64,000 nt of DNA from positions 1,736,001 through 1,800,000 of the forward strand of contig JAHBBC010000002.1 in the NCBI GenBank assembly GCA_019915015.1, written 5' to 3'. This document shows positions 1 through 64,000 of this stretch, one piece after another. The DNA comes from Auriscalpium vulgare. Lineage: Eukaryota > Basidiomycota > Agaricomycetes > Russulales > Auriscalpiaceae. Within the stretch, counting starts at the first letter, position 1. Every line of letters begins with the position of its first letter. Position numbers and translations under genes: made by a program. Under the pieces are notes generated by a model. The model was not told the DNA's origin and did no database searches. It saw only the letters and a program-made list of their open reading frames with translations.

Positions 1-2
1 AT

Positions 3-579
3 TGCGACGCGGTCACCCCTCGTCGCGCAGTCGCTGAGCCGGTCGCAGCTCCGGTCGCGACCAACTATCATCGCGTTACAGTGGAGGAAGTCCCCGACGA
101 GGAGCTCGTGTCACCGGCCGCCGCGATAAGGCAAGCTGAGGAGCGCGTCTTCTCCAACTACGCCCCCGATCCCCGAAAGGCCTCCAAGGAGCAGCTCTGG
201 TCGAACGAGTCGAAGGAGTGTGTGCTGTACATGTCCGACCCGATCGAGATGTACCTCAACGATCTCGGCCCCGGCGAGTGCCCCAACCCCGACATGCTCA
301 CAGTCGCTCGCGACTCCCACGCTCTCCGATCGATCGACGGTCTCGTCGCTGGTCGCGCCACGATCAAGTGCCTGCTGGACCCCGGCTCGCAAGTCATCGC
401 GATGTCCGAGGAGGTCGCCCATTTCCTGGAGCTCGCCTACTCCCCCAACGTCAAGATCCGTCTCCAGAGCGCCAATCGACAGGTCTCCAGCTCATTGGGC
501 ATGGCGCGAAACGTTCCGATCAAGTTCGGGAACATGACCCTCTACCTGCAGGTGCACGTTGTCCGCGACGTCGCCTACG
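3..579 (+). pseudogene. Retroelement aspartic protease region (copy 1), cut by insertion
   Basis: The frame is open from base 3, so the true start lies outside the window. The protease core is LLDPGSQVIAMSEE (about 374-413), which fits the D-S/T-G class active site as DPGS. The region after it parallels the protease of copy 2 at 10.9-11.2 kb. The frame is broken exactly after codons for VRDVAY by the foldback element at 580. It resumes at 2568 with the residues expected from copy 2 (DILLGRP against DMLLGRP). The frame then ends at a TGA at about 2728-2730, while RT lies in the +1 frame. What is seen is the motif and the split; the retropepsin role is family knowledge. Confidence 0.75.
572..579. 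repeat. 8-bp target-site duplication, left copy
   Basis: CGCCTACG here and again at 2560-2567 directly flanks the foldback element. One copy is enough to keep the protease frame, as judged from the parallel position in copy 2. Eight base pairs is the usual duplication of hAT transposases. Confidence 0.85.
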
Positions 580-2559
580 CAACACTGGGGAGTAGTTTAG
601 TGCACTATGTCCCTACAGTTGTAACAAGTGGGTGGTGTCATAGGCAGGCAGGATAGTGAAGTTCAAGTATAGGGCAGTATAGTGCACTATAGTGCATATA
701 TCAGTACTATAGTGTCCTTGGATGCACTATAGTAGTAGCATGACTGTAAGGACCATTGTATTTTTGCAGCAATATAATGGGCCTTGAAAATCCTATAAAT
801 AATGGTGTAGATGCGCAGGTGGAACTGCGATATAGAGGTAATTTAGCAGAATATATCTGGTTAATGGTAGAGAGCTGTAGGGCAATCACTGGCCAATGGA
901 TCCCATGGGTTTATGTACTATAGTGAATCAATAATATATTACAGAAATGCTGGGATATATGCACCTTCTCTCCTTTGAAATGAGCTCTATAAATTCGGAT
1001 AATATTACAGCATGTGGCTTAGTAGAGTGCATATGTGACCTGAATTTACCAGAATACAGGGGGTCAGTTCTGATGAGTTGTGCAGTGCACACTGTATCAG
1101 ATATTCATCTACTATAGTGATATTATACTCTTTAAAGCTTTCTTAATTTGTTATGGGATGACTGGACATTCATAAATCATGAAGAAAAAGGTGAGCATAT
1201 GTACCACACATGCCATTGCTGTCTGAATTTATCATAATATTTTAGACTAATGGCAAGCCGCACCAATGCATATATACTTATACACTATAGTGTTATTTAG
1301 CTTGCTTCTATCCTCAAACTTTTTCAGCACTGAATAGCTCCTCAATACTTGGGGAAAAAAATCCCTAGATATTCCAGAGCACTATTACACCATGCCCCTT
1401 CCATCCCTGAAAGTTTTGTGTTCTTACATGCAATTGGTATATAGTACCATACTTCTGATCCTTTGATACAGCCTAAATGATCCATATGTCCCTGTGCCAT
1501 CTATCCAAGCATATGTGTGAACTGAAATGATTATTTATTTTTCAATGAGCCATGATCTATGAATCTTACTTGAGCACAAGCTCATCCTCTGTAAAAGAAA
1601 TAGCCATTTATATCCATATGCCTGATCATAAACTAGATCACCCTGGGACAAGGATACCTCAGACATTACAGGCTGTATGAGAGTGGAAGTACAGCACTTT
1701 CTGCCAACTCTAGATAGAATTCCCATATTTTGAGCATTGGGTGGGGCAAGGTCTGTGAATGCTCTATAATATCTGTGGATTATATTGACCAAGTACTGGA
1801 GAGCTATTGGACACATCATATGCTTTTGTGGCCAACCAATTAGATCACCACTATAGTGCACAAATCTATATGCCTTGGTGTGGCTCACCAATGGCTTCAG
1901 ATATTATGATAAATTCCGACAGCAGTGGCATGTGTAGTACATATGCTCACCTTTTTTGTCATGATTTATGAATGCCCAGTCATCCCATAACAAATTAAGA
2001 AAGCTTTAAAGAGTATAATATCACTATAGTAGATGAATATCTGATACAGTGTGCACTGCACAACTCCTCAGAACTGACCCCCTGTATTCTGGTAAATTCA
2101 GGTCACATATGCACTCTACTAAGCCACATGCTGTAATATTATCCGAATTTATAGAGCTCATTTCAAAGGAGAGAAGGTGCATATATCCCAGCATTTCTGT
2201 AATATATTATTGATTCACTATAGTACATAAACCCATGGGATCCATTGGCCAGTGATTGCCCTACAGCTCTCTACCATTAACCAGATATATTCTGCTAAAT
2301 TACCTCTACATCGCAGTTCCACCTGTGCATCTACACCATTATTTATAACATTTTCAAGGCCCATTATATTGGTGCAAAATTACAATGGTCCTTACAGTCA
2401 TGCTACTACTATAGTGCATCCAAGGACACTATAGTACTGATATATGCACTATAGTGCACTATACTGCCCTATACTTGCACTTCACTATCCTGCCTGCCTA
2501 TAACACCACCCACTTGTTACAACTGTAGGGACATAGTGAATAAACTAAGCCCCACAGCC
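580..2559. mobile_element. Non-autonomous hAT-like foldback element with ~665-bp inverted arms
   Basis: Left arm 580-1247 and right arm 1893-2559 are near-identical reverse complements (for example TGTCCCTACAGTTGTAAC at the left end and its complement at the right). They surround a unique core of about 645 bp. The element sits in the protease frame of gypsy copy 1 between 8-bp duplications, which points to a hAT-type transposase acting in trans. It encodes nothing recognisable: its open frames are mirror images in the two arms. The palindromic word ACTATAGT occurs twelve times, spread through arms and core. The outer ten bases of the two ends are only partly alike (CAACACTGGGG against GGCTGTGGGGC), so assignment to hAT rests on the duplication length more than on the termini. 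Confidence 0.8.
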
Positions 2560-2567
2560 CGCCTACG
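2560..2567. repeat. 8-bp target-site duplication, right copy
   Basis: This is the second copy of CGCCTACG, directly followed by the continuation of the protease coding sequence (ACATTCTCCTCGG). Confidence 0.85.
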
Positions 2568-5500
2568 ACATTCTCCTCGGTCGCCCCTTCGACGTGCTCA
2601 CCGAGAGCATCGTCCGCAACTTCCGCGACGAGGATCAGACGGTCACCATCCGCAACCCGAACTCCGACGACATCTTGACGATCCCGACCTTCCCGCAAGG
2701 CCATCATCGGTTTCGCAAGGCATGCCATAGCGGCTCCCACCTTTGATGATCTAGGTGAAGATGAAGCCATCGCCATGATCATCGAAGGCGATGGCGACGA
2801 CGCGCGCATCATTGCATATACCCCAATCGACGCCTCCGACGACTCCGCGATTCAAGCTGCCTACGTTACCGCCTCCGAAGCCCGCACGCATTTACCAGAG
2901 TACGCAGCCCCGTCTTTCTTGAACAAAATATGTCCCGCAGAGCCTTGTAAATCACGTATGACTCCCGAATCAAATCTTGGTCACCAGTATACGTCGTCCG
3001 ATCGCAAGCCATCTCCGACTCAGAAACCGCGCTATCGACACCCACATCTTGACGACGACACTCAGCAATATCTTGGACATTCCCCGCGACCACCGACCAC
3101 TTTCTTGAACTCGTCCACATCGTCGCCTTCGCCTTCCGATCCGGATCCAGTCGACATCTTTCTTGGCAAGAAGAAGTACAAGCCCGTCGCAGACAAAGTC
3201 CGACCCGTTCTTGGCACGCTACCTGACGGGTTTCGCATCGAGCGCAACATCATCGGAGACCCCCTCGCATCCATGCCACCATTATCGACGCATCCCCCGC
3301 CCTTCGTTCCCACCGGTCGATACACCCAAGAACGTCACGACAAGATGGACGCGAACCCTAGCTACGAATTCCTCACCCCGACCGAGCGCGACCTCTTGCA
3401 CGACATCATCGTAAAGCAGAACGAGGCTTTCGCATGGGACGACACCGAACGTGGCAGCTTCAAGCCCGAATACTTCCCTCCGATCCAGATTCCCGTCGTT
3501 GCACACGTCCCATGGGTCGATCGCAACATCCCCATACCCCCGGGCATCTACAACGACGTCTGCGCCATGATCAAACGGAAGATCGCGGCAGGTGTCTACG
3601 AGCCCTCGAACTCTTCCTATCGATCGAAGTGGTTCTGCGTCGCAAAGAAGGATGGCAAGAGTCTACGTATAGTCCACTCGCTCGAGCCACTCAACGCTGT
3701 CACGGTCGCACACTCCGGCGTCCCTCCGATCCAAGAACAACTTGCAGAGCAGTTCGGAGGACGTGCCTGTGGTGGCATTCTCGACCTCTACGTCGGATAC
3801 GACGAGCGACTCATCGACCCCCGATCCCGCGACTTCACGACCTTCCAGACGCCTTACGGAGCCCTTCGCCTAGTCACCCTTCCGATGGGGTGGACGAACT
3901 CGGTCCCCATATTCCACGACGACGTCACGTTCATTTTGCAGGATGAGATCCCGACCTTCACAGTGCCCTTCATCGACGATGTTCCCCTCAAAGGCCCCAA
4001 GTCCGACTATCGACTTTCCGATGGATCTTACGAGATGATCCCGGAAAACAAGGACATTCGTCGCTTCGTCTGGGAGCACCTCACCAACGTCAATCGGATC
4101 CTCCAGCGCATGCGCTACTCCGGCGGTACCTTCTCCGGTCCCAAGTCGATACTCATCGCTCGCGAATTCACCGTCCTCCGACACCTCTGCACTCCGGAAG
4201 GTCGCCGCGCAGATCCGACCACAATCTCAGCCATCACGAACTGGGGTCCTCTCAAGGATCTTTCCGACGTTCGCGCCTTCCTTGGCACAGTCGGAGTCTG
4301 CAGGATATTCATCAAGGACTTCGCGAAGCATGCGTGGCCTCTCACCAAGCTCACACGGAAGGGTACGGAGTGGGAGTACGGTCCCGATCAGCACAGGGCG
4401 CAAGAGTACCTCAAAAACGCGCTGGTCAAGTCGGACGCCCTTCGAGCGATCGATTACGAGTCGCAAGCACCAGTCGTACTCGCAGTCGACACATCCTACA
4501 TCGCCGTCGGCTACATTCTCGCCCAAGAGGAACTGAACAACCCGAAGAAGCGTTACTACAGCCGTTTTGGATCGATCTCGCTCAACGATCGCGAACGACG
4601 CTTCTCCCAGCCCAAGCTCGAGATCTATGGACTCTTCCGATCGCTTCGCGCCCTTCGCATGTATCTCATCGGACTACGGAACTTCATCGTCGAAGTCGAT
4701 GCCAGCTCGATCGGAGGAATGCTCAAGAACCCCGATTTAGTTCCGACGGCTAGCATCAATCGCTGGATCATCGGCATCCTCGTCTTCAAGTTCCTCCTTC
4801 GACACGTCCCAAGCATCGCACATGGTCCCGACGGACTGTCGCGTCGCGTCCGACAGCCAGGCGATCCAGAGGAACCCCCCGACGAAGACTACGACGATTG
4901 GCTCGACAACCTGTACGGATTTTTGTTCGCAGTCCCCACGCATAGCTCCACAGTCAAACCCGACCAAGCTCCCTCCCTCCCCGCCCCAGGACTCAACGCT
5001 GTGTTCGCATTGACCGCGGACGGTCAAGATCTCAGTGAGGAGGAGGAGCCCGAGCTATCGTACGACGAAGTCCCACGCAGCGATGCAGCGATCAAAGCCG
5101 ACGAGCGACTAGTCCATGTTCGCGAATGGTTAGAAGATCCCGTGCGACCAGATCACCTTTCCGACCAAGAATTTGCGACTTTCGTCCGATACGCCCTCCG
5201 ATTCTTCAGCACCGGCAATCGACTCTATCGACGCTCAGGAGATGGCGCGCACAAGCTCATCCCCCACCCCAAGCGCCGTATCCAAGTCCTAGTCGACTGC
5301 CACGACAAAGTCGGACATCGCGGAGTCTTTGCGACTCGATCCCTAGTCGGAGAACGCTTCTGGTGGCCGTCCTATGAATCGGACGTTATGTGGTATGTTC
5401 GCACATGCCACCTCTGTCAACAACGCCAGAAGCGACAGATCCTCATCCCTCCGACCGTCGCAACTCCCGCTCCCTTGTTCGCAAAGATCTACGTCGACAC

Positions 5501-6497
5501 GCTGCACATGCCCGTCTCAGGAGGATACCGCTATATCGTCCAAGGTCGCTGCTCACTTACGACCTACCCGGAGTTCTCCCTACTCAAGAAGGAGAACGCC
5601 GTCGCGATCGCGGACTGGATCTTCCAAAGCATCCTCTGTCGCTGGGGTTCCCTGTCGGAGGTCGTCACTGACAATGGCGGTCCTTTTGTCAAAGCCCTGG
5701 TTCATCTTGAGAAGAAATACCACATACGCCACATTCGCATCTCAGGCTACAACTCTCGTGCTAACGGAATAGTCGAACGTGCTCATTATGACGTTCGGCA
5801 AGCACTCTACAAGGCCGCGAATGGTGACCAGACCTAGTGGGCGCGCTGCGCTTTCTCGGTGTTCTGGTCGGAACGTATCACGGTTCGGAAGCGCATGGGC
5901 TGCTCCCCATACTTCGCTGTCACCGGATGTCACCCGATCATTCCCCTCGACATCTCTGAAGCGACGTACCTCCAGCCCCCTCCCGAATCTCTTCTCTCGA
6001 CCACAGACCTCATCGCGCGACGGGCAATCGCACTGCAGAAACGACATGATCAAGTCTCCGCTCTCCGATCGGACGTATACGCTGAGCGACTCGCGAACGC
6101 TAGGAAGTTCGAGAAGGAACATTCGCACGTCATCAAGAACTTCAACTTCAAGCGAGGCGCCCTAGTGCTCATCCGACACACTGTGATCGAGAAGTCACTC
6201 AATCGGAAGATGCGCCCGCGCTACCTAGGACCCCTAGTCGTCGTCTCCCGCAATCGGGGAGGAGCATACATCGTCGCGGAGCTGGACGGCTCTGTACTCG
6301 ACCGTCCGATCGCCGCATTTCGAGTCATCCCCTACTTCGCTCGCAAGGAGATTCCCTTCCACTTGTCGGACGTCGACATAGACACTCATCGACTACGCGA
6401 GTTAGAAGCCTCGACACAACATGGCAACGACGACGGCGAAGAGCCACCCCTTCCCGACGCACCCGACGATGAAGACGAAGTCCCTGACCCAGTGTAG
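2568..6497 (+). pseudogene. Ty3/gypsy pol, copy 1: RT, RNase H, integrase, with one nonsense codon
   Basis: The first 160 bases finish the protease frame. The RT-integrase frame is open from before the ATG at 2775 through 6497, apart from TAG at 5835-5837. RT shows YRSKWFCVAKKDG, LDLYVGYDE, LPMGWTNS and an active site written PFIDDVPLKG (FIDD). RNase H shows VLAVDTSYIAVG, QPKLEIYG, VEVDAS and HGPDGLSRR, that is D-E-D-D. Integrase shows an H-x3-H...C-x2-C finger (HDKVGH ... CHLCQ) followed by IYVDTLHMP, VTDNGGPF and GIVERAH, the D-D-E triad. The TAG replaces a lysine codon of copy 2 (AKWSS) just after the catalytic E. Behind it the C-terminal integrase part, with the R-Y-L-GP-VV-like fold seen in gypsy elements, stays open to 6497. 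Confidence 0.85.
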
Positions 6498-6839
6498 AGA
6501 GTTCCGATCGCATCATCCCTCCGACATTCCTTTCCTTTTCCATCCCCATCACCAAGTCGCTCGCGTCGTATCGCTGTAGCGCAGGCCCACTCAAGATAAA
6601 GGGCCTTAGCCTATGAAGGATTACTGAGGCTTAAACAAAAGTCATTAGTTCGACTTAGTCGGACGCCCACATTCTTTTATCATCAATTAGTCGGAGTCAA
6701 GTCGCAATTCCCACGAGTTCATCCAGACAGTCGGAGCAGACAAGAAAGTCGTATTCAATTCAAGTCGCAAGTCAACAAGAACGAGTCGCGCTACAAAAAC
6801 AGGGTATCTACAAAGTCGCCTCACATCCCCGACCGTCGC

Positions 6840-7630
6840 CTACTCCTCGAACACCTCGTACCACTCGTCTTCCTCGCGCAAGATCCTCGGCACCTGCCCC
6901 GCCGCGTACGCCCTCCAGAGTGGCGCGTTGATCAACCGAACGTCGCGCCACCAGCCGTCGATGAACGAGTCGCGGAGGGCGAACATCTGGGCGAGTTCCT
7001 CCGAGCGCGACTTGCGCACCTCCTTGACGATGAGCTTGATGCCCCCCGGAGTCCTGGCGCCCGAGACCGTCTTGATCGGCCCAGCGACGAGGTCTTGAAG
7101 CGAGGCAAAAGAGGGAAACACGATGAAGTCGCGTGGACGTGGACCGGGAGGGAGAATGTGCTGACGGAGCGCCTTGCCCTTGCCCTTGCCCTTGCTGGCG
7201 GTCGGACGCGCGGTCGCTGGATGCGACGGACCTAGGAAAAACGGTTAGCGAAGCCCCGAACAAGTTCAAGATAAAACTCACCTGCGACCGGCTCCTCCTC
7301 TGCCTCGAACACGTCGACCGACGGCGTTTGCCACTCCGCGACCTCTTGCACCCACGAGCCTGCGCGTTCCGATCCTGAGCGCGGCACGTCAGTCGTCGCC
7401 TCGGGACTCGCCAAGAAGAGCTGGCCGCTCTTACCTGGCACCGTCCGTTGCGTCTGCGACTCTGGCGGCATGTTTTGACGCGCTGATAGGTTCAGGCCGC
7501 GGGCAAGCGTGTAGCGAGACGTCGCGAGACGGGGAAGCAGCATGCGAGGCGCAGGGTCGCGGGAGCGTGGGTGATGGGAACGTGGTCCGGCGACCCAGGA
7601 GCAACCGGGACTGGCGACGGAACGGATCAC
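6840..7630 (-). CDS. Spliced antisense gene downstream of copy-1 pol, unknown function
   Basis: Two minus-strand exons join across a 50-nt GT-AG intron (7232-7281; donor GTGAGT, acceptor CCTAG). The splice changes frame exactly so that both exons form one protein. The first exon ends ...EAEEEPVAG; the second gives a K-G-rich stretch (KGKGKGKALR), then a compact domain containing FPSFASLQDLVAG, RDSFIDGWWRDVR and a C-terminal EEDEWYEVFEE. The start is uncertain because no clear ATG opens exon 1; the frame continues close to 7630. The gene lies about 340 bp behind pol and points towards it. A different antisense frame occupies the same place in copy 2 and in the 63-kb fragment. I recognise no family. 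It may be part of the retroelement or a captured host fragment. Confidence 0.5.
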
Positions 7631-7789
7631 CGGAACAGGCTAGATCGGGAGGGCTTAGCGACGTAGGTAGCGACACTACTTAAGGAGCTGCGCGAGACGT
7701 AGCAACGAAATCAACCTGTGGGCGGCGCAAGCCACCCACACCCTTTACCTCACAGAAACCGTAGCCTGAGGCGCTACCAGCATCAGGAA

Positions 7790-8055
7790 GATAGGAGCCC
7801 CACCGAGAGGGTACAGGAAGGACGGCAGACAGGAGGAAGGGTCACGACGACCCACGGCGGCAGCTTCGCAAACAATCGCGAAGCTCTAGGAGGCTAATGC
7901 AACGACGTGCATTACTAGGCAGACTTAGGAAGGCAGGACCCCACCGATGTGGGAACAGGTAGGCAGGCGGACAGGCAAGAGGGGGCGCGACGGCCCATAG
8001 GCGGACGCTTCGCACACGGGCGCGAAGCACTCAGAGGTGGATCCCGTAGAGGGGC
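7790..8055. repeat. Two diverged ~130-bp direct repeats in the copy-2 leader
   Basis: The segment from about 7790 (AGGAAGATAGGAGCCCCACCGAG ... CTTCGCAAACAATCGCGAAG) is repeated from about 7928 (AGGAAGGCAGGACCCCACCGATG ... CTTCGCACACGGGCGCGAAG). Each unit ends in a small hairpin of the form CTTCGC...GCGAAG. They lie upstream of the copy-2 gag start and may belong to its LTR or leader. Confidence 0.55.
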
Positions 8056-8371
8056 ATCCCCAGGCAGGTGAGTGTTTAGTTTGGTGTTTAGGCGGTAGGA
8101 GGTGGCCCCGCACGACCGCGGGAGGGCGCGAAGCGCGACAGCGACACGAACACCTTCCCACTCTGCAAGTCTAGTCACCCGGTCTGGATCGCGACGTATA
8201 GGAGGCAGTGTTGGTGGTTGTTGTCCTGTGAGGCACTCGCCGCACGCCCCGCTAGGGTCCGTCCCGGGTGATAGCGTATCATTTTGGAGCCCACCGCGAG
8301 GGCTATGGTGATGACGATCGTGTTCGAGCTTTAAAATCAGCCTCGTAGACGGCACCCGGTCGCTGATCAAC

Positions 8372-10079
8372 ATGGCGCCGAAACCCAAGATAGCCCACCT
8401 CCCAACGCGAACACAGCCGCAGAGGACCACGAGGGCGGACGCTCGCAATATGTCGCGACAGGCGGCCATAGAGGCAGAAATCGAGGAACCACAAGACGAG
8501 CAGGGGGAAGTCTCATCGCTATCAAGTCTGCCATCAGAAGAAGAGGATCCGCGTGGACCGACCCTCAGTAGGGAGATCCGACGCGCCGGAGAGGGCCCTA
8601 GGTCCCTGATCACAGGAGGGGATCGCGTCACGATCGAGGGACTAGAAGGTTTGCTTCTGAATTCTGATGGTGGCGATAGCAACCATCACACAGGGCATGA
8701 TCCGGAGGGGGAATGCTCGAGGAACGGACGGGTCAGTCCGGGATGGGGACGGGCCGTTTCCTTACAAGATAGGACTTCGCGGAACGTCGCGGAACCTAGC
8801 AACAATCCCCAACGAGCTCTATCAAGCAGCAAGAACCCCAGCAACCCAAAGTCGCCAACACAGTCAGGAATGAACGCACAGCAACAAGGAACAGGAACGG
8901 GCGGAGGAGGCGGTGGAACAGGTGGCGGAGGAGGAGGGGGAGGCGGCGGACAACCGGTAATACCGCCTCAGCCCAACGTCGCGCCAGTCGCAATGCCTAC
9001 CTGCGGGGACCGCAACACACCGTCTTTCAATCAGAAAGCCCGCAAGTTACCGCGTTACTTCGACGAGCTGAACCATCTCTTTGCCCGGGCTCAACTAGCG
9101 GATGATACAGCGAAGAAGGGCCACGCAGTGCGTTACCTAGACGTCGCGACGGCTGAGGAGTGGGAAGCGAGGCCGGAGTTTAAGGATCCCACCAAGACCT
9201 ACCAAGACTTTCAGGACGCCATTGTTAAACTATACCCGGGAGCCGATGAGGACCGCAAGTATACCATCGCGGACATGGACGCGCTCGTAGGCATTCTTCG
9301 CGATCACCAACTTCCTGGTTAAGATAAGCAGGATCTCGACCCGTGAGCGCGATATCGCGTTCCTTTGCGCTTTCCAGGACAGCCTCATGAACCGGGTGGC
9401 AACGAGACTGCAGATCAAATTGCCGGACCACGATAAAGAAACACCGCACCCCATGGCCGACGTACTAGAGGCAGGAGAGTACGAGCTGAGGGGCACTCCC
9501 TCAATCGTACCAGTGGTCAGCGCAGGTCCGGCAGTGGCGGTCGCAACGACGGAGCCTGTAATCAAAATAGAACAGTTTCAAGAAGCAATCAAAGCCGCGG
9601 TCGCCAAACAGTTCGCGCGGATGCTCGTCAACCAGGGGAACAGCGGAGGTCAGAGGGGTTATGGGGGTACCTCGGGAACTCAACAGCCGCGCGCCACGCA
9701 AGGAAATCAAGGCGGACAGGGGGGGCCGTCAGGATGCCTTTTCTGCGGCCAAACGGGGCACTTCGTCAGGGAATGTATGGTGGTCCAGGACTACATCGCG
9801 ACGGGTCGCGTATCTAGGGACCACAACAACCGGGTCGTTCTGAAGGGTGGAGGACTCATCCCGCTAGGAGAAGGCCCACTGAAGCAGCGGATGGATGCGT
9901 ACTACGCCGGGAATCAACACGGGCAGTCAGAAGCCATGATGCTGACGACGATGGACTACGAGCTGGTGCCGGCCAAAGTGCAGACAGTCGCCGGCCTAAT
10001 CCAACTGACGCCGCAATTGACCGACGAAGACAGAATGACGGAACTCCAGCAGGAGATGGCAGTACTCCTGACGGCCTGA
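8372..10079 (+). pseudogene. Gag-like protein with CCHC zinc knuckle, copy 2, frameshifted
   Basis: The ATG at 8372 opens 316 codons with an acidic, disordered N-terminal part, a long glycine run (about residues 175-190) and a helical Gag-like stretch (KLPRYFDELNHLFARA, then ATAEEWEARPEF). That frame ends at TAA 9320-9322. The sequence NFLVKISRIST continues in the frame used from 9387, so a one-base change near 9290-9315 has split the gene. The second half holds CLFCGQTGHFVREC, a perfect C-x2-C-x4-H-x4-C nucleic-acid-binding knuckle at about 9735-9776. A TGA at 10077-10079 closes it, although the same frame stays coding-like behind the stop. Confidence 0.75.
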
Positions 10080-11336
10080 GCGGAAAGGCAAGCTCAGAAG
10101 GAACACCGGCAGGCCGCACTGGACGCGGGCGATTTTCCCCAGGCAATAGGGCTGCTACCTGGCGAGCGCGAAAGATCGCGACGAGTCCCAGAGGTGGTCA
10201 TCCCGAAGAGGAAGCCGTTTACACAAGCCAAATAGCAGGTTTCCTTCGAGCCGGAGGCAGTCGACCGACCAGGGGAGACTGGGGATAGCGCAGACAAACA
10301 AAGGCAGGCCGATGAAGACACCACAGCGGGTGAGGAGCCGTCAACACCTCCGATCCATCCTTTCGCGAAGGTGCCCGACACGACGTACATAGGGCCGGCT
10401 AGTTACCAACGAAGCGCGGGGCAGCGCAAGGCGGACCCAGCATACAGTAAGGTCGCCCCGGTCCGCGACCCCGTAATAGCAAACAAGGTTTATGAGAGGG
10501 CCATGAATGCGGAGGTCACCTTGACACAGAGGGAGCTCATGTCCATTGCCCCGGAAGTGCGCGCTCAAGTTCGCAACGTGGTGACCCCTAAGCGGGTCCC
10601 AAACGAGGCAAGAGTACCAGTAGTCCAGGCGATGGTGGAAAGCGAACTGGAGCTCTTTCCGTTCGACTTTGACCAGGACGAAGGGGCAGGAGAGGAAGAG
10701 AAGGTGGTGAGGGGCTTCACGGACCATATGCCCGAAACCTTTCTGCAAGCCCTGGGACACCAGCCAACGGAGTTGCCCGAGGGGACGCGTGTAGGAGAGG
10801 TCATTGTGGAGGTTCTGATGGGAGATCTAGGAGAAGAGGGAGACGGGGAACCAGACCCTGAGCCGTTGGAAGTCGCCAAAGAATCGCTGGCCCTCCGTTC
10901 GATTTTGCCACTAGTCGACAACCAAGCGCATATCGAGGCAGTCGTGGATCCCGGGTCGCAGATCATTTCCATGTCCGAGGACGTATGCCATTACCTCGGG
11001 CTGCATTACGATCCGAACGTCCGCCTGGATATGATATCGGCCAACAAAAGTCGCGATAGGTCGCTAGGCCTGGCTAGAAACGTCCCGATGAAGATTGGGG
11101 GTATAACGCTGTACGTACAGGTGCATATCATCCGAAACCCGGCGTACGACATGCTCCTGGGGAGGCCCCTTGACGTCCTCACAGGAAGTACCGTGCAAAA
11201 CTTTGCGGACGAGAGGCAGACGATCACGATCACGGATCCGAACACTGGAGTCATGGCGTCAATCCCCACTATTCCACGCGGCCGCAAGCGCATCTCGCAA
11301 ACACAGAAGCAGGGGGTGGAGGGTTTTCGCGACTAG
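10080..11336 (+). pseudogene. Gag-pol linker and aspartic protease, copy 2
   Basis: This part is in the same frame as the zinc-knuckle exon but is separated from it by TGA (10077) and a second stop, TAG (10233-10235). From 10236 on it is open to TAG 11334-11336. The protease motif VVDPGSQIISMSED lies at about 10940-10980, followed by LGLARNVPMKIGG and DMLLGRPLDVLT, all parallel to copy 1. The frame stops 6 bases behind the heptamer G GGT TTT (11321-11327). RT continues in the -1 frame, which is open across the stop. The intact element may therefore have joined protease to RT by -1 frameshifting. Confidence 0.7.
11321..11327 (+). promoter_or_regulatory. Candidate -1 ribosomal frameshift heptamer (GGGTTTT)
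   Basis: In the protease frame the bases read G GGT TTT, the X XXY YYZ form of a slippery site. The zero-frame stop follows after two codons, and the RT frame is exactly -1. Copy 1 does not confirm it: its RT frame is +1 relative to protease. No downstream stem or pseudoknot was established. Confidence 0.35.
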
Positions 11337-12242
11337 AGGATTTGTTGGAGGACCAGGAAGAGAATGGAATCCCTGTGTGCGACCTACCGGAGGAATACGC
11401 GGGAGTGTTTGCGAAGCGAGCGGAAGAAGGAGAGGAGGAGGAGGAACGAGCACGAGCAGGGACATTTATTTGGACGACGGCAGACTGGGGAGACGGCGAG
11501 AGTGGGAGAGAAAGAGAGGAGGAAACGGACCGAGGTGAGCTACAGCCGACCGCGATGCAGCGCGAAGTCTTTGCGGCCACGAAGAAGCGTTACAAGCCAG
11601 CACACCTCAAGGTGAAGCCCATTCGTACGGACCTGCCGGAGCACTTCCGGATCCTCAGAGAGATCAGAGGGGACCCCCTGGCGGATATGCCGCCGCTCCC
11701 AGAGAAGCCACCGGACTTCGTACCCACGGGAAGGTACACTGCGGAGCGTCGCGAACAATTTGACCAAGTCCACAACGGAGACTTCCTATGGCCGGAAGAC
11801 TCGTCGTACCGCTCTAGGTGGTTCTGTGTGGTTAAGAAGGACGGGACCAGCCTCCGTATAGTCCATAGCCTGGAACCCCTGAATGCGGTGACCATCGCGC
11901 ACTCAGGAGTACCCCCCTTCCCAGATCATTTGGCAGAGCAGTTTGCGGGGCGGCCGTGCGGGGGAATTCTGGACCTCTACGTGGGCTATGACGAAAGGAG
12001 ACTAGATGAAGCCTCAAGGGACCTCACGACTTTCCAGACGCCGTACGGCGCAAAACGGCTGGTGACCCTGCCTATGGGGTGGACGAATTCCGTCCCGATC
12101 TTCCACGACAACGTGACCTTTATTCTCCAACCGGAAATCCCACATATTACGGTGCCTTTTATAGACGACGTTCCCCTGAAGGGGCCGGACTCGGACTACA
12201 GGACGGAAGGCGGAGGATACGAAATGATCCCCGGCAACAACG
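11337..12242 (+). pseudogene. Reverse transcriptase, copy 2, internally deleted and truncated
   Basis: The frame is open from before 11337 and contains FVPTGRYTAERRE, YRSRWFCVVKKDG, GGILDLYVGYDE, LPMGWTNS and PFIDDVPLKGP. The active site is thus the same FIDD variant as in copy 1. Between GDFLWPE and DSSYRSRW about 75 residues present in copy 1 are missing; they held the N-terminal fingers region. Homology to copy 1 ends at EMIPGNNG (12242). The frame runs on without meaning into foreign DNA until 12361. The RT cannot be active as it stands. Confidence 0.75.
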
Positions 12243-13430
12243 GTGATGACCTATCTCGGCGCACAGGCGGTCAGATGGCAAAACAAACCACAAAACCAAC
12301 TCCTGCTGGCTCGAGCGGTGCTAGTAACAGGTTGGGGGCGCGTCCCAGGACCTACAGATGACTCGGGGAGAGGCGTGAACGCTGGGGGGAAGTCGCTAGG
12401 TGACTTGGAGGGCGATAGGACGATGGACAAGGTGATCTGGGATGGAAGTCGACACTGCTGGTGCGGAACAGGACGTTGCGATGTGTAGCGAGCTTGAGAA
12501 TACCTTGCTGGAGGGCTGAGACGATGGGGGAACAAAGGCGAGGATGAGGGGACAAGGGGACAAGGTGATACGAAGGTCGCGACGTAACACGATAACGCTG
12601 GACGAGGTGAAAACAATGTGCTCTGCGAAGTTGAAGGCTTGTAAACGTGGGCTCTGCGAAGGTGAAGGCTATAATCTTGGGCGCTGCGAAGTTGAAGGTC
12701 GAGGTCGATGTTGAACGCGATAAAACGATGTTGCAAAGGTTTGAGACGTTGACTCTGGAGGGGAGAAGTTGTCTGATATTCAGTGACCTAGCTACCAACA
12801 GATATACACGGGAAACATGTCTCTGTGGCTACTGTGAGTCATCTGGTAAGTATGGGGATAGTGAGACATTCTAGAAGGCGTATCCAATCAGAAACAAGCA
12901 TCGCGACGTATCGGAACAGCAAGGCTGTGCTATCTCCATGTGAAACTCCGAGATATGCGGATCGCGACGTATCGGAAACCATCAAACCGGAACATTGCTC
13001 TGAGACACTGCATCTAGACCGGACCCTGGGACCTGTGGGTGACGTGTCGAGGGGCTGCGCAACGCTAGGACGCTCTGGGAGCGAGGTGGGAGGCGAGTGC
13101 AACATGTGTAGAGCTGAGGGCAACAAGGGGATGTATGCGCGAGACATTGCGACGTGCGCACAGAATGCTAATGGCTGGCTCAGAACGTCTTGGTGACTTG
13201 GGGGGCGTGTACACATGACTTGGGGACTTGTGCAATCGTCCCGCGTGGCCTGGATGGTAGAGAATCGATGGAGACGTCAAGGAGTATAGGCCTGTGTTGC
13301 TACAAGTGTGCTAGCGTCTTGGCTGGAACTGCGAGCGCGATGTGTTGCGATAGTCGATGTTGAGGCAATAGAACGTGCCAAAAATGCGAAAACAGAAGCC
13401 ACCCGCGCTGGGGGCGTATCAACGGCATAA
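12243..13430. other. ~1.2-kb foreign segment replacing the RT-RNase H junction
   Basis: Comparison with copy 1 shows that about 70 residues (from IRRFVWEH to the region before NWG) are absent here and 1.19 kb of unrelated sequence stands in their place. It has no terminal repeats or target duplication that I can find; GGCGGTC occurs close to both ends (12267 and 13432), which may be microhomology. Inside are three tandem units of about 30 bp at 12621, 12652 and 12682 (CTCTGCGAAGTTGAAGGC type). No reading frame in it looks like a gene. Confidence 0.55.
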
Positions 13431-15804
13431 GGCGGTCGCGAAGATTCGCAATTGGGGGCCGTGCACGGACCTCTCAGACGTACGGGCTTTCTTGGGGACA
13501 GTTGGAGTCCTGCGCATCTTTATCCGAAACTTTGCGCACCGAGCCCATGCCTTGACACACCTGACGAGAAAGGATGTCCCGTTCGAATGGGGACCCGAAC
13601 AGTCGCGAGCTATGGAGGACCTCAAGGAGGCAGTCCTCGCATCGCCAGCGCTCCTACCGATTGATTACACGTCGGAGGCCCCCGTGATCCTAGCGGTAGA
13701 CACCTCGTACATCGCGGTGGGTATCCTATTGAGTCAGGCGGACCCCAACGTTCCCCAAGACAGGAAGAGACACCGATATTCTCGATTTGGTAGCATCGCG
13801 CTAAACGATCGCGAAGCGCGGTTCTCGCAGCCCAAGCTGGAGCTCTATGGTCTTTTTCGAGCCCTGCGGGCCCTTAAAGTCTACCTGATAGGGGTGAGGA
13901 ACCTGACCATTGAGGTCAACGCCAGGTATATCAAAGGCATGCTGGAAAATCCTGACCTCAAGCCATCGGCCAGTATGAACAGGTGGATTATAGGCATCCT
14001 GATGTTCCATTTTGAGCTAGTGCACGTGCCGGGACTCTTCCACGGGCCCGACGGCCTATCCAGGCGGCGCAGGCAACCAGGAGATGCTCCGGAACAGGAA
14101 GACGACTTCGAAGACTGGGTTGACGCGGTGTATGGTTTCGCAAATATTGTAAACATGGTAGTCCCGAAGCCAGCGCAAGAGAGAGCCTCTCAACGGCAAG
14201 CTGGACTGACGTGGCCAGGAAGCATAGCAGACGAACATGGGGCTGGTTCAAGCCAGGACGCGATACGTCGCGAGGAGGCCCGGCGCTCCCACGATGAACC
14301 GGCCGACGTCTGGGCAACTACGGTCCAAATGCAACCCGCACCAGCACAGGACGCGACGTATCGCGATGTTCCCAGATCAGACAAGGCTCATGAAGCTGAT
14401 AAGCGGCTGGAACTAGTCAGGGACTGGTTAGGGACCCTGGCGCGGCCAGCGGACTTGACCGACGAACAGTTCGCTCGTTTCGCTAGATACGCGCTCCAGT
14501 TCTTCAGGGATGGGGACCGCCTTTTCAAAAGGCACCACCAAGGCAGGCACCAACTCGCGCTGGGAGGAGACCGACGTATCGCGGTCCTCAAAGCAGCTCA
14601 TGACGATGTCGGACACAAAGGCGTCTACGCAACGCGGATGATGCTGTTGGAGCGTTTCTGGTGGCCATACGTGGACGCAGACGTGGCCTGGTGGGTGAGA
14701 ACGTGCCATATTTGCGAAACCCGACTAGTTCGCCACAGCCTGATACCGCCAACGGTGGCAACGCCGGCGAACCTTTTCGCAAAGATGTATGCAGACACCA
14801 TGCATATGCCAGCAAGCGGCGGATTCAAATACATCGTGCAAGGACGCTGCTCCGTAACCCACTATCCAGAGTGGAGAATGCTAAGGGCGGAGACGGCGGA
14901 CGCCATCGCGAAATGGATTGAAGACGTCTTGTGCCGGTGGGATGCCCTGCGAGAAGTGGTCACAGACAACGGTGCACCGTTCGTGTCGGCCTTGGAATCC
15001 CTGGCGCATAAGTATGGAGTCCGGCACATTCGAATATTGGGATATAATTTGCGAGCCAACGGAATAGTCGAGCGGTCTCACTTCGACGTACGTCAAGCGC
15101 TGTACAAGGCAGCCGATGGAAATGCTGCAAAATGGTCCTCGGTCGCGTACTCGGTATTCTGGTCGGACAGGATAACGATCAGGCGGAGGATGGGCTGCTC
15201 GCCATACTTCGCGGTAACAGGAACGCAGCCGCTAATGCCGCTGGATATCATCGAGGCTTCATACTTGATGCCTCCGCCCGAGTCTCTACTGTCATCCACA
15301 GACCTCATAGCGCGCCGGGCAGTTGCCCTACAAAAGAGAAAAGCGCAGTTAAGGACCATCCACGACAAAGTTCTAGAAGCGCGACGTATCGCGGCGGTAA
15401 AATTCGAGCGTGACCACGAAGCGACGATTCCCGACTACAATTTCAAGAGAGGCGACTTGGTCCTCCTACGGTTCACGCGGTACGAGAAGTCGTTAGATCG
15501 CAAAATGCTTTCGCGCTACGATGGACCGTTCGTGGTAATTGGCCGAGGGAAAGGGGGACCTTACGTGCTCGCGGACCTTCACGGTGCGCTCTTCGACCGA
15601 CCGGTCGCGGAGTTTCGCGTTCTGCCTTACTTCGCGCGAACAAACATTGCGCTGCCAGAGTGGCCGGAATTTCTGGACGTCCCGCAGTCAAGGGTGGACG
15701 AGCTCCTTCATGGAGATAGGCAGAATCACGACGCCATTCATGAAGAGGAAGCAGATGACCCCACCCTGGAAGACGATGACAAGGACAACAAGATCACCGT
15801 CTAA
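13431..15804 (+). CDS. RNase H and integrase part of gypsy pol, copy 2
   Basis: The frame is open for about 790 codons; its natural start is lost to the insertion, and an ATG at 13384 lies in the foreign part. RNase H residues are in VILAVDTSYIAVG, QPKLELYG, IEVNARY (N where copy 1 has the third acidic residue, D) and HGPDGLSRR. Integrase has HDDVGHKG ... CHICE as zinc finger and MYADTMHMP, VTDNGAPF, GIVERSH as D-D-E. The C-terminal barrel-like part (FKRGDLVLLRF ... RYDGPFVVIGR) is complete. The protein ends in an acidic tail, EEEADDPTLEDDDKD. The same last 27 codons recur at 62732. Integrase itself seems undamaged; the N for D change may weaken RNase H. Confidence 0.85.
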
Positions 15805-16829
15805 GAGGTACCGCCCAGCACTACGGCGACTGAGGACAGTCGATATTTCAGTTGGGGGGAGGATTAGACGGAGTTTCACGTGAAGGGAAGTACGAACGGG
15901 GGACAAGACGACGTGGTAAACCGAGTTCGCGAACCCTAGCGAAGCTCAAAGCGGACGGACGCCGACAGACGCAATAAGTTTAGGACAAGGCGAGTCTTGG
16001 GTCAAATCGGAGGGAGCGCGCGCAAGTGTGAATCAAGCAAGCGACTTTATTTGGGAGATATCAGGACAGCAAAATCTATGTACACAGCAAAGAAGTAGCG
16101 ACGGATAGCGAACAACTATGAACATAGCGATGACGAACAGATAGCAGGACAGCAAGACGCGGGAACACCCGACCAGGACGCGGTGCACGTCCCTACCTCG
16201 AGGCACTAAGACCCGCTGCTGTTGAAGCAGTGGGCGCCTCCTTTTGAAGAAACCTCGCGATTGGCTAAGCGACGGGCTCGGGGGCAGCGGGACCAGCCGC
16301 CGCAGTGGCCGGAGGCGTGCCGACATCCTGGAAGGAGGGGGCGGTGATGGTGGGCGAGGCAGAGCCAGGGGCATGGTCCGGCGCGGGGGGCGCAACAGCG
16401 GCGAGTGACGCGAAGGGAGCGGCAGGAGCAACCGGAGGTACCGGGGAAGGGAGGAGAGAAGAAGGGCTGGCGAGGGGCGCGACGTTGGCGCCGGGCAGCG
16501 GAAGGGAGGCGGCGATGATGACGGACGGGGACGCGAGCCTGGCCTGTCTGGCGCGGGAGAAGCGAGGCGTGGAGCGGGAGGAGGAGATGTGCGAGAGGCG
16601 CGCAGAACTGATCCGCTCGATGGCGCGAATCGAGGCCACGCTGATATCCTGGACCAGGAAGTCTGCGGGCTGGAGGTTGGCGAGGAGGCGGGATCCTAAT
16701 CCCCATGCGTCCAGCATCCCGCCCATACAGGTTGCCATCGCGGCCCAGCGCATGTCGAGGCGATCCAACACCAGTGGCCAGTCCGCCCAAATATTGCGAA
16801 ACGTGTCGAAGGCCTCAGAAATGGTGGTA
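15725..16829. repeat. 1,105-bp direct repeat, left copy
   Basis: It is identical in length to 62732-63836 with about five mismatches that I counted (two adjacent near 16126, then near 16169, 16360 and 16754), so roughly 99.5% alike. It starts inside the last codons of pol and ends inside the antisense gene, so it is not an LTR. At 16830 the left copy breaks into Helitron-side sequence, whereas the right copy runs on. Confidence 0.9.
16265..16829 (-). pseudogene. Antisense gene behind copy-2 pol, 5' part cut off
   Basis: The minus-strand frame, open from the break at 16829 to TAG at 16265-16267, gives a helical segment (FDTFRNIWADWPLVLDRLDMRW ... RAIERISSARLSHI, read as two blocks). This is followed by a long Ala/Pro/Ser-rich tail ending APEPVA. 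The right copy at 63272 shows that the protein once extended further N-terminally. It differs from the antisense protein behind copy 1. No family was recognised. Between pol and this gene (15805-16264) I see only the purine tract and A/T-rich stretches. Confidence 0.45.
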
Positions 16830-16863
16830 CTTGGGGTCAATGGGCCAATGCACGCATGGCAGC

Positions 16864-16881
16864 ACGATTACTCTTAATCGT
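16864..16881 (-). terminator. Helitron 3' hairpin
   Basis: ACGATTA-CTCT-TAATCGT forms a perfect 7-bp stem with a 4-nt loop. It sits about 110 nt beyond the stop of the Rep-helicase and 34 nt before the element border. Helitrons carry such a hairpin as the rolling-circle termination signal, normally nearer (10-15 nt) to the end. Confidence 0.5.
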
Positions 16882-16987
16882 CTAGGGGGAAAGGGGGGAG
16901 GGGCTTGGCCATTCAGTTTAAAACTGACTGCCTGGTATAGTTACATATATACTTCAAGCATGATATAATAAGACATCAAGGCTTGTT

Positions 16988-19900
16988 TTATAAGGCTAAA
17001 GCAGGGACAGTTGCATTTTTGTATACTGTGCTATAGATTAGAACAGATGCCTTGTATCCTCTAGTTTGATATATATCAGATATGGTGTTGAACTTCTCCT
17101 CAGATATACACACTCTGCCTGTAGTTATTCCATCATGAAACCATGTTTCAGCTGAGTCTCCGATTATGCGTGCAGTAAAATGAGCATGTCCAAAATAGAT
17201 AATACCTTTTAGCTTGTACATTACCTTATTATTGCTACAGCCAACATGCATTGTCTGTTTTATCTTTAACTTTGTTGTACCCGCATAAGGCAAAGCAATG
17301 CCAATTAGAGGAGGAGGATGGGCACTCAGGTCTGTTATTTTTACTAAAGGCCTTTGGCATGATTGACAGAGACGGGTAGTCTTCACTTCTAATAGCTTGT
17401 TTAATTCTGATGATACAGGTTGACTGACATCCTTCTCCAAGGTCCAGAAAGGGGTGTTGTATTGTCTATCAGATACAATAGTATTGCAAGATGTACATTT
17501 GTGTCTAATATGAAAAAGGTATTTGTCACTTGACAGCATCAAACGGCAGAGACTATAAATATCAGTACCATTGGTATTATCCATTGGATATCCATTGGGA
17601 TCCATTTGGTGAAGTTGAGCCTGGAGAGAATTACGAGATTGTTCTAGAGTAGTGAGGGGCTGTCCAGTCATGATTTGATTCCATCCCTCAGATATCAAAG
17701 TGATGTAAGGGTTTATTGTAGCAACATCTCTAGTCCATATTTGATTGTGGCTTATGAATACCTGAAAGAGGATTGTGAGCAGGCTGTCATAAGCACAACT
17801 CCAGGTATCTGCATTCCAGATATACCCCTTGCGCTCTCTTCCTGAGATAGCAATTGAACTCACATTGGCTACAACTTTTCGCCTTTTCACAATGCGAGCA
17901 GGCCCATTATCAGTATTAAGTTGGGTTACTGGCTGAGTCCCTATTGCAGGCACAAAAGAATTTCCAAGGTCAGCGTCATCATATTTTCGCTTGGATCCCT
18001 GTGCAACTGGTTTTGGATTAAGTGACCTTTTATTTCCCTTGGCTGTAACTCGCTGCCATGGGGCATCTTCCCCCACTTCTGGTATCACAAGTGGGTTGTA
18101 CTTTGACCACTTGATAGAGGCATGTACATTGCCTGGCACATGGTCAGTTCCAACCCAGGCTCTATACTGCTTGATTAATGTGCTACGTGTTGAAGCATTG
18201 ATATCACTAGGAAGTTCACCTATATAGCGCAACCGAGTGATTTCATCTAACAGCTCTAACTCTCTAAACTCCTGGCGCACATGGCCAGGAAGACCCCCTG
18301 TTATAATGGCTGTTGAAAAATCACGCATTAAAATAGTGCCATCCAAGCTTGCACTTCTTGACAGACATGTGTACATAGAGTAGTGGGTACGACACTTGAA
18401 TGGATCAACAATATTAAAGGGACGTGTTCTTCCCTGTGATGCATAGTCTGTCATAGCGAAATTGGGCACAATAGGAACCTGGTCTCTAGAGATGAAGACA
18501 TTTCCGTCATTGGGAGTATTGCATTTAATAGGTATAGATTGCTTAGACAGTGGCACAACATTCTCTGGCAGACCTTCAAGGTGAACATTGGTTGGTGGCT
18601 TTGTCAACTTTACAAATACAACATCCAGAGTTTCTCTGTCATCATCTATTGCATGTGATTGCCAACCTACAACAGTTCCTTCTGCACCATTGGTAACACA
18701 TACTTCCGTTGCTTCGTTGCGCTTTATCATAACAGGTAATCCATGACAAAGCTTGAGAACACCAGGGATATTCATAGTAACACCATGAGGCAGACTGTGA
18801 AGCTTTGCTTGCATTTCAGGAGGTACATTATTTGACTTTCGCTTTGGATCAAGTTGCCTGCCTTGAGATTTGACAGTGGTAGGCTCTCTAGATTTCCATT
18901 TATCAACACTATAAAAAGGCTTCAAAACTTGATCTGTTTCCTGAGCAAAGCGATCTGACATTGTAGTATTAATTTGATCACGCTGAGAGTTGAAAGCAGT
19001 AATTACAGATACAAAGCGGAAGTTTGGATGATTTGGATCAACATCTGGATTTTGCGGCCCTTTTATTCTAGATCGTAGAAGAGCAATGTCTTGTGGAGTA
19101 CATGATTTATAACGCATGTTTTCCAATGCTACGCGGAACTGTGCATCTCTCTCTGTCTGTGAGCGCTGCCGCATATTCTGTCTCAAGAGGACAACAACTG
19201 TTGTTTGATGCCATAAAGCCTTGCCAATTGTCCTTTGTTGCTCTCTAAAGCCATTAGTGGTCCCTAGAACAGTGGAGACATTGTGACTATATAGTGCCGG
19301 CCCTTTTGTCTGAATAGGCGGCAATTGTGCAAAGTCACCTGCAAAAATCATATTCTTGCCACCAAAGGCTTGATCATCACTTTGTAGAGCAAGACTCATT
19401 TGCGCACTGATATGATAGAAGTCACCACAGTCAATCATAGATACCTCATCTAAGAATACATATTTGACACTTTTCAACCGTTCACGTATATTTGCCAATG
19501 TGGTTGCTGCTTCACTTACACCAGATCCAGATCCTTCTCCTCCTCCTCGGAAGCCAAGAATTGAATGATAAGTTGACCCTGACACCAAGGCAGCTGCTGT
19601 ACCAGTAGGAGCCATTATCAAAAATACAAAACTGCGTTTTTGTCTGTCAAAGAGAGCCATGAGAGCTTTGATAACCTGGGATTTACCTGTACCTGCCATA
19701 CCTCCAATATGCATTTTGAGTTGTTCAGCAAATATATCAACAGAGTGATTTGCTATGATTCGATAAGCTCGCTCTTGTTCTTCATTAAGTGTGTATTCTT
19801 GGGCCACCTCGTCAATCAGCTGCGCATCTTCTTCGCTAACAGCTTTAAAGGTCTTGTACAAGAACTCGCGATCTACAACTTTAACTTCATTAACATTATA

Positions 19901-22174
19901 TGGCTTTATTATGCCATTAGCGGATGGTTCATTTTCCTTTCCTACTTGGTGGTACTGCTCCTGCTTCTTGTTTAGGATTTCTTTCTTCTTATCTGCCAGT
20001 ACATCCTTCCATTGCTTTCCTGTCATGATATCTCCATTTGTGATATCAGTTTCAATACTCCATCCATTTTTCTTGTCAGCTGCAGCCCATCCTCCATTCT
20101 GCAGAACTTGCTCAATTTCAGCCATTTGTATTACTTTATTTGCAGTTTTTCCACTTATCTCATCAAATTGAGCACTCAGCCATTCAAGCTCATTATCATT
20201 GAGGACACCCTCACTGTTACGATCCTCACTATACTGTGCATCTAAATCATCTTGAAACTGACCAAAGATAGGATTCAGACTCATTTTTCTATTCTCCTTC
20301 TCTGCTGCCTTGCGTTGAGCATGAAAGTCATCCCGTGCATCATTGCATTCATACCGTATGTGGAAAAATTTCATCAACTCAAGCTGCCGTGGTGTAAAGG
20401 TGTATGCATCAAATGCCTCTTGCCATGTTTGATGATCAAGTTTTAAGTCAGAGCCTATACGCCAAGGCTTGAATAAGGTAAGCATAGTCAAACAGTAGTC
20501 TTCATAATTTCCTTTGTCCTTTCTAGGTAGAGTTCCTCCAACAAAGTTGGGCACAATGGGCTCATCCTCAGATGCCAGTTGAATGCTATGTGTTTCACAT
20601 TGTGGATGTCCTTCTAAAAATTGAGGATACTGTTTTGGCTTCTTTTCTTTTGGGACCTTGTTCTTCTTCCCTTGCTTGGGCCTACCCTGCACATAGCCAG
20701 ATGAACTGTCATCAGCTTCCGTATTATCAGTGCTCATTTCATAGTCTTCATCATCAGAATCATTTACCACTGTGCTTATATTATCTTGATCAATGTCCAT
20801 GTCATCATCACTATCAACAATTGTCTTTTCTGTATCACTTTCAATATCAATGTCCATGCGGTCATCGTCACCGCCACCAAGCTGTATTTTTTGCTCTCGG
20901 TCTTGATTTACATCTATCATATAATCTTGATCATTAGGATTATCATTCTGCACTGCTTCTTGTCCATCTGTTTTTTTCCTTTTGGGAATCTTGAACTTGG
21001 TAGCAAAGCGACACCAGTCATAGAGGGTCATAGATTCATAGTCTACAGGGCGCTTGGTAAAGTCATCTACAGTAGTCAACGCAACAATTTTACCCTTTAC
21101 TTTGTTTATTACAACTCGATCACCATTCTCCTCTTCAGGCTCTAGAGAATTCCAATATCTTTTAACTTCATTGATAAATGGTCGCCAGTAAAATGTCTTA
21201 AATTTGTGACTGGTGTAGTGGTCAGGATGACCTAACACATAAAGAGATGCCATTGGACCACCTATTTCCATCTTTGTAGTCATAGAGTTTACCACCTGCA
21301 CCATGATCTTGCGAGCTTTTTCCATTTGACTTGCAGTTCCACTGAGAAACTCAGAGTTGCGATTGAAGACTGATTTGATAGCCTCTAACATGACATGAGT
21401 CTTTAAAGGTGTCTTGGTTATGTAGTCTGTGACATATGCTATAATTGACTTGATAGCAGTTCCAGACAGAAGACTGGCAACATCAGAGTTGCATCGAATA
21501 AGATAAGTTAGCATAGGATTAAATGTGTTCAGCCAGGCCTCTCCATGTTTCAATTCCACTGCACCTGTACTCATGTCTACCAATGTCTCAGCATGTATAT
21601 CACGAGGGAAACGTGATTTACATGATGAGTACTTTTTGCTTGTGCAACCTGCATGGCATTTATGACGGTTAGAGCGAAAGATCAGTTCATCAGCTGTCTC
21701 CCACATGCGCGTCCACCATGATTTACTTGCAGAGCAAAATTCACATTTGTCACCTTCAGATGTTGTGTGGTTGTAGCATGTCTTGGGCGGATGCTCTGGC
21801 AGAGTACAAGTGGGATCCAAGCCACTATCCCCTCTTTCCAAGTTGTCTTGAATTTGACTATGGACATCATTAAGAGTTCCATTAATGAACTCGCCCTGAT
21901 GTGAGCCTTCTAAATACTCTACCAATTGTCTTTGAAATTCAGAATCACCAGCTACAATCCGATCCCTTACCTCCTGCGGTGTCATTGCATTTTGAATCCA
22001 TAAGAGCATGTGGAGATGCAAAGTTAGTCTTCCCTGCTGCTCCACAGTACCATAGTAGGCAGCTGTTTTCCCAAACAAGCCATCATGATCTGCACCTACA
22101 CCTAGTACAACCTTAATGAATGTCTCCACCATAAAATTTGAAGAATCGTGCTCCTGAGACAGGATTGTTGGCAA
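16988..22174 (-). CDS. Helitron Rep-PIF1 helicase with C-terminal USP-like domain (main part)
   Basis: This frame of about 1,720 residues holds the HUH nuclease motif LHLHMLLWI (His53, His55) and the two-tyrosine motif AYVTDYITK (Tyr247, Tyr251), which cut and join DNA in rolling-circle transposition. A SF1 PIF1-type helicase follows: GMAGTGKS (Walker A, about 825), FLDEVSM (Walker B, about 908), FAGDFAQLPP, and YASQGRT near 1250. Behind it is a linker and then a separate domain from about 1455 to the end with SCAYDSLLTILF, CxxC pairs (CTSCN, CQSCQ) and GHAHFTARII before WFHDG. Those are the Cys box, zinc fingers and His box of ubiquitin-specific proteases. The frame begins within the Rep domain; its natural start lies in the preceding frame, from which it is separated by one base. 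Acidic, low-complexity stretches near 430-500 may be a linker. Confidence 0.85.
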   Translation of the reverse strand: MPTILSQEHDSSNFMVETFIKVVLGVGADHDGLFGKTAAYYGTVEQQGRLTLHLHMLLWIQNAMTPQEVRDRIVAGDSEFQRQLVEYLEGSHQGEFINGTLNDVHSQIQDNLERGDSGLDPTCTLPEHPPKTCYNHTTSEGDKCEFCSASKSWWTRMWETADELIFRSNRHKCHAGCTSKKYSSCKSRFPRDIHAETLVDMSTGAVELKHGEAWLNTFNPMLTYLIRCNSDVASLLSGTAIKSIIAYVTDYITKTPLKTHVMLEAIKSVFNRNSEFLSGTASQMEKARKIMVQVVNSMTTKMEIGGPMASLYVLGHPDHYTSHKFKTFYWRPFINEVKRYWNSLEPEEENGDRVVINKVKGKIVALTTVDDFTKRPVDYESMTLYDWCRFATKFKIPKRKKTDGQEAVQNDNPNDQDYMIDVNQDREQKIQLGGGDDDRMDIDIESDTEKTIVDSDDDMDIDQDNISTVVNDSDDEDYEMSTDNTEADDSSSGYVQGRPKQGKKNKVPKEKKPKQYPQFLEGHPQCETHSIQLASEDEPIVPNFVGGTLPRKDKGNYEDYCLTMLTLFKPWRIGSDLKLDHQTWQEAFDAYTFTPRQLELMKFFHIRYECNDARDDFHAQRKAAEKENRKMSLNPIFGQFQDDLDAQYSEDRNSEGVLNDNELEWLSAQFDEISGKTANKVIQMAEIEQVLQNGGWAAADKKNGWSIETDITNGDIMTGKQWKDVLADKKKEILNKKQEQYHQVGKENEPSANGIIKPYNVNEVKVVDREFLYKTFKAVSEEDAQLIDEVAQEYTLNEEQERAYRIIANHSVDIFAEQLKMHIGGMAGTGKSQVIKALMALFDRQKRSFVFLIMAPTGTAAALVSGSTYHSILGFRGGGEGSGSGVSEAATTLANIRERLKSVKYVFLDEVSMIDCGDFYHISAQMSLALQSDDQAFGGKNMIFAGDFAQLPPIQTKGPALYSHNVSTVLGTTNGFREQQRTIGKALWHQTTVVVLLRQNMRQRSQTERDAQFRVALENMRYKSCTPQDIALLRSRIKGPQNPDVDPNHPNFRFVSVITAFNSQRDQINTTMSDRFAQETDQVLKPFYSVDKWKSREPTTVKSQGRQLDPKRKSNNVPPEMQAKLHSLPHGVTMNIPGVLKLCHGLPVMIKRNEATEVCVTNGAEGTVVGWQSHAIDDDRETLDVVFVKLTKPPTNVHLEGLPENVVPLSKQSIPIKCNTPNDGNVFISRDQVPIVPNFAMTDYASQGRTRPFNIVDPFKCRTHYSMYTCLSRSASLDGTILMRDFSTAIITGGLPGHVRQEFRELELLDEITRLRYIGELPSDINASTRSTLIKQYRAWVGTDHVPGNVHASIKWSKYNPLVIPEVGEDAPWQRVTAKGNKRSLNPKPVAQGSKRKYDDADLGNSFVPAIGTQPVTQLNTDNGPARIVKRRKVVANVSSIAISGRERKGYIWNADTWSCAYDSLLTILFQVFISHNQIWTRDVATINPYITLISEGWNQIMTGQPLTTLEQSRNSLQAQLHQMDPNGYPMDNTNGTDIYSLCRLMLSSDKYLFHIRHKCTSCNTIVSDRQYNTPFWTLEKDVSQPVSSELNKLLEVKTTRLCQSCQRPLVKITDLSAHPPPLIGIALPYAGTTKLKIKQTMHVGCSNNKVMYKLKGIIYFGHAHFTARIIGDSAETWFHDGITTGRVCISEEKFNTISDIYQTRGYKASVLIYSTVYKNATVPALAL

Positions 22175-24410
22175 TCAAGCGATAGCGTTCACTGGCCGTG
22201 TATACCTTGGGATAAATATGTATATTTTGATCAGCAAAATACAGTGCAATAGGATGTTTAGAATCTGTAGGTGCAAATGTAATAAACCATGTTGGAGCCC
22301 CAATATAGCTCATAAGAGCCCAAAGTTCATTGCGCTTGTACTTGTTATTTGTTCGCGAGCCTTGTACATGCTGAGCTACATGGTCCAAATCATTGATAAT
22401 TGCAAAGCATTCCTTCTCTGCCTCTCCATTAGCAGTTTCAAATTCGCCATCTACCATTCGCTGAATCATATCATTTAGCACAGCTTCATTTACACCAAGT
22501 AGTCGCCTGGCAATATCTGGAAAGGTTGCCTTTTGAGTTAGCAAATACCCTCCAGTATTGCTTCTTTTGATTTGTTCATGATTGAATGCAATCAGTGGGA
22601 ACAAAGGCTCTAGTTGAAAGCGTTTGTCATGATACATCAACAGCGCCTGTTTTCGTGCACTTTCGCTAATTTTTGAGTACCCATTCTCATTTCCAATGCC
22701 GCCAAGACCATAAGGGAAGAGCCAGGGAAAGGCTTGTGGATACAGCTGAGGATTATTATATGTGCTCTCTGGTGTATCATTATGCCCTAGGCCGAGTGCA
22801 TATCCATTTTTTGAATTTATATACTGAAGTGCAAGGGCTTTTAACTGTGTGCCAGATTTCTTCTCCAGCTCAGCACCTGTCAGTGTATGCAGAATGAACG
22901 GACATTCTCCTTCTGCTGTACCTTCCTCATCTTCCACAGATTTATTTACTGCCTTGTCTTCAGAGTCTTTTTGTGATGGAGGGACTCGGTAGTCAATAAT
23001 AACTGGTGGCTCATCTTCAGAGTAGGTTGCAAGATTGTCATAAGAGATATCAAGGTCTGCATAGTCTGCATGGTTGACTTTGAGCCATTCAAGAGCAACA
23101 GCCACTTTGTTTCTGCGAACAAGAAATGGTGTTCTCCGATGCTCTCGAGTTGTAGGACGAGTGGGTCCAATATACACAAATGCCATCACATCATCCAGTT
23201 CATCTGCTCGAGGGGGCAAGACACTGTATATCCGTGGCATAGGCATTCCATACATTACTGCATTTGCAACCATTTTGTATTGACCAGAGGCCTGCACTTT
23301 GATGACACATCCATTTCGACATACTCTTGCAATAAGCATCTTTTCTGTAAATGACAAACCCTGCAACTGTGGTGGGACCTTCCCAATCCAATTGCCATTT
23401 GCTAATGCCTGGGAGGGAATCTTTCCTTTCTCCAATACATCCAAGCATGGTTTGCATATCTTTGAGCATGCATTATCAAGAATTGGTCCTTCTTCAACGA
23501 GAATTGGATCGTTAGGTGATTTGCGCTCCATTCGAGTCACAGGATATATACCCTTTGTATTCACAAGAAGACTGCGTTCAAAATCTGCTTCTTCCAAGGA
23601 AGTCATTGATTTGGACAGGGCCAATGTCCCACACACAGCACATCCTTCTTCTAGTAGGTTTTTTTTATTAATAGCATCACAATAATTAGTTGTAATCTTG
23701 TGTAGCAAAGCTTGGGAAGGGGGCTTTGGTGGAAAGACAGCTGTAGGAGCTGGCTGGACTTGCAGTTGCTTGGATGTCTGTATTCTTTTGATTTTGGGTT
23801 TATCAATTCCATTGAATTTGAAAAGTGTATTTGCATGCAAGCAAGCATCGCATGTATCAGAATGCAACATATGACTCTCCATTATATCATAGATTTTCAT
23901 TGTATTGTAACGCCATTGAATAGTTACATTATGTAAAGCACATATTTCAATCAATTCTGCCTTGCACAAACGAGTCAACTCAGCCAAAGGCATTTTGCAG
24001 ATTATCCACTGTGAGTCATCGTCACGATCCATAGGCAATGCCGATCCCATGTTTGCACCGTGACTACAAAATTCAAATTGCGATAACTGATGAAACTGAA
24101 TCGCAGATGTATCAACGCGATATCCCTGAAGCTCACTTAGCATCCACAGTGGTTTTTTCTTTCCACCCCCAATCAATGTGTAACTTGCGGGGTCTGGAAT
24201 CTTGGCTATATAACTAGGCAAAAATCCTACTATATATATGCATAAATAAACTAGAAAGACGGATATTATGATATTGTATCGCATGTTCTCAATGGGCCCT
24301 AGCCCTAGTAGTCCATTGACTTCAAAACACGCCCCAGCGGATGTCCTTTGACGGCAAAACAAAATAGCGAGTCTGTGCGTATCCCATAACAGTTGTGAAG
24401 GATGCCCCAT
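22113..24410 (-). CDS. Helitron Rep N-terminal part (separated by a one-base frameshift)
   Basis: The frame encodes a Cys-rich N-terminal part (MLHSDTCDACLH, CAVCGTL, CSKICKPC) and the Helitron-like N domain with ELWALMSYIGAPTWFITFAP and NNPVSGARFF. It overlaps the next frame by 62 nt. The reading passes from ARFF to NFMVETFIKVVLGV if one A of the AAA run at 22137-22139 is left out, so a single inserted base (or a base-calling error in a homopolymer) explains the split. Upstream of about 24200 the frame may include a short intron (GTATATATATAG...) and a hydrophobic stretch (IIISVFLVYLCIYIVGFL) that could be an artefact of reading through it. The ATG is not certain. Confidence 0.75.
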   Translation of the reverse strand: MGHPSQLLWDTHRLAILFCRQRTSAGACFEVNGLLGLGPIENMRYNIIISVFLVYLCIYIVGFLPSYIAKIPDPASYTLIGGGKKKPLWMLSELQGYRVDTSAIQFHQLSQFEFCSHGANMGSALPMDRDDDSQWIICKMPLAELTRLCKAELIEICALHNVTIQWRYNTMKIYDIMESHMLHSDTCDACLHANTLFKFNGIDKPKIKRIQTSKQLQVQPAPTAVFPPKPPSQALLHKITTNYCDAINKKNLLEEGCAVCGTLALSKSMTSLEEADFERSLLVNTKGIYPVTRMERKSPNDPILVEEGPILDNACSKICKPCLDVLEKGKIPSQALANGNWIGKVPPQLQGLSFTEKMLIARVCRNGCVIKVQASGQYKMVANAVMYGMPMPRIYSVLPPRADELDDVMAFVYIGPTRPTTREHRRTPFLVRRNKVAVALEWLKVNHADYADLDISYDNLATYSEDEPPVIIDYRVPPSQKDSEDKAVNKSVEDEEGTAEGECPFILHTLTGAELEKKSGTQLKALALQYINSKNGYALGLGHNDTPESTYNNPQLYPQAFPWLFPYGLGGIGNENGYSKISESARKQALLMYHDKRFQLEPLFPLIAFNHEQIKRSNTGGYLLTQKATFPDIARRLLGVNEAVLNDMIQRMVDGEFETANGEAEKECFAIINDLDHVAQHVQGSRTNNKYKRNELWALMSYIGAPTWFITFAPTDSKHPIALYFADQNIHIYPKVYTASERYRLIANNPVSGARFFKFYGGDIH

Positions 24411-24842
24411 GATGATGGTTCAGGTCAAAGAGCGAGCGGTGAAATTTTCACCTTTGATAAGCGACATGCGCATGTATTTCCTACGGTCACATGACCTAAC
24501 AGATTTTGCAGACGTTCCGCTTTGGTTACTTGATTTTGTCATATGCCTCTCTCCTGTTGCCTCCCTTCTTTACGATTGCCATAATTCCATTGCCATGAAC
24601 AGGAGCTCCTGCTCAATACGCCGCACAATGAAGTAATGGCTTCAACGATGCCCCAGATTTTAGCTGGCCACTTGCTACCGCTTCTGAGGTATCAAATCAT
24701 ATCATGCAAAGTTGCTCGTTCAAGATTGGACAATTGCGTAGATGAGTTTTATAATGCCCACAGAAGGCATATTGTGAAGTACACCACATGACAACCCAAC
24801 CAACAATGAATAGTACGCTTTTAAACAAGCATCGCCCGCTGT

Positions 24843-27800
24843 CTACACATAGCCCCCCACAGTGGCCATGACGTTGGCACCCACAATGCTAAATCCCAAG
24901 CCCCACTGTCCGTCGCTCCGCTTGAATTTATTAGCGGTGAAGAGGACACTGACGAGCGCCTCCCTGGGAACCTCACCCTGCCAGAGTGGACAAGGCATCT
25001 CTGGGCCTTTCTGCCGCGCAATGGACGGAATCCATACATTCGGACGGAAGGTACCATCCGTGGGTTGTAGAAGTGCCGGCGAGCATCAAACACGGGCACT
25101 GTACAAAAAGGTCAGACATATTCAAAAAGCCGTTGGTAGGAGATGCTCACCGTCATCAGTGGCCTTGAGCGCAGTGCGGGAGATCCGAGGGTCCATCAGA
25201 TTATTGGTGCTGCTCCCAACAGCCTTTTTAACGACTGTGCGATTGGTAGTCACTATTGAACAAGATATATCAGTAAGACGGCGAAGTGTCAGATTTCGAG
25301 GTATTTACCATTGCGCTTGGACTGGGATGTGCGATCAATGCTGCCCATCGCAGTGGTGAACTTGATAGCACCAGTGGGAGTGCTCCAATAGATCATGTTG
25401 CGGCACCCCAGGAGATGCCCAAACATAGCAAAGCTGCGCTCTGCCTCCCCACCAATGGGAAAGCCTTCAATGCCGCGCTGGGACTTGGCTGCAGCCGCAA
25501 AGCCAACAGTCTGTCCATCTCCACACAAATATGAGTTGTCAAGGAAGACTTGCATCTCAAATATGATTGTCTGCCCCGTCTCTGAATTGATCAATCCAAA
25601 AGACTCTTGGCCTGCTCGATGGTTTATGGCCACCATCGCAATCTGCGATGTGTCCAAGATGCGAACTGGGCGATGGATGTTGGCAGCATCGTCAGAACCC
25701 AGACCTATGTAGTCGCAGATCGCACTGTAAAATCTGTAAGCATAAATATTGAATAAAGTAGGCTTCGCATATACCTATAACTGAGGTTCTGCCCATACTC
25801 ATCGTCTCGTTTGAAAACAATTAGAGAGGCTGTCGCAATGTTGCCAGTCTGATTCATCGCCACATTACTAAAGAGATGCATTAGTTCTAGTAGTAATAAT
25901 AGTAGTAGATGAAGGACGTACCGAAGTGCTATCAGATGTTGTAGCACAGATCGGGCTCTAGGTCTTCTGTCTGCGAGACTTCGTCGTCTTTCATCAACCC
26001 ATTCTAAACAAGATGTCAGATCAAGTTAAAATTAGCAAACATGTCGCTCACCCGTCATCTTGATTTTCAGCGGCGCCTTCATTGCCACTGGGAGATATAC
26101 CAGCAGTCGTGGAAGGCTGCAGAGGCACAACAGTAGACTGCTCGGGCGCGATGGTGACGGACATGTCAGGCGATATGTCGACATTGAAGGATGCCACAGT
26201 CGATGAAGATGAGGTACTGTTTGCTTTAAAGACGTCCGATGTTGGGGAGAGGAATGGGGCCTGAGCCGGGTCGAATGGACTAGAGGGCCAAGCAATATAA
26301 GGCGAGATAGGCGAAGGAGGGTTGGCAGGAGGTTCATCAGGCGTAGTAGGAGATGAATGCATGCTAGAGTTACATGGTGTTAGTATGAATTGTATGCCAG
26401 AGGGACGGGACACACATTGGCACAGCCGCCTTCTTCTTTCCGTTGACTTTGGCCTTGCGCACCTGCTCCAGGAGGAACTTCTTGTGAGCTGCTTCATCCT
26501 CATCCTCAGTGTCTGTGATGGCCGTCGGCGCCAGCATGGAGTCGCTGGAAGATGCCCCCGCTTGACTACGCGAGGGTGTCTTAGGGTAGCGCTTTTTACT
26601 GGAAGGTGATATTAGTCACGTATGCATACTGAAATTTGCGCAACATACATAGGCGACAACTCCACATCTTCCTTGTTCTTGAAATGGACCTGAGGCCCAA
26701 AGCTGAGAACATAAAGAGTTAGTCATATAGAAAATGAAATGATATGGGCCAACGTACACATCGTCACTCGAAGCAATGAAGTCATTGAAACCTTCAAAGT
26801 CTGACGCATCGAAGTCAGAAAACTCAACGTCAGTCAGACCATCTTTGGCGTCGTCAGACTCTTCTGCCATGTTGTCAATAAACAGGCTGGTCTGTTTTTT
26901 GCCCTTCGGTGGTCCTCCTGTGCTGCATGGAATGTAAGTCTACGTTGCCGGCCATCTATATATTGAAGACAACTCACCGAACACCCATGCGATCCTTCCG
27001 AGTCTCCTTGGACTGAAGAGAGCTTGGCGCCAGCAAAATGGGCTCCTGCAATACATGTGTCAGTTGTTGGTGTTGCATATGAGTAATGGAGAGGACATAC
27101 AGAAGCTTAGCAGGCTCCGCAACCTTAGTCTTGGCCTTGCGCGGCGCTCCTGGAATGGCAGACTTCCCCTCCAGGGACCTAGTCCCAGATCAGTTGTCAA
27201 GGCATATGTAAAATAAATAAAGGACGCACGGAGGAGTCAACTTCTGCAAAGCAGCGTTGTCTGCATTCTGATTCCATATTTGGAATCAGTGCTTTCAAGC
27301 AGAAAAATATGCCGTCGGAGTCCGAAGTAAAGTACAGTTTACGGTTTCACCCGGGCACACACCCGAGTTTTTCCGGTCGACAGTTTTACTCTTATATCTT
27401 CGTGGAAACAAGTTGGATTTGCGATTGCTTTGTACCATTGGGAAGGTATGAGGAACAGCTTTCGAATGGTGCTTGTTTCATGAAATTTGAATGAGCAGAT
27501 CGTGAGGAGTTAGTTTATGATGTTCAGGCTGTTATCTTCATGTTTTTTAAATACTAAAAAGATCGCTTGCTGTTTTAATCGTTGAAATTATTGTGATGAC
27601 ATTGTGAACATATCAACATTAGTTGCAAGATTGTGCATTCCTTGTCACATAATCTCTTGCTTTCATGATATTTGGATGAGCACACTGTGAGGTGTTGCTT
27701 TATGAAATTGAGACTATGCTTTTGAATTACGAATTCAGTATTGTCACCTCTGCTCTCTGCGGGGCTGACAATATAAATTAAAAATTGAGGCTCTGGTGCA

Positions 27801-30800
27801 ATATATATTGAAACAGGGGCCAAGTGTAGTCCGGTTTGAATTTGATTGAATAGTCAACATAGATAGTCAATATAAATCTAGGAAGGCGCTGAGAGTTAGG
27901 TGTGATCCAAATTAAATATCCAGCCTGGTGGCATGATGTGAATTAATACAGGGGCTGAGAGCATTCTGGTGTGGCATGATGTGAATTTATACAAGGCTGA
28001 GTGCATTTTTTTGTGATCTCAATTAAAAATCCATCCAAGTGGTGTGATGCAGATTTCAACAGGGCTGAGTGCATTTCTATGTGAGCTGAATTAAAAATCC
28101 ACCCTGGTCATCTGATGTGAATTTAAACAGGGCTGAGTGCATTTCAGTGTGATCTGAATGAAATATTCAGCCCGGTGGTGTGATATTAATAAAACAGGGG
28201 CTGAGTGCATTCTGGTTTGGTGTGATATGAATATCAAGAGGGCTGAGTGCATTTGTTGAGCTTCAAATTAAATATTCAACCTGGTGGCATGATGTGAATA
28301 TAAAGGGGGCTGAGTGCATTTTGGTATGATCTGAATTAAAAATCCACCCTACTCGTCTGATATGAATATCAACATGGCTGAGTGCATTTTGTTGTGCTTT
28401 GAATTAAATATTCAGCCCAGTGGGATGATGTGAATTAAAACAGGGGCTGAGTGCATTTTGGTGTGATCTGAATCAAAAATCCACCCTGGTCGTCTGATAT
28501 GAATATCAAGATGGCTGAGTGCATTTTGTTGTGCTTTGAATTAAATATCTAGCCCGGTGGCATGATGTGAATTAAAACAGGGGCTGAGTGCATTTTGGTG
28601 TGATCTGAATTAAATATTCAGCCTGGTGGCATGATGTGAATTAAAACAGGGGCTGAGTGCATTTTGGTGTGATCTGAATTAAAAATCCAGCCCGGTGGTG
28701 TGATGTGAATTTAAACAGGGGCTGGGTGTATTCCGGTGTGATCTGAATCCAGCCTGGTGGTTTGATGTAAATTAAAATGGGGCTGAGTGCATTTTGATGT
28801 GCTTTGAATGAAATATTCAGCCCAGTGGCATGATGTGAATGAAAATAGGGGCTTTGTGCATTTTGTTGTGCTTTGAATAAATATTCAGCCCATTGGCATG
28901 ATGTGAATTAAAACAGGGGCTGAGCGTATTTTGGTGTGATCTGAATTAAAAATCCAGCCCGGTGGTTTGATGTGAATTTAGACAGGGGCTGGGTGCATTC
29001 TGGTGGGATCTGAACTGAAAATCCAGCCTGGTGGTTTGATGTAAATTTAAATGGGGCTGAGTGCATTTTGGTGTGCTTTGATCAGCCCAGTGGCATGACG
29101 TGAATGAAAACAGGGGCTTTGTGCATTTTGTTATGCTTTGAATTAAATATTCTGCCCAGTGGCATGATGTGAATTAAAACAGGGGCTGAGTGCATTTTGG
29201 TGTGATCGGAACTAAAAATCCACCCTGGTTGTCTGATATGAATATCAACATGGCTTTGTGCATTTTGTTGTGCTTTGAATTAAATATTCAGCCCGGTGGC
29301 ATGATGTGAATTAAAACAGGGGCTGAGCGTATGTTGGTGTGATCTGAATTAAAAATCCAGCCCGGTGGTTTGATGTGAATTTAAACGGGGCTGAGTGCAT
29401 TTTGGTATGATCTGAATTAAAAATCCACCCTGGTCATCTGATATGAATATCAACATGGCTGAGTGCATTTTGTTGTGCTTTGAATTAAATATTCAGCCCA
29501 TTGGCATGATGTGAATTAAAACAGGTGCTGAGCGTATTTTGGTGTGATCTGAATTAAAAATCCAGCCCGGTGGTTTGATGTGAATTTAGACAGGGGCTGG
29601 GTGCATTCTGGTGGGATCTGAACTGAAAATCCAGCCTGGTGGTTTGATGTAAATTTAAATGGGGCTGAGTGCATTTTGGTGTGCTTTGATCAGCCCAGTG
29701 GCATGACGTGAATGAAAACAGGGGCTTTGTGCATTTTGTTATGCTTTGAATTAAATATTCTGCCCAGTGGCATGATGTGAATTAAAACAGGGGCTGAGTG
29801 CATTTTGGTGTGATCGGAACTAAAAATCCACCTGGTTGTCTGATATGAATATCAACATGGCTTTGTGCATTTTGTTGTGCTTTGAATTAAATATTCAGCC
29901 GGTGGCATGATGTGAATTAAAACAGGGGCTGAGCGTATGTTGGTGTGATCTGAATTAAAAATCCAGCCCGGTGGTTTGATGTGAATTTAAACGGGGCTGA
30001 GTGCATTTTGGTATGATCTGAATTAAAAATCCACCCTGGTCATCTGATATGAATATCAACATGGCTGAGTGCATTTTGTTGCGCTTTGAATTAAATATTC
30101 AGCCCGGTGGCATGATGTGAATTAAAACAGGGGCTGAGTGCATTTTGGTATGATCTGAATTAAAAATCCACCCTACTCGTCTGATATGAATATCAACATG
30201 GCTGAGTGCATTTTGTTGTGCTTTGAATTAAATATTCAGCCCAGTGGGATTATGTGAATTAAAACAGGGGCTGAGTGCATTTTGGTGTGATCTGAATCAA
30301 AAATCCACCCTGGTCGTCTGATATGAATATCAACATGGCTCAGTGCATTTTGGTATGATCTGAATTAAAATCCACCCTGGTCGTCTGATATGAATATCAA
30401 CATGGCTGAGTGCATTTTGTTGTGCTTTGAATTAAATATTCAGCCCGGTGGCATGATGTGAATTAAAACAGGGGCTGAGTGCATTTTGGTATGATCTGAA
30501 TTAAAAATCCACCCTACTCGTCTGATATGAATATCAACATGGCTGAGTGCATTTTGTTGTGCTTTGAATTAAATATTCAGCCCGGTGGCATGATGTGAAT
30601 TAAAACAGGGGCTGAGTGCATTTTGGTGTGATCTGAATTAAAAATCCAGCCGGTGGTGCGATGTGAATTTAAACAGGGGCTGAGCGCATTCCGGTGTGAT
30701 CTGAACTGAAATTCTAGCCTGGTGGTTTGATGTAAATTTAAATGGGGCTGAGTGCATTTCGCTGTGCTTTGAATTAAAAATCTGTCCTGGTGGTATTATG

Positions 30801-31889
30801 TGAATTCAAGAAGTGGCTCGCCTCAGTAGGCTTAGGGTTTGATTACTTTCGAGTGTAGCATAGATTAAAGATTCAATATTGTTGCTTGTGTTTGTTCATG
30901 GCCTAGGTGCCATATACATTAACAATTCAATATTGACTGCTCTATTGGCTTCTGAACTAACGCCATATGTAGTAAATTTGACCTCAGATCATTGTTCATG
31001 TAGATTTAGGTCAGTATATCATCCATCCTTATAAGCCACATGTTTGCTACAAATGCTTTCCTTCACCACTCCTTCTGCAAATAACAAACTCTAAAATTGT
31101 TGAACTCCAAATGAATAGACATCACTTGTAAGTATATATAAACCATAGCTCCCTCTTTGTTTCCTCATGTACAACTGAACAAATAATTGAGGGAAGACTG
31201 AGAATTTTGCATTCCCAAGGCATCTTTACTTTGTTGCTGGTATTTATAGTCACATTTTCAAATACATCATATACTCACCATAACATTATTAACTATGCTT
31301 GGATGGAATCGCCTGCCGTGCGTAGCAACGGCTCTCTTCAACATGTCCATGGGAACATCGTTAGGTGCAGGTATCACCGTGGGCTTCTTGACGCGCCTAT
31401 ACAAGTATATCAGCATATCAAACATCAATATATATACGAAAAACACACCTCGCTGGCACAATGGACTGCTTTTTGGCAGCACGCTTGACGGTCGGAGAGG
31501 ACAGCAAAACAAAGCCCTCATCGTCAGATGAGGCGCTAAAGGCATGTCAGACAATCAGCGTTACAAAGCATCGTTCAGCACACCTTTGCACAATGTAATC
31601 CGCCATCTCATCATCAGAGAGCTCGATGACAGAAGGTGTGGACACCGCCTTGACACCTCGAGCCTTAGACTTAGCCAGCTTGGGAACCGTGACAGACAAC
31701 TTGGGTGGCGCAGGCGCCCCCGACGCCGCAGAGGCAGCAAGCATGGCACTATATGAGAGGGATATCTTAGTCAAGGTAGAAAGTAATAAACAAATACTAA
31801 GATACTTGCCGTGTCGTGCGTCCAAGGAAGGGCTGGGCGGCCTTGCGACCAGCGATCTTGGAGATTTTTGCGGATTTAACAGGGGCCAT
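24843..31889 (-). CDS. Many-exon gene for an acidic, SUMO-motif-containing protein with unknown C-terminal domain; proposed 4-kb intron
   Basis: The minus strand reads as a chain of GT-AG exons. It starts at ATG 31889 (MAPVKSAKISK), runs through VIELSDDEM (a typical SUMO-interacting motif) and ASSDDEGFVLLSS to HPSIVNNVM (31279). A donor GTGAGT at 31278 can be joined in phase to KLTPPSLEGK (27243). Further exons carry Asp/Ser-rich disorder (DFDASDFEGFNDF), Pro/Ser-rich parts, then a folded-looking end (NQTGNIATASLIVFKRDDEYGQ, GLINSETGQTIIFEM, GHLLGCRNMIYWS, and the last exon GLGFSIVGANVMATVGGYV, stop at 24843-24845). The 24.9-25.1 kb exon shows one unexplained frame change. Whether both halves are one gene is inference from splice phase. 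I know no family for it. Confidence 0.45.
27880..30840. repeat. ~70-bp tandem satellite, about 42 copies, with ~608-bp higher-order period
   Basis: The consensus unit begins GGGCTGAGTGCATTTTGGTG and ends GATGTGAATTAAAACA. Variants alternate between a TGATCTGAATTAAAAATCCA form and a TGCTTTGAATTAAATATTCA form. A block with the unusual GCGTATTTTGG and GACGTGAATGAAAACA variants recurs at 28921 and 29529, giving a higher-order period of about 608 bp. The array is A/T-rich and non-coding and lies wholly within the proposed intron 27244-31278. Neighbouring parts of that intron (27300-27879 and 30841-31278) show only decayed units or plain A/T-rich sequence. Confidence 0.9.
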
Positions 31890-32332
31890 TGGATATGAGT
31901 GATGAGCGGATGAAGCAAGAGCACAGGGGCAAGAGTAGGGGTAGGCGGGTGGGTAGTCTGCGTGTGGGGGCAAACTGGCTCTCCAGCGACGCTGCTGCTC
32001 CCTTTTATACAGGACAGACAGACGCGCAGTATCATCTGTGAGAACATCGACTTGGAGAAAATTGAGCTGGTAGTATGCCCACCAAGCTTACTACAAACAT
32101 ATTACCCAGACAAGGGCTGTACGTATCGGTCAAAGAGATGCAAATCTGTTGGGGGAGGCCCCGGGCGTATGCTGCCATGTGCAATGAGTACGGCAGAGAG
32201 CATCCCTGAGTGTTGCCAACCGGAGCGTTCTTCAGCCGGACCTAGCGTATCTGCGATTTGGGGTGGACGGCGGAGTAATACTGCAGAAAAACACTGTGGT
32301 ATGGGATGAGGACTAGCTTAGGAACGTGCATC

Positions 32333-32520
32333 AAGCGCCTTAGCTGCGCGGTCAGGAGACCGACGCGTCCTAGGGCCACCAACGCGTAGGCGCTGTCCCA
32401 ATTTTGGTCACGGAACCAACGGCCGATAGGATGGACACAAGTTAAGCGCTGTCAACGCGGTCAGGAGACTGACGCGTTGCAGGGACACAAACGCGTACGC
32501 GCTGTCTCAGGGATGCGACA
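32333..32520. repeat. Two ~110-bp direct repeats
   Basis: GCGCGGTCAGGAGACCGACG at 32346 and ACGCGGTCAGGAGACTGACG at 32456 begin parallel stretches that also share an AACGCGTA block, GCGCTGTC and GCCGATA. Each unit carries two ACGCGT words. Confidence 0.7.
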
Positions 32521-32588
32521 GCCGATATGACCGCAACTCCGCAACAGGGTTATAGATGAAGCAGCTATGGATGTAAACACGTACGCGT
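32363..32588. promoter_or_regulatory. Cluster of five ACGCGT (MCB-like) sites between divergent genes
   Basis: ACGCGT lies at 32363, 32382, 32472, 32491 and 32583. In fungi this word is the core site of the MBF (Mbp1-Swi6) regulator of G1/S genes. The cluster stands about 470-700 bp upstream of the ATG at 31889 (minus) and about 0.8 kb upstream of the plus-strand gene, so it could serve both. Four of the five sites come from the local duplication. The stretch 32589-33426 behind it has a long open frame with no coding look; I leave it unannotated. Confidence 0.4.
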
Positions 32589-33426
32589 CACTTTAACTCC
32601 GCCCAGGTACAAAGACAGTGCTTCGCAGGATAGGCGTGCATCAGTAGAAGCATCATAAAGCTAAAAGCCTCTTTGTAGTGTAGCATATCAGCATCGCAGC
32701 CTCCCAAATCAGGAAATAATGCGGGTGACAAGTGAGAAGTTCAGATAGTAGGAAATACAAAGGGCAGAACAAAAGCCAAGCCAGTACCAGGCAAGCGAGC
32801 AGCATTTGTCAGGCGAGATTGCGCACCGGTGACCTGGAAGCAATCGCGCCCTCAGATCTCGTCGGTTATGGATGTCAGATGCAAAACATTGAGCGGAGTA
32901 TTCATGTGGCCGGGATGCTTAGAAATGGGACCAGGCAGGGTACCGGAGTATGTCCATCCCTGCAGAGACGAAGTGGGACATGTCCGCCACGGAGAAGGCA
33001 GCAGATGAGATCTCAGCCGGTTGGAATCGAACTGCTCGTCGTGAGATGCGATGGCAGTTCAAGGGTGTGCATTGGCAGACTGAAACGCAGTTGTCAGGTA
33101 CCCAAAGAAAAGCAAATACCTGCATACGCAATGCATGTAACAATATCCGTAAACCGGCGGCCAATGCCTGGAACGTCCGAAATGCACGGTGTAGGCCTGT
33201 CTTTGGATCATCAGCATGGAGCGCATCTACGAAAAGGTCTTAACGTCCACTTCGTCCATTTTTCCCCCCTCAACTCCTTCCGCCTCGCATCTCATCCATC
33301 GCCGACGTCGTTCACAATGTCCTCCACAGACTTGGTCATATTCCTATCGCATCCTGACTGCCGTGCGCCGTCTCTCTCTTGGCTCAGCCTGTGGTCTACT
33401 TGCTAATGTGTCAGTATAGTAAAGCA

Positions 33427-34579
33427 TGTACATGCCATGCTGGCAGACTTCCATGCTCGCCGCAACCCTCATGAGCAACTTACCGCTGTGCGTATCACAA
33501 CTAAATTGCTGATGTTTGTGTTATTGATGTGCCCTAGGGGAGTGAGACGCCTGGACTCACCTATACCAGGAACGGCACGGACATTGCGTACATCCTGCAG
33601 AAGGATGTAACAGGAGAGACGTACGAGGCGGTCTTTGAAGTACAGGGTGTCCTTACGGACTTCGACTTGCCGCCAGTCACGGAAAGAAATCAGTACGTGA
33701 ACCGCATCTACAATTCATCAATGTGATCCTCACATCACAGTCTCAGACTCATACCGAAGCCAGCTTGGGCCAAGCAGGCTGTCAAGATATGCGGTCTGGG
33801 TTCCCCGGCCTTTGACTCGTCGATTCGTGGCATAAGGACTCTTGGAGGTAAACTTGCGTCCCTTTACAAGGTTGGCGCTCTACAAGAGTGGTCTCCATCA
33901 GTGATCGGGGAATGGCCGAGCCTTGATTTTGCAACTCGCTATGTTACACCGCACGCATTTGCGAAGGGCCAACAGGCTGTCCCTTTCTCCAAGGATGTCG
34001 ACCCTCAAGGCCTCTTGTTGAAGACCACGTCATCGGTGGGCGTTCATCTTGAAGACAATCAAGTGCTGTACTATGAGGCACAACACAATGAGTACGTTGT
34101 CGTCATGCTTTCCTTCACCCCTCAGTACTCACCAGGACGCACAGCGATAATACAGTTATCTATCACCCGATTGATCCAGCTGTCATACGCATTGGGCAGA
34201 TCGTGCAGCTCCAGGTTGCTTTCACGTCAGTCCCGCTATGGGGGAAGAAGGGTCAGCATCAACTTGCCTGTAAACTGAGGTCAATTGCAATACTTGATCG
34301 TAATATTCAAGAGGTGCGTCTGGTTATCTCTATACCCTTTGCCTTGCCTAATATGTGTCCTAGGCGTTTCAGTTGTCTGAGCATATACGTGTGCACCGTC
34401 CATTGATGCAACGCATCCCAGTGGTTCCCAAACGTAGGGTGGGGTATGCGACCCCCGTTGCCAAGCGTACAAAGATGAGAGATTCTCCTGCAGACGGCAG
34501 TTCACCGATGGCCGTCGAGCAAGATATGGCGGGGCTATCGCTGGCACAGGATAAAGAGAATAGTCCTATATCTTCGTAG
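33427..34579 (+). CDS. Intron-rich gene, basidiomycete protein of unknown function
   Basis: Exons with clean GT-AG borders join to a protein of about 360 residues: ...HEQLTA, intron 33489-33538, GGSETPGLTYTRNG to PVTERN, intron 33693-33740, LRLIPKPAWAKQAVKIC to YYEAQHNE, intron near 34092-34135, THSDNTVIYHPIDPAVIRIGQIVQLQV to DRNIQE, intron 34314-34364, AFQLSEHIRVHRP to the stop at 34577. The parts PFSKDVDPQGLLLKTTS, VHLEDNQVLYYE and RIGQIVQLQVAFTSVPL resemble a widespread, unnamed basidiomycete family that I know only from memory. The first exon is uncertain; an ATG at 33318 may belong to it. The end is Lys/Arg-rich and may be nuclear. Behind it, 34580-35083 holds nothing I can name. Confidence 0.55.
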
Positions 34580-35083
34580 TATGTCTTGATCAATCTATTG
34601 GGTACAACGTACGTTGCGAAGAAGACCTTCATAAGCAAAGATAAGATAACGCAACTGACGGGGGAGCCCACCGGTGTGTCAATGGATACCGCTAGCAGGT
34701 AGCAAATACGAGGCTCCGTGGCACGGCGGCAGCGGCCCCACCAAGAAGAGTGTGATCGTGAGTAGTTCATCATGGGCTGCCCAATGGACTGAAAGTCCGC
34801 CGGAAAGAGTGTCTGAAAAGACACTCAACTGCACGTGAAATGCTAATGAGGAGTAAATAGGGTGTCAGGGTACAAGATATAGACACTTACTGATTGTTAA
34901 TACAGCGTTGCCGCGGAAGAGGAGGCCGTGTCAATGTATCGTAAATGGCGGCAGATGCTTGCGTCAGCCAACCCACCGTACCAGCATAAGTACTCACCTC
35001 GCGGATGGACGTTCCCTTCATTACAGATATGGAGACGTAGAATGGTACACATATGGCTACATATACGGACAACATACCGTATA

Positions 35084-37036
35084 CTACAAGTCGAGCAAGC
35101 GATACTGCGGGCCGTGTAATCGACTAATCTTGCAAAGGGTATGCTCTGCTGTTATTATGTCCCATCCCATATGTGACCGCTGCTCAGGTGTAAGTGCAGA
35201 TGAAACCAGCTCAAAGAAGGTACGGAACGCCCATTGAACATGTTGCACAGGTGGCTTGGCGGCCTGGAAGTCTGTGAACGCTGGGTCAACAAGCTCCAGC
35301 AGTTGAAGGCCAGAAAGTGCGCCCTTGGCGATGTGATGGATGACCCGCCCCATTTCATCGACGTCAGGCATGGCCACAATGCCAGTGTACACATAGTCCG
35401 CGGCAACCAGGTAACCAATAAGGTCGCCACATTGTGGATATGCCCGCCGCGCTCCTCCTGACGGTGACGGCTCCATCCGAATAACTTCACGGTAGAACTC
35501 CGAAAAGTTGATTGGATCGGTAGTGGGATCGGCCAAATGAAAATCGAAAGGAATGCCGGAGGATCCAGTGCGGTCCCAAAGCACTGAGACGTTCCTGAGC
35601 GGACGATTTGTGGCGCTTCCATATATCATAGCGTCAACAAAATATTTTGCGCCGAAGGATGCGACCATGAGTGCGTGGTCATTTGTGAGCTTGTCGGGTT
35701 GATCAAAGAAGATGGGGTGATCGAACATGTAGCCGCTGCCAAAGAGGATGGTCCGGAAGACCAATGCGCTGAAAAATCCTTTGCGTGTGCGCGCATGTTC
35801 TGGGGTGTAAGGACCATGCACTGTTCGCGCCCGTCGCACACCAGGTGCCTTCTCCCGGAATGGAAGCAATTTGTCCAGGTGTTTCCCAATCTCCTTCACA
35901 AGATTTCGGTCGCGTAAATCATTATCATGAGGAGCGCGCGCAAGGGAAGTGAAGCCTGAAGTCGGTGCATCAATCAGGTACTCCATCTTCTTCAATAGTT
36001 CCACAGCTCGCTCGACGTAAGGGAACATTTCAATTGTTGCCTCGATTGTGTTGATGTTGATACCAGATGGTGGTGGCGGTGGCTGCTGCGGATGCTGCGA
36101 AGGTGGTGGTGGTGGTGGCGGCGGCGGTTGCCCCGGGTTCCCACGGCGTAACCGGGGTCGAGCCGAGCTGGAGGCCGTTGTTGACGCAATAGCATTGCGA
36201 TTGCGTGATCGTCCCCCTGAACCTGAGGCCTCTGTTGGCGGTAGGGCGACAGGCGACCTGCCACCGCTGCTGAAAAACGCCTCCTGCTCCACGGAAAGTG
36301 AAGACGGCCCGTTGGCACCAGCAGCCCGAGTCATGTACGCAATCAAACGCATAGCAGCCGCTTCCTGAGAGTCAACCACCATCATTGGCAATGCAACCAT
36401 TTGTACCAAGAGAGGCATGAGGTTATGCGGTGTGAATGGGCGACTAGACGGACGGGCATTGATGATTTTTGGAAGTCCGTGCCAATACATGTGGAAAGCA
36501 GCGTTGAGGAAGAAGACATCCGCCGTGAAAAATTGACGCATGGCGGCAACAAGCCATGCCTGTGTGCGGCAGACTTTGATAGGCTGAGGGAAGCCGAGCC
36601 ACGTAGAAAGGACATCGACCATAATATTGTACACATGTCGCTGGTGCTTAAATCCACTGCTGTGAAGCGGGTCTGTATCGCGTCTTGGAATCTGGATGGT
36701 GTATACGCCGGCGGGAAAGCATGGGTGGTAGTCGCGGGGAGTGATCTCGGCAGTCTCCGTGCGCAGCGTGATGAGGGTTGAGATTTTGGTGGAAAGCATG
36801 GACAAACGGTCAGAGGATGGTGCAAACACAGCCTGCGCGTAGCGCAGGCAAAGCGACTCGAGCCAATTGCACAGCAGAGCATGATTCTCCATGATCAGGG
36901 CTTTCATATGGCGAAGGTCGAGGTCACCAGCCGCCTGCACGGCTAACAGCTGCTGCCACCCTTCCCAGGCGGGTGTGATTGCGCTGATTGTGTCTTCATG
37001 CGTCCAGTGTTTGGAGCTGAGTTCGTTGTGCGCGGC
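35084..37036 (-). pseudogene. Disrupted gene of unknown function, main (3') part
   Basis: The minus-strand frame is open from the transposon border at 37036 to the stop at 35084-35086, about 650 codons. It continues in frame from an 18-codon start on the far side of the element (ATG 42955), so the original protein had about 670 residues. Visible parts: a helical N-terminal half (HWTHEDTISAITPAWEGW, LLCNWLESLCLRYAQAVF), a Pro-rich run (PPPPPPPPP near 280), then a conserved-looking C-terminal domain with FFSALVFRTILFGSGYMFDHP, YGSATNRPLRNVSVLWDRTG and WAFRTFFELVSSALTPEQR. I recognise no family and no catalytic motif. Apart from the insertion it has no stops, so the break is young. Confidence 0.75.
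37028..37036. repeat. 9-bp target-site duplication, left copy
   Basis: GTGCGCGGC stands here and at 42893-42901. Because the element ends in TAG/CTA, the duplication can also be read as 7 bp with CTAGACTGG ends; 9 bp is the longest reading. Confidence 0.85.
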
Positions 37037-37110
37037 TAGACTGGGACATCTCGCGGTGGCGTGGCGGGGCCCTCCGCTAAGTGGAGCGATTTCATCGGGA
37101 AGTCATGTGA
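37037..37110. repeat. Left terminal inverted repeat
   Basis: It pairs with 42759-42892. The first 9 bases match the extreme right end. Bases 37040-37110 match the inner right repeat with a handful of changes and one 1-bp gap. Confidence 0.85.
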
Positions 37111-37220
37111 TGTCCGTTTAGGGAAGCGTCGCGTCGCGTCGCCCATGTCCGCGTTTCTGCTACCACCATCACTATACCCCGCTATGAGCTTTATACCCTC
37201 TAATAGCTCGCTATAATATT

Positions 37221-39463
37221 ATGGACTGTGATATGGACGATATACCCCCTCTTTCCGACATGTTTCTCCTTCGACTCGACGCTTTGTCTTCCACTGCGCG
37301 CGACACTGGCCTGCTCGCGTATGCCCTGGTGTACTCCTCGAGCAATGGCAAGATTGCACTACGAGAAGATCAAATATACGCGGCAGTCTGCTTTCATGAA
37401 GGCCGCGACACGCTCGTTGTCGCTCGTACGGGCTCCGGCAAGACCATGCAAATGATCATCGCTGCTCTCCTCAACCCCGGCCGAATTGTGCTCGTGTTCT
37501 CCCCGCTCAAGAGACTGCAGACATCAATGGTAAGCACACTCGCCACTGCACTTCTAGAAGCTGCTCACGATGCGATTTACCTCAGGCTGCAGAGCTTGAG
37601 CAATTCCGAGGTATCCATGCTGTCGCAGTGAACCAGGAGTGCCGCTACAATGCAGCAACGTGGGCGGTGCGTGGCCTTTCTGCTTCACCCTGTCCTTCCA
37701 TTAACATCTTTTGCTGGCACAGGACATCGAGCAAGGCGCATACAACATTGTACTCACGTCTCCGGAGCAAACTAAGCCCTTGGACGGTCACCCGACGCGA
37801 CTCTTTAAGCTCATCCAGTCGAATGCGCGCTTCGTGCGGCTCCTCGAGCGCATCATAGTCGACGAAGCTCACTTGACCTTTCACTGGGGCGCTGCTCTCA
37901 ATAACTCTGACGCCTTCCGTCCACTCTGGGGCTGTATCTGGACGCTACGACTGAGGCTTAAGCTATCGGTGCCAATCCTCGCGCTCACAGCCACTGCCCC
38001 GTCGCATATAATCGACTCTTGGAATCGCTCTCTCGCTCTGCGCGATCCTGTACTGCTGAAGTCAACAATCAACCGACCCAATCAGACGTACGCTGTCCAT
38101 CGGATCATCGGCAGCATGAGCGACTATCGCAATCTTGCGATGCTCATACCGAACGGCCTCGAGAAGAAAGGCTGCACCACTGCTGCGGCCTTGATCGAAA
38201 GCACGGACAAGACTGTCATCTTCATGGATGACGCCAACCTCATCGCCGCATCTCCTGCCGGGATGTATGCACTCATCCCTGCGTGGATTCGGGGGGATCT
38301 TATGGAGGCCGGTTTCATTCGGTTCTATCATGCCGGAATGTCCGCTGGGTACTTGGAGGAAACATACGAGGCTTTCGAGGCGGAGGATGGACCCTGTAAG
38401 ATACTCTTCGCCAGTAGTGCTTTCGCAACTGTAAGTTTGCGTTCTCCACCTCTTTATCTTCCGCTGACTCGTTATTCAAAGGGCCTCAACATCAAAGACA
38501 TCCGGCGGATCATCCAATATGGGCTCCCTCAATGGCTAGAAGAACTGCTCCAGCGCTACGGGCGCAATACACGCCTTCTCGAGCTCCTTGGACTGTCCCT
38601 GCTGATGCCCGAGCCCTGGGCGTGGACACCCTCAGCCAGACCGTCGGCAAAAGAAGGACGGACATCGCACGTTGTCAAGGCCTATGCGATGTGCAAGACA
38701 TGTCGGCGCGAATTCATCGCGACATACCTCGGCGACGATTCCGAAGATGGTTCGTGCCATGCCTGTCGTGTTCTGCACCGTGTCGCAGCTGACTCTGTTT
38801 CCAGCGTTGAAGTTCATAACCTCCAATTGCTGCGACAACCACCCAGAACGTCCGCTCGACTTGCAGAAGCACTTCCTTGGCACGGTCGTATATGATCTCC
38901 TACCCGCTGCGGTCAAGCAAGCACGAGCACCGGCCCCAAAATATCGGCCACCATACCAGCGTGCTCATCTTACGCAGGCTCTGAATGACTGGCTTCGCTC
39001 CCCGACGTGCCGATCTGCCACGCCTGGCGGGATTCCTGACTGCTTTGTCCTCTCGAGCACCACAATTGCTCGGCTCGTCCTCATACCTTATGACAATCTG
39101 CCGACAGCTGACGCCCTCATTCGCGCACTTGACGAGACCGACGAGTGGGGCAACCTCTACGCAGACGATCTATTCAATACGATACAACGGTTCGAGCTAA
39201 AGGCAAAGGTAGAGGGGTCGCAGTGGAACATCGCATACAAGGCGGAGATGCAGCTGAAGAAGGAAGAGAGGAAGAAGAAGAAGGACTATGTCGCGACGAA
39301 AGGGAAGGGGAAGGGGAAGGAGACGGGCAATGGCACAGAGGGTGCTGGCGAGTGCGAGGACGGTGAAGAGGTCAGCGACGAGAGACTTGACAATTTTCTG
39401 GAGGAGAGTCAGCAAGGACGGCCTCAGAAGCGTCCTTGTTACGCACCGGCTCGCTATTTTTGA
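37221..39463 (+). CDS. RecQ-like DEAH-box DNA helicase of the transposon
   Basis: The start is ATG 37221. Introns at 37530-37585, 37667-37722, 38431-38481 and 38750-38804 (all GT-AG, 50-60 nt) join the frames without stops. Motifs in order: ALREDQIYAAV (Q-like), VVARTGSGKTMQM (I), NIVLTSPEQ, IIVDEAHLTFHWG (II, DEAH), ILALTATA (III), KTVIFMDDANLI (IV), FASSAFAT-GLNIKDIR (V), LPQWLEELLQRYGRNTR (VI). A Cys pair CKTCRREFIATYLG and, after the last intron, NCCDNHP form a RecQ-like zinc site. A Lys-rich, acidic C-terminal part follows. SF2 RecQ enzymes unwind 3'-5'; here it probably opens or processes transposon DNA. It ends 18 bp before the stop of the convergent DUF6589-type gene, so the pair looks like a functional unit. 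Confidence 0.85.
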
Positions 39464-39481
39464 TCGAGCAAAATCCTGTTC

Positions 39482-42400
39482 CTAGCTGAACTCCACCTGC
39501 AAATCCACCGGAGGCATTTCATCCACCTCCGCTTCATGGACTCCATGCTCGAGCCAGGCTCGTCGGCGCTTGTGAAAGTCAGCGATGCGACCTTTACCTG
39601 GTGTGTCCAATAGCTTCACGCCGGCGTCCATGGCGTCGTTTATTTTGCCTGCCTTTCGACCCGGCATAATTTTCAGCAACTCCCATTCCGCTACCTTGTC
39701 CGCAATCGTGCGGACAATTTCCGAGGTATCGACATTGGTATGTGTAGTACCTTTGTACGGAACACCGAGGGCATCCCGGAAGACCTTCAGAAGCTGCCGC
39801 CAGACGTGCGCACCGGGGGAGATTGTTCGAAGTAAATCCCAGTCTGCATGAACTCCTCGAGCGGCGTACATTTGCTTGATGAAGTGAGAACAGTGCAATA
39901 TATTAACGATGCAGACTCACCTTGAGAGTATGGATTAAATGCTCAATGTTTTCATCAACACCAGTCCAGTGATCATCGCGGCCGCTCATATTAATGAGCA
40001 TGTTGTCGCGCATCACATTCCTACAACATGATTTTAGCTAGGACTCATGCAAGCCGGGACGCGGCTGAAAGACTCACGCAAAATTTGTCGGCCAGATGAA
40101 CTTGAGGTTCTGGATGAGATGCATGAACTCTGTGCAGTAGTTGCGTGCCCCCGCACCGCAAAACCAGATAGTGAATAAGCCTAACAGCGGCTCGACACGG
40201 CCCTCGAAGTCTCCTGACTTGATGGCACGGAAGAGGGTATAGAAATTCAAGAGGTCGCGGAAGAGAAGGGCTGTGTTGTAGCGCACCCCATCCTGTGTTT
40301 CGGCGTCGAGTGGGTCTGTTCTGGTGTTCTCTGGAGAGGGGGATGCATGGTAAATTCTGATCTTGTGCGCGATATCCATGAGCGTGCGTGCAGACGGCTT
40401 CGACGCAGCGAACTCAGCGAGAGTAGGAAAACCGCACTCAACCTTCCAAGCGTGGAGAATCAATCCAAATAAGACTTGATCTTCTGTAGCTTTCAGAGTG
40501 TGGTAGTCAGGATGAGCTGATCCGAGGCGTTTGCGATTGAGGAACTGGATAAACGACTCGAGGCTTCCAACATCGCGCCCGTTGCCGCGGTGAATGTTCA
40601 CGATGTACCACGACGAGTTGAGCAGAGTGTGAAACATGCCTATACCCAGCTGTGCGACTTGAACTCGGCTGAACGGGGTATTGTCGCCACGGCGACGGGC
40701 CTGAGCACCGCGGATATGTGAGTTTGTTGCCTGGTCGTTGATGCTGGGAATTGCGAAGCGGCCGAGTTTTGTGGTATCCATGCCGAAGTCATCCTCGTAC
40801 GTCTCCCGGAAGACCTCAATGTTCCCCTCAATGGTGGACTCAACGGTTGTAGATGTTGCGAGGGGGAACTGCTCCGTCTTGTAGCCAGCGGGAGGCAGCG
40901 CGCGCGATGATGCAGCGTGCTTCAGGAGCGGTGATGCTGCATAGTCGGCGGCAAGTAATGCAAAGTCGGGGGAGTATTTGAGCAAAATCTCAACAATGTG
41001 CTGTGCTTGGTGCTCGTGGATCGAAGCCTGCTGGGAGAACGAGGGACGGATGTGTCGACTGTACGTGATCTCCTCGCAGGAGCGGAGATTCTTGATGATG
41101 GGCTCGAGCAGGCAGGCTTCTTCGGTTGCATTCCTCAGCTTGTATAGTATCTTCGTTGTACCAGCTGCGACCCTCGGAGGGGCGTCGGGGCGCTGCTCGA
41201 CATGCTCCGTAGTCGATATTTGCATGTTATCGTAGCAAAACATGTGGAGGCCCTCTGCCACCTTGCGCGCGTGGACCATGCACTGCTCGGCGATCGCACG
41301 GCGACCAAGTTTGATTGAGGAATAGCTGATGGAAAGTCCAAGCTGTGCGCTGATCTCGATAGTCTGCTTCGGCGCACCAGCGGCCCATTGCGCAAGGCCG
41401 TGGACAATCGCAAAGAGCTGCGCGTTCTGAGAGTAGTGCTTCACGATTTGAGCAATGATGACTAGGACGATCTAAACGAATCGTCAGAAATAATTTCCAT
41501 CTTTCTCAGAGAGCACATACGCGATCGGGAGTCTTCTGTATGTTTGTCTGTTGCGCCCGATCTGACTGGAGCGCGCGTCGGAGAATGCGGCTCGTTGTTG
41601 GGGCATACTGCGCAACCTTGGGCTTGATAGTCTTCTCCAAGGAGAATCCGAGAAGGAACTCGGGCGTTGCGTTCTCTTGCTTGAAGAGGAACTGATGTGC
41701 GAGGGTGTCGATCTCGTTGGCGACGGTGTCCTCGACCATGTCGACTGCCTTCGTTGACATCCACGCTCGCAGCTGCGCCCGGCCATCCGGATGATCCCAA
41801 AATGTGTCAAGAAGGTCTGACATCGTCTCGCCTTCCTTCTGGTTTTTGTAGAAGCCCGATGCGTGAGCCTGAACTGCGGCTGACGCCGACGGGCTGAACA
41901 GAACACTGAGGAAGCGTCCGGTACCGCCCTTGCGTGAAATGTCACGGAAGTCATCCAGACAGCGTCGGACACGCTCGTCTGGGGAAGATCGCGGGCCACG
42001 GGAAACCTTGGGCTCAGCGGGAGCAGTGGAGGTGAACAGGATGTCTTCTTGGAAAGCAGGGGGAGTCTCTGGGATGAGAGCTGCTACACCTTCTGGGTGC
42101 AGCGGAATATCGATGTCGACAGGCGACAAGAGAGCCTCTACCAGTAGGCGACGCTGAGAGCGATGCGGAGGAGGCGTTGGAAGGTAGTCAGAAACTGGGG
42201 AGTCCTGGGTGGACAGCGCGGGCAGAGATGTCCGATCCGAGTCGCCCCAATGTAAATGAGAAGATGCCCGTGGCATAGTGGAGCGGGAAGGGGCTGAGAC
42301 AGCGCGAGAGCGCTCGTGCAGATGGGATGGAAATGGCTGTCTGCGATTGTAGGGTTCTGGGGAGAAGCTGGAGTCGGAGTCGAAAGGAAAAGACAGTGAT

Positions 42401-42663
42401 CCGCTCGCAGGAACGTCCGAAGAATTGTGTACCAATGCCGAGGGCAGTGTCAGAGGTGCAGTAGATGCCTGTCCCGCAGAATTATGGCGAGCTCCTTCCT
42501 GTGGACCCCACCAAGTGTATGCTCGCCCTCGTTGAACATTTTCTGTTGGCTGAAAGGTGTCGTCGGCTTGTGTCAACTGAGAGAAGAAGGAGCTTCCCGG
42601 AGGTCGGGAGGTCGGAAGTGAAGGAAAGCGGTTCATTGCATTATCAGAGGGGTCTTTAGACAT
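39482..42663 (-). CDS. DUF6589-type protein, candidate transposase
   Basis: The ATG at 42663 (MSKDPSDNAMNRFP) opens a long first exon with a Ser/Pro-rich, disordered N-terminal part and a helical region from about residue 240 (DERVRRCLDDFRDISRKGG). Introns at 41472-41520, 40021-40077 and 39875-39920 splice in phase. The central domain shows MFCYDNMQIST, SYSSIKLGRRA, IHEHQAQHI, TTVESTIEGNIEVFRETY, SINDQATNSHIRGAQ and GIGMFHTLLN. That pattern (YDN, stretch with STIEGN, DQ with following R residues, FH) is how I know the fungal DUF6589 family. The C-terminal part has CGAGARNYCTEFMHLI and GRDDHWTGVDENIEHLI. The acidic residues of YDN, NDQ and TEF could form a D-D-E site of an RNase H-like fold; that is inference only. 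Confidence 0.7.
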
Positions 42664-42758
42664 GATGTACAAGGAATGATGAACGAGACTCGGAGGAGAG
42701 CTGTTGAAAAAGGTTGCACAAACGCGTCGCGCTCGACTTCCAAGCCGTCGCCCGCATG

Positions 42759-42892
42759 TCACATGACTTCCCGATGAAATCTACTCCACTTAGCGGAAGC
42801 CCCCGCCACGCCACCCCGAGATATCCCAGTCTTTTACTGACAGTACCTGCCTGCCTCGTCACTGGCTCAGTAAAAGCCTGGTCACCAGTCTA
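42759..42892. repeat. Right terminal inverted repeat with extra hairpin
   Basis: Bases 42759-42832 pair with the left repeat. The outer 42833-42884 segment is absent at the left end. It holds CCAGTCTTTTACTGA ... TCAGTAAAAGCCTGG, a 15-bp stem with one mismatch. The last 8 bases again match the left terminus. Confidence 0.8.
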
Positions 42893-42955
42893 GTGCGCGG
42901 CGGTTAATCGAGATGCAGCCTGGCGCACGGTGATGTGAACTGATGGGGAATCCAT
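42893..42955 (-). pseudogene. 5' end of the disrupted gene (start codon side)
   Basis: ATG at 42955-42953 begins MDSPSVHITVRQAASRLT, then reaches the target duplication (AAH). The next codons lie 5.9 kb away at 37027 (NELSSKHWTHED). Counting bases confirms that the frame is continuous when the element and one duplication are left out. The 9-bp copy at 42893-42901 is included here. Confidence 0.75.
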
Positions 42956-43275
42956 GGAACGGAAAGTGGTTGCAACAGAAGAAGCCTCCTGGAACAGACT
43001 CGCAAATGAAAATGATGTTGAGCCTGGGGAGAAAGTCAGTGAGATGCATGCCACACTTTACAGGACGATAGCGGCACGTACCTGCGGTAATTTGAACGAG
43101 AGGTGTTTCCAAGACTTCATCTCGAGTAATGTTCAATGGGTTTGCCAAAGGTTGGACCATCCCAGTGACCGCCAGTGTCAACCCAGCGTCTTGCGCAATA
43201 GCTGTTGTTGACAGACTGGAGGCTAACAAGGAAACAAGGTCGGTGTGATTTTGTGGCGAATCTTTGATGGTTATC

Positions 43276-44226
43276 TTAGATATGCAAAGAAGCAACAGCA
43301 GCACGGAACGCACCACGGTCTTTATCAGCGTTGCCCTGCGAGTAGCGAGCCACATGCATGTGATCTTCGCCAGTTGTCTGCTTATCTTGTGCTTCAGCCC
43401 CTCGCTTGCGCTTTCGAGGAGACACAAAGAGTGTTGTACTGGTCGCCATGCTAGCCTTCGCCATTGCCGTCTCCAATTTTGACATATCCGTGGACTTCAA
43501 TACACTGTTGGAGACGCGGGTCGAAGAGTCTGTGAAAGAACAAGGCAATAAGTCCTTCAAGAATTCACACGGACACGAAAGACACTCACTGGTAGGCACG
43601 CTCACAACAGGGGAGGCATCTGTGACATCATCATCGACAGGGTCCGCTGATTTCATGGTCCCTGTGAAAACATGAGTATCTAACGAGGCGCAGAAAAAGT
43701 CGGCCGACATACTCGAGTTGAACACATGTGTCGCGGGCCGGCCGCCAGTGCGTTCACATACAGGACTTGCCTCGGTTGCAATAAGCAATGTCTTCATTCG
43801 CGCGCCGTCTTGATGGCAGAATGGAATGAATAAACGGCACCTAGCGTTGTAGGCTTTGCATATTGCCGAGGCGTCACGACGCACGATAGCACGAGAATGT
43901 GATGGATCTACATGATAAGCTTCAACAGTAGGGAAAAGAAAATATACACTCACTATTGAGAATCGGAGCAAGAGACCATGGACGAGCTTCATACACTTCA
44001 TCGTCACCAACGTCCACTGAGAATGCAGATAATAGCTTGTCCGGGTCAATGTGAGCCTATAAGATAAAATATCAGACAACATTCGGACTAGAGAACACTC
44101 GCCGCATTACCGTGATATCCAGGGGCACCTGCGCAAATATATAAACACTCAAGAGGTACATGCTGCGGGCCATAAAGTCCGTAAGCTCCTTCTTGCCCAT
44201 GATAACCGGCCCGTCGGAAGCGAAAG
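43276..44226 (-). CDS. Multi-exon gene fragment, unknown function
   Basis: Minus-strand exons can be joined by GT-AG introns: GKKELTDFMARSMYLLSVYIFAQ and DITV; AHIDPDKLLSAFSVDVGDDE with ARPWSLAPIL; PSHSRAIVRRDASAICKAYN to ATHVFNS; TMKSADPVDDDVTDASPVV; then STRVSNSVLKSTDMSKLETAMA and the Lys/Arg-rich PRKRKRGAEAQDKQ, ending SLHI at 43276. No ATG opens the first exon, and the Harbinger element stands 125 bp upstream. The gene may have lost its start to that insertion: the frame stays open when the element is left out. I recognise no family. The basic end suggests a nuclear protein. Confidence 0.4.
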
Positions 44227-44352
44227 TTACGATTCCCTTGAATCGTTTCTTATGTAAGCACCAGTCGCAGTTTTTGGACCCATGCAACTTTCATCTTCCC
44301 CCCCATATATAGGTATTTGTTCACACGGTCCAATTTCCCTAGCCAACACAAT

Positions 44353-44420
44353 AGGGGAGCTCAGAGTAGACCGTTTTCGTTTCCGTTTCGTTTTCAAACG
44401 CCTTTCGTTTTCGATTCGGC
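44353..44420. repeat. Harbinger left TIR (68 bp)
   Basis: It is a perfect reverse complement of 47673-47740 up to GATTCGGC, after which the two sides diverge. It is pyrimidine-rich, with repeated TTTTCGTTT. Confidence 0.95.
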
Positions 44421-44505
44421 GCCCCGGCGTGATATTACATAATGTCACTCAATCTACGCCGCTGCGCGACACCGCCGCCATTGCTTTCGAGCTCTTCCAC
44501 CAGCC

Positions 44506-45829
44506 ATGGCCCGTGCTACCTACCACGATGAGATTATCGACGCATACATCACATATATGGCTATCCAGATGGCACTCATGCCTCCATCTTCAGCCACAGC
44601 TATGATGGAGCAGCTCCAACGCGATAGCTCAATCCTTCACACCATCCTATCCTCCCGCTACATCAACCCCCGTCCTCCCGTCGTTAAAGCCGGCAATCTC
44701 CAGCTTGCATGGGAGTATGCACAGGATCCTGCCCATCACCACCGCTTTATCAACATGCTCCGTGTCTCTCCCCACGTCTTCGACACTATCCTTGGCCTCA
44801 TCGAGGGTCATCCCGTATTCCAGAACAACTCGAACACCCCGCAGGAGGATATCCGAACGCAATTAGCGGTGACCCTGTACCGTATGGGTCGCTATGGCAA
44901 TGGCGCATCTCTCGAGGATATCAGCCGTGCAGCGGGCTGTTCAGAGGGCGCTGTGGAGCTATACACGGAGAGATGTCAGGAGGCGCTGATGTCCTTGCAT
45001 GGGATGTTTGTACGGCCGCTAACAGAGGAGGAGAAAGAGGTCGAGAAAAGGTGGATTGATGAGCAGCTTGGTTTCACGGGATCCACCTGGAGGGAGGGAT
45101 GGGTGATGTACGACGGGACAATTGTTGTCCTGTACAGTCGCCCCGGCCTCGACGGTGACGCGTACTACACAAGGAAGTGCAACTATGGGTTCAACGTCCA
45201 GGTATGCTGGATATCTTCTAATAGCTCCTGACTGACATATCTGTACACAGATTGGCAATACACCGTCGAATCTACGAATCGTTGACTATTCGCTTGGCAT
45301 GACCGGTTCTGCTCATGATGCATCTGCATTTGAGCATACTGCAGCTGTCAAGCATACCGACTGGTTCTTCAGAGGTGACGAGTTTGCATGGGGTGACTCT
45401 GCGTACCCTGTCAGCTCGCGGACCATCCCAGTTCACAAGAAACCAGCGTCGTTAGACCGCTCAAATGCCTTATTCGACAAACACGTAGCTCGCCTACGCG
45501 TTCGCTCTGAACACACCATGGGTGCACTCAAGGGCCGATGGCAATCCCTTCGTGGCTTACGGCTCAATATCCGTTACAATCGGGACCATATACGAGCGTG
45601 TCGGTGGATTTCATGTTGCATCATCTTGCACAACGCAGTGCTCGACATCGAAGGATGGGCGAGTGGGACAAGCTTTGCGACTTGGCACTCACGTGCTCAG
45701 GAAGAGGACGATAGGGGGGAGCCAGATGATCCTATAGATGATGATATCACAGAGGATGATGATTGCGAGGCTAGGAGACGTGGCCTTGTGGCAGAAATAG
45801 TAGCCGCTCAACGAGCAGGACTTGTATAA
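44506..45829 (+). CDS. PIF/Harbinger DDE nuclease (transposase)
   Basis: The ATG at 44506 fits; a 49-nt intron (45202-45250) joins NYGFNVQ to IGNTPSNLRIVDYS, giving about 425 residues, the usual size of the family. The N-terminal half has a helix-turn-helix-like stretch (LAVTLYRMGRYGNGASLEDISRAAG, read in two parts, then CSEGAVELYTERC). The DDE domain shows VMYDGTIVVL (first D), GSAHDASAFEHT (second D), WGDSAYP and VRSEHTMGALKGRW (E). The C-terminus is acidic (DDDITEDDDCE). It cuts and joins transposon ends in the nucleus, with help of the partner protein encoded convergently behind it. No damage was seen. Confidence 0.9.
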
Positions 45830-45944
45830 ATGAACAAGATTAAATCTGAGATTGTAAAGAGTAAGAGAGATATAATCAGAAAGAAGAAAGGACTGTGTAG
45901 CATTAAATGAGAGGCTGCAGTTAGAAAGGACAAAAGCAAAATGA

Positions 45945-47541
45945 TCAGACTAAGCCTCGCTCCAACTCGTCTGGAACCACAGATGATCCTCGTCCAAGAT
46001 CTCTGTCCAACTGGCTCTCATCCCAGGGAGGACTATTTTCTCTCTGGCTTGTCATCTCGCTCTCGGGCTCATCATCCGGAGGTGTCGATGCGCGCGGCAG
46101 AGATGAAGGCGTCGATGCAGCGGTTGACATAGAGCCCGTGCGTGAGATGGAACGAGCGGGCGTAGCGGCGGCGACAACCAGAGGAGGATTCTGAAGGCGC
46201 GATATATTTTCACGGAGATCTTGAAGCTGCAGCTGAAGGTCATCGTCAAGTGCTTCCGACTTGCGGCGATACTCATCGTTCGTCCACAAGCCAATCTGCA
46301 GCTCACGAAAGAGGCGGTCGTGGCGATCGCGAGCGTCTTGGCGAAGACTATTCATGTCATCGCGCAGCCTGTCGACAGCTTTGCGGATGTTCTCTTCCTT
46401 TGACACCGCAAAGCTACGCCTGCCACATGAATTAGTCCACGTGCATTACCAACAACTAGTATTACTTACTCGATGGACTCCTTCAGTATGTCTTGAATGC
46501 CGGTGCGTGACGTGGGCTTGAAGCGACCCTTCAAGCTCTCCAGCTTCTCTTCCGACAGGTGTGCGGGAGTCTTCTTCGCACTTGCTTGCGACGAGGGCGG
46601 CACGCGGTTCTCTTTGGGAGTGTGTGGCGTCTGCGGTGGCGATCCCGGGCCGGGTGCGGTCGCAGAAGAGTCTTGCGCGAGAGGCGCCGGGCCATCGTGA
46701 ACGCGTAGGACGGGGTCTATGTCCTCTTCGCGCGGTTGCCGCACAGGTGGCGCGTCGTCGGGAGGCTGATAGTGCACTGTGCGGTGACCGTCCGGACCAA
46801 CCCCAGTCGTGATGATGATCGGGTTTTCATTTGGGCGGGTGGCAAGGATCGCGTGAATTCGGGGGAAGACAGCGAACTCGGCCTCGATCTCCTCTGCACA
46901 GGATGTGTTAGCCTCCAGCGTGCTCATCGGAGATCACAAAATGAACTTACGCCAGATATTCTTGTGGCGTGCATCGGTATCCTCGGATGGGCCATCTGGC
47001 CCTATGTAGCAGACCAAATACTCATCTGGACCATCGTCGGCATCACCTGTGTCGACGATGGCCTCATTCCCAGTGAGGACACCTCCACCCGTGCACTTAA
47101 TGCGCCGAACCTTGGAGTGATAGGTGATGCGTAGCCTACACAAGCCTGTGAGCACGTATGAGGCATCCAATAAGGGTATGGACATACTGATTTATTTTCC
47201 CGAGCACCTTTGCTCCCAGACTGACGAAATCCGAGTCCGGAGCATCCTTCCAGAGGATGCGAGCAAGCCGCTGACCCGCTGCGACCTTACTTTCTCCGCT
47301 TTTCTTCTGGAAAGATGTCAGTAACAAAGCCCAGATGATGCGTGGGCCACCTGCATACCTCACCACGCTTGTTACCAAACATAACCTTGCGATTTTGCGG
47401 CTGTTCGAGCTCCGTGATGAGCTGCAGGAGCAGCTCATTTGGCTTCTTATTTGTGCCCCAGCTGATGTTCTCCTCACGGGATTTCTTGCCCGGAGCTGTC
47501 TCAGGCTGGTCGGAGTCCGAGCGGCCGCGTTTCCGGGGCAT
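45945..47541 (-). CDS. Harbinger-associated DNA-binding partner protein
   Basis: ATG 47541 opens MPRKRGRSDSDQPE, a basic start followed by ISWGTNKKPNELLLQLITEL, which looks like the first helices of a Myb/SANT-like domain. Introns with GTATGC/CCAG, GTATGT/ACAG, GTAAGTTC/GCAG and one near 46411-46466 lead through RLARILWKDAPDSDF, FGNKRGE and DGPSEDTDARHKNIW. A Pro-rich part follows, then a coiled-coil-like end (ENIRKAVDRLRDDMNSLRQD, LQLQLQDLRENISRLQN) and the stop at 45945. PIF/Harbinger elements need such a second protein for nuclear import and end binding. The Myb assignment is by position and pattern, not by a clear W-x-W-x-W series. Confidence 0.7.
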
Positions 47542-47672
47542 TAAGAGAGTAGGAGAGTGTAGATTAAGGAGGTATCGCGAGGGAATGAGTGTGTGAGACA
47601 CGAAGACGCCGCACAACGCGAGCGTCACCTAAAGTCACACGATTGTCACACATCGGGTCACTTATGCCGCGG

Positions 47673-47740
47673 GCCGAATCGAAAACGAAAGGCGTTTGAA
47701 AACGAAACGGAAACGAAAACGGTCTACTCTGAGCTCCCCT
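47673..47740. repeat. Harbinger right TIR (68 bp)
   Basis: It is the perfect mate of 44353-44420 and ends CTCCCCT before AAT. Confidence 0.95.
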
Positions 47741-48007
47741 AATTCCCCCTCTTCGCACTTCAAAAGACTCCCATTTCAGACAGTATTTCGCATTTTGTAA
47801 GCTAACTAGAATAGATATGCACATAATTTCAGTGGCTCTGAACTCAGAAGAAAATGCTCCATAATTGCCATTTCCGGTAAATAATTCCCACGCTCGATCC
47901 CATGACGTCAGTCTCGGATGCACAGCACAAGTGCACTCGGAAACTACGTCATTCCTCTCTACTCCGGCTACTGTACTACCCGGACTCGATTACCAATCTT
48001 TCCAAAA

Positions 48008-48092
48008 CTGTTTATAACAGGAATTGAACTGCAAACCTCCAAGTTTTGAAGACTATACAGTGCAGATACCACTAGACTACAGAGCCATTGAC
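48008..48092 (-). ncRNA. tRNA-like sequence, probable SINE head or tRNA relic
   Basis: The minus strand has TAGTCTAGTGG (48079-48069), a perfect pol III box A, and AGTTCAATTCC (48030-48020), close to box B, at a tRNA-like distance of about 40 nt. Acceptor and anticodon stems do not pair well, so it is not a functional tRNA. A second box-B-like AGTTCAATTTC stands at 48260-48250 without box A. The rest of 47741-48880 contains no gene I can support. Confidence 0.4.
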
Positions 48093-48265
48093 AATATATA
48101 CATCAATACATATGTTATAGACTATTCCTGTAGGCTTTTCAAAGCATCTAAGTCTGTCACCTCCCCATTCGTGCATCCAAAAATCATGTCATGTCTGAGC
48201 TCTAGCCAAAGTACTACGGGGAGTGAAATACATATAAGTGTTTCTATCAGAAATTGAACTGCAGA

Positions 48266-48340
48266 CCATGCCCCTGATCAATATCTGGCGGCCTGCGCAA
48301 GCTTGCGAGCGAGGCCGGCCAGGTATTGATCGGGGCATGG
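48266..48340. repeat. 75-bp near-perfect palindrome
   Basis: The arms CCATGCCCCTGATCAATATC and GGTATTGATCGGGGCATGG, each continued towards the centre CGCAAGCTTGCG (48296-48307), would fold into one long hairpin. It may be a tiny foldback element or the remnant of an inverted duplication. Confidence 0.7.
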
Positions 48341-49016
48341 TTGAGTCCATGTTTCACGGAGCAATGCACAATGTTGCTGAGCAAGTTCATGCACAGCGAC
48401 GATGGGCACCCACATGTAGTACAGTGGTAATGTGTCAGATAGTACCAGATCCCTTGAGCGCTGGAGAGGGTACTGCGATGTGTGCAAGTGAGTGTCAGGC
48501 TCCCGAAGATGATCGGAGTGCGTCTCCGATGAGAGTAGGGAGGCGCGCGATCAGAGGTGTTGGTTGGAATGCGTGATCAGTCAGAGAATCATCAACGAGG
48601 GGTTGGAGGAGAGGATGTGTATTGCAAGCGACTGGGAACGACTGCACACTGCACTGTGTGTACGATCATTGAATTATGGTTGGAACAACAGAGAGGAGTG
48701 CAGACAACAACACTGAACCATTGGTGTGAATGTTGACTTGTCAAAAGTGCGAAAATTGGTGAATGATCGCCTCGCAGCGCAGAGCGAAGAGTATCAGGGC
48801 TACCCATGATGCCACAGATTGAACTTTAGATATGACTGAGACAGGTCAATCTTTCACTTGCATATCACTACCTTCAACATCATTCACTATTCTCAGTACA
48901 TGCAGACTCTCTACTGCATTTCAAAATCACATCAAGTAGAGGTTGTAGCCGCAGCAAATGGATACTAACATTAACTACATAATGATATTTACAAACCATT
49001 AGAAATGGAATCGTAC

Positions 49017-50988
49017 CTGCCGTGCTTAGCACCGGCCCACTACCAGCAAGTTGCATGTGTTGACCATCCACGCCGATTGCGATCTTCCGGGCTTACAAGC
49101 ATTAAACAGTCAGCTAAAGGAGTTGACCAAAGCGATAGAGAACATACTTATTCTTAACCGCTGGATCAAGCGTCAACATACCATGTGTTCGCGTAGCCTC
49201 TCCCTCGTCAGGTGCATTTGAGCGCAGCGTAGCCAGAGCGGTTATTCCCTGGTTTTCAAGAACAACACTTGGAGGATAGCACACCACCACGAGGCGGTAC
49301 GCCCAATCCGGGACGGCCTGTCCAGCAGGAGCGCACGGTGGTGTTCCACCATGCCGCCGCAGACCGTTGAAGTACGCCACCTGTAACCCTTCCAAGCGCA
49401 CAAACAGACCTGCCTCGACCAGATGAAATGTGCCCGACTCGAACTCCTCTGGAATTTCTGGACAAGCAACCATGCCAGTCAAACCAGACACGGAGTCGCC
49501 GCCATCATAATGCGGCCCACCATATTTAGCCAGCTCTTTGATACAACTTGTGTCTATGAATATATTGAGTAACAAGCTACGCCAACACATCGCTAAAGTG
49601 AACAAACCAGAATCAGCTGGTTGAGCAGGCGACACGTTCACTTGAGTAGTGCCAAAGAATTTGTTGGTCTCAACGCCAATCGCCGGGGCATTGACGAGCT
49701 CCGCTTGTAACACCATGACGTCTCGATGGGACTTGGGCAGGAAGTCGTAGCCACATACAGCCACATCGATTGCAGCCTGACAATATTGTTAGCTAAATAC
49801 ACAGGTATTTGATAGCTCCACACACCTTTTCTATCTCCTGACGTATGCGAAGGCCATCAGTCATGCCCAATTCTTCAGAGCCCTTGTTGCCCGCAGACGG
49901 CGCGAGAAGTTGAGTTGGTTTCTCATAACTAAGTCCGATGTTATAGCATCGGGCATCGCTAACGGGAAGCGCATTGCCGGAACGCTCGAATGCCGTTCCA
50001 CCCTCGTACACCCCAGTCTCCGCGTTGAGTGCAGGCTTTGATAGAGTGCGCTCGGCCTGAGGTCCAAGGACGTGTTGCCTGGCAGCATAGAAGGCGTCGC
50101 ACACGATGTCTCCGTTAGGTGTGGCCCGCAAGAGACCCCTATTAATACATCAGCACCAATATTGAACAACAATATAAGGCACGTACTCATCGACGAGCAC
50201 GCCTTGCACAAGATCTTCACATCCGCAAAGGCATCCTGTCAGGGCGCGCGCAAAGACTGCGTCACCTGGCTCCAGCTTGAAGACTCCTATAGGACGATAA
50301 GAACCCAAGAACTGAACATAGATAATAAACAGACTCACCCGCATCGCCATCCCACGCACGACTATTGACCATTGGAACTGGAAGATCCTTCGTTTTCACC
50401 CACGTAGCCTTCAGACCCGCTTCGGAGGTGTCTTGATAATATACAAAGGAGCGGCCGACCATGCCCCTTGCCGATCCCATTCGAGGATCTTCACGCAGCG
50501 GATGTAGTCCTTCAACACGATATAGTACAGGCAGAACGGCATTTCGGTCGGGCATGACCAAAGCCACCATAGAGAGAGCACTGTGAGGCATGGGTCGGGT
50601 AGAAGATGCAGTGTTGGACGGAGAGTGCTCGGCAGACATGATGGTCAAGAGCAAGTTGTCGACGCTGAACAACACGCCCTTGGCCCTATCTGAGCAGTCT
50701 GCATAGCATGACAGATGAAGATAAGATAACCAGATGATAACAACCGATGATGTCACAGCACGAGGCATCAAATAACCCGCATGCGCACTCACAGGAGCCG
50801 GTGCTCAGTGACGACTTGTTTCCGCTATACTTGACATGAATACACGCAACGCCCGCCATCGGATCCTGACGTCCGCTTGGTGACGAGACGAAGCGGGAGT
50901 TTGGCGGTCCACCTCCAACTGCGCAGGCGCAGCACCTTCCTCTGGACGTCTGTGCGACCTCTTCACCCGCCTGACGCCGCACTTCCAA
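49017..50988 (-). CDS. TET/JBP-type 2-oxoglutarate/Fe(II) dioxygenase
   Basis: Several exons join by short GT-AG introns (for instance 49554-49607). The catalytic exon reads KYGGPHYDGGD (the H-x-D iron ligands), FNGLRRHGGTPP (distal His) and YRLVVVCYPPS (Arg for 2-oxoglutarate), the signature I associate with fungal TET/JBP proteins. Upstream exons give CSDRAKGVLFSVDNLLL, MVALVMPDRNAVLPVL, VKLEPGDAVFARALTGCLCG-like and GTAFERSGNALPVSDARC segments, and a possible Cys-rich start (SRGRCCACAVGGG). The enzymes oxidise 5-methylcytosine in DNA. The last exon is uncertain: IAIGVDGQHMQLAGSGPVL looks coding but does not join in phase. In basidiomycetes these genes have expanded together with transposons (Iyer and colleagues); no KDZ transposase is visible beside this one. 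Confidence 0.7.
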
Positions 50989-51599
50989 CTTCCCCGCGCA
51001 CTTTCCACTTGCGCTTGCGCGCTCCGCCTGTGCGACTCTTGAGAACCTTAAGAATCGTTAGCCCGTCCCTGCCCGCGTCAACGCGATCTGTGTGATTGAA
51101 AGCTCACCGCGGGTCCTTGGCGATGTGGGCGTCGTCGCAGCGTGTTAGGCCAGAGTTGTGTAGTGCCCGCAAGGGTGTGTGGTGTCGGGTGTCGGGTGGC
51201 GGGGGCACGCGCGCCCTGCTACGCGGCAGACAAGCTGTGCGGAGGAGATGTGACAAGTTCGAGGAGGCTGAGAGCGCGCGGCGGCACGTCCGTGGGTCTT
51301 TAGGTATCCGCGGCAATCGATCTTTAGTTGCATATTAGCCAGCGAAGCAGAGCATTTCGGCAATGAGAACGTACTCTGAGGTCGTGGACAGTCGCAAAGA
51401 CCCGCCGATGGCTCTCAATGTCGTGCGCATCTAGGGGAGGAAGCGATGTGTGAGTAAAATGCAACCACAAAGACGCAGTCAACAACGTACGAAACAACGC
51501 GCTATATGACGTGCAAGTCCTGAGAGCAAGCAAGCAGCAGGGGCTGGGAAGAAAGGAAACAACTGCGCAGCAAAGACGTCATTAAAAACAGAACAAAAG

Positions 51600-54500
51600 T
51601 GTCGGCATGATGACGACGACCACGCACACCGTTGTCCGCGTGTTCTATGACTTGCTGGACGACCACGCACGACCTCTCCGGGCAGCTGGATGTCGCTGCA
51701 GCCGGTGTGAAACGCGCTAGATGCAGCCCCGAAGACTTCATGGCCGCCTCGCATGCTCCCGCGCCGCTGCATTCGTCCTTCGGCTCGTCCGCGTCTCTCA
51801 GGTTGCGTGGCTGCTCCACGACGTCCAGGGTCTCTGGATGAGGGTCTTTGGAGCTGGAGCGGGAGGGTGGACGTCGTGGTGATAAACAAAATGGCACGGT
51901 GGATGCGCTGGGACAATCTGCGAGTGTGGGAGGTAGAGCTGTATGGATGCCGACCACAACAAGCACGCACACCATTACCTAATACACACCTTGGTTTCCA
52001 TTGGAGGCACACTGGTCATGGTGATATCAATGAACGCGGTCTGCGGCCGCGTGGGCCCAGACGGCTGGGAACGCGACAGGAAGGGGCCGGCGACCAAAGG
52101 TCGTGTTCGTGGAGCGTAAAAGAAGGGAACACGCAGCCTGACGTTCGCAGCATCAGCGCATCTCGCCGCCGCCAAGGATGCAGTATCCACGTACCGAGAG
52201 CGTCTCCGCCCAAGCGCCGTCTGTTGCGCACGATGCACACCACCACCTCGTAGCACACCGCGACGAAGAACCCCTTCACGCGCGGGTCGTAGCTTGCAGG
52301 CAGTATGCGGCCTTGGTTGTCCGTCGCCGGGACGCCGCGCGGAAGAGCAGGTCTGCTGGGGACGACGGGTCTTGGCACATGCGATCCCATTCAGATAGGC
52401 TCGCAGAGATCAGCGGCGTGGACGAGCTCCCGCCGCCCGCCAGTTCTTGCACCCGCGCTGTCGCCTCCAGCTACAGTGTGTATGAGCCTGACGGTTCTCA
52501 TTGCGGCACGAGGCTACCCACGGTGACGAGATAGACGCAATGGATGATGTATTGATCTTTGCGAGCGAAACGCGGCCGTTCAGCGAGCTCCCGCTCGTGA
52601 ACCCAGGGAGAGGCGCGCCGTCGGCCCCCGCGCGCGTGCTGGTGTGGCCCGCGAGCGTCAGAGTGATCATACTTTCGTGGGGCTCGAACGGCTCCATGGG
52701 CAAAGCTGATCTTGGGTCGTTCTTCACGTCCGACCTGATGGTCCCGGTGCGCTCTGCCGCCTGCTTCTGCTTCGCGTAGAACGCAAACAAGTCGGCGATC
52801 TGCTGCTCTAGCACTTGGCGCTTGCGCTGCAGCCGGTCGACCTCCTGCGTGGTGTGGATGACCTCAGGCGTGAGCTCCTTCTTGAACTCTTCAACGTGGA
52901 CTGCTCGTCGACTGTTATATAACGCTCAAGCCTTAGAAGAGGGTCTACGCACTCTGAACATTGATGGCCGTCGCTTCTTTCATCGCTTCGACGAACCTCA
53001 GCCTTTCTCCTCGGATGTCTTCGGAGAGCTCTGTTAGATGGTCAGATAGATGCAGACAGCTGTAGCACGCGGTGTGCGTACCGGAGACTAAGGTACGCAG
53101 CATGCGCTCTTGGTGCTGCCGTTGCCGGTCTATAAGTCCGAAAACGGATTCCGTATCTAGAGCAGATCAGCCGGGCCCCAAGCCGATGCTGTTTGCGAAC
53201 TCACTGTACGTGCTACGCATTTCGGCATTCTTCCGCATATCATCATTGAGCGCCGCCGCGAGACCATCGAGCGTGCTCTGGAGCGCTGCTGAATCTCTGT
53301 TTCGAACTTCGCCTTCGGCGAGCAGTTTGTTCAGTACGCCCAGAAGCCCAGGTTGGTCGCGGTCTTCAGGAGCCTTTGGTGCATCGCGGAGCTCGTCGAC
53401 AGCGCCGATCCCTTTGCACAGTTTCTGCACGCCCTCAGCGACGGCCTGTATCTGCGCCGTGCCATTGTTAACGAAGGCCTCAAGCCACTGAAGAGCAGAC
53501 GCAATCAGCAATGTGATATGGAGAGGCTGCGGATTGCTTTACCATGTTCAGCTCGTTCAGATAGCGGACACTGTCCGCTTGCTGTTCCATCTGAAGAGTA
53601 CGTGTACCCTCCTCGTTGCGGAGCAAGCTCATGATCTCCTGCAGCTAGACATTTATCAGTCGTGACACTCGGGAACGTCCAGGACAGGCGTACCTGGGCC
53701 GTAGAGACTGCACTGCCAGCTTCAGAGTGACCGGCCTCTCCAGAAGCCTTCCTCATAGATAAAGCCTTTCACGAGAATGAGCAACCAAAGAGAGTAAAAG
53801 GTAGCAAATGGACGTACCCGTTGTATGCCAGGAACAGGTGACGACGCTTTCTCGCCAGCGTCCGAGGCTTGAGAGATGGAAAGCAACGCATCGAGCTTGC
53901 GCTGAATATCAGAAAATGCCGAGGGTGCTGCGGGCGATGCAGGTTGTGGACGGGCGAACGACGAAGGTCTTTCGTTAGAGTACACCGCGATCGCTGGATA
54001 GCCGTCCTTGTCCGGGCCGGCCGCCGACTGTCCGGACTTCAAAACCTCCTGGATGTCCTGTAAAGCCTGAAGAATCTGCGCATCACCAGACTGCTTGCCC
54101 TGATCTCCCAGAACCACGCTGCCGCCGCTGGCCCGCGACCGCAGCACCGCATCACGCAAGCCGTCCAGATCATCCCGCATTTCTGCGATGTTCCGGGAGT
54201 CCTGTCCACGCTCGGATATCGCTGCACGTACGCCCTGCGCGACCGATTTCACGTCCTCGTGCACCTCAGACAACTGGGCCCCAATGTCCGCAGTCAGATT
54301 GAGCTGCCGCTCCGCGTGCGCATCCATAATGTCTAGCCGCGCAGTGACGTCGGCTTCTGGCATGGACGCCGCATACTGCGAGGGCGCAGGACCATCCGTG
54401 GTGACGGAAGCCCGCGTTTCGTCGCGCTCCATCGCCGATGAAGTGCCCGCTGCCTCCGACCACTGCTTGCGCTCCATCCTATCGCGCTGGTGCATCTCCT

Positions 54501-55920
54501 CGCGTATCCCGAAGGCCGACTTTGGTCTGCCTGGCGGGAGCGCCGTGCTGTGTTATGACTCAGACGTTGCGGAAACGGGCGACGTCAGGCGGCTGCTGTT
54601 GTCAAGCGCATACGCGTCCGACCCGACTTTAGAGTATATGCTCGTGCCGCGCGAGGACGGGGCGAACGAACGCGTGGAGGCGCGCGTGCTCGTTAATCGT
54701 GTATGCGGCGTCAGGTTGGAGCTTGCTCGGGACTCAGTTGAGCGGGTTGACCGCGCAGTGGTAGTGCGCGCGTCGACAGACTGCGTGCGCTGCATCTCGG
54801 CGAGGCGCTGCTCGACGACGGAACGCCGATCAAGCTTCATGATAGATGGACTGGGCGCGCGCGAGGGAGGGGTGGATGTGGGAGTGATCGCTTGTGGAGC
54901 AGAATGGCGGAGGGGTGGAGAGACGACTGTCATGCGAAGCAGTGTCAACAGACCGACTGCTCGGGAGTGACTGTGTCTTTGGAGGTGGCGAAGGAGGTTG
55001 CTAGGTTGAAGCCGCGCTCAGCCTGGAAGGGCGTTCCTCGTTGGAGACGGCAGGATTGTCGATCGAAGCTACACGACTTGACGAAGGCACTGCAACGGGC
55101 GAGGTGACACGATCTCCGGCTGACACTGGTGTAGTCGTACGGGAGGGGTCGCAAGAGGCTGTTGCGGATGTGTCCACGTGGAGGATGCTTCGTCGCTCAG
55201 ACTGACGACGCTCGAGGGTTTGTTGGTCCTGCGCTTTCAGTATCGCATCCCTGACGAGCTCAGATAAGTTCCGATGGGCAGGACGAGAAGAAAGAGGAGC
55301 CTCACCAAATGACGCTGACCCACGCAGCCCTGTCTTGCACCGTCGGCGCGGCGAAACGCTGGGCGTCCTTACCCGCAAAGACCACCTCGAACATCTTGGC
55401 GGTCGGCGTGAATAGACTTGGCGCAGTCTTCGGTGGGGACGACGGTCGCGTCATCGCAGAGTGACTCCCATCCGATGACAGAGATTCGAAACGGTTTATG
55501 AGCTCCTTGGTCGACTTCTGGTGCTGCAGGGAGCTGCGCCGCTGCATCTGTGGACAAGGTGGATCAAGAAACAAGACGGTCAGGGAATGATGGTAGGCGC
55601 ACCTTGTCACCACTACCGCGTGTCCTCCGGGTGATCCGCCGACGGTGAGGGGTATGCAGGCGACCACGGAACAAAGTCGTAATCATCCAGTTAAGCATCA
55701 TCGGCGCGTGCGAACGAAGTTTTCTGCGGCGTGCGCGTTTGCTAAGGAGTATTCTACGGGGTACGGTCTTAGTGTACGCTACACAGCAACAACACAGTGC
55801 GCTCACCGATGAGGCGTCAAGGGCGTCTGTCTCGTGCTTGGAGGTGCGGTTGGAGGGGATGGCGCAATGCTCAATGAGATCGTCGAAAGGTTGCCCGAGC
55901 CCGCACGGATGGGTCTGGTG
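51600..55920 (-). pseudogene. Multi-exon coiled-coil gene with PH-like exon, probably decayed
   Basis: In the minus direction the exons run: SLSIAPSPPTAPPSTRQTPL; a part with DDYDFVPWSPAYPSPSADHP; KSTKELINRFESLSSD; a PH-like end (KMFEVVFAGKDAQRFAA, DRAAWVSVIW, the conserved final Trp); a Ser/Thr-rich part; MERKQWSEAAGTSSAMERDE; coiled coils (VHEDVKSVAQGVRAAISERG, IAEMRDDLDGLRDAVL, LQALQDIQEVLKSGQ, VRYLNELNMWLEAFVNNG); then QVLEQQIADLFAFYAKQKQA and VRLRVPFFYAPRTRP. It looks like one large cytoskeletal or membrane-associated protein of the host. In-frame stops near 55700 and 52270 cannot be removed by splicing, so I call it a probable pseudogene. Exact exon ends are not given. Bases 55921-56319 hold nothing clear. 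Confidence 0.45.
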
Positions 55921-56479
55921 AATGGAAGAGGAGGGCTGCCCAGGTCAGCTTGGCTGCTCTAGCCTGGGGCGCCGTGAGAAGACCACACCGCTTTGTCTCT
56001 TCGCTATCGTCACAGTCGCTCTCCTCCGTCCTCATCCGCCGCGGCAGCCATCGCTCCATCGTCTACAGAGTGCTGCCCTGCTTTGCCTTGGTTACGAGAC
56101 ACGGTTGCGGTCAGATTTGGCTGACACAACGTGTGCAACCTTGAGGCCATCTCCACGCAGAATGCAGCAAGATCTGTTCTGGCCTGGGTCCGCCTACCAC
56201 CTCACAAGCCTCGCTAGTCCGAGCCTTACCCTCATACCACGGCTAGGAATACCTGTATGAACACAACCTGTTCCCGCTAATCGACCCACCTCACAGGTAG
56301 AACGTATCCTCCGGTTACCCGGGTGCTTCAGTGCCGACGCGTGCCTGAATTCCAGAGAACGATGACGCACAAAACCGGATCAAAAAACGAAAACCAGTCA
56401 GAAGCTACGTCATTGTTCTCTGCAATTGAGCACATACCTTCAGTCCTTCGAGTATCGACCGCGGCCGCGTGTGAGTACG

Positions 56480-57900
56480 TAATGCGTCTGCGTGGGTGTG
56501 TGTGCATGGGTGCCATGCATGTGCGTCGGTGTCATGCCCATGCATGAGCGTCGGGTGTTGTGCACGGGCGTGGGGGGCGTCGTGGGCGTCGTGTGCGGGC
56601 GCGGGTGTGGTTCGCGGGTGTCGGGCTTGTGCTCGGACGTTGTGGGCGGGCGTCGTCGCTCTGGCGTGTGGGCAGGCGCAGTGCGCAGGCATGGGCATCG
56701 TGCGCGGACGTGGGAGTCGTGCGCGAGCGCGGTGGGCGTGGGCGTGCGTGGGCGCAGGCGTCGTGCACAGGTACGGGCGTCGCGGGCGTGCGCGGGCGCG
56801 GGCGTCGTGCGCGGTGGGTGTACGTGGGCGCGGTGGGCGTGGGCGTGCGCGGGCGCAGGCGTCGTGCACAGGTACGGGCGTCGTGGGCGTGCGCGGGCGC
56901 GGGCGTCGTGCGCGGTGGGTGTACGTGGGCGCGGTGGGCGTGGGCGTGCGCGGGCGCAGGCGTCGTGCACAGGTACGGGCGTTGTGGGCGTGCGCGGGCG
57001 CGGGCGTCGTGCGCGGTGGGTGTACGTGGGCGCGGTGGGCGTGCGCGTGCGCGGGCGCAGGCGTCGTGCGCGGTGGGTGTACGTGGGCGCGGTGGGCGTG
57101 CGCGTGCGCGGGCGCAGGCGTCGTGCACAGGTACGGGCGTCGTGGGCGTGCGCGGGCGCGGGCGTCGTGCGCGGTGGGTGTACGTGGGCGCGGTGGGCGT
57201 GGGCGTGCGCGGGCGCAGGCGTCGTGCACAGGTACGGGCGTCGTGGGCGTGCGCGGGCGCGGGCGTCGTGCGCGGTGGGTGTACGTGGGCGCGGTGGGCG
57301 TGGGCGTGCGCGTGCGCAGGCGTCGTGCACAGGTACGGGCGTTGTGGGCGTGCGCGGGCGCGGGCGTCTTGCGCGGTGGGTGTACGTGGGCGCGGTGGGC
57401 GTGGGCGTGCGCGGGCGCAGGCGTCGTGCGCGGTGGGTGTACGTGGGCGCGGTGGGCGTGCGCGTGCGCGGGCGCAGGCGTCGTGCACAGGTACGGGCGT
57501 CGTGGGCGTGCGCGGGCGCGGGCGTCGTGCGCGGTGGGTGTACGTGGGCGCGGTGGGCGTGGGCGTGCGCGGGCGCAGGCGTCGTGCACAGGTACGGGCG
57601 TTGTGGGCGTGCGCGGGCGCGGGCGTCGTGCGCGGTGGGTGTACGTGGGCGCGGTGGGCGTGCGCGGGCGCGGTGGGTGTGTGCGGGCGCAGGCGTCGTG
57701 CATCGGCAGCGAGGGTTGTGCGTGGGCACGGGTGTTGTGGGCGTGCGCGGGTGCGTGCGTTGTCGCCCTGGCGTGTGGGCGGGCGCAGTGCGCGGGCATG
57801 GGCTTGGTGCGCGGGCGTGGGAGTCGGGCGCGGGCGTCGTCGCGGGCGTCGAACGCTGGTGTGCGTGTGGGTGTTGTGTGCGGGCATGGGCGTTGAGCAC
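56480..57900. repeat. G-rich minisatellite, ~100-bp composite units (unit 1)
   Basis: Units made of GCGGTGGGTGTACGTGGGCG, CGGTGGGCGTGGGCGTGCGC and GGCGCAGGCGTCGTGCACAG repeat about every 100 bp, sometimes shortened to about 57 bp. The plus strand is strongly G-rich over C. Each full unit contains GGG-N7-GGG-N6-GGG-N3-GGG. All six frames are open for lack of T/A-rich stops, so the open frames mean nothing. The array lies between a splice donor (GAAG/GTGAGC near 58040, minus) and coding-like sequence near 56450, so it may be an expanded intron. Confidence 0.85.
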
Positions 57901-58039
57901 GGGCACAGGCTTGGGTGGCATGGGGTTTTATACTTATCTTGCAGGAGTGGGGTGTCGAGGAGGGAAGGGAACGCGATGTCGGGGGGCAAGGAAAGGGTAT
58001 GCGGTGCCCGATTTTGCGGCGTAGCCCCATGGAAATAGC

Positions 58040-58345
58040 AGGCTCACCTTCATCCACTGTAACACAGCGCACCCACATACGGCTTCCCATCCCACACCCA
58101 CTCATAACATCTCCGATCGACTTGAGAACGAGCTGAACGAGGCGTGTCAAATCACCATCTGAGAGACGGAGATTTACAACACCCCGCGCCACACGGGATG
58201 TCTGAAAGACATCCCAAGTATTGGCAGCAGCTGGGAGCCGGCGCCATGTTCTTGAGGGCGAGGAAACGGACCAGGAGCCGGAAGGAGTGGTGGGTGAGGA
58301 GGCCAGGTGCGTTCAGACCAAAGAGAAGTGTGCTGACATAATGGA
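58040..58345 (-). CDS. Exon of duplicated unknown gene, unit 1
   Basis: The minus strand gives LRLSDGDLTRLVQLVLKSIG and then GCGMGSRMWVRCVTVDEG before a GTGAGC donor. It parallels the unit-2 exon VARGVVNLRLSDGDLTCLVQL. Conservation of frame and donor between two diverged copies suggests a real gene. The upstream part (LLTHHSFRLLVRFLALKNM) is less certain. I know no family. Confidence 0.4.
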
Positions 58346-59079
58346 TGGCCTAAAGTAGATCGGTGAGCCACCCAGTGCTCGCGACTTCATCACAACTTGA
58401 ACCCACGGCTGCCTGCTAATTTCTTGTGGTCGTCCCGTCCCTTCCCTTCCCTTGCGACAGGCTACAGCAGCACCACACAGACTTACACCATGATTGCGCC
58501 CCTGACGTCTTCAAGATAGGCTCACGTCTATTTGAGATCATCATGTCTCTGTTTTCCTGCGTTGCACGGCTGATGCCGGTATCGTCGAAGAGTAGCATCG
58601 TCGGTGTGTGTGCTGTACACACATCATCAACGGGGGGCCGTTCAAAGCAGAATGGACACAATGTACCCCTTTACTCTGTGTGCTCCGAACAGCCTTATCT
58701 GCCGCGCCTGAAGCTGCCGGATCCTGATCGAGACAGCCATCCACGTCTATCCTGAGTCCTTGCGGTGAGTGCATAACACTTCCGCCATCATAGCATCTAG
58801 ACTTACCAACAGTGTCTTTGGCTGGGCTGCGGTGCTAAAGTGACGATGCACAAGGACCACCGGTTATCCGGTTGTTTCGTTGCCGACTCGTGCCTGAAAT
58901 CAAGAGAACTATGACGCACAAAACCGGATCAAAAAAGCAAAAGACGTTAGAAAGTACGTCATCTTTCTCTGAACTTGTGTACATACCTGCGGGACAGACG
59001 GCGCATCCGCGCTCGTGCAATGGGATGTCCACAGGCAGTGCGCCGAGTCGGATAAGCGGCGTAAGTGAACTTCGCGGTC

Positions 59080-59840
59080 GCGCTTGTGGGCGGGCGTCGA
59101 ACGTGTGGGCCGTGCATAGTGCACGGGGGCCGGGTTTTGTGCACAGCTGGCGTAAGCATGGTGCGTAACATGTGTGCATGGGTGTCGAGCGCGGGCGTGG
59201 TTCCTTGTGCTTGTGTGGGCGTTGGGTTCATGCGGGCGCCGGCGTTGTGCACAGGTGCGGTGGGTATGCGCCGGCGCCGACGTTTTGCGCGGGCGCGGTG
59301 GGTGTTGCATGTGGGCGGGCTCGTGGGCGGGCATCGTGCGTGGTGGGTGTACGCAAGCGCAATGTGCGGCGGATGTGCGCGGGTGAGATGGGCGGTGGGT
59401 GTGCGCGGGTGCCGTGCGCAGGTGCCGTGCGAGGTGGGTGTGCGTGGGCACGGTGCGCGTGCGCGGGCGCGGTGCGCGGTGGGTGCGCGGGTGCAGGCGT
59501 CGTGGGCATGCACAGGCGCCGTGCGCGGTGGGTGTGCGCGGGCGCAGGTGGTGTGCGCGGGCACGAGTGGTGTGCGCGGGCGCGGGCGGTGTGCGCGGGC
59601 GCGGGCGGTGTGCGCGGGCATGGGTGGTGTGGGCGTGCCCAGGCGGCATACGCAGGTGCGGCGCGTGGGCGTGGGCGCCGTGCATGTGCGTCGGCGTTGC
59701 CGGTGTCGTGTGCTGGTTTGAGTGCCGTTCGCAGGCGTTGTGCGTGGGCATCGGGCATTGTGCGTGGGCGCGGGATTTGTGCGCGGGCGGTGGACGTGGG
59801 CTTAGGCTTCATGCGTGCGCATGGGCGGCGTGCGTGGGCG
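59080..59840. repeat. G-rich minisatellite, diverged (unit 2)
   Basis: The same G-rich words (GCGGTGGGTGTGCGCGGGCG and variants) occur in a shorter and less regular array than in unit 1. It lies in the matching position between a GTGAGT donor (59970 side) and an exon-like segment near 59000. Confidence 0.75.
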
Positions 59841-59964
59841 TCATGCCCTGTCTTACTTGTCTTGAAGGAGTGGGGGTGTCGAGGAGGGAAGGGAACGCGA
59901 TGTCGGGGGGCAAGGAAAGGGTATGCGGTGCCCGATTTTGCGGCATAGCCCCATAGAAAGAGCG

Positions 59965-60290
59965 AACTCACCTTCATCAACTGTAGCAGGGCGCACCCAT
60001 AAACAGCTTCCCATCCCACACCAACTAATAACAACCCCACGCAAGAGGAGGGCTGGTCCGTATCGTCTTGAGGAGCTGAACAAGGCACGTCAAGTCACCA
60101 TCTGAGAGACGGAGATTCACGACACCCCGCGCCACACCAGGATGGCTGAAAGACATCCCAGGTAATGGCAGCAGCTGGAAGTGGGCACCATACTTGCTGA
60201 GGCTGAGGGGACAAACAATGAACACGACGGAGAGGTGGGTGAGGAGGCAAGGTGCGTTAGCGCTGAAGCGATGTGCTGACATAACCTATG
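59965..60290 (-). CDS. Exon of duplicated unknown gene, unit 2
   Basis: The minus strand reads YGAHFQLLPLPGMSFSHPGV, then ARGVVNLRLSDGDLTCLVQL, the counterpart of the unit-1 exon. Its donor reads GATGAAG/GTGAGTTCG. A frame change relative to unit 1 after LVQL suggests that at least one of the copies is decaying. Confidence 0.35.
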
Positions 60291-61024
60291 TCCTAAATCA
60301 GATATGCGTGCCACCTATCGGCGCTTGGGACTTCGCCGCATCCCACCACCTCTGCCGCTATCCCCTCACTGGCCTTCCCTTCCGACAGGCCCGATCCACA
60401 AGCAGCATTACCACACGCACCTATTCCGTGACTGCATCCTCAAGATCGGCTCGCGTTTACTCAAGATCGCGTCCCTGCCGCCGTGCTCCACTGCTGCTGC
60501 GCTCCGTCGCTACTGTGCGACTGCGATTGTGCGGACTTTGTTGATTTTGTGCCTGCTAGCTAATCACCATTCACATATGTAGCTTTCTCTTGTTCTGCCT
60601 GGACAATCTGCGCCTCACGTGTGGTACAAGAGGACTATCTTCAACTCTCTCGCAAGTTTGCTAACTCCCCGATATTGCAGACACTCGCTCTACATCCCAT
60701 CCTGTTACTCAGTGATATCTCCACCGCACGACGCACCTGATTTGCAGTTGGGTGCCTTTCAGGCATTCGCTCCGGTGAACTTTCAGTTCATCGGGCTGCT
60801 CTCGGTGCTTGGATTTCCTTGTGTCAAGTCAAGATTGCGTCCTACGGCAGACTCTCTTCTGCGCGCCGATAGATCCTGGTCTTCTGTATAGCCCTCTCTG
60901 TATCGGCCCTGCTCCAAGCTGAGCAGACATCCACGAACTGGACACACGTGCCGACGAGCTTTCCAATCGGCTTCTAGCCCTTCCTTGCGCCCGCACATCC
61001 ACATCCCCTACATCCACCTCCCCA

Positions 61025-62731
61025 ATGGCTGCCATGTCACATGGTGCGCACATGTCTCCATCAGTGGTACCCAGTCTGATATCAGGATGTATAGATCCCC
61101 TGGACAACACGTGGATGCATCCCACAGTCCACTCATCGTGCCTGCGTGCGTTGTGCAGTGTTTGTTTTTCTTTCCTTTCACACTTAACTTTTGACGCAGA
61201 GGCCATTGATACAAGTGCCGAAGAGCAAAGCGAGGAAGTCAATGAGTACTTTCGCCAAGGCAATGAGCTTCGCAAGCACGAAAAACGATACAACTTTGAT
61301 CCATCCACTGCGTCTCATACGGACGCATACGTCGTTACCCATCTCCAGCAAGGCTCACATTCCACTTATATTTCCTCGCCAAATGTCGACTTTGTGCCTG
61401 AGCTGCCAACGCATCGCCTCACCGAGGAGTTCTGCTATTATACGGACGGAATGCTTGGCCCGTTTGAGCTCTTGAAGTGGCCACAAGGATATGATGCGCA
61501 AGAGCCGCACCACATGGCCGCCCCTATCAATCCATTTTTCTTTGCATACAGTGATGCGCTCACCGACTGCCCTCAGTATGACAGTCGAGATGCAGGGAAT
61601 ATGCATAGACAGAGCCTTCCTCGCCGTGCCGTCCCTGAGCTTGACGTCTGGGAGGATCCCAATGCCCCCTGGTTCAATTTCCCTGACAGTGCCTGGGCTA
61701 CGGACCCGTTTACGCGCAACAATCTGGGGCAACTATCCTTCAGCGTCATCTCAAGACTCCAAGCTGCTGCTCAAGACACCTGCGATGTCATATTGCCTGT
61801 TGTCAATGTTGTCCTCCCGCACGAAGCTGACAGACCAGCGCGTCACTTTGTTTCCGGACGGTGTTTTGCATTGGAACGCGCAATCCATCCCCTTCAGTCC
61901 GTTCAGCCTCTCGTTGAGGCCATTTTGTGGTTCCGCGAGGTGCAGCGAATTCTACTGGAGCTGCGAGCTTGGTACAACTATATGGTTGTCATCAAGCCAC
62001 GCATCGACGCGTACATGGCTGGCAAAGGGCCATCCCGTCCATACCCTGTCCTACCTCTCCGAGGTGTCTTCACATCGCGACAAGTAACTGCACAAACCCT
62101 CCTTCACGTCGGTGTGCCGGTTTGGTGTCTGCGTCGGCTTTATACGTTCAGCAAGCGCACACAGATCGGGTTCTGTCTTGATCCTGTGAAATGGATTGGC
62201 GCGTTCTCCAACACCATCAAGCGCACTCTGGGTGCAACCAAAGTGGTTGCTCCGACTTGGTCGCAATCCGCCATGCTGGACATGACTGCGTTGGGCTTCA
62301 CCGAGCGGTTGAGACACTATTCCTCATTCAGCCGGCCTATTGTCCGCAAGCCAGCTCCAATTCTGCCCGACCTACCCCCAGTCACCGAGTATGATACACA
62401 TGTCCCAGTCCCAGAAGACAGCACGATGGAGCCACCAATTGCATCAACATCAGGTAGGTTTGACATTGGATATGTGGTTGATATGATTCTCAACTAATAT
62501 ATTAAATGCCAGGAAACACCTCACTACGCCATCCACCGCAAGATCACAAAGCGGCGCCGCACTCAGACGTGAGAAATACTGGACCGGTGCCAGCCAAGTT
62601 ATCACAGCAAATGCAGGTACAGCGGGCTGACTGGCACCCAGAGGTTCATCCTGCGTGGGCTTCTGTCGAAAAGATTGTTCGCACCATCCCAGATCACGAT
62701 GATGTGTCTCCAATGAGACAAGTATGGCAGG
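61025..62731 (+). CDS. Lineage-specific basidiomycete-type protein, 3' end replaced
   Basis: ATG 61025 (MAAMSHGAHMSPS) opens about 490 codons. A first intron may span 61144-61198 (GTGCGT...ACGCAG), but its frame is open as well. A second intron (GTAGGT 62453 to CCAG 62513) leads to NTSLRHPPQDHKAAPHSDVR and VEKIVRTIPDHDDVSPMRQVW. Motifs are ELLKWPQGYD, HFVSGRCFALERAIHPLQSV, LRGVFTSRQVTAQTLLHVGVPVW and FSSFSRPIVRK-like ends. The block G-x-F-T...G-x-P-V-W recalls a large family of unnamed proteins in mushrooms (from memory). At 62732 the frame passes directly into the last codons of gypsy pol (DHDAIHEEEADD) and stops at 62811, so the original C-terminus is lost. Confidence 0.6.
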
Positions 62732-63836
62732 ATCACGACGCCATTCATGAAGAGGAAGCAGATGACCCCACCCTGGAAGACGATGACAAGGACAACAAGA
62801 TCACCGTCTAAGAGGTACCGCCCAGCACTACGGCGACTGAGGACAGTCGATATTTCAGTTGGGGGGAGGATTAGACGGAGTTTCACGTGAAGGGAAGTAC
62901 GAACGGGGGACAAGACGACGTGGTAAACCGAGTTCGCGAACCCTAGCGAAGCTCAAAGCGGACGGACGCCGACAGACGCAATAAGTTTAGGACAAGGCGA
63001 GTCTTGGGTCAAATCGGAGGGAGCGCGCGCAAGTGTGAATCAAGCAAGCGACTTTATTTGGGAGATATCAGGACAGCAAAATCTATGTACACAGCAAAGA
63101 AGTAGCGACGGATAGCGAACAACTATGAACATAGCGATAGCGAACAGATAGCAGGACAGCAAGACGCGGGAACACCCGACCAGGACGCGGCGCACGTCCC
63201 TACCTCGAGGCACTAAGACCCGCTGCTGTTGAAGCAGTGGGCGCCTCCTTTTGAAGAAACCTCGCGATTGGCTAAGCGACGGGCTCGGGGGCAGCGGGAC
63301 CAGCCGCCGCAGTGGCCGGAGGCGTGCCGACATCCTGGAAGGAGGGGGCGGTGATGGTGGGCGAGGCAGCGCCAGGGGCATGGTCCGGCGCGGGGGGCGC
63401 AACAGCGGCGAGTGACGCGAAGGGAGCGGCAGGAGCAACCGGAGGTACCGGGGAAGGGAGGAGAGAAGAAGGGCTGGCGAGGGGCGCGACGTTGGCGCCG
63501 GGCAGCGGAAGGGAGGCGGCGATGATGACGGACGGGGACGCGAGCCTGGCCTGTCTGGCGCGGGAGAAGCGAGGCGTGGAGCGGGAGGAGGAGATGTGCG
63601 AGAGGCGCGCAGAACTGATCCGCTCGATGGCGCGAATCGAGGCCACGCTGATATCCTGGACCAGGAAGTCTGCGGGCTGGAGGTTGGCGAGGAGGCGGGA
63701 TCCTAATCCCCATGCGTCCAGCATCCCGCCCATACAGGTTGCCATCGCGGCCCAGCGCATGTTGAGGCGATCCAACACCAGTGGCCAGTCCGCCCAAATA
63801 TTGCGAAACGTGTCGAAGGCCTCAGAAATGGTGGTA
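62732..63836. repeat. 1,105-bp direct repeat, right copy
   Basis: It matches 15725-16829 without gaps. Here the sequence continues past the point where the left copy is broken (GGTGGTA/AAGTCCCG). Confidence 0.9.
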
Positions 63837-64000
63837 AAGTCCCGTAACATATCCACCGAGTCCTCCGCGAGGCCTCCCAACAGGTAGCACACCACGCCCG
63901 TGGTGAGGCGGCCCGCGTAGGCACAAGAGGGGGGGGAGCTGGAGGCACCACGGACGTGGTAGGCCAGGGCGCGGCACACGGCGTCTTCGCGGGTAATAAC
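63272..64000 (-). CDS. Antisense gene behind gypsy pol, intact part, open at the edge
   Basis: The minus-strand frame is open from the window edge (ITREDAVCRALAYHVRG) to TAG 63272. It adds to the cut left copy an N-terminal part with LTTGVVCYLLGGLAEDSVDM and LRDFTTISEAFDTF. The fold is helical, then an Ala/Pro-rich tail. Five changes in 1.1 kb between the copies leave this frame open in both. The start lies outside. It has no resemblance to the antisense protein behind copy 1. Function unknown; a retroelement accessory gene is one possibility. Confidence 0.5.
   Translation of the reverse strand, partial: VITREDAVCRALAYHVRGASSSPPSCAYAGRLTTGVVCYLLGGLAEDSVDMLRDFTTISEAFDTFRNIWADWPLVLDRLNMRWAAMATCMGGMLDAWGLGSRLLANLQPADFLVQDISVASIRAIERISSARLSHISSSRSTPRFSRARQARLASPSVIIAASLPLPGANVAPLASPSSLLPSPVPPVAPAAPFASLAAVAPPAPDHAPGAASPTITAPSFQDVGTPPATAAAGPAAPEPVA

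What the first reader, a model, noticed from the sequence alone, without database searches (positions are those of the whole stretch)
37037..42892. A two-gene transposon built from a RecQ-like helicase and a DUF6589-type protein
Both ends are defined by inverted repeats and a 9-bp target duplication, and the borders are proven by the restored host frame. Inside are only two intact, convergent genes. No known transposase motif is present, so the DUF6589-type protein, helped by a RecQ-like helicase, is the likely mobilising machinery. I know of no described superfamily with this gene pair, though I cannot search.
Basis: partly seen in the sequence, partly recalled or inferred. Interest (0 to 1): 0.9.

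Follow-up and report, generated by a model that had tools for sequence, protein, structure and literature searches.

The report
AcademH-type transposon with hairpin ends
This is a real two-gene jumping DNA element of a fungus, of a kind most probably already described under the name AcademH; it suggests that a protein family of unknown function (DUF6589) is its cutting-and-joining enzyme and that its ends can fold into hairpins.

Summary
Window 37037-42892 is a 5,856-bp element (TAGAC...GTCTA) flanked by a perfect 9-bp duplication, GTGCGCGGC. Three other copies of the host repeat carry the uninterrupted empty site (1200 bp, 98.2-98.5% identity, no gap). It holds two intact convergent genes: a RecQ-like helicase (674 aa) and a DUF6589 protein (1009 aa). 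The pair recurs: 12 of 25 DUF6589 clusters of this fungal genome have a related helicase within 5 kb. Seven of eight loci read in full have TAG[AG]C ends and a 9-bp duplication. DUF6589 is the likely transposase, but it does show a transposase signature: conserved D, D, E on a predicted fold whose best solved matches are Hermes, P element, Tn5, Transib and RAG1. And the kind is described: citing papers (passages seen) characterise AcademH (Kojima 2020) by a helicase and 9-10-bp duplications. That paper was not held, so kinship of the transposase to Academ is untested. Possibly new: DUF6589 as transposase (0 held papers contain the word DUF6589) and a hairpin near the terminus at 12 of 14 ends.

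The parts
37028..37036 (.). left copy of the 9-bp target duplication GTGCGCGGC
   Evidence: one copy at the junction of three empty sites
37037..42892 (.). whole element, TAGAC...GTCTA, 5856 bp
37037..37109 (+). left terminal inverted repeat (no hairpin segment at this end)
37221..39463 (+). RecQ-like DNA helicase gene, 5 exons, 674 aa; helicase motifs located by string search, their names recalled
39482..42663 (-). DUF6589 (PF20231) gene, 4 exons, 1009 aa, putative DDE transposase
41229..41231 (-). codon of proposed catalytic D462 (YDN)
40734..40736 (-). codon of proposed catalytic D627 (NDQ)
40128..40130 (-). codon of proposed catalytic E829 (RNYCTE)
42760..42832 (-). right terminal inverted repeat (inner part shared with the left end)
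42826..42881 (.). terminal hairpin of the right end, arms 42826-42840 and 42867-42881 (14 of 15 positions complementary)
42893..42901 (.). right copy of the 9-bp target duplication

Best explanation
A DNA transposon of the AcademH type, with both genes apparently intact, nested in another multi-copy repeat of a fungus. Shown: exact ends, 9-bp duplication, empty sites, two open genes, and recurrence of the gene pair with the same ends and duplication length. Inferred: the DUF6589 protein is a DDE transposase that recognises the ends, cuts at TAGAC and joins them to target strands 9 bp apart, with a preference for G-N7-C targets (6 of 7). Inferred and weaker: the RecQ-like helicase helps, for example by unwinding or remodelling the hairpin-forming ends or in repairing the gap.
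Confidence: 0.88

Rival explanations
1. A superfamily of its own: DUF6589 transposases are not related to Academ transposases, and the RecQ-like helicase and 9-bp duplication are convergent.
For: No Academ sequence could be compared; RecQ helicases also occur in the Kolobok superfamily (KolobokH; passages of PMC9587614). DUF6589 lacks conserved C/DxxH and CxxC motifs that mark several other superfamilies.
Against: Three features (RecQ-like helicase, 9-bp duplication, presence in Basidiomycota) match what is printed for Academ or AcademH.
Confidence: 0.08
2. A KolobokH element (the other RecQ-bearing fungal DNA transposon).
For: KolobokH encodes a RecQ helicase and has been found only in fungi.
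Against: There the helicase is encoded downstream of the transposase domain; here it is a separate gene on the other strand. Duplications are 9 bp of varied sequence, not TTAA (recalled). [quoted passage not shown]
Confidence: 0.01
3. A MULE, hAT or P-type element whose transposase Pfam misses.
For: MULE relatives make duplications of 4 to 10 bp (passage of PMC10045372); the predicted structure is closest to Hermes (hAT) and P element.
Against: No MULE, hAT or P family among the hits with E up to 1; [quoted passage not shown] hAT and P make 8-bp duplications (recalled).
Confidence: 0.03
4. The helicase is a passenger: DUF6589 alone moves the element and the helicase serves repair or other functions.
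For: 13 of 25 DUF6589 clusters have no helicase within 5 kb; gene order differs between lineages, convergent in some and divergent in others.
Against: The pairing persists across diverged lineages (window and C14 helicases 28-29% identical) and both frames are open in the window. Several unpaired DUF6589 clusters match only a part of the domain.
Confidence: 0.2

Closest known systems
AcademH lineage of the Academ superfamily (Kojima 2020, Mob DNA 11:15; not read, seen only through passages of citing papers)
   Same: Helicase-encoding DNA transposon, 9-10-bp target duplication, low copy number, present in Basidiomycota; RecQ helicase in Academ.
   Different: Transposase kinship and terminal motif could not be compared. 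Whether terminal hairpins are known there I cannot say.
AcademX lineage of Academ
   Same: Same superfamily if the assignment is right.
   Different: Encodes a nuclease and makes 3 or 4-bp duplications; here no nuclease domain was found in the frames scanned and duplications are 9 bp.
KolobokH
   Same: Fungal DNA transposon with a RecQ helicase.
   Different: [quoted passage not shown] different duplication (TTAA, recalled) and the C/DxxH signature.
Hermes (hAT) and Drosophila P element transposases
   Same: Predicted structure of DUF6589: best matches among solved chains.
   Different: 7-9% identity in the structural alignments, no sequence match, duplications of 8 bp (recalled).

Membership tests
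AcademH | RecQ-like / superfamily II helicase encoded in the element | tested here: met
   recurrence
AcademH | 9 or 10-bp target duplication | tested here: met
   7 of 8 loci, all 9 bp; empty sites
AcademH | no XPG nuclease (which marks AcademX) | tested here: met
   none in the Pfam scan of the six open frames that make up the two genes or of the spliced helicase; other, overlapping frames were not scanned
AcademH | transposase belongs to the Academ clade | not testable with these tools
   no Academ reference sequence held; Kojima 2020 not held
AcademH | DDD/E catalytic residues in the transposase | tested here: met
   conserved D, D, E; their catalytic role is inferred
AcademH | RNase H-like fold of the transposase | tested here: inconclusive
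   likely: order of strands and helices and 37 of the top 37 rows; but Foldseek shows nothing below E 0.001
AcademH | terminal motif of the lineage | not tested
   not stated in any passage that I saw
KolobokH | helicase encoded downstream of the transposase domain | tested here: not met
   separate genes on opposite strands
KolobokH | C/DxxH between second D and E | tested here: not met
   at most 1 of 21 sequences at any column
MULE | MULE transposase domain | tested here: not met
   no such Pfam hit with E up to 1
hAT | 8-bp duplication (recalled) and hAT domains | tested here: not met
   9 bp; no hAT Pfam hit with E up to 1

The most novel reading that the evidence does not exclude
These elements have structured ends: each end is a tail of about 10 bases (TAG[AG]C...) followed by a hairpin-forming inverted repeat. 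The transposase or the RecQ-like helicase recognises or unwinds the extruded hairpin, so that helicase, hairpin ends and the 9-bp stagger form one mechanism unlike that of the nuclease-bearing Academ elements.
Probability: 0.25. Interest if true: 0.72.

Novelty: new member of a known kind. Interest (0 to 1): 0.5.

Why it matters
DUF6589 is abundant and carries no function: 289 proteins passed the threshold in one search that scored 7,999 candidates, and none of the 120 listed has a functional name. Showing that it is a transposase would reclassify these genes, help repeat-masking, and may explain some stray helicase genes of fungi. The terminal hairpins give a concrete, testable reason why a DNA transposon would carry its own RecQ-like helicase.

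Tried and rejected
Rejected: right-end segment 42833-42892 as a nested insertion (my first reading); a hairpin recurs near the terminus at 12 of 14 ends, and the two hairpin-free ends look, by eye, like deletions between the AGACTGG repeats at the terminus and in the hairpin's inner arm. Rejected: a 7-bp duplication with C...G ends; it fits six of seven sites but not CGGTAAAGT of L059. KolobokH, MULE, hAT and P: see rivals. The L057 candidate pair (one mismatch, 4 of 14 terminal matches) was dropped as chance.

Led nowhere: relatives in viral contigs, none confirmed among 65 pattern hits; sequence search of solved structures with the DUF6589 profile, one unrelated weak hit; Foldseek, no E below 0.001; papers naming DUF6589, 0, or PF20231, one unrelated optics paper; passages on Academ in PMC12730594, PMC8290104, PMC12210899, PMC9970103 and PMC10294476 gave nothing on the terminal structure or the transposase of AcademH; covariation counts in nine end pairs gave 9 compensatory double changes but also 26 broken pairs and 18 with gaps, so they are not used as proof; a flank search for the L044 element found only repeated partial matches, no empty site. 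A 57-sequence alignment was made for a core-domain model that could not be run.

Full report
What is there. The window lies in an unnamed 51.6-Mb, 96-contig genome; the nine relatives found for its DUF6589 protein come from mushroom-forming fungi, the four best from Dentipellis, Auriscalpium (two) and Gloeopeniophorella, so the host is taken to be such a fungus (inference). Bases 37037-42892 start with TAGACTGG and end with CCAGTCTA, and GTGCGCGGC stands directly on both sides and nowhere else in the window. The joined flanks give a 702-aa open frame. The left flank has three further copies in the genome; all three run through the junction without the element, 1200 aligned bases, no gap, 98.5, 98.3 and 98.2% identical, letter-identical across the 39 bases of the junction. 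This fixes both ends and the 9-bp duplication without relying on the frame. The age of the insertion was not estimated.

The two genes. The plus-strand gene splices to 674 aa: DEAD 3.1e-16, Helicase_C 1.5e-11, and a RecQ zinc-binding match below its cut-off (E 0.001). Best solved relatives are WRN (6.4e-22), then RecQ helicases. The minus-strand gene splices to 1009 aa; its main exon matches DUF6589 at 7.8e-64 and another exon at 6.5e-07. Exon borders are my reading of GT...AG sites.

Recurrence. The Pfam model finds 43 matching stretches in the genome, which I grouped into 25 clusters. Searches with one exon of the window's helicase (23 matches) and with a diverged helicase from locus L045 (35 matches), merged by me into 29 places, put a helicase within 5 kb of 12 of the 25 clusters; random placement gives a mean of 0.29 within 10.5 kb. 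C14 and C49 are near-identical and not independent. Gene order is convergent at some loci (such as C35, C51, C7 and the window) and divergent at others (C14, C49, C6, C20). Of eight loci read in full (window, L042-L045, L057-L059), seven have TAG[AG]C ends and a 9-bp duplication: GTGCGCGGC, GCTCCCATC, GGCTGGCGC, GTCGAGACC, GGTATCTTC, GGAATCTGC/GGAATTTGC, CGGTAAAGT; L057 has none that I accept. Six of seven start with G and end with C, a symmetric target preference. The eight were chosen because both genes were close together.

Terminal hairpins. At 12 of the 14 ends of those seven elements an inverted repeat lies just inside the terminus. The best ungapped stem starts 8 to 16 bases in at ten of them, and at 23-24 at two (L043 right, L044 left), where folding adds an outer stem from base 12. 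At L043 left and L044 right the fold pairs the terminus itself. For 11 of the 12 no equal stem came up in 60 single-base shuffles; for L042 right it was 1 of 60. By DNA folding, the L044-left and all four L058 and L059 ends lie below every interior window of their element; L045 has 2 of 180 interior windows as low at either end, L043 right 6 of 134, window right 8 of 137, but L043 left 23 of 134, L044 right 37 of 135 and L042 right 59 of 183 are unexceptional. A scan of all loci held found a hairpin in that register at 14 of 51 distinct motif sites, against 1 of 41 in reversed sequences; 12 of those 14 are the same ends and the other two are the two ends of one relic, L050. The left ends of the window element and of L042 lack it, as if deleted between AGACTGG repeats. 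The stems differ in sequence between lineages while staying paired, which suggests that the hairpin is kept, but pair counts were not clean.

How it probably works. Shown: insertion with a 9-bp duplication at precise ends, and recurrence of the pair. Inferred: DUF6589 cuts and joins as a DDE transposase. Speculative: the RecQ-like helicase acts on the hairpin-forming ends.

Known or new. AcademH is described in a citing paper as generating 9 or 10-bp duplications, against 3 or 4 bp for AcademX, the difference being linked to their helicase and nuclease (passage of PMC10045372); it is low-copy in Basidiomycota, Ascomycota and Mucoromycota (passage of PMC10799480); a RecQ helicase in Academ was noted earlier (passage of PMC3627910), and KolobokH is another RecQ-bearing fungal lineage (passages of PMC9587614). 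Kojima 2020 itself could not be read. I therefore file this as a new member of AcademH, with the transposase-clade test open. No held paper contains the word DUF6589 and PF20231 occurs only in an unrelated one, so calling it a transposase under those names seems not to be in print in that library.

Noticed in passing
window 44229-49047: A second insertion in the same host repeat: absent from all three other copies, which resume at 49048, with AAGTT on both sides (5-bp overlap). Its ORF 44443-45231 reads to me like a PIF/Harbinger transposase (recalled), but Pfam gives no hit.
   Followed up: partly
window 34937-37036, 42893-44228, 49048-49225: The host sequence is itself a repeat with three other copies found, 96.7-100% identical per aligned piece, carrying a 702-aa frame; no Pfam hit for its two pieces.
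   Followed up: partly
window 16988-24419 (minus): Helitron-like proteins: Helitron_like_N with DUF6570, and PIF1 helicase.
   Followed up: no
window 2679-5837 and 13372-15804: Retrotransposon polyprotein pieces with reverse-transcriptase RNase H and integrase zinc-binding domains.
   Followed up: no
window 56405-60094: Many long overlapping frames on both strands, which suggests repetitive or biased sequence.
   Followed up: no
L050 1501-1582 (G000 C1:2696991): An 82-bp relic made of two TAGACTCGT termini around one hairpin, without a 9-bp duplication.
   Followed up: partly
L042 4832-6757: A palindromic stretch inside a related element, with 617-nt arms 93% complementary, probably a nested insertion.
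   Followed up: no
L045 and G000 C49:95579-103141: Two copies of one divergent-type element whose four 348-349-bp ends match at 100%; whether C49 is the other haplotype or a duplication was not settled.
   Followed up: no
G000 C1:801067, C14:983909, C57:88326: Three further places that share 20 bases with the L044 left terminus; they could not be read.
   Followed up: no
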